Of a DNA stretch of 21,671 nt, positions 1-21,671 are shown one piece after another (the stretch's first letter is position 1; the number at the start of each line of letters is the position of its first letter). The translations under genes were made by a program, and so were the position numbers. The notes under the pieces were generated by a model that searched no databases, was not told the origin of the DNA, and saw only the letters and a list, made by a program, of their open reading frames with translations. Origin of the DNA: a virus. The DNA lies in the IMG/VR virus record IMGVR_UViG_3300023196_002024, positions 1-21,671 of that record; one strand, written 5' to 3'.

Positions 1-363
1 GGTGGAGGCGGAGGCGGCGGTGGTGGTCGAACCGGAGGAACTCGAAATGACGAAACCGGCGCATGTAGTGGTCAATCAAATTTTGCTGGTAATAACGGTG
101 GAATAGGAGCAAGTTCTGATACTCCTGCTACCAATGCACCGACAAATGGTGCTTCTGGGTCGCCAGGCGGCACAGGCGGTAATGGTGGTGGTTGGGGAGT
201 TGCCGGTTCGGCTGGAGGGGCAGGTAGTGTATCAGGACCAGCACCTTGTATAACAAGCCAAGCAGGTGGTGCTGGAGGAGCAGCGGGTAAAGCAATTAAT
301 GTTGGTTCGGGTGCGACTAATACTTTTAATAATTCTGGAAATGTTTTTGGGGCCACAAGTTAA
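1..363 (+). CDS. Glycine-rich adhesin-like tail protein, C-terminal fragment (5' end outside window)
   Basis: Reading frame 1 is open from the window edge to TAA at 361-363 and gives 120 residues, so the start lies upstream. The sequence opens with nine consecutive Gly and continues as Gly/Ala/Ser/Asn/Thr-rich blocks, with cysteines at residues 22 and 83 of the fragment. The end, GNVFGATS, nearly matches the end of the next gene (GSVFGATS), and the whole fragment aligns with residues ~132-252 of that protein, so the two are tandem paralogues. Glycine-rich domains of this kind occur in phage receptor-recognising tail proteins such as the gp38 adhesins of T-even relatives, where Gly-rich strands pack as polyglycine-II helices. 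Placement at the virion tip and receptor binding are inferred from that resemblance and from the tail genes nearby. Confidence 0.75.
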   Translation, partial: GGGGGGGGGRTGGTRNDETGACSGQSNFAGNNGGIGASSDTPATNAPTNGASGSPGGTGGNGGGWGVAGSAGGAGSVSGPAPCITSQAGGAGGAAGKAINVGSGATNTFNNSGNVFGATS

Positions 364-377
364 ATAGGAATTAATTA

Positions 378-1136
378 ATGCCATTTTTATTTTTTGCAAA
401 CAGAAGACCTACAGGTCCATCATTAATTATATCTTCAAATACAGAAAATTATAATCTGTCTAATGTGTTGCAAGGTAGTTTTGATTGGAACGGTATAGAC
501 CCTATTGACGCAACAGTTATTATTAATAGTGGTGTAAATGTTTTTAGTCAAGTTATAAATGTACCAGCATTCACTGCTCATCTTGTCACAGGAAGTAATT
601 TTACCTTAATTAATAATGGTAATATTATTGGCAGAGGTGGACAAGGTGGTGGTGGTGGTAGTAATAGTGGTGGTAATGGCGGTGCTGCTGAAGATGGTGG
701 AGATGCAATTAGCTTAGAGAATATTTCAGCAAGCGTTAGAAATAATTCCGGTGCAACTATAGCTGGTGGCGGCGGCGGAGGAGGCGGTGGAGGTGGTTTC
801 CGTAGTTGTGCTACTTATGATGACGAAGAAGATACTTGTAGTAACTGTACTAATTTAGCAGGGGGTGCTGGAGGTGCTGGTGCAAGTATTGATAATCCTC
901 CCACAAATAGTGCAACGAGTGGTTCTTCAGGTGCAGCCTCAACAGGAGGAACAGGTGGAACTTGGGGTAATGTAGGTAATGGTGGTAGCGGGGGCAGTGG
1001 TCCTGGTGGAAATGTAAACTGTAGAGTTACAGGATCAGGTGGATCAGGAGGATTAGCAGGAAAAGCAGTTAGATTAAATTCAGGTGCAACAGTAAATGTA
1101 ACAAATAATGGAAGTGTCTTTGGAGCTACATCATAG
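378..1136 (+). CDS. Glycine-rich receptor-binding/adhesin-like tail protein
   Basis: The 252-residue protein starts at ATG 378 after an AGGA ribosome site and lies 14 bases behind its paralogue. Residues 1-85 form an N-terminal region rich in beta-prone stretches, including NYNLSN and a GSNFTLINNGNIIGRGG motif that is typical of Gly-rich phage tail adhesins. Residues 86-228 are Gly-rich, with an uninterrupted run of 11 Gly at 130-140. The C-terminus repeats the NSGAT...NNGSVFG pattern. Cysteines lie at 144, 154, 157 and 215; 215 and one of the 144-157 group align with the Cys pair of the upstream paralogue, which suggests a conserved disulfide. The probable role is host-receptor recognition at a tail-fibre tip, as for gp38-type adhesins. 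That role is inferred from composition and context, because no catalytic motif is present. Confidence 0.75.
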   Translation: MPFLFFANRRPTGPSLIISSNTENYNLSNVLQGSFDWNGIDPIDATVIINSGVNVFSQVINVPAFTAHLVTGSNFTLINNGNIIGRGGQGGGGGSNSGGNGGAAEDGGDAISLENISASVRNNSGATIAGGGGGGGGGGGFRSCATYDDEEDTCSNCTNLAGGAGGAGASIDNPPTNSATSGSSGAASTGGTGGTWGNVGNGGSGGSGPGGNVNCRVTGSGGSGGLAGKAVRLNSGATVNVTNNGSVFGATS

Positions 1137-1721
1137 ATGTTATTTTTAAAGAATCGTACTTACATTGCACCACAAAATAGTTTATACTACTACGAAGTAA
1201 ATACTTTAGAAAATGAATATAAAATACCTAAAAATAGTTCAGCATGGATTATAAATAAAGAAAGTGTATCAGTTAAAAATTGGGGCGTATGTTTTGGTAA
1301 AGTTATTATTACTATATATGGGTATATACCACCAAATAGAACTGCTCAAATTAATTTAAAAACTTATCTACCATATATTAATGGATGCAGTACTAATAAT
1401 ATTTTACCTCCAATTCGATCCGGTGATCCTTGTATGCAGCTATTAAAGATACCCGCCGGATGTTCAGAACAAAAACATCATATTCATTCGACAGATAGAG
1501 TGGTATATGTTTTATCAGGAAGCGGTACAGCAGTTTCAGGTGTGGGTTCTAATATAGAGAAACATAAATTAGTTGAAGGAAAGACTTTAATCTTACATGC
1601 TATGGAGCCACATCACTTTGAAACAGATGATCAAGATTTAATTGTTGTTCCAATGCATATATGGTCTAGTACTAATGACGAGTTTAACCATCCTATGATG
1701 TTAGGAACTCATGCAGTATAA
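1137..1721 (+). CDS. Cupin-domain protein
   Basis: The ATG follows the stop of the adhesin gene directly, so the two are probably translationally coupled. The protein has 194 residues. The C-terminal half (~100-178) looks like a single cupin barrel. Motif 1 is visible as HHIHSTDRVVYVLSGSG (about 114-130), with likely metal-binding His115 and His117. Motif 2 is EGKTLILHAMEPHHF (147-161), offering His159/His160. The usual motif-1 Glu is not clearly present; Asp120 may take its place. Residues 1-95 have no recognisable domain. Cupins bind metals or small sugars and include dioxygenases, isomerases and purely structural domains. Here the gene lies between an adhesin and a synthetase-like gene, so it may modify or bind a surface glycan, or be a structural beta-barrel of the tail. 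The cupin fold is well supported, but the substrate is unknown. Confidence 0.7.
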   Translation: MLFLKNRTYIAPQNSLYYYEVNTLENEYKIPKNSSAWIINKESVSVKNWGVCFGKVIITIYGYIPPNRTAQINLKTYLPYINGCSTNNILPPIRSGDPCMQLLKIPAGCSEQKHHIHSTDRVVYVLSGSGTAVSGVGSNIEKHKLVEGKTLILHAMEPHHFETDDQDLIVVPMHIWSSTNDEFNHPMMLGTHAV

Positions 1722-1851
1722 AAAATATATAATAAGTACGTTTAAAGTTTTAGGTTTGTGTTTTGTCTTTTATGGTTGTTATGCATATTCTAAAGAACAG
1801 GTTAGAGTAATAGTGCAACTTCATCAATTGGAAGAAAGTTTTACAGAATGA
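1711..1851 (+). CDS. Small exported or lipoprotein-like peptide (46 aa)
   Basis: This short frame starts at ATG 1711, overlaps the end of the cupin gene by 11 bases, and ends in TGA within an ATGA overlap with the next gene. It fills the whole gap between the two, which argues that it is a real coupled gene. The 46 residues begin MQYKKYIISTF, a positively charged start, followed by a hydrophobic stretch KVLGLCFVFYGC. Cys23 lies in a weak lipobox-like context (FYGC), or the peptide could be cut by signal peptidase I after the AYS region. The mature part (KEQVRVIVQLHQLEESFTE) is short and mostly helical in character. Small phage lipoproteins include Rz1-like outer spanins and superinfection-exclusion proteins. 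The sequence does not decide between these, and it could also be a plain membrane peptide. Confidence 0.55.
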   Translation: MQYKKYIISTFKVLGLCFVFYGCYAYSKEQVRVIVQLHQLEESFTE

Positions 1852-3554
1852 GTCTAGTATTAAAAAAAAGAGACAATCCTTTACCAGGAAGTGACAAGTC
1901 ACCTTCTGATATTGGTTTAAAAATTATGGTTCTTAATGAAGCTAAGACAGCTTTTGAAGAGCAGTGGAAAGATTTATTGACTGTTAAAAAGGTTGTACTA
2001 GAAAGATTTAATAAGCAGTATGTAAGAAATAGAAATTGGTATTTTCCAGAGCCTAAGAGTATTACACAAGTTGAACAGTTTCTTCGATCAGAAATAACTA
2101 CGGATCAAGCAACTACTATTTTAGGAGATACAGTAGAAGATAAAGCCACTGATGCATTAGATCAGTTTAAAAAAAATGCATCTAGATTATTTGTTGAAGA
2201 CTTATATAAAACTAAAAGACAAGAAATTTTAAATGCTTCTGATCCACAAACTTGTGTAGACATATTAAATGATCAAGATATATTTATTAATCCTACACCT
2301 GAAAAAGAATGTGTCGAATGTTCAATTCTTTTACATACTGCTGTAGGTATAGGACAAATTAAGAATGTGTTTCATTATTTAGATATTGATTGTAGCATTA
2401 AAGTTTTAGATAAATTTACAAGTATATTTAATTTTGAAAATGAATCTTCAACAGATAAGTCAACAGATGTATTAGGTGATAAACTTATTATTGCTCGTCC
2501 AGATTTTTTAAGAGTTGGATCAGGAGAATATAAAAGCACAACACTAGATTTAATGGGAGAAGCTATTCATTGTCTTTGGACTCCAAATGATAGAACAAAT
2601 ACTTTAACAGGTAACTTAAAATTAGAAGGAAGCCCTATACCTGATGCAACAGGATTTACAAAATCTTTTTCAGAAGTAGCAGATGAAAAAGGTGTAGAGC
2701 TTTGGAATGAAGATAAAGAATTAAAAGTATATTGGAGTGGAGGAATAGATAGTACAGTAGCTCTGGTAAGTTTACTAAAAAGTAAACCTTCTGATTGGCA
2801 TGATAAATTAAAAATTGTTTATACTTCAAATTCTATTGAAGAGTATTCTTTATTTTGGAATAATTATATTAAAGATAAAATTCAAACAGAAGAAGTCTTA
2901 ATGCCAGATCGAGATGATAATAAATATTATATGGATAAACCTTTTTCTTCTCCAGTTTTAAAACATATTGCAGATAATTTAGATAAAGGTTTAACAATTA
3001 CAGGAGAATGTGGTGATCAACTTTTTGGATCATCAGGATTTATAGCTCATCCTGAAGTATTAAAAATGACAGCAGATGAGTTTATTCAAGATAAATATCC
3101 TAATAATATTGAGGATATTAAACTGTTTAATTCTAAATGCCCATATACAATCTCGTCTATTAAAGATTTATTTTGGTGGTGGAATTTTAATTTAAAATGG
3201 GAAGAAGTATCTCATCGTTCATTAGCTATGGTTAAAAATAATAATAACATAGATAATGTTCGTCATTTCTTTAGAACAGATAATTTTCAAAAATGGTCTA
3301 TACTAAATCCTGATAAAAAACTTAAAGATACATTAAAAAGCTATAAGTTTACAGCAAAAGATTATATATATGATTATACATCTGATGAAGATTATAGAGA
3401 CAACAAACTAAAAGTTGGTTCGCTTAAAGTGAGATGGGGTCATTCTTTAGGAATGGATAATAAAAATAATATTATTTACGCAGGAGATACTTCTACTAAT
3501 ACTGATCTACTTAAAGACAAGTATGGAGATTCTTTACAAAAGTTTATTAACTAA
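1848..3554 (+). CDS. Asparagine-synthetase-like (PP-loop ATP pyrophosphatase) protein without a glutaminase domain
   Basis: The 568-residue protein starts in an ATGA overlap with the small gene before it. The PP-loop that binds ATP is clear at residues 295-303 (VYWSGGIDST spans 294-303). A second signature, GECGDQLFG at 386-394, matches the SGEGADELFGG-type motif of asparagine synthetase and beta-lactam synthetase. These enzymes adenylate a carboxylate and join it to an amine. Normal AsnB carries an N-terminal Ntn glutaminase with Cys2; here residue 2 is Ser, and residues 1-285 are not recognisable as that domain. It may therefore use free ammonia or another amine, or act on a different substrate. 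The last ~170 residues are aromatic-rich and unassigned. Its place between exported small proteins and tail genes suggests modification of a surface or virion component, but that is inference. Catalytic activity is unproven. Confidence 0.75.
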   Translation: MSLVLKKRDNPLPGSDKSPSDIGLKIMVLNEAKTAFEEQWKDLLTVKKVVLERFNKQYVRNRNWYFPEPKSITQVEQFLRSEITTDQATTILGDTVEDKATDALDQFKKNASRLFVEDLYKTKRQEILNASDPQTCVDILNDQDIFINPTPEKECVECSILLHTAVGIGQIKNVFHYLDIDCSIKVLDKFTSIFNFENESSTDKSTDVLGDKLIIARPDFLRVGSGEYKSTTLDLMGEAIHCLWTPNDRTNTLTGNLKLEGSPIPDATGFTKSFSEVADEKGVELWNEDKELKVYWSGGIDSTVALVSLLKSKPSDWHDKLKIVYTSNSIEEYSLFWNNYIKDKIQTEEVLMPDRDDNKYYMDKPFSSPVLKHIADNLDKGLTITGECGDQLFGSSGFIAHPEVLKMTADEFIQDKYPNNIEDIKLFNSKCPYTISSIKDLFWWWNFNLKWEEVSHRSLAMVKNNNNIDNVRHFFRTDNFQKWSILNPDKKLKDTLKSYKFTAKDYIYDYTSDEDYRDNKLKVGSLKVRWGHSLGMDNKNNIIYAGDTSTNTDLLKDKYGDSLQKFIN

Positions 3555-3570
3555 TATAAAGTTGATTATA

Positions 3571-3906
3571 ATGATAAAATATATAGTATTTTTAATAGTA
3601 TTCTTAACAGCTTCTGTTGTTAATGCACATCATGTTTTGATTTGGAATTTTTGTCACTCTGAAGAAGCTATTGTAGAGATAGCAGAAGCATCAACAATAT
3701 CAGAAGAACAACATGATTATGTTCTTAGAAAATATCTTATAGAAGGTGAGTGTGTATTAAACGAAGAACCTATTCCAGGAATAACAAATACAATGTATAA
3801 TAATTTTGTAGATACACAAGGAAGACTTTTTAGTCTTAGAAAGGTTTTACTTCTTGGAAGTATAGAAGTTTACACAATAGTTTTAGAGAATGAAAAAGGA
3901 ATATAA
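3571..3906 (+). CDS. Small secreted protein of unknown function
   Basis: I place the start at ATG 3571, giving 111 residues, because the protein then opens with a classic signal peptide: MIKY, a hydrophobic core IVFLIVFLTASVV, and a signal-peptidase I site VNA|HH after residue 19. An upstream in-frame ATG at 3523 lies inside the previous gene and would bury this signal. The start at 3571 has no good Shine-Dalgarno sequence, so reinitiation after the upstream stop (3554) is likely. The mature protein of about 92 residues is acidic, has two cysteines (28 and 61) that could pair in the periplasm, and has no motif that I can name. It sits between the synthetase-like gene and the first tail gene. 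Export to the periplasm is well supported, but the function is unknown. Confidence 0.7.
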   Translation: MIKYIVFLIVFLTASVVNAHHVLIWNFCHSEEAIVEIAEASTISEEQHDYVLRKYLIEGECVLNEEPIPGITNTMYNNFVDTQGRLFSLRKVLLLGSIEVYTIVLENEKGI

Positions 3907-3908
3907 GA

Positions 3909-4883
3909 ATGGTAAGTAGTTACACAACTAGGATTAGACTAGAGAAGCAGGGAGATGGCGAAAATCCTAATAGCTGGGGTACAATTTTAAATCAAAATGT
4001 TATTGATTTAGTAGACGAAGCTATTGCTGCTTATACAACAGTTGTTGTATCTAGTGCAGATGTAACTCTAACAGCTAATGACGGAACAACAGATCAATCT
4101 CGCAGTCCTTTTCTAGAACTTTCAGGAACAGTCTCTGCTAGTCTAAATGTTCTTGTTCCACAAAAGTCTAAGAGTTATGTCATTAATGATAAAACAACCA
4201 GACAAAATTCTGCTGCCATCACATTAAAAACAGCAGCGGGTACAGGTAGCACTGTTGCTACTGGTAGTAGAAAAATGTTTCTATGTGATAGTGTGTCTGT
4301 TTATGGTTTAGATTATTTAACTGCAGATACAACCGCAGGTTTTGCAAAACTATCTGTAGCAAATACTTTTACTGAAGCCAATACTTTTAATAAAGCAGTT
4401 GCCTTTGCATCTGCTGTTGGTTTTGCAACAAGTGTTTCAGCAACAAATATATTTGTAACTTCGATAGCTGCTAATTCAGCACAAGTATCTAGTGCGTTAT
4501 TTACTGCAGATGTATGTGTCAATGGTCCTGCTACATTTGTTTCTACAGCAACTTTTAATGGTCAGCTAGTTATACCTCCGGTTACTCTTACAGATGCTGC
4601 CTCTATTGCTTTAGACTTATCTACAGCAACAACATTTTTTGTTTCTTTAGCTGGTAATAGAACACTTGGAAATGGTGCTAACGCCCAGCCAGGACAAAGT
4701 GGATTCATTTATGTTTTTCAAGATGGTACTGGATCAAGAACATTGTCTTATGGAGATAGTTATAATTTCCCTGATGCAGAAGTTCCTGTATTGTCTACAG
4801 TAGCTAGTGCTGTTGATATGTTGGTATACAATGTACGAGGTGTTAGTGCAATTGATATGATTTTAGTTTCTTCATTTGGATAA
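3909..4883 (+). CDS. Tail fibre-like structural protein
   Basis: The 324-residue protein has an AAGGA ribosome site just before ATG 3909. The N-terminus (RIRLEKQGDGENPNSWG, about residues 8-24, then LNQNVIDLVDEAI) is of a type often seen at the start of tail or fibre proteins in marine podoviruses. The middle (about 145-230) is a run of Ala/Thr/Ser/Val-rich short beta-type repeats built around TF and SA steps (ANTFTEANTFNKAVAFASA, ATFVSTATFNG), which fits a fibrous trimer. The C-terminal ~100 residues are a compact beta-rich domain. No enzymatic motif is visible. It is followed six bases later by the next structural gene. The fibre role is inferred from repeat style and position; it could also be a minor tail protein. 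Confidence 0.6.
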   Translation: MVSSYTTRIRLEKQGDGENPNSWGTILNQNVIDLVDEAIAAYTTVVVSSADVTLTANDGTTDQSRSPFLELSGTVSASLNVLVPQKSKSYVINDKTTRQNSAAITLKTAAGTGSTVATGSRKMFLCDSVSVYGLDYLTADTTAGFAKLSVANTFTEANTFNKAVAFASAVGFATSVSATNIFVTSIAANSAQVSSALFTADVCVNGPATFVSTATFNGQLVIPPVTLTDAASIALDLSTATTFFVSLAGNRTLGNGANAQPGQSGFIYVFQDGTGSRTLSYGDSYNFPDAEVPVLSTVASAVDMLVYNVRGVSAIDMILVSSFG

Positions 4884-4889
4884 AAATAT

Positions 4890-6776
4890 ATGCCCTCTAC
4901 TAATTCTAGATTACAAAGACTGAATTTAAAGCCAGGATTTCACCGTGAGTCTACTCAGTATTCTGAGGAAGGTAAATGGTTTGATGGAGATCGAGTACGC
5001 TTTCGAGAAGGTAAGCCAGAAAATTTAAGAGGATATCAAAAATTTATTGATACTTCTTTTACTGGAACTGCTAGAGATTTACTTGCATGGACAAATAATA
5101 ATACAGAAAAACTTTTAGGCTATGGTACTGAAAGTAAATTGTATGTTGTTTATAATGATTATCCTTATGATGTAACACCAATAGTTAGTACAGTTAGTAT
5201 AGGTAACTTAGGAACTACAGGGAGTTTTGATACGGTTGCTGGCTCTCCTTTAATCGAAGTGAGTTCTAATAATAATGGAAGAAACGTCGGAGATTATGTT
5301 GAGTTTTCTAATACTTCTATTAACGGTTTTACTACAAATGGACTAGATTTTTCGGTATCTTCATTTGGTGGACCTACATTTGAAGTAGTAAGTGTTCAAG
5401 GAATAAATAACTTTTTTATTAGTGTAACTAGTGTAGCCGCTAGTACAGAATCAAATCAGGGTTCAGGCATTGCTTTCTTTCTTTTAGCTACAGGTCAATC
5501 AAATCCAATTCAAGGATTGGGATATGGTGCAGGTATATATAATGCGGGTGTTTCGGCAACAGGAGAAAGAGCTTGGAATCAACCAGCAGAATCTTCTAAC
5601 ATTATTTTCTTAGGAACACAATGGTCTTTAGATAACTTTGGTGAAGATTTACTTGCTGCTAGACAAGGAGGAAACTTAATTCATTGGGACGCTAATGCAA
5701 GTTTAGCGCCGGTTAGGTCTTCTGTTGTAGGTACTGCACCATCAAAAATTAATAGTATTGTTATATCTCCTAATGATCGTCATGTGATTGCTCTTGGAAC
5801 AGAAGAGTTTGCAACATCAGTATTTAATCCTCTTCTTGTAAGATGGTCAGATCAAGAAGATTATGCTAACTGGATTCCATCAGTATCATCTACATCAGGT
5901 GAGCTTCAACTTATTGATGGTACTAGAATTGTTGGTGGTGTACGAGGACGTAATGCAATTTTAGTTTATACAGATAATGCTCTTTACACTCTGCAATTTG
6001 TTGGTCCTCCTTTTATATTTAGAATGTCTCAAGTCGGTACAAACTGTGGCTTGATAGGATCACATGCAGCTATTGATGTAGGCGGTAGAACATACTGGAT
6101 GGGTGATACAGACTTCTTTATGTTTGATGGTTCAGTTAAAAAGTTAGATTGTACTATTCGTAGATATCTATATGACGATTTTAATATGACTCAAAAATCT
6201 AAAGTGTTTGCTGGTCTTAATTCAGAGTTCCATGAGATCATTTGGTTATATCCAAAGTCTGGGTCTAATGAACCAGATGGTTATGTAATATATAACTACA
6301 TGGAGAATACTTGGGTCTACGGTTCTAACTTCTATACAACTTTTATTGATGACTCTGTATTTCTTAACACTGTTGCTACAGGAGCAGTAACTGGAAATGT
6401 TTCGGCAACTAACCCACAGTTTATTTGGTACAATGAACCAACCTCTGTATTCTCTGGTGACAGTCAACCATTAACATCATTTATTGAAAGTGCTGATATC
6501 GATATAGGTGATGGTGATGACATTATGTTTATCGATAAGATTATCCCTGATTATGATATTAATACAGGTACAATTAAATTTTCAATTAATATAAAAGATT
6601 ATCCTGCAGGAACTACAAAAGAAGTTGGACCCTTTGATATAACAGATGCTACACAAAAAATTGATATGAGGGCAAGAGGAAGACAGGCTAACTTTAGAGT
6701 ATCAACATCTGATCTTAATACATCTTGGAAATGGGGTAGTGTTCGAGTAGCTATTCAACCAGCAGGTAAAAGGTAA
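4890..6776 (+). CDS. Tail structural protein, candidate nozzle / DNA-stabilisation protein
   Basis: The 628-residue protein begins after a six-base gap. Its N-terminus (LNLKPGFHRESTQYSEEGKW, then FDGDRVRFREGKPENLRGY) resembles the start of large tail proteins in marine podoviruses and P22 gp10-like packaged-DNA stabilisation proteins: an extended arm, then repeated Trp/Gly/Asp-rich beta blades. Motifs such as ILVYTDNALYTLQFVG, YWMGDTDFFMFDGS and ENTWVYGSNFY recur along residues 280-490, as expected of a beta-propeller like the T7 gp12 and P22 gp10 nozzles. The C-terminal ~100 residues look like a separate beta domain. Its stop (TAATG) overlaps the next start by one base. Structural tail identity is well supported; the exact equivalence to the nozzle is inferred. 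Confidence 0.65.
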   Translation: MPSTNSRLQRLNLKPGFHRESTQYSEEGKWFDGDRVRFREGKPENLRGYQKFIDTSFTGTARDLLAWTNNNTEKLLGYGTESKLYVVYNDYPYDVTPIVSTVSIGNLGTTGSFDTVAGSPLIEVSSNNNGRNVGDYVEFSNTSINGFTTNGLDFSVSSFGGPTFEVVSVQGINNFFISVTSVAASTESNQGSGIAFFLLATGQSNPIQGLGYGAGIYNAGVSATGERAWNQPAESSNIIFLGTQWSLDNFGEDLLAARQGGNLIHWDANASLAPVRSSVVGTAPSKINSIVISPNDRHVIALGTEEFATSVFNPLLVRWSDQEDYANWIPSVSSTSGELQLIDGTRIVGGVRGRNAILVYTDNALYTLQFVGPPFIFRMSQVGTNCGLIGSHAAIDVGGRTYWMGDTDFFMFDGSVKKLDCTIRRYLYDDFNMTQKSKVFAGLNSEFHEIIWLYPKSGSNEPDGYVIYNYMENTWVYGSNFYTTFIDDSVFLNTVATGAVTGNVSATNPQFIWYNEPTSVFSGDSQPLTSFIESADIDIGDGDDIMFIDKIIPDYDINTGTIKFSINIKDYPAGTTKEVGPFDITDATQKIDMRARGRQANFRVSTSDLNTSWKWGSVRVAIQPAGKR

Positions 6777-7051
6777 TGTCTTTTTCTTATCCTAACTTCT
6801 CTGTTAATTATAATATTACAGATGAAGAATTACGTCAACTATATAATGATATTAATTCATGGGCATCAGAGATAAAGTTTTTATTAGAAAGTAGAGATAT
6901 AGAGATTGAATCTTCACCATCAACTAAGATTTATTCTGTTGTTAGTGTAAATGAAATAGGAAGACCAGCAAGTGGAGATGTAGCATACTCTGCAAGTACT
7001 GGAAAGTTTAAAGGATATGTAGGTGGTACTGGTTGGGTAAATTTCAATTAA
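6776..7051 (+). CDS. Small virion-associated protein (91 aa)
   Basis: The ATG overlaps the preceding stop by one base (TAATG), which indicates translational coupling to the 628-residue tail gene. The first ~50 residues look helical (DEELRQLYNDINSWASEIKF). The last ~40 form a beta-rich segment, EIGRPASGDVAYSASTGKFK followed by GYVGGTGWVNFN. That ending pattern is common at the C-terminus of phage fibre and tail-tip proteins. No catalytic residues are evident. It may be a short fibre, a tail adaptor or a chaperone for the neighbouring fibre. It is the last gene before a promoter-bearing gap. Confidence 0.55.
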   Translation: MSFSYPNFSVNYNITDEELRQLYNDINSWASEIKFLLESRDIEIESSPSTKIYSVVSVNEIGRPASGDVAYSASTGKFKGYVGGTGWVNFN

Positions 7052-7053
7052 TT

Positions 7054-7082
7054 TTGCACTGAACTTATTTTTATTGTATAAT
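7054..7082 (+). promoter_or_regulatory. Sigma70-type promoter for the ejection-protein block
   Basis: A perfect -10 box TATAAT (7077-7082) lies 17 bases after TTGCAC (7054-7059), which keeps the TTG of the -35 consensus. It sits in the only gap of more than 30 bases on the + strand before the terminator, directly ahead of the internal-virion genes. The weak -35 is the main doubt. Confidence 0.6.
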
Positions 7083-7097
7083 ATACAAATCTAACTT

Positions 7098-7101
7098 GGA
7101 G
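7098..7101 (+). promoter_or_regulatory. Ribosome binding site (GGAG)
   Basis: GGAG lies eight bases before ATG 7110 and fixes that start over the in-frame Met at codon 4. Confidence 0.7.
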
Positions 7102-7109
7102 AATTATAA

Positions 7110-9536
7110 ATGGTAGCGATGAGGAATCAAGAAGCCCCGTATAGTGGCATAGCAGGGCTGATGGCTGCACAAGGACGGTATGGTGATACAGAACTGTTGC
7201 ATGTGCGCCCAGATGAATTAGCTGGGCTCTCTAGTATGGGGCAACTAACTGTAAATCCAGAAACAGGATTACCAGAAGCTTTTAATTTTAGATCATTATT
7301 ACCTGCTGTTGGTGCGATAGCTGGTAGTATATTATTGCCAGGAGCGGGTACTGCTCTAGGTAGTGGTCTTATGGCAGGAGCAATTGGTTCTGGTGTGGGT
7401 TCTTTTGTAGGTGGTTTAGCTGCTGGACAGTCTCCAACACAAGCTCTTATAGGTGGTCTTATGTCAGGAGCTACCTCTGGTATTATGGGTGGTCTAACTG
7501 GTGGTGCTGATTCTATACTTGCTACAATACCAGATGCAGCGGGTGGTATAGGGACGGCTGCATCTGAGGGAGCAACCTCTGCAATTGCTGGAGGAGAGGC
7601 GATTTATGGCGGTCTTAATGCATCTAAACTAGCAGGACTTGGATATTCTCCAGAATTTATTGCACAACAAGCAGTAGTTGGACAAGGTCAAGCTGGAAGC
7701 ATAACTGGACAAGTTTTAGGGGCTGCTCAAAAAGCTAGTGCAAGTCCGATAAATCCAATGAATACAAAGCTACCTCCTGATTTGACGATTCCTACAGCAA
7801 ACCAAACTATGGGTGCAGTGCAATCAGCTAATCCACAGATTACTCCACCTCCAATGCCTAGCGTTAGACCTCCAGTGACGCCTCTTAGTGCAGCCCAGAC
7901 GGGTGTAGTACAGGATGGCTTTGGTGATATGGTAGCAGCAAATCTAACTCCAGAGTCAGTTGCAAATCCATTAGGTTCTAATCCAGGTGGACAGAATATG
8001 GTTAATCTCTCTGAACCTGTTGCAGAAAATATAAGTAAAGGACTTTTAAGTCCTGATATTAAGCCTGGGATGCAGCCCGTTTCAGACGTAATACAGTCTG
8101 GTGGGCTAGAAGTTGCCGGTGTATTGGCTGATAAAGGATATGATGTTGGAGTGGGTGATATTGCAGCAGGTAAAATGGGAAGACTAGGAACATATTTTGG
8201 AATAGGTAAAGCGGCATTAGGTGAAATGATGAATCCAACTGATGTTGAAGAAGAAGAAAGGGATGGAGGTTTAGCTGACTTTCTTGCAAGTAGCTATACT
8301 CCTACAAAGTATAGAACAACTGGTGGTATCTCTACTGGGGCTGGAAAAACAGAAGAAGATTATATAAATATTGCATTAGGAGGTGGAAGAGAACAACCTA
8401 TAACTCCACTTAGGTATAAAGAAGAAATAGTTACATTAGCTGTAGAAGAAACTGATACAGTTGTTGAAGAAGAAACGGTTGATTCAGAAAATAAAAGAAA
8501 AGAAGAAGAAATTTTACAAAAGAAGAAAGCAGCATCAGAAGTTGATAAATTTATTTCTGACTCAGTAGGTGGAGCAGCATTAGATGCTATGGTAGGACAG
8601 GTTTTAAATCAAGACCCTGGCGCTATTGCTACACCTTATGGTCAAGGAGGAGATGGTTTCAATGTTGGAGGAGATTTCGGGTTTTATAAAGGTGGCCTTG
8701 TTGGGCTTGCTACTGGTGGGACTCCCCGCAATGGCTCAAAAAAAAATTCCTTTACGCCTAAACAAAAAGTAGTTTATGATTTTTATAAAGAAAAAAAGTA
8801 TCCTAGTGAAAGTATAGCTGCTATTATGGGTAATATAGCAGTGGAAGCACCTCAATTTGATTATACTCAAAGAGAGGATGGAAAGAAAAGAGGATTAGAT
8901 CAAGGTCTGGGCTTGTTTCAATTTACACACGGTAGACAGAAAGATTATAAAAGATATCTAAAAGATAATAAATTACCAGATAATGAACAAAATCAAATGG
9001 AATATGCCCATGAACAAATGACTAGTACTGAAGGAGAAGGAGTACTTCCATATGATGCTGGTCCAGGAAATAGACAAAGGCTACGAAAAATTTTATTAGG
9101 TAGAGGAATGGGAGCAGTAGAAGATAGAGCTAAAGCTATATCAGACCTTTTCTTACGTCCTGGAGTACCTCACATAGAAAAGAGAATGAACGAAAGTTTA
9201 AATATGTTTGATCTTATTCCTGATAAGGATGTTATGCCAGAGTATAATAAGGGAGGAGGGATTGGACAATACTTTGAGGGTAAAGTAACTGGACCTGGGG
9301 ATGGACAATCAGATCAAGTTTTATTTGAAGTAGAAGGTAAGAATCCTGATATGGCTTTATTAAGTCCAGATGAATATGTTATACCTGCAGATACAGTTGC
9401 TATGATAGGAAGTGGGTCTTCTACCGCAGGTGCAAAGAAGTTAGATGGTTTTGTTAAGAACATAAGACATAAAGCAACGGGAAGTAAAAAACAGCAGGAG
9501 CCTATTAAACAAGGCTTAGAATCATTTTTAGCATAG
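7110..9536 (+). CDS. Ejection/internal virion protein with tail-lysozyme domain
   Basis: The 808-residue protein has several parts. Residues 24-57 carry the motif DTELLHVRPDELAGLSSMG...NPETGLP, which also occurs near the start of the protein encoded from 10660. Residues ~62-135 are a Gly/Ala-rich hydrophobic stretch with glycine-zipper character that could insert into membrane. Residues 528-537 are GGLVGLATGG. Residues ~546-690 look like a phage tail lysozyme (PF18013-type): IAAIMGNIAVEAPQFD with candidate catalytic Glu579, then GLGLFQFTHGR (599-609). The C-terminus has GPGDGQSD (728-735) and DEYVIPAD (754-761), a pair often seen in marine phage virion proteins. The probable role is local peptidoglycan cleavage during DNA ejection, as for T7 gp16. 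It is the first gene behind its own promoter. Confidence 0.7.
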   Translation: MVAMRNQEAPYSGIAGLMAAQGRYGDTELLHVRPDELAGLSSMGQLTVNPETGLPEAFNFRSLLPAVGAIAGSILLPGAGTALGSGLMAGAIGSGVGSFVGGLAAGQSPTQALIGGLMSGATSGIMGGLTGGADSILATIPDAAGGIGTAASEGATSAIAGGEAIYGGLNASKLAGLGYSPEFIAQQAVVGQGQAGSITGQVLGAAQKASASPINPMNTKLPPDLTIPTANQTMGAVQSANPQITPPPMPSVRPPVTPLSAAQTGVVQDGFGDMVAANLTPESVANPLGSNPGGQNMVNLSEPVAENISKGLLSPDIKPGMQPVSDVIQSGGLEVAGVLADKGYDVGVGDIAAGKMGRLGTYFGIGKAALGEMMNPTDVEEEERDGGLADFLASSYTPTKYRTTGGISTGAGKTEEDYINIALGGGREQPITPLRYKEEIVTLAVEETDTVVEEETVDSENKRKEEEILQKKKAASEVDKFISDSVGGAALDAMVGQVLNQDPGAIATPYGQGGDGFNVGGDFGFYKGGLVGLATGGTPRNGSKKNSFTPKQKVVYDFYKEKKYPSESIAAIMGNIAVEAPQFDYTQREDGKKRGLDQGLGLFQFTHGRQKDYKRYLKDNKLPDNEQNQMEYAHEQMTSTEGEGVLPYDAGPGNRQRLRKILLGRGMGAVEDRAKAISDLFLRPGVPHIEKRMNESLNMFDLIPDKDVMPEYNKGGGIGQYFEGKVTGPGDGQSDQVLFEVEGKNPDMALLSPDEYVIPADTVAMIGSGSSTAGAKKLDGFVKNIRHKATGSKKQQEPIKQGLESFLA

Positions 9537-9545
9537 GATTAAGTT

Positions 9546-10226
9546 ATGGCAGTTCTTACTAATGAGCAACAACAATTTTTACAAGATACAGGGCAAACTC
9601 CTTCGCAGCAGTTTTTTAACGGTGTGCCTGTACAGCCAGCGATTGCATCTCCGGTTCCTGTAACTAGTATACAACGATCTCCTTTTGATGCAGTTAATGC
9701 TCCTTCAGCGGGTGGTGGACTTTCCTCTATTCCTATTTCTCCAACAGGTTTTGTAGGAGATCAACCTCCTATTAATCAACCTGCTGATCCAATTGGTGAT
9801 GGTCGATCAACTGTTCTTGGTACTGCACCTAATCTACCTATACCTCCTGTTACAAGTATAGAACGATCTCCTTTTGATGCAGTTAATGCTTCTCCTCCTC
9901 AAGGAACTGGTCCTGCTTCGGGAGGTAAAGGATCAGGAAGAACAACATTACCAGACAGAGGAATTTATAGTTTATTTTCTCCTGCATATACACCTACTGT
10001 ATATAATACAGATAGTAATATAAGTGGTGCTAGTTATTTAGATAGTCTTTTAAAGGCGGGAGAAGATAGTAGGCAGACTCTTGGAGATTTATCTCGATCT
10101 ATTCAACCAGGATCACTTGTAGAAGGGCCAGTTGAAGAAGTGCAAAGTGATGAGGACATTAGAGCGCCAAAAGCTGGAGCGCCAATTGAAGAGCCAGAAG
10201 ACGATGATGACTCAGGTGATGATTAA
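9546..10226 (+). CDS. Acidic repeat protein of the virion block, function unknown
   Basis: The 226-residue protein has an AGGA-like site overlapping the preceding stop. It is rich in Pro, Ser and Gly and is probably largely disordered. A 15-residue unit, PVTSI(Q/E)RSPFDAVNA, occurs at 38-52 and again at 101-115. A YSLFSPAYTPTVYNTD segment resembles FLASSYTPTKYRTTG in the preceding lysozyme-bearing protein, suggesting a shared binding element. The C-terminus is strongly acidic (EEPEDDDDSGDD). The gene lies between two ejection-type proteins, so it may be a scaffold or chaperone for them or a minor internal protein. I do not recognise a family. Confidence 0.55.
   Translation: MAVLTNEQQQFLQDTGQTPSQQFFNGVPVQPAIASPVPVTSIQRSPFDAVNAPSAGGGLSSIPISPTGFVGDQPPINQPADPIGDGRSTVLGTAPNLPIPPVTSIERSPFDAVNASPPQGTGPASGGKGSGRTTLPDRGIYSLFSPAYTPTVYNTDSNISGASYLDSLLKAGEDSRQTLGDLSRSIQPGSLVEGPVEEVQSDEDIRAPKAGAPIEEPEDDDDSGDD
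9673..9890 (+). repeat. Direct repeat pair of 29 bases
   Basis: The bases at 9673-9701 are repeated exactly at 9862-9890, in the same reading frame. They encode the core of the duplicated RSPFDAVNA element. Bases outside the identical core differ mainly at synonymous or single positions (Gln versus Glu before the core). Confidence 0.85.
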
Positions 10227-10229
10227 AAA

Positions 10230-10658
10230 TTGAAGTTAATAAAAATTGAACCTAACTGTGTTGATGTAACATGGCCTCATGTTGTTGAGTTTATAGAAAA
10301 ACCTTTAAAAAGAACTCAAGGGGAAAAAGATTTAAATGATATCTACCAAGAGTTATTAGGTGATTACTTACAACTTTGGGTGGGTGCAGATGAAGAAGAT
10401 GGTATCTTAGGAATTTGCATAACACAACTTATTACTTTTCCGCAGTATAAAGTTTTAGCAATGCCTTACATAGGAACGAAGTCTCATACACTTCATAAGT
10501 GGTTTGATTATGGAATGAGTGAAGATTCTCCTATTATTAAGTTTGCAAGAGAACAAGGTGTAAAAAGACTTGAAGGATATGCTAGAGACGGCTGGTTAAA
10601 GTTTACACCTAAATATGATTTTAAAAAATATACAACAGTTATTACAAGGGAACTATAG
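10230..10658 (+). CDS. GNAT-like protein, candidate T7 gp13-type internal virion protein
   Basis: The 142-residue frame uses a TTG start at 10230, three bases after the previous stop; no in-frame ATG lies near that point. The fold looks like a small N-acetyltransferase: an N-terminal helical part, DYLQLWVGADEEDGILGICI with a beta strand following, and REQGVKRLEGYARDGWLKFT with a conserved RxGW-type turn, then a basic C-terminus. Small GNAT-like proteins of this kind sit just before the large internal proteins in T7-like phages (T7 gp13), which matches the order here. Whether it still acetylates anything is doubtful, since no clear acetyl-CoA loop (Q/RxxGxG/A) is visible. An assembly role is the simplest reading. 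Confidence 0.55.
   Translation: MKLIKIEPNCVDVTWPHVVEFIEKPLKRTQGEKDLNDIYQELLGDYLQLWVGADEEDGILGICITQLITFPQYKVLAMPYIGTKSHTLHKWFDYGMSEDSPIIKFAREQGVKRLEGYARDGWLKFTPKYDFKKYTTVITREL
10647..10651 (+). promoter_or_regulatory. Ribosome binding site (AGGGA) that decides the next start
   Basis: AGGGA lies eight bases before ATG 10660 and supports that start over the in-frame ATG at 10615, which lies inside the preceding gene. Confidence 0.65.
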
Positions 10659-10659
10659 A

Positions 10660-13086
10660 ATGTCTGTAAAAAATATTGTTTCTAAATTATCTACAACCGA
10701 AAAGATAGAGTTATATAATTGCTTATATGCTGATCTTTCTGGTGAAGGTATAGGAGGAGATACTGAACTAGCTCATGTCAATACTGAAGAAATGCAAGTT
10801 CTCCGAGACATGGGTGGGTCTGGTACAGTCAATCCAAATACGGGACTAATTCAGTTCATGGGTGGTAGTCCAGGTGGTGGAGGTTCCGCTCCTGCTCCTT
10901 CTCAAAGCACTATTCAGAAAGAAACTATACCTGATGAATTAAAACCATTTGTTACAGATGTTCTAGAAAAATCAAAAGCTCTACAAGAGAGAAGAGAAGA
11001 AGAAGGTTATGTTCCCTTTGAAGGCCCTCGTATTGCTTCCTTTAGTCCAGAGCAAGAACAAGCATTTGCAGGAGTTCAAAATCTACAAGGAGCAAGTCAA
11101 CCTTATTTTAGAACAGCGGAAGCTTTAACTGCCTCAAGTGCATTAGCACCTACTTCTGCATCTGTTGGTCAGTTTATGAATCCCTTTATTCAAAATGTAA
11201 TTGATATTCAAAAGAGAGAAGCTGAAAGAACGGGTGATGTTGAGAGACAAAGAATAGGACAGCAAGCTGTTGGCGCTGGAGCATTCGGAGGTTCTCGACA
11301 AGGAATTTTAGAGGCTGAAGCAAATAGAAATTTACAACAAAGGTTGGGAGATATTCAAGCGAGAGGACAAGCAGCGGCATTTGAAGATGCACAGAATAGA
11401 CTTGCTCAACAAAGAAATAGAGAACGAAGTGCTGGCTCACAATTTGGTTCTTTAGCTACGGCTGTTCCAGGTCAAACTATGAGAGAACTGACAGCACTTG
11501 AAACTACCGGCGCTCAACGGAGAGGTGTAGGACAACAGGCATTAGATATTGCACAACAAGAATATGAAGTTGCAAGAACTTTTCCTGAAAGAACTCTTCA
11601 AGATTATCAATCTATTATTAGAGGTTATGCCGCACCAATTCCTGCTAGTACAGTTAAAAGAGAAACAGGAACAACTGCAACTCCATCTGCTTTTCAACAG
11701 ATAGGAGGTCTTGGTTTAGCTGCTTTAGGTACGGCTGGTGCTTTTGGAGCCTTTAATAAAAAAGAAGGTGGACTTGTTGGTCTTGCTAATGGTGGTAAGG
11801 TTGGTAAATATGCACAGGAAAGTAATATAAGTAATCCTAGAAATATAGCTGGTAGCCGCCAAACGACTTCTATTTATGGTGATCCTGGTGTAGACCCTTA
11901 TAAAGGCTTTGCAATGCAACCAACTCTTCCAATTGGTTCAGACTCATCAGCTTTTTTAAGCGCATACCAAAAAACTCAAAAAGATATGGTTGATAGGCGA
12001 TTAGATGCAGCAAGAGAGAGAGAAGCTATAAGAGGTAAGATAAACCCATTATTAACACCAACTCAAGGTCAAGAGACTAAAGATTATTTAGAAGCTTTAA
12101 AGAATGTTGATTTTGGTAAACGAAGAACTGATCTAACAGAAGCGTATGATAAAGAAAAAGACGATCTTAGTAGAGAAAAATACTTCGCTCTTATTAAGGG
12201 AGGTCTTGGTATACTAGGAGCAGACCCTGCTGGTAAGACTCCTCTTCAAGCAGTAGCATCTGGCTTTTTAGATTCAAAAGCATTAAGTGATTTACGAAGT
12301 AGTTATAAAGATGAAAGAAAATTATTAAGAGAAAAAAGAAAGAACCTACAAGATATTAAAGATAAAGAGTTAGCTAACTTAGCCGGAAGAGCTAATCTTA
12401 CAGAAGCTCAAGCTGAACGAGTGAGAAAGGGTCAGATAGCTGCATTAACTCAACAGATGGGTACTACTAATGATAAAGAGACTGTAGCCAAAGCAGTGGC
12501 TGATGCAAGTGATAAAGTTACTAATGTTGCTCTCAAAATAAATGAACAGCAAGCAGATAAAGCATTGAATGCAGCCAAAGCTGCTGCTAAGAGAGCAGAT
12601 AAAAAAGCGTCAAGTGCATTTGGTAGAGAAAAAGCGGCTTTGACAGAATCAGAAAGGATTATTAATTCTAGTCCCTTTATTCAAAAAACTCAAATACAAA
12701 ACTCCGATGGCACTACATCTACAATGTCACAAATTAATAAAGGTAAATTTAGAGGCACTTTTGGTCCTAACGCTGTAGCACAAGCTGTAGAAGAGAACAT
12801 GACACTTGTTAGATCAATGATGGGTACAATGGCTAGAGAATATGGAAGAGGCGGTGTTAGTCTTTCTGTTGAATTTGGTGGTAAAGTACTAAGAACTCCT
12901 GCTATATTAGCTGATAGAGAAAAGATAGAAAAAGAGTTTAAGAAATTTTTAAATAGGCCAAAGAGAAGTACTACAGGTACTGTACCCGCTTCTGATCCTG
13001 CAGCCTCTTCTGTACCCAATAGTGCAGAAGCTTTACGAAAATTGCAGGAAATAAATCCTGATGCTACTTTAACAACAGGTGGTTAA
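10660..13086 (+). CDS. Internal virion/ejection protein (808 aa)
   Basis: With the start at 10660, the ATG follows the previous stop by one base and has a good ribosome site. Residues 33-66 hold GGDTELAHVNTEEMQVLRDM and then NPNTGLIQF, matching the N-terminal motif of the lysozyme-bearing protein. The region around 185-260 (QKREAERTGDVERQRIGQQ, GAGAFGGSRQGILEAEANRN) is a conserved helical signature seen in internal proteins of marine podoviruses. A short hydrophobic Gly/Ala stretch (GLGLAALGTAGAFGAF) precedes GGLVGLANGG. The C-terminal half is highly charged and helical, with Lys/Arg/Glu/Ala runs that suggest a coiled coil, and a disordered end. The role is probably as a component of the core or ejection channel, like T7 gp14/gp15. 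No enzyme motif is seen. Confidence 0.6.
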   Translation: MSVKNIVSKLSTTEKIELYNCLYADLSGEGIGGDTELAHVNTEEMQVLRDMGGSGTVNPNTGLIQFMGGSPGGGGSAPAPSQSTIQKETIPDELKPFVTDVLEKSKALQERREEEGYVPFEGPRIASFSPEQEQAFAGVQNLQGASQPYFRTAEALTASSALAPTSASVGQFMNPFIQNVIDIQKREAERTGDVERQRIGQQAVGAGAFGGSRQGILEAEANRNLQQRLGDIQARGQAAAFEDAQNRLAQQRNRERSAGSQFGSLATAVPGQTMRELTALETTGAQRRGVGQQALDIAQQEYEVARTFPERTLQDYQSIIRGYAAPIPASTVKRETGTTATPSAFQQIGGLGLAALGTAGAFGAFNKKEGGLVGLANGGKVGKYAQESNISNPRNIAGSRQTTSIYGDPGVDPYKGFAMQPTLPIGSDSSAFLSAYQKTQKDMVDRRLDAAREREAIRGKINPLLTPTQGQETKDYLEALKNVDFGKRRTDLTEAYDKEKDDLSREKYFALIKGGLGILGADPAGKTPLQAVASGFLDSKALSDLRSSYKDERKLLREKRKNLQDIKDKELANLAGRANLTEAQAERVRKGQIAALTQQMGTTNDKETVAKAVADASDKVTNVALKINEQQADKALNAAKAAAKRADKKASSAFGREKAALTESERIINSSPFIQKTQIQNSDGTTSTMSQINKGKFRGTFGPNAVAQAVEENMTLVRSMMGTMAREYGRGGVSLSVEFGGKVLRTPAILADREKIEKEFKKFLNRPKRSTTGTVPASDPAASSVPNSAEALRKLQEINPDATLTTGG

Positions 13087-13098
13087 AGGGATAATATT

Positions 13099-16000
13099 AT
13101 GGCTGAAACAGCTTATGATCCTACAACTGGAAACGGATTTCGATTAGAAGGTGATAAATTTATTCCGACTGAAAAAGCAGTTGATTCTAAAACAAATCAA
13201 ATATTTTTATTTGATGGAACAAAATTTAAAGAAGTTCCTTCTAATCTACTTAAACCTAAAGAAGAACCTGAAGCTCCTTCTGTAGATGTAGAAGAACCTG
13301 AAGTTCCTTTAATGGAAGCAAGTCCTATAAAAACTTCTCCTCAAGAACTTATTCCAACAGTAGATCAATCTATATCTACTCCTGTTGAAACGGCTCCCCC
13401 TGTCCAGGCTACTCCTCCTATTGAGGCTCCTTCCGTTGAGGCTTCGGTTAAGGCTCCTTCGGTTGAGGCTACCCCTGTGCCAGTAGAGACTCCTTCTACT
13501 GAACCTCCTTCTATTCCAGAGGAGACAGAAGATAAACCACTTCAACCGTTTGCTGGTTCCAAAATCGATCAAGAACTAAACACATTATTAAGCAAAGACC
13601 CAGCATCTTTTTCAACGTATGAAAGAAAACGCTTTGCCACTTTGATGAATGCATATGGAGGAAGAATTACAGCCAATGCATTATTTAACGTAGCGAAAAC
13701 ACCTTTTGCAATAGCAAAGTCTGCACTAACACTTGCATCTCCAGAAACAGCTAAACTACTAAAAGAATCTTCTTTTGGTAAAGCAGTGGAAATAGTTAAT
13801 AAAAGATTGAGTCAGCTTACCGATGAAGAGAAAATAGCTAGCGAGTTAATATCTTTAACTGCTATAGCTGGCGTAGGCGCAAAACTTGCTCAAAAAGGAC
13901 TTGCTTATATAACAAAGCGAAGAGGAAAAGATGTTTCGAAAAGAGTAGAAAGATTAGTAAAAGCTAGTGGTGCAAACGTAGGGGTGGTTCAAGGCTTTGT
14001 ACAAACTACAGATTTTAACGAAGGACAACAAGGGCTACTTATTGAGTTTGCAACCAATGCTGATCTAGGATATGTAGACAGTTTACCTGAATCTGTAGTA
14101 GAGGAAATTAAAAAGTTTAGAGTGAATCCAAATTCAACTACTAGAAAAGACGAACTTCTTAAATATTTTGGAGCGATAGCAGACACTGCTGTTGGTACAG
14201 CGGTATTTAAAGCAATAGGACTTGGAGGTAAAAAACTTTTTACTAAGCAAAATATTGGTAGAATAAATACTGGGACAGGAAAATTACTTCGTCCAGCAAA
14301 AGATATTGCTGCTAAAATAAATACCGCTACAGGAAAACTATTACGGTCTGATGCTAATCTTTCGCAAGATTTAGCGGATGCTGCAAGAAAAAGAACTAGG
14401 TCAAAGGCTGGTTCTGAAATTGAAATTAAAAAACAGATAAAAGATTTAGAACGATCAATTAAAGATAGTGATGTTGATGAAGATATTTTAAATGAATATA
14501 TAAATTCTGGCGCTAAAAATAGACAATCATTTGTCGAAAGGGGTATCCCTGATACTGTATTAGATCAAGTAGATAATATTAAAAAACAAATTAATAGTAA
14601 TGAAACATTAATTAATACTCAATTAGGATTAACAGGTAATGCAAAAATTGGAGTTAATAGAGATCGAAACGGTTTCTACTTATCTAGAACTTTTGAATCT
14701 GCTAATAATCCTAAATATTATGCTGAAATTAAAAAGGCACTTCTAGATAAATCTCCTGATCCTGTTTTTCTTACGAAGGTAGAGAACGCAAGATCATATT
14801 TAAAAAAGCAGGGAGTTGATTCTGCTGATGTTGATAGTGTTATTACTAACATGGTTTATAGATTGTCTAAAGAGGATAGACCTCTGATAGATAAAATATT
14901 TAGTGGGACTGCACAACAGGGATATCGTCCCGCAACTATAAAAGTTTTAAGAAAAAAACAAGACTTAGATGAGCCTGTATTAGATTTGCTTGGTCAAAAT
15001 AAATCTGGTAAACAAAATCTTGCTACTAGTTTAATTCAACAGAATAAATTAATAGCAGAATTAAAATATTTAAAAGATGTAGAAAAATTTGCTAGAGAAA
15101 ATGTAGGAAAAGAAGTAGATTTAAAAGGTTTCTTTCCTATGTTACCATCAGTAAAAACAACCTTTAAAACAAGTGCTGCTCCTAATATTGAATTTGGTTT
15201 AGAGCAAGTTGCTAAAGATTCAATTGGAAAATTTGGAGGTGACTCAAGGCAAATACTAAAAGATATCTACACAAGTCCTGAGATGGGTAGGGCTATTAAT
15301 CAAGGTCTTGAGTTATTTAATAGCTCCGGTAAAATTAGAAGTACCTGGGTTAATGCTGCATCATTAGCACAGGCAAAGGAAACTTTGCTTGATCTACCTG
15401 CATACGCACTAAACCTTATCGGTGGCACTCAAAGTCTTATTGCAAATGGTCACTTCTTAAATCCGATTGCTTATAAAGCAGCAGTAAAAGAAATAGGAAC
15501 TTTAGGAAATCAGCTTACTTTAAAAAATCCTGTAGCTGTTGCAAAATTAGCAAAGCTAAGAAGGCTTGGTGTTATTGAGCAAGATGTTACTGGAGAACTA
15601 ATAAAGGCTGGTGCTTCTCAAATGCAAAATGCCACTGGCACAGTAAGCAAAGCTTATCGAAAAACAATGAGTAAGCTAGGTTCTTTGTATGGTCAACCTG
15701 ATGCCTATCTAAAATTAGTTGCTTATGAAAGTGAAAGAGCAGCTTTAAAAAAGATATTTAAAGAAGGACCAACAATAAGTAATATTATGAAAGAGCGTAG
15801 TATTAAACGTAAGGCAGCTAAAAAAATATATGATAATGATTTAGATGAAAGAGCTGCTAGATATGTTAGAGAGACTATGCCTACATATGGCGATGCTGCT
15901 CCACTAGCTAGAGAAATAGCCAAGACTCCTTTGATAGGTAACTATGTATTGTTTCCCAGTGAGGTAATAAGAAATACTAAAAATATTTTAAAGACTAGTA

Positions 16001-17253
16001 TGAAAGATATAGCAGAAGGAGTAAGAACAAAAAATCCTGCATTGGCTGCACATGGGGCAAGAAGATTCGCAGGTGCTGGAGTTGTTGCTGGTGGTTGGGA
16101 TATGGTTGCTAATCAAAATGAAGATGCTTATAAAATAACAGAAGCTAATAAAAAGTTTGTTAATGCTGTATCTCCAGAATGGACAAAAGGTGCAAAGCAA
16201 TTTTATCTTCAACCATTTGTTAAAGATAACAACCAGAAAAATCCTCGAATAATATCTAGATATATTGGCTCTACATCTGCTGATACTTTTGATGTACTTA
16301 AAGCACCTCTTCGTTTGCTTCAAGCTAAGTTAATGCAGAATGGATTTGTTTCTGACTCTGAAATAGATGATGCTATAGGTAATGCGGCAAAGGGACTTGC
16401 TGGTGCATATCTATCTCCTAAGTTTTTAACAGAAGCATTAGTCAATGTTGTAAGTGGAACAAATCTAAAAACAGGTAAACCAATTTATGATGAGGCAGTA
16501 GGGGCTACAACTAAGGATAAAGTTCTAACAGCCATAACGGAGATTGGAAAATTTTTAGAGCCAGGAACTAACAAAGTTATTAGACAGTATGCGGAGTCTT
16601 TAAGTTCAGAAGAACTCTTAGGAGAAGGACAGGGGCAAAGAGCTTCTGGCTTTCCATTAAGTTCTACGGACTTAAAATTTTATGTTAAGACAGGTATTCG
16701 ACCAATAACCATAGACGTACAAAAGTCTATGGGTTATGACATGTCTAGTAGATTAAAAGCTATAGCTAAAACAAAAGATAATTTCTTAGCTAATGTAAGA
16801 AAACTTCCGAGAAGAGAAATAACTAATGAAGATATAGACCAGCTTTTAAACAGCTATAAAGATTTACAAGAACGTAAATATAGAGGTATGCAAAAATTTA
16901 CACAGAGACTTAATGAATTTAAAAATGTTGAATACTATGAAATACCAAAAGGTAAGGCTGAAGCTGATTTAACTAACCCAAAAAAACTGGATGTGGCTGG
17001 AGTTTTAGAAGCAGCTACAAATCAGTTCTGGTATGATCCTAATGACGAATTAATTTTACCATTAGTTGCAGAGGTCACAAGCGATATAGAAAATGGTGTG
17101 TTTATGCCTGATAATTTAATTGGGGATATGAGTATATTTAAAGCTTTAGAAGATAGGCAGGTTAGCCCTGAACTATCTAATAAATTACAAACTGGATTAC
17201 AGGATATATTTGCAGAATATATTCAGAAACCTTTGGTAGAGGTAGAGGATTAA
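13099..17253 (+). CDS. Giant internal virion/ejection protein (1384 aa)
   Basis: An AAAGGGA ribosome site precedes ATG 13099. The protein opens with a short beta-type domain (about 1-50) in which a GNGFRLEGDKFIPTEKA and a FLFDGTKFKEVP segment look like two related hairpins. A Pro/Glu/Val-rich tether follows (about 52-150) with imperfect repeats of APSVEA. The remaining ~1200 residues are mainly helical and rich in Lys, Ala and Leu, with a few Gly/Ala-rich hydrophobic stretches (DTAVGTAVFKAIGLGG, FAGAGVVAGGWDM). I see no polymerase, protease or lysozyme motif. Size, position at the end of the internal-protein block and composition match large ejection proteins such as T7 gp16, with the lysozyme activity here carried by a different protein. 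Its stop overlaps the next start by one base. Confidence 0.6.
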   Translation: MAETAYDPTTGNGFRLEGDKFIPTEKAVDSKTNQIFLFDGTKFKEVPSNLLKPKEEPEAPSVDVEEPEVPLMEASPIKTSPQELIPTVDQSISTPVETAPPVQATPPIEAPSVEASVKAPSVEATPVPVETPSTEPPSIPEETEDKPLQPFAGSKIDQELNTLLSKDPASFSTYERKRFATLMNAYGGRITANALFNVAKTPFAIAKSALTLASPETAKLLKESSFGKAVEIVNKRLSQLTDEEKIASELISLTAIAGVGAKLAQKGLAYITKRRGKDVSKRVERLVKASGANVGVVQGFVQTTDFNEGQQGLLIEFATNADLGYVDSLPESVVEEIKKFRVNPNSTTRKDELLKYFGAIADTAVGTAVFKAIGLGGKKLFTKQNIGRINTGTGKLLRPAKDIAAKINTATGKLLRSDANLSQDLADAARKRTRSKAGSEIEIKKQIKDLERSIKDSDVDEDILNEYINSGAKNRQSFVERGIPDTVLDQVDNIKKQINSNETLINTQLGLTGNAKIGVNRDRNGFYLSRTFESANNPKYYAEIKKALLDKSPDPVFLTKVENARSYLKKQGVDSADVDSVITNMVYRLSKEDRPLIDKIFSGTAQQGYRPATIKVLRKKQDLDEPVLDLLGQNKSGKQNLATSLIQQNKLIAELKYLKDVEKFARENVGKEVDLKGFFPMLPSVKTTFKTSAAPNIEFGLEQVAKDSIGKFGGDSRQILKDIYTSPEMGRAINQGLELFNSSGKIRSTWVNAASLAQAKETLLDLPAYALNLIGGTQSLIANGHFLNPIAYKAAVKEIGTLGNQLTLKNPVAVAKLAKLRRLGVIEQDVTGELIKAGASQMQNATGTVSKAYRKTMSKLGSLYGQPDAYLKLVAYESERAALKKIFKEGPTISNIMKERSIKRKAAKKIYDNDLDERAARYVRETMPTYGDAAPLAREIAKTPLIGNYVLFPSEVIRNTKNILKTSMKDIAEGVRTKNPALAAHGARRFAGAGVVAGGWDMVANQNEDAYKITEANKKFVNAVSPEWTKGAKQFYLQPFVKDNNQKNPRIISRYIGSTSADTFDVLKAPLRLLQAKLMQNGFVSDSEIDDAIGNAAKGLAGAYLSPKFLTEALVNVVSGTNLKTGKPIYDEAVGATTKDKVLTAITEIGKFLEPGTNKVIRQYAESLSSEELLGEGQGQRASGFPLSSTDLKFYVKTGIRPITIDVQKSMGYDMSSRLKAIAKTKDNFLANVRKLPRREITNEDIDQLLNSYKDLQERKYRGMQKFTQRLNEFKNVEYYEIPKGKAEADLTNPKKLDVAGVLEAATNQFWYDPNDELILPLVAEVTSDIENGVFMPDNLIGDMSIFKALEDRQVSPELSNKLQTGLQDIFAEYIQKPLVEVED
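13424..13470 (+). repeat. Short tandem repeat in the Pro/Val/Glu tether
   Basis: The 20-base unit at 13424-13443 recurs at 13451-13470 with one mismatch, 27 bases (nine codons) apart. It encodes EAPSVEA and KAPSVEA. Looser copies (APPVQA, PPIEA) flank it, indicating growth by slippage. Confidence 0.7.
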
Positions 17254-17594
17254 TGGAACTAGATGCAAGGATGGCGATCCAGATTGGAGCAGTCATAGCT
17301 TCATTAGCTGGTGCATGGGGATTGGTTCGTAATCAAGTGGCATCTCTAAGACAAAGGCAACAAGAACAGCAAAAATATTTTGATGAATTGAACAGAAAGT
17401 TTGATAGTGTTGAAAACACTGTTGCAGTTTTACGATCACAGATAACAGTCCTGTCTAGTATTTTAAGTCCGAGTAATTTAGAGGAACAAAATAAATGGAG
17501 AGGTTTTGTTTCTGAAAGATTGAAAAAAACAGAAGCTGAAATTACGTCATTACAAAAAATGCATAATGGACGACACCCCAACGTAGATAAGTAA
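17253..17594 (+). CDS. Membrane-anchored coiled-coil protein (holin/spanin-like candidate)
   Basis: The ATG overlaps the preceding stop by one base and has a GAGG site upstream. The 113-residue protein has one N-terminal membrane segment (MAIQIGAVIASLAGAWGLV, about residues 7-25), then a heptad-like Gln/Arg/Glu-rich coiled coil from about 27 to 70 and a second helical region to about 104. This anchor-plus-coil layout is shared by inner-membrane spanins and some holins, and by membrane proteins of other roles. It sits at the end of the structural block together with another one-segment membrane protein, which is a common place for lysis genes. Topology is well supported; lysis is inferred. Confidence 0.5.
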   Translation: MELDARMAIQIGAVIASLAGAWGLVRNQVASLRQRQQEQQKYFDELNRKFDSVENTVAVLRSQITVLSSILSPSNLEEQNKWRGFVSERLKKTEAEITSLQKMHNGRHPNVDK

Positions 17595-17595
17595 A

Positions 17596-17757
17596 ATGAC
17601 AGTTACTGTATTTGTAATATGCCTCACTCTTATTGCAGTATCTTATGCTGGAGGTTTTGCAGTTGGATGGAATGTAAGAAAATCATTGATTCCTGCTGGA
17701 CGAAAACAGCCTCAATCTGAAAAAAGAAAAGGTCCAAACCGTATGAGAGGAAGATAG
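17596..17757 (+). CDS. Small membrane protein with a basic tail (53 aa)
   Basis: ATG 17596 follows the preceding stop by one base, and the frame ends at TAG 17755-17757. The 53 residues have one strong hydrophobic segment (TVFVICLTLIAVSYAGGFAV, about 4-23), then a Lys/Arg/Gln/Pro-rich tail ending RKGPNRMRGR. There are no stops or overlaps that argue against it, and it fills the gap before the terminator. One-segment proteins of this size with a charged tail include small holins and their partners. Other roles in the membrane are possible. It is the last gene of the + strand block. Confidence 0.5.
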   Translation: MTVTVFVICLTLIAVSYAGGFAVGWNVRKSLIPAGRKQPQSEKRKGPNRMRGR

Positions 17758-17812
17758 GTCTTATTTTTTAGTAAATGCTCTGTAAGACTGAACAATAATT
17801 ACCAATAAACTT

Positions 17813-17889
17813 AGCCCCTTTCATGGTAGGTAGGTAGCAGGGACTGTCTTTACCCCTACTCTCCGTCCCATTCTGGGGCTTATTTTTTT
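17813..17889 (+). terminator. Structured Rho-independent terminator between convergent operons
   Basis: AGCCCC (17813-17818) pairs with GGGGCT (17875-17880). After a small internal loop, ATGG (17823-17826) pairs with CCAT (17868-17871). An inner GTAGG (17826-17830 or 17830-17834) can pair with CCTAC (17855-17859). A run of seven T follows at 17883-17889. It lies in the only gap of over 100 bases (17758-17893) and would stop the + strand block. On the - strand the downstream T-run is weak. Apart from this hairpin and the (GGTA)3 run inside it, I see nothing else in the gap. Confidence 0.65.
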
Positions 17890-17893
17890 ATTG

Positions 17894-18301
17894 CTAGTCG
17901 AATTTACAGCGTTTAACCATATCTTCTACTTGTTCCTTTCCAAGAACCTCAAAGGTTGAAACAATAAGAGTAATCAACTCTTCCTTACTAATGTTCTTTC
18001 CATCTTCAACTTTATTACCTCTGACTCTAGACAAAAGTTCTAGAGCTTTGATGGCACTGTTCACATGTCCATTGGTTTTAGCAAAGGTATATTGATCTTC
18101 AATCTCAGCTACAACATCAACACTGGTTTTTAATTCTCTAGATAGCTCTTCTATTCTTTCTATAATAAGATCATTTTGTAATAAACGATAACCTTGATTG
18201 TAAGCTGACCTATCAGAATACCCCGCACTCTTTGCCGCATCAGTAGCGTTGTTATTCAGTACATATGACTGTGCAAACTTCTCTTGCTTTTCTGTTAGCA
18301 T
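17894..18301 (-). CDS. terS: Terminase small subunit
   Basis: The 135-residue protein opens LTEKQEKFAQSYVLNNNATD and continues AAKSAGYSDRSAYNQGYRLL, the typical helix-turn-helix start of the Terminase_2 family. Members of that family recognise the packaging site and recruit the large terminase. The C-terminal part (about 60-135) is helical and would form the oligomeric ring and the contact with the large subunit. The length fits the family. Its start overlaps the stop of the upstream fused enzyme gene by one base, and it is the last gene of the - strand unit. No large terminase gene is present in this window. A GAGG site lies rather far upstream, so coupling to the preceding gene is likely. 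Confidence 0.85.
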   Translation of the reverse strand: MLTEKQEKFAQSYVLNNNATDAAKSAGYSDRSAYNQGYRLLQNDLIIERIEELSRELKTSVDVVAEIEDQYTFAKTNGHVNSAIKALELLSRVRGNKVEDGKNISKEELITLIVSTFEVLGKEQVEDMVKRCKFD

Positions 18302-20625
18302 TATAAAGAGAGAACCTCTTTGTATGTGCGTAACTTATGAGTATCAGATATTTCCCAGAGCTTAGAAACAAGTGTACCAGTTCCATGAAAGTTTATACTA
18401 AGGTTTACATCTTCCTTCTCGAATAACTTCTCGCAGTCTTGTGCCATTGCTAGGAGTTCTCCAGTAGTCCAGAAGCTCTCATTCCCTACACCTACCTTTA
18501 GATACTTTGGCTTACCCTCATCTGTTGTTTCTTTCTGTTCTTTTTTAGAAGGTTCAGGAAAGGAACAGTCATATCCAAAGAGATGGAACTCTCTAAAGCC
18601 TAGAGTATGCATGATACCAATTGATCGCATGGCTGCACAAGTACCGCCAATAATCATCGTAGCTCCTTCTTTGATACCTAACTTCTCGTCAATCTTTACG
18701 GCATCGTTCTTAACTTGATCTTTAATATTTTCTTGTAATGCGTTGGTATATGCATGCCACCCTACAATGTTTTTTGTTTTCTTTCGCAGTAAGTCTATAA
18801 CAGAAGGATCAGTCATAGATGCTGCCATAAATAAAGTACTGTCATCAATCTTCTTAAACAAATCTTTTCGGACAACTCCATGCGTACTTGTTCCTGTAAC
18901 TGGACGAGGGTCTAGAATGACACAACCAAAAGGTTGAATATCATTTTTTAATAACTCTGGATAAGAGTGCTTAACACAAATAACTTTAGCTCTTTTCTTT
19001 CCGACCTTTTTAATTGTACGCTTTACCTCTTGCCAATTAGTGCTGCTTCCACCAGAAATAATAATAGCAACTTCTGAATGAGGCTTTGCTTTTGTAACCC
19101 ATGTATCAATAACAGAAGTATTTTTTTTAACATTGTTAAGAATGTCTTCTTTAGGCATACAATCTCTAGGCTGTACAATAATAGGTGATCGTCCAAGAGT
19201 TTCTGGAATATCTTCAAGGCTATCATCCGTTAGAACTACAGCTAAGTGAGTGATACCTCCTTCGATAATTCGATCAGCAGATGGTAACACTTTCTTTCGG
19301 TGATCAATCTTTTCAATAAGTTTATTAACACCATAAAATTCTTCACCTGGATCATTTCCTTTTTCATCTTTAGAAATATAATCATCGAAGACAACAACCT
19401 TACTTTCTTTTAACATCTCATAATCATGGGTTACAGTTTCTTCAGAGTGACCCCCATCGATGTAAGCAAAGTCAACTTTCTTTTCTTGAAGTGTATCTTT
19501 TGTATCTCCCTTAAACAATTCGAAGTTAAACTTACGACCAGCATTTTTACAGTTTTCTTGATACTCTGTAAGTCTTGCATTTACTGCAGCGAAAAAATTA
19601 TGTTGTTTGCTGTTCAGTTCTTTCTCATCTATCTCTGTAGTAGCATCCTCAAATAGATCATAACCATAGTAAGTTACTTCATGTGAAGATTTAAACGCAG
19701 CCTCTGACATTTGAATAGCTCGACCACCGTTCCATGTACCTGTTTCAGCAATAGTACTAGGTTGGTAAAGCTCTACTAGTTCAATTAACTTAGCATATCT
19801 CTGAGGTCCATTAACATCTGGGGCTACGCCTTGAGTAGCAGCTTTCTTTCTACTACCTTTAAAATGTTTTACATGATTACTAAGAGGAAATAAATCAAAG
19901 GCTTGCTCACCTTTTACTTGTGACTTTATATCTTTTGATCCGGTCCAATCATGAAACTTTAAGCCATGAGCTTTGTAAATAATTAGAAGACGTTCAAACA
20001 AAAACCCGTCATGCCATTCTCTATAATTAAAAACTTCTCCTGTTAGATAAGCGCCAATAAAGTCACCAATAAATTCTAGAGTTGTGTCGCTATTTAAATT
20101 AAAACCAATAAAAGAAGTTTCACTATAGGTAAAATGTTTTCTTCCTAGATGTACTAGATTAACTTTCTCTGGTAAGGATTTAAGAAGGGCTTTCTTTGAT
20201 AGAGCTTTTTCTGTAACCGTATCAGCATCCATCCATACTAACCAGCCAGGATTATGATCACCCTCTGCCTCCTCACTATCGCTCTTCAAATTAAACGCAC
20301 AGTCAGCAATAGCAAATACTTTATGACTAAACTTAATACCATCCATACGCCAGTTATAACCCTGACTATCTTTACCTGTACCATTAAAATCTTTGTAGGT
20401 ATTTCTGAATTGGTGTAGTTCTTCTAGATCATTTAAATTTCTAAACTCAATGTGGTCACACTCTGGTATGTCTTTAGAATTAATATCAAAGTCATGGTAG
20501 TAAGCAACAAGCTTGATGGACGGTTCCCAATATTTTGCAGCAGACTTAATCATTCTCTCGGCATAGGTTTCCCAGCCATCCTCCGAAAAGGATGTTACCA
20601 CCGTCACTTTATTTTTGTTACTCAT
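18301..20625 (-). CDS. Three-module fusion: glycosyltransferase-like, SAM methyltransferase, Maf/DUF115-like
   Basis: The 774-residue protein has three regions. Residues ~1-265 look like a nucleotide-sugar glycosyltransferase, with WLVWMDADT (128-136) giving a DxD metal site. Residues ~275-440 are a class I methyltransferase of the Methyltransf_24 type: IAETGTWNGGRAIQMSE (292-308) is the SAM-binding loop and FAYIDGGHSEE (386-396) the conserved second motif. Residues ~515-690 resemble the DUF115 family (Maf flagellin glycosyltransferases and MptE-like proteins): VAIIISGGSST (519-529), CVILDPRP (568-575) and GGTCAAMRSIGIMHTLGF then FHLFGYDCSF (660-689). The probable role is building or altering a glycan on phage or host. 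The start overlaps the upstream gene by eight bases. Activity of each module is inferred. Confidence 0.7.
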   Translation of the reverse strand: MSNKNKVTVVTSFSEDGWETYAERMIKSAAKYWEPSIKLVAYYHDFDINSKDIPECDHIEFRNLNDLEELHQFRNTYKDFNGTGKDSQGYNWRMDGIKFSHKVFAIADCAFNLKSDSEEAEGDHNPGWLVWMDADTVTEKALSKKALLKSLPEKVNLVHLGRKHFTYSETSFIGFNLNSDTTLEFIGDFIGAYLTGEVFNYREWHDGFLFERLLIIYKAHGLKFHDWTGSKDIKSQVKGEQAFDLFPLSNHVKHFKGSRKKAATQGVAPDVNGPQRYAKLIELVELYQPSTIAETGTWNGGRAIQMSEAAFKSSHEVTYYGYDLFEDATTEIDEKELNSKQHNFFAAVNARLTEYQENCKNAGRKFNFELFKGDTKDTLQEKKVDFAYIDGGHSEETVTHDYEMLKESKVVVFDDYISKDEKGNDPGEEFYGVNKLIEKIDHRKKVLPSADRIIEGGITHLAVVLTDDSLEDIPETLGRSPIIVQPRDCMPKEDILNNVKKNTSVIDTWVTKAKPHSEVAIIISGGSSTNWQEVKRTIKKVGKKRAKVICVKHSYPELLKNDIQPFGCVILDPRPVTGTSTHGVVRKDLFKKIDDSTLFMAASMTDPSVIDLLRKKTKNIVGWHAYTNALQENIKDQVKNDAVKIDEKLGIKEGATMIIGGTCAAMRSIGIMHTLGFREFHLFGYDCSFPEPSKKEQKETTDEGKPKYLKVGVGNESFWTTGELLAMAQDCEKLFEKEDVNLSINFHGTGTLVSKLWEISDTHKLRTYKEVLSL

Positions 20626-21415
20626 AAGTTTTATTCCACTTCATTGTTTTTGTTTTTCCTAGCACCTCTTCTATTGTAAGAGCATCTCTAAAGTTAGTCC
20701 ACTCTAATGCATACTTAGCATCGATTGATCTCTTAGGTTTCCACTTAGGAAACCAAGGTCCACCAGTAGTGAAGTGTACGTTCTTTGCTTCTATCTCTTC
20801 TGGCGAATGACCATCTAACCAGTTCCACTCTTCAGGAATATCTCCAATTAGATCATCCGATAACCACTGAAAGTTATGTAAATAATAACCTGACTTTAAA
20901 TTAACATCGTCAATTGTTAAATCTTTATGGGCTTCATGCTCACAATTCCATAGCACAAAGCTAGACCAATTCTTTCTATTGTATCTAGTCTGAACTTGAT
21001 TATCCATTTTATAATCATCTGATGGATTGTAGTTATGCTTGACACACCAGACGGCTTTGTCCTCTCTAGAAGCATACTTAAAGACTTCCATTATGTCAGT
21101 CCGTACCATCATATCACAATCCATAAAGAGAGCAAGTCCTTTTAGATTATTAACAAATGGAATTAAAAATCTTGTGAAAGAGAACTCAGTTGAAAAAGGT
21201 TTATTATCTTGCCAATCAATTTTAACCGAACCGTTATCATTGCTTTGAATTTGAAATGATCTACGATATAAATTAATACGCCGTAATGTTTCTTGATCTA
21301 AAGGAACTACTCTAACAGGTTGAGAAGAAGTATCAATAATTGATTCTTTTAAAATTTCAAAAGCATCATCTTCTTTTTTATCGTAGCCAATATAAACTGT
21401 TGGAATATCATTCAT
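20618..21415 (-). CDS. GT8-like glycosyltransferase
   Basis: The 265-residue protein begins PTVYIGYDKKEDDAFEILKE, the nucleotide-sugar-binding start of GT-A enzymes that resemble GT8. STEFSFTRFLIP (75-86) and ALFMDCDMMVRTDI (95-108), with the DCD metal site at 99-101, are characteristic. Further matches include a GYYLHNFQWL segment and HFTTGGPW near residues 215-225, where the family has a late acceptor-binding HxxxxGPW/KPW motif. Such enzymes use a divalent metal and a UDP- or similar sugar donor. The gene starts in an ATGA overlap with the 49-residue gene and overlaps the fused enzyme gene by eight bases, so the three are co-translated. The target glycan cannot be read from sequence. Confidence 0.75.
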   Translation of the reverse strand: MNDIPTVYIGYDKKEDDAFEILKESIIDTSSQPVRVVPLDQETLRRINLYRRSFQIQSNDNGSVKIDWQDNKPFSTEFSFTRFLIPFVNNLKGLALFMDCDMMVRTDIMEVFKYASREDKAVWCVKHNYNPSDDYKMDNQVQTRYNRKNWSSFVLWNCEHEAHKDLTIDDVNLKSGYYLHNFQWLSDDLIGDIPEEWNWLDGHSPEEIEAKNVHFTTGGPWFPKWKPKRSIDAKYALEWTNFRDALTIEEVLGKTKTMKWNKTYE

Positions 21416-21561
21416 CTTCCCTGCCCCCTATATTTTTTACCATGTAATCTTTTTGTATTTTTATTTTTAGGTCTTGAATTGGTAGAAGAACCGATAGAAG
21501 TTCTCATGTGTCTGGCTATATCTACCTTTGTTGATAATCCAATTGACTTTCTAGCTGCCAT
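21412..21561 (-). CDS. Very basic small protein (49 aa)
   Basis: ATG at 21561-21559 has an AGGAG site five bases upstream, and the TGA lies in an ATGA overlap with the glycosyltransferase start. The 49 residues include about 17 Lys/Arg/His, with the ending KRLHGKKYRGQGR and a middle ARHMRTSIGSSTNSRPKNKN. There is no hydrophobic segment. Such peptides bind nucleic acid or act as small regulators of host machinery; ribosomal-protein-like composition alone does not decide. The good ribosome site and tight coupling make it a convincing gene. Confidence 0.6.
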   Translation of the reverse strand: MAARKSIGLSTKVDIARHMRTSIGSSTNSRPKNKNTKRLHGKKYRGQGR

Positions 21562-21566
21562 TATAA

Positions 21567-21571
21567 CTCCT
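21567..21571 (-). promoter_or_regulatory. Ribosome binding site (AGGAG) of the basic small protein
   Basis: AGGAG on the - strand, five bases before the ATG at 21561, supports this short frame. Confidence 0.65.
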
Positions 21572-21576
21572 AACTA

Positions 21577-21671
21577 TTAATCCTTAAAGGGATAATCTGT
21601 GACAGTATATTCTTTCCATCTTTCGAGAGCATATTCTTCTGCCTCTTTAATTGATGGAAACAGTAATGGGC
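21577..21671 (-). CDS. C-terminal fragment of an unidentified gene (start outside window)
   Basis: One - strand frame is open from the window edge to TAA at 21579-21577 and encodes 30 residues ending EEYALERWKEYTVTDYPFKD. It is acidic and aromatic-rich and reads like a real protein end. A second frame is also open for about 33 codons but gives a less natural sequence. It lies 15 bases upstream of the basic small gene and probably belongs to the same transcript. No family can be named. Confidence 0.4.
   Translation of the reverse strand, partial: PLLFPSIKEAEEYALERWKEYTVTDYPFKD

Follow-up and report, generated by a model that had tools for sequence, protein, structure and literature searches.

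A possible route to O-methylated virion glycans through a phage fusion protein with glycosyltransferase, methyltransferase and DUF115 modules

The 638-residue protein A064R of Paramecium bursaria chlorella virus 1 (PBCV-1) is reported to carry two glycosyltransferase domains followed by a methyltransferase in one chain, to build and methylate the tip of a capsid glycan, and to be joined by a second virus gene that completes the glycan (PMC9614988). The flagellin glycosyltransferase Maf has a Rossmann-type domain ahead of its PF01973 core that is reported to resemble methyltransferase motifs weakly (PMC11339370). In this study, we analyzed a 21,671-nucleotide stretch of viral DNA, IMG/VR record IMGVR_UViG_3300023196_002024 (hereafter the window), which encodes a three-module fusion protein comparable with both. 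A064R and the fusion are each a single viral chain of three transferase modules, and the likeness extends to two glycosyltransferases plus one methyltransferase only if module 3 of the fusion is a glycosyltransferase, as its family would suggest. The order of the modules differs (GT-GT-MT in A064R, GT-MT-DUF115 in the fusion), and A064R belongs to an algal virus and has assayed activities, whereas those of the fusion are predicted.

The fusion gene is a single ATG-started open reading frame of 774 amino acids at 18301..20625 on the minus strand. The first-pass annotation had the coordinates right and gave no strand; the plus-strand translation of 18301-20625 is full of stops. Its proposal that a single phage protein combines three modules of transferase type was borne out, with boundaries near those predicted (residues 1-265, 275-440 and 515-690), and the order is GT-A glycosyltransferase, O-methyltransferase and DUF115/Maf_flag10. 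Failure of the domain searches for two of the three modules would have spoken against this proposal and did not occur: modules 2 and 3 passed the Pfam cut-offs (PF13578 and PF01973), and module 1 was recognized by fold matches alone. The AlphaFold2 model of the whole chain has a mean pLDDT of 82.7 and a pTM of 0.43, the latter making the relative placing of the domains uncertain. No hydrophobic stretch has the strength of a membrane span (highest 19-residue mean, 1.23). A search of solved structures (PDB) with the whole protein sequence returned no matches at E ≤ 1, and the profile of alignment A1, comprising 28 members (the window protein and 27 relatives), matched three O-methyltransferases only, the best with an E-value of 0.034.

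Module 1 (residues ~1-262; 19840..20625, minus strand) is predicted to be a GT-A fold glycosyltransferase, with residues 5-258 of the AlphaFold2 model matching GT-A enzymes at Z 13.9. Structures 4ayl (Z 13.9, rmsd 3.7, 190 aligned) and 2p6w (Z 13.9, rmsd 3.2, 179 aligned) tied for this score and so point to no single family within GT-A; the latter is a glycosyltransferase of PBCV-1 major capsid glycosylation, which we take to be domain 1 of A064R. The best Foldseek match was 5nr9_B (E 5.5e-9). A DxD motif, DAD at residues 133-135 (20221..20229, minus strand), is identical in all 75 full-length relatives. Residues 1-265 of the window protein had no Pfam match, and the module 1 profile matched no solved structure at E ≤ 10. 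For GT6 (PF03414), there was no match in the window protein at E ≤ 1, nor did any of the 28 proteins aligned in A1 match at E ≤ 0.01, and the presumed position of the GT6 nucleophile (WHDE) is G207 in the fusion. Searches of 385 and 289 genomes for GT6 (PF03414) and GT34 (PF05637), respectively, were uninformative, their controls being silent too.

Module 2 (residues ~263-478; 19192..19839, minus strand) has the Pfam match and the fold of a class I SAM-dependent methyltransferase. PF13578 (Methyltransf_24) was matched at residues 294-416 (E 5.1e-10; 40.6 bits versus a cut-off of 26.3), and all 28 proteins of A1 matched this model at E ≤ 0.01. The best fold match of module 2 was the tRNA methyltransferase TrmR (8k1f; Z 15.5, rmsd 2.9, 159 aligned), and sugar and small-molecule O-methyltransferases scored slightly lower (Z 14.0-14.5), among them the sugar O-methyltransferase MycF (4xvz; Z 14.5, rmsd 2.7, 158 aligned). 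For PF05711 (TylF/MycF), the window protein fell below the cut-off (20 versus 23 bits), with 10 of 28 A1 members matching at E ≤ 0.01. Two weaker matches were to the tRNA-methyltransferase family MnmC2 (18.6 bits, cut-off 136) and to a PHROG named 'DNA methyltransferase' (E 7.2e-7).

Module 3 (residues ~479-774; 18304..19191, minus strand) is DUF115/Maf_flag10/MptE-like by both fold and Pfam. PF01973 was matched at residues 495-691 (E 6.7e-13; 49.2 bits versus a cut-off of 34.6) and in 28 of 28 A1 members at E ≤ 0.01. Archaeal MptE (6-hydroxymethylpterin diphosphokinase) shares this domain, and the Methanocaldococcus jannaschii HPPK structure 8sd5 shares the fold (Z 14.8, rmsd 3.3, 196 aligned). 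The DUF115 motif reads SGGxST in the fusion versus GxGPS in relatives. Five ribosomal proteins were the only solved structures matched by the module 3 profile (best E 0.6), and we took these as chance.

Comparison with Maf showed both a shared core and marked departures from it. The PF01973 core, which scores above the Pfam cut-off, is shared with Maf and follows a Rossmann-type domain that may correspond to the degenerate one at the N-terminus of Maf; residues 262-763 of the fusion align with residues 36-502 of Magnetospirillum Maf (5mu5) by VIA-align at Z 19.1, although an rmsd of 14.6 shows that this is not one rigid match. The preceding domain in the fusion is a complete Methyltransf_24, however, and there is an additional N-terminal GT-A module. 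Beyond the strand at residues 743-747 the model has helices of 4 to 7 residues only, and the chain, which stops at residue 774, is too short past the core to have room for the C-terminal helical domain of Maf. In a DUF115 tree of 33 rows, the fusions and three stand-alone DUF115 genes split from the long, Maf-type PF01973 proteins with support of 99/98, on branches for which the tool gave a long-branch warning and with nine of the 30 fetched loci omitted as having no scored match. The PseD match of the fusion was far below its cut-off (36.9 versus 670 bits). The step made in the first-pass annotation from DUF115 to Maf and nonulosonic acid thus found no support. PF02348, of the CMP-sugar-synthetase type, had no match in eight of eight long relatives (control matched in 11 of 14), although a CMP-nonulosonic acid donor could come from the host. 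A phage-borne Maf that places nonulosonic acid on flagellin was rejected as a specific proposal on the C-terminus of the model, the absence of PF02348 and the tree.

The best module 3 relatives among the 30 fetched loci, apart from the Sneathiella contig described below (L155), were the single-module stand-alone DUF115 genes of L176/L185 (E 2.6e-17), L182/L186 (3e-13) and L181/L187 (3.7e-6), which encode 248-277 residues and lie in alphaproteobacterial-class genomes. Prophage-type virion genes surround two of these three: a terminase, a lectin-like virion protein, two sulfotransferases and a head-tail connector accompany DUF115 in L185, and a portal and a tail protein accompany it in L186. The DUF115 gene of L187 adjoins one frame of no assigned identity. 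Four other stand-alone DUF115 genes (L177, L178, L183 and L184) grouped with the Maf-type proteins. In INPHARED, no match was found to two stand-alone DUF115 genes at E ≤ 1e-3 or to module 3 at E ≤ 1, so that no named phage could be assigned to the wider phage DUF115 family.

Of 79 IMG/VR loci examined, 75 carry the fusion at full length, and in the other four it runs into the end of the locus. These 75 relatives are 50-98% identical to the window, and 27 of them are representatives at less than 90% identity. Residues D133, A134, D135, D390, D572, G660, G661, T662 and D686 are identical in all 75, and three further positions are near-invariant (D414 and D415 are N in three, and G525 is A in three). 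In the one pair for which substitution rates were compared, the window versus L003, dN (NG86) was 0.21 for module 1, 0.15 for module 2 and 0.12 for module 3, while dS was 2.1 in module 1, saturated in module 2 and 2.3 in module 3. Mean column identity was 67% for module 3 (alignment A4) versus 60% for module 1 (alignment A3, which holds one distant row). Record G001 holds a second copy of the fusion that is interrupted by a TAA in frame. Related stretches numbered 471 in one search and at least 549 in another. The case that would have told against the first-pass annotation, a fusion found widely and with a known function, thus holds for the wide occurrence only.

The architecture had been thought undescribed. 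No description was found in the literature searched, where the matches listed for Maf, phage-encoded glycosyltransferases and Mosig included no such phage enzyme, but the architecture itself is common in uncultured phages and has an entry in UniProt. That entry, A0A6J7X5Q0 from an uncultured Caudovirales phage, has 714 residues, aligns with the model over 775 columns at 30% identity (E 7.2e-61), and is named for one module only, as 'Methyltransferase domain containing protein'. INPHARED held no record matching more than 80% of the fusion.

Directly upstream of the fusion, with an 8-base overlap, is a gene for a GT8-type glycosyltransferase of 265 residues (20618..21415, minus strand), an ortholog of which holds the same position in 71 of the 75 loci. 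Its AlphaFold2 model (pLDDT 87.8, pTM 0.87) matches the GT8 protein 3tzt (Z 16.2, rmsd 2.6, 191 aligned), its profile matches the GT8 chain 5gvv_A (E 0.0009), and D99 and D101 of its DxD motif are invariant. PF01501 was found in 18 of 30 members of alignment A2 at E ≤ 1 (best 1.5e-6), the window's own protein not being among them. Module 1 and this partner bear no sign of recent duplication (hhalign probability 0.45%). On the other side, directly downstream with a 1-base overlap, is the terminase small subunit gene (17894..18301, minus strand; PF03592, E 2.8e-17), with a homologue in 72 of 75 loci; in 26 of the 27 neighborhoods listed, this homologue lies downstream of the fusion. The fusion gene closes the replication-strand block, following ribonucleotide reductase and lying outside the virion gene block, in a genome that also has ThyX. 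Tyrosine integrase (PF00589) was matched in none of eight long relatives, a set that includes two near-twins of the window (control matched in 14 of 14). A 2OG-Fe(II) oxygenase homologue occurred in four of 75 loci within the stretch examined and in two of three further loci, with PF13640 in two of eight long records; hydroxylation by this enzyme followed by glycosylation was rejected as an idea, since the gene occurs too seldom to belong to the locus as a constant component.

In a named phage, the closest arrangement is that of genes 00188-00191 of Pelagibacter phage Mosig EXVC030M, where a GT8 homologue (E 3.3e-67) adjoins a homologue of module 1 (E 5.9e-30; Mosig is not a row of the module 1 profile). 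The same run also holds two genes annotated as methyltransferase and one as sulfotransfer. The Mosig genes differ in being separate single genes that are not fused, and neither the module 2 profile nor that of module 3 matched the 17-kb stretch searched at E ≤ 0.01.

We propose, at close to an even chance, that the fusion is soluble and trifunctional and acts together with its GT8 partner to produce an O-methylated oligosaccharide, whose most likely carrier is a virion protein of a lytic phage. The inner sugars would be laid in the cytoplasm of the infected cell by the GT8 enzyme and module 1; both are probably metal-dependent users of nucleotide sugars because both have GT-A folds with a DxD motif. 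The DUF115 family includes Maf glycosyltransferases, and the DUF115 module may add a further sugar from a nucleotide donor made by the host. The methyltransferase module would then cap the chain by methylating a hydroxyl of a sugar. The suggestion in the first-pass annotation of one enzyme that builds and caps a glycan is thereby retained as the best reading, with A064R as a precedent (PMC9614988). Counted in favor of this reading were the uninterrupted three-module frame and the upkeep of the fusion, low dN with high dS in the one pair compared, the GT8 neighbor, the Mosig gene pair, the lack of a membrane-span-like stretch and of a PF00589 match in the eight long relatives, the A064R precedent with the 2p6w fold match of module 1, and the virion-gene setting of two of the nearest DUF115 relatives. 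Those prophage relatives belong to elements of temperate type and so differ from the fusion in the lytic life style supposed for it. Counted against it were the location outside the virion block, in a block that DNA-modification genes may share, the TrmR and MnmC2 tRNA-methyltransferase matches, G207 at the presumed GT6 nucleophile position, the SGGxST motif, the lack of a Pfam or PDB sequence match for module 1, and the uncertain placing of the domains in the model. Fold matches by themselves show no activity.

GT8 and GT6-type enzymes and sugar O-methyltransferases are commonly lipopolysaccharide and capsule enzymes, and PF01973 includes flagellin glycosyltransferases. From these known roles and the placing of the genes within the replication-strand block, the enzyme pair might instead remodel the polysaccharide or flagellin of the host surface, and so block superinfection or the sticking of progeny to debris. 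We consider this doubtful, since the fusion has no membrane-span-like stretch, PF00589 integrase had no match in eight of eight long relatives, and the DUF115 module of the fusion stands separate from the Maf-type proteins in the tree. Modification of phage DNA (or RNA), by a sugar placed on a hydroxylated base and then methylated as a defense against restriction, appears quite improbable, and phage DNA is an unlikely target. The adjoining ribonucleotide reductase, ThyX, the PHROG match and the TrmR fold are what this idea draws on, but the fold of module 2 resembles O-methyltransferases of sugars and small molecules nearly as well as it does TrmR. In addition, the ThyA family is that of the known base hydroxymethylases, and it had no match in eight of eight long relatives (control matched in nine of 14); a Tet/JBP search was uninformative as its control was silent as well.

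It is also conceivable, if improbable, that the DUF115 module acts as a pyrophosphokinase like MptE, or serves as a nucleotide-binding scaffold without activity, in which case the enzyme would consist of a glycosyltransferase and a methyltransferase only. Its Pfam family takes its name from the pterin pyrophosphokinase of archaea, the structure of which matches module 3, and the alteration of GxGPS to SGGxST is in keeping with such a change of role. Against this, dN in the single pair compared is lower for module 3 than for either other module, module 3 has a mean column identity above that of module 1, and one of its three nearest relatives adjoins sulfotransferases. That the fusion is an assembly artefact or a decaying gene has next to no likelihood: the interrupted copy in G001 would fit, but it is outweighed by the intact loci, in which the only truncations are at locus ends, the 27 divergent representatives and the low dN.

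A broader and more tentative view can be put forward, to which we give somewhat less than an even chance. Some phage DUF115 modules may form a separate, unrecognized family of phage glycosyltransferases, and the fusion and its GT8 partner may be a pathway of two genes by which a widespread group of uncultured tailed phages coats its virions with O-methylated oligosaccharide, as a bacterial-virus counterpart of giant-virus capsid glycans. If this is true, a large, uncultured, pelagiphage-related group would have a near-constant gene pair routing to a methylated glycan, and virion glycosylation in bacterial viruses would have a defined enzyme, whose three fused modules make it one expressible, assayable protein. 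It would also explain phage genes now called 'MptE-like' or 'methyltransferase' from single modules.

A stretch of the Manatee Spring record (L083) was matched by tblastn (E 7e-10, 26.3%); it is a row of the module 1 profile, so its profile E-value was not used. PF01973 had no match in the 24 other genomes of Sneathiella's order, and the single match in a cell genome, one of 37 candidate stretches, lies on a Sneathiella MAG contig (L155) with a phage-type gene order.

Positions 18301–20625 of the window hold, on the minus strand, a single ATG-started frame of 774 codons, the plus strand of the same interval being interrupted by stops. The first-pass annotation had proposed that three transferase-type modules lie in this one phage chain (the fusion), and profile and structure searches bore this out. 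Modules 2 and 3 passed the Pfam cut-offs as Methyltransf_24 (residues 294–416) and as the MptE-like family PF01973, Maf_flag10 (residues 495–691), formerly named DUF115, while module 1, for which Pfam gave no match over residues 1–265, was recognized by its fold. Resemblances under the NCBIfam cut-offs were to PseD (residues 508–624) and to the tRNA methyltransferase MnmC2 (residues 289–391).

An AlphaFold2 model of the fusion, built from 28 aligned sequences, had a mean pLDDT of 82.7 and a pTM of 0.43; each module is predicted well in it, and their placing relative to one another is not. Residues 5–258 matched GT-A glycosyltransferases, with a tie at Z 13.9 between 4ayl, a GT6 enzyme to judge by its sister entries, and 2p6w, a glycosyltransferase of capsid glycosylation in the algal virus PBCV-1. 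Residues 266–469 matched methyltransferases (TrmR, Z 15.5; MycF, Z 14.5) and residues 485–748 the M. jannaschii pterin pyrophosphokinase 8sd5 (Z 14.8), and residues 262–763 aligned with the Magnetospirillum Maf protein 5mu5 (Z 19.1), although at an rmsd of 14.6 the two do not superpose as a single rigid body. The 265-residue gene directly upstream (20618–21415, minus strand) has a predicted GT8 fold (pLDDT 87.8, pTM 0.87; 3tzt, Z 16.2), and the GT8 Pfam model was matched by 18 of the 30 members of its alignment (E up to 1). In BFVD, the phage protein A0A6J5P9A3 (547 aa) is twice as long as this GT8 partner, with which it aligns at 35% across 258 columns. It matches the model of the fusion as well, and perhaps joins a GT8 enzyme to another glycosyltransferase.

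Searching IMG/VR with the fusion protein gave 471 related stretches, the best 80 of which gave 79 loci, and a second scan with an alignment as query returned at least 549; the 79 loci were analysed together with three from the second scan (L145, L149 and L150). The fusion frame is full length in 75 of the 79, at 50–98% identity to the window, and reaches the locus end in the other four, the loci being not all independent (27 representatives below 90% identity; mean pairwise identity 58%, lowest 47%). Its key residues are identical in all 75 full-length relatives apart from D414 and D415 (each kept in 72, with N in three), G525 (kept in 72) and S528 (kept in 60), and between the window and locus L003 dN was 0.12–0.21 across the three modules with dS ~2 or saturated. 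The fusion is neither chance nor accident. One record, G001 (106,894 bases, the record of L001), has two fusion copies (44341–46650 and 99460–101739), and an in-frame TAA occurs in the second. The record is roughly twice as long as its relatives and so may be an assembly join of two genomes.

The arrangement around the fusion is similarly recurrent. In 71 of the 75 loci the first frame upstream of the fusion on its own strand is a GT8-type gene (three have no such frame within the locus and one a different frame), overlapping the fusion by 1 to 58 bases with starts picked mechanically. A homologue of the terminase small subunit (TerS) is present in 72 of 75, and 26 of 27 neighbourhoods inspected have it on the downstream side of the fusion; the cluster to which the ribonucleotide reductase belongs is represented in 67 of 75; TerS is also kept in L145 and L150, and no TerS match was found in L149. 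A 54,422-base record with a 98% identical fusion carries on one strand a T7-type primase-helicase, polymerase A, ribonucleotide reductase, ThyX and the fusion–GT8 pair, and on the opposite strand the large terminase and capsid together with the window's virion-type genes. In six loci (L045, L050, L060, L076, L145 and L150) the ~1.6 kb preceding the fusion includes a 2OG-Fe(II) oxygenase gene, its homologue in record G002 being located elsewhere, and in L149 iron-sulphur scaffold- and carrier-like frames, judged by eye from translation alone, adjoin the phage gene cluster (6184–6884, minus strand). Near the window's tail genes is an odd ATP-pyrophosphatase-type gene (1848–3554, plus strand), a 568-residue frame with an SGGIDS motif that is weakly asparagine synthase-like (Pfam, E 0.26) and QueC-like (E 0.019) and adjoins a cupin-type gene (1137–1721) and glycine-rich frames (378–1136).

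The modules also occur as separate genes. In Pelagibacter phage Mosig EXVC030M, a GT8 homologue (E 3.3e-67) neighbours a free-standing module 1 homologue (profile E 5.9e-30; by tblastn only E 7e-4). Two further genes of this run bear the annotation methyltransferase, and a third sulfotransfer. Module 1 likewise stands alone in MW202713, a Manatee Spring record, where its homologue (tblastn E 7e-10) lies close to the large terminase and to a methyltransferase gene. A PF01973 search over 289 genomes of one class matched 37, and 21 of the 30 loci fetched have a frame scoring with the module 3 profile (E up to 1). Apart from L155, a phage-type contig in a Sneathiella MAG, the best relatives there are three stand-alone genes of 248–277 residues, two of which sit among virion genes (one with terminase, a lectin-like virion protein, sulfotransferases and a connector, the other with portal and tail protein) and the third beside a frame without assigned identity. 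In a DUF115 tree of 33 rows these three joined the fusions at 99/98, and long PF01973 proteins and four other stand-alone genes fell apart from that group; several branches are long, so joins may be false, and nine loci without a scored match were left out. The first of the two virion-gene neighbourhoods is that of locus L185, a prophage-like virion cluster (4650–13081) in which the DUF115 gene and two sulfotransferase genes lie between the large terminase, the lectin-like protein and the head-tail connector.

Encoded side by side, two GT-A enzymes, a DUF115 transferase and an O-methyltransferase would make a short methylated sugar chain. A worked example is PBCV-1 A064R, for which PMC9614988 describes two rhamnoses added to the capsid glycan by domains 1 and 2 and the last methylated by domain 3. 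The location of the fusion gene outside the virion block is an objection to a virion target, partly answered by the early expression of the A064R gene (PMC9614988). A point against a sugar product is that TrmR, which module 2 resembles most closely in fold, acts on tRNA. This match and the mixed placing of the stand-alone DUF115 genes slightly lower the odds of the best explanation, to which we give a chance just short of even: a soluble enzyme that with its GT8 partner makes a methylated sugar chain, most likely on a virion protein. That target is suggested by solubility, by the lack of a PF00589 integrase in the long relatives, by where two of the three nearest DUF115 genes lie, and by the PBCV-1 precedent. 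More tentatively, some phage DUF115 modules could form a separate glycosyltransferase family, giving with GT8 a two-gene route to an O-methylated virion glycan. Modification of phage DNA or RNA by the pair is improbable, if slightly less so in view of the same two points. Of the earlier suggestion of Maf-type nonulosonic acid transfer, the Maf core (PF01973) stood, but the Maf tail domain is absent and the module falls outside the Maf clade in the tree; nonulosonic acid is a possible sugar.

The three-module architecture is probably undescribed, with a full-length relative already in UniProt. In the open library that was searched we found no paper on DUF115-type phage glycosyltransferases, nothing on such phage genes in titles and abstracts for 'MptE-like' with phage, and no phage-borne Maf gene named in titles on Maf_flag10, PF01973 or motility accessory factor with phage, among the matches listed. 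Comparisons of single proteins place pelagiphages nearest among isolates (DNA polymerase, 46.5% to HTVC104P; large terminase, 39.5% to HTVC023P), and none of the four module profiles matched the stretches taken from HTVC104P, HTVC023P and DSL-LC04. With the fusion protein as query, two of 50,697 INPHARED records matched (E up to 1e-3), in each case within module 1 alone, in a search that may leave out records very near the window. No integrase of the PF00589 family was found in eight of eight long relatives, two being near-twins of the window. Contig PAKP01000072.1 (L081), binned into a Sneathiella MAG, has the phage order of replication genes, GT8, fusion and TerS; it is probably a phage contig in that bin and gives a weak hint of an alphaproteobacterial host.
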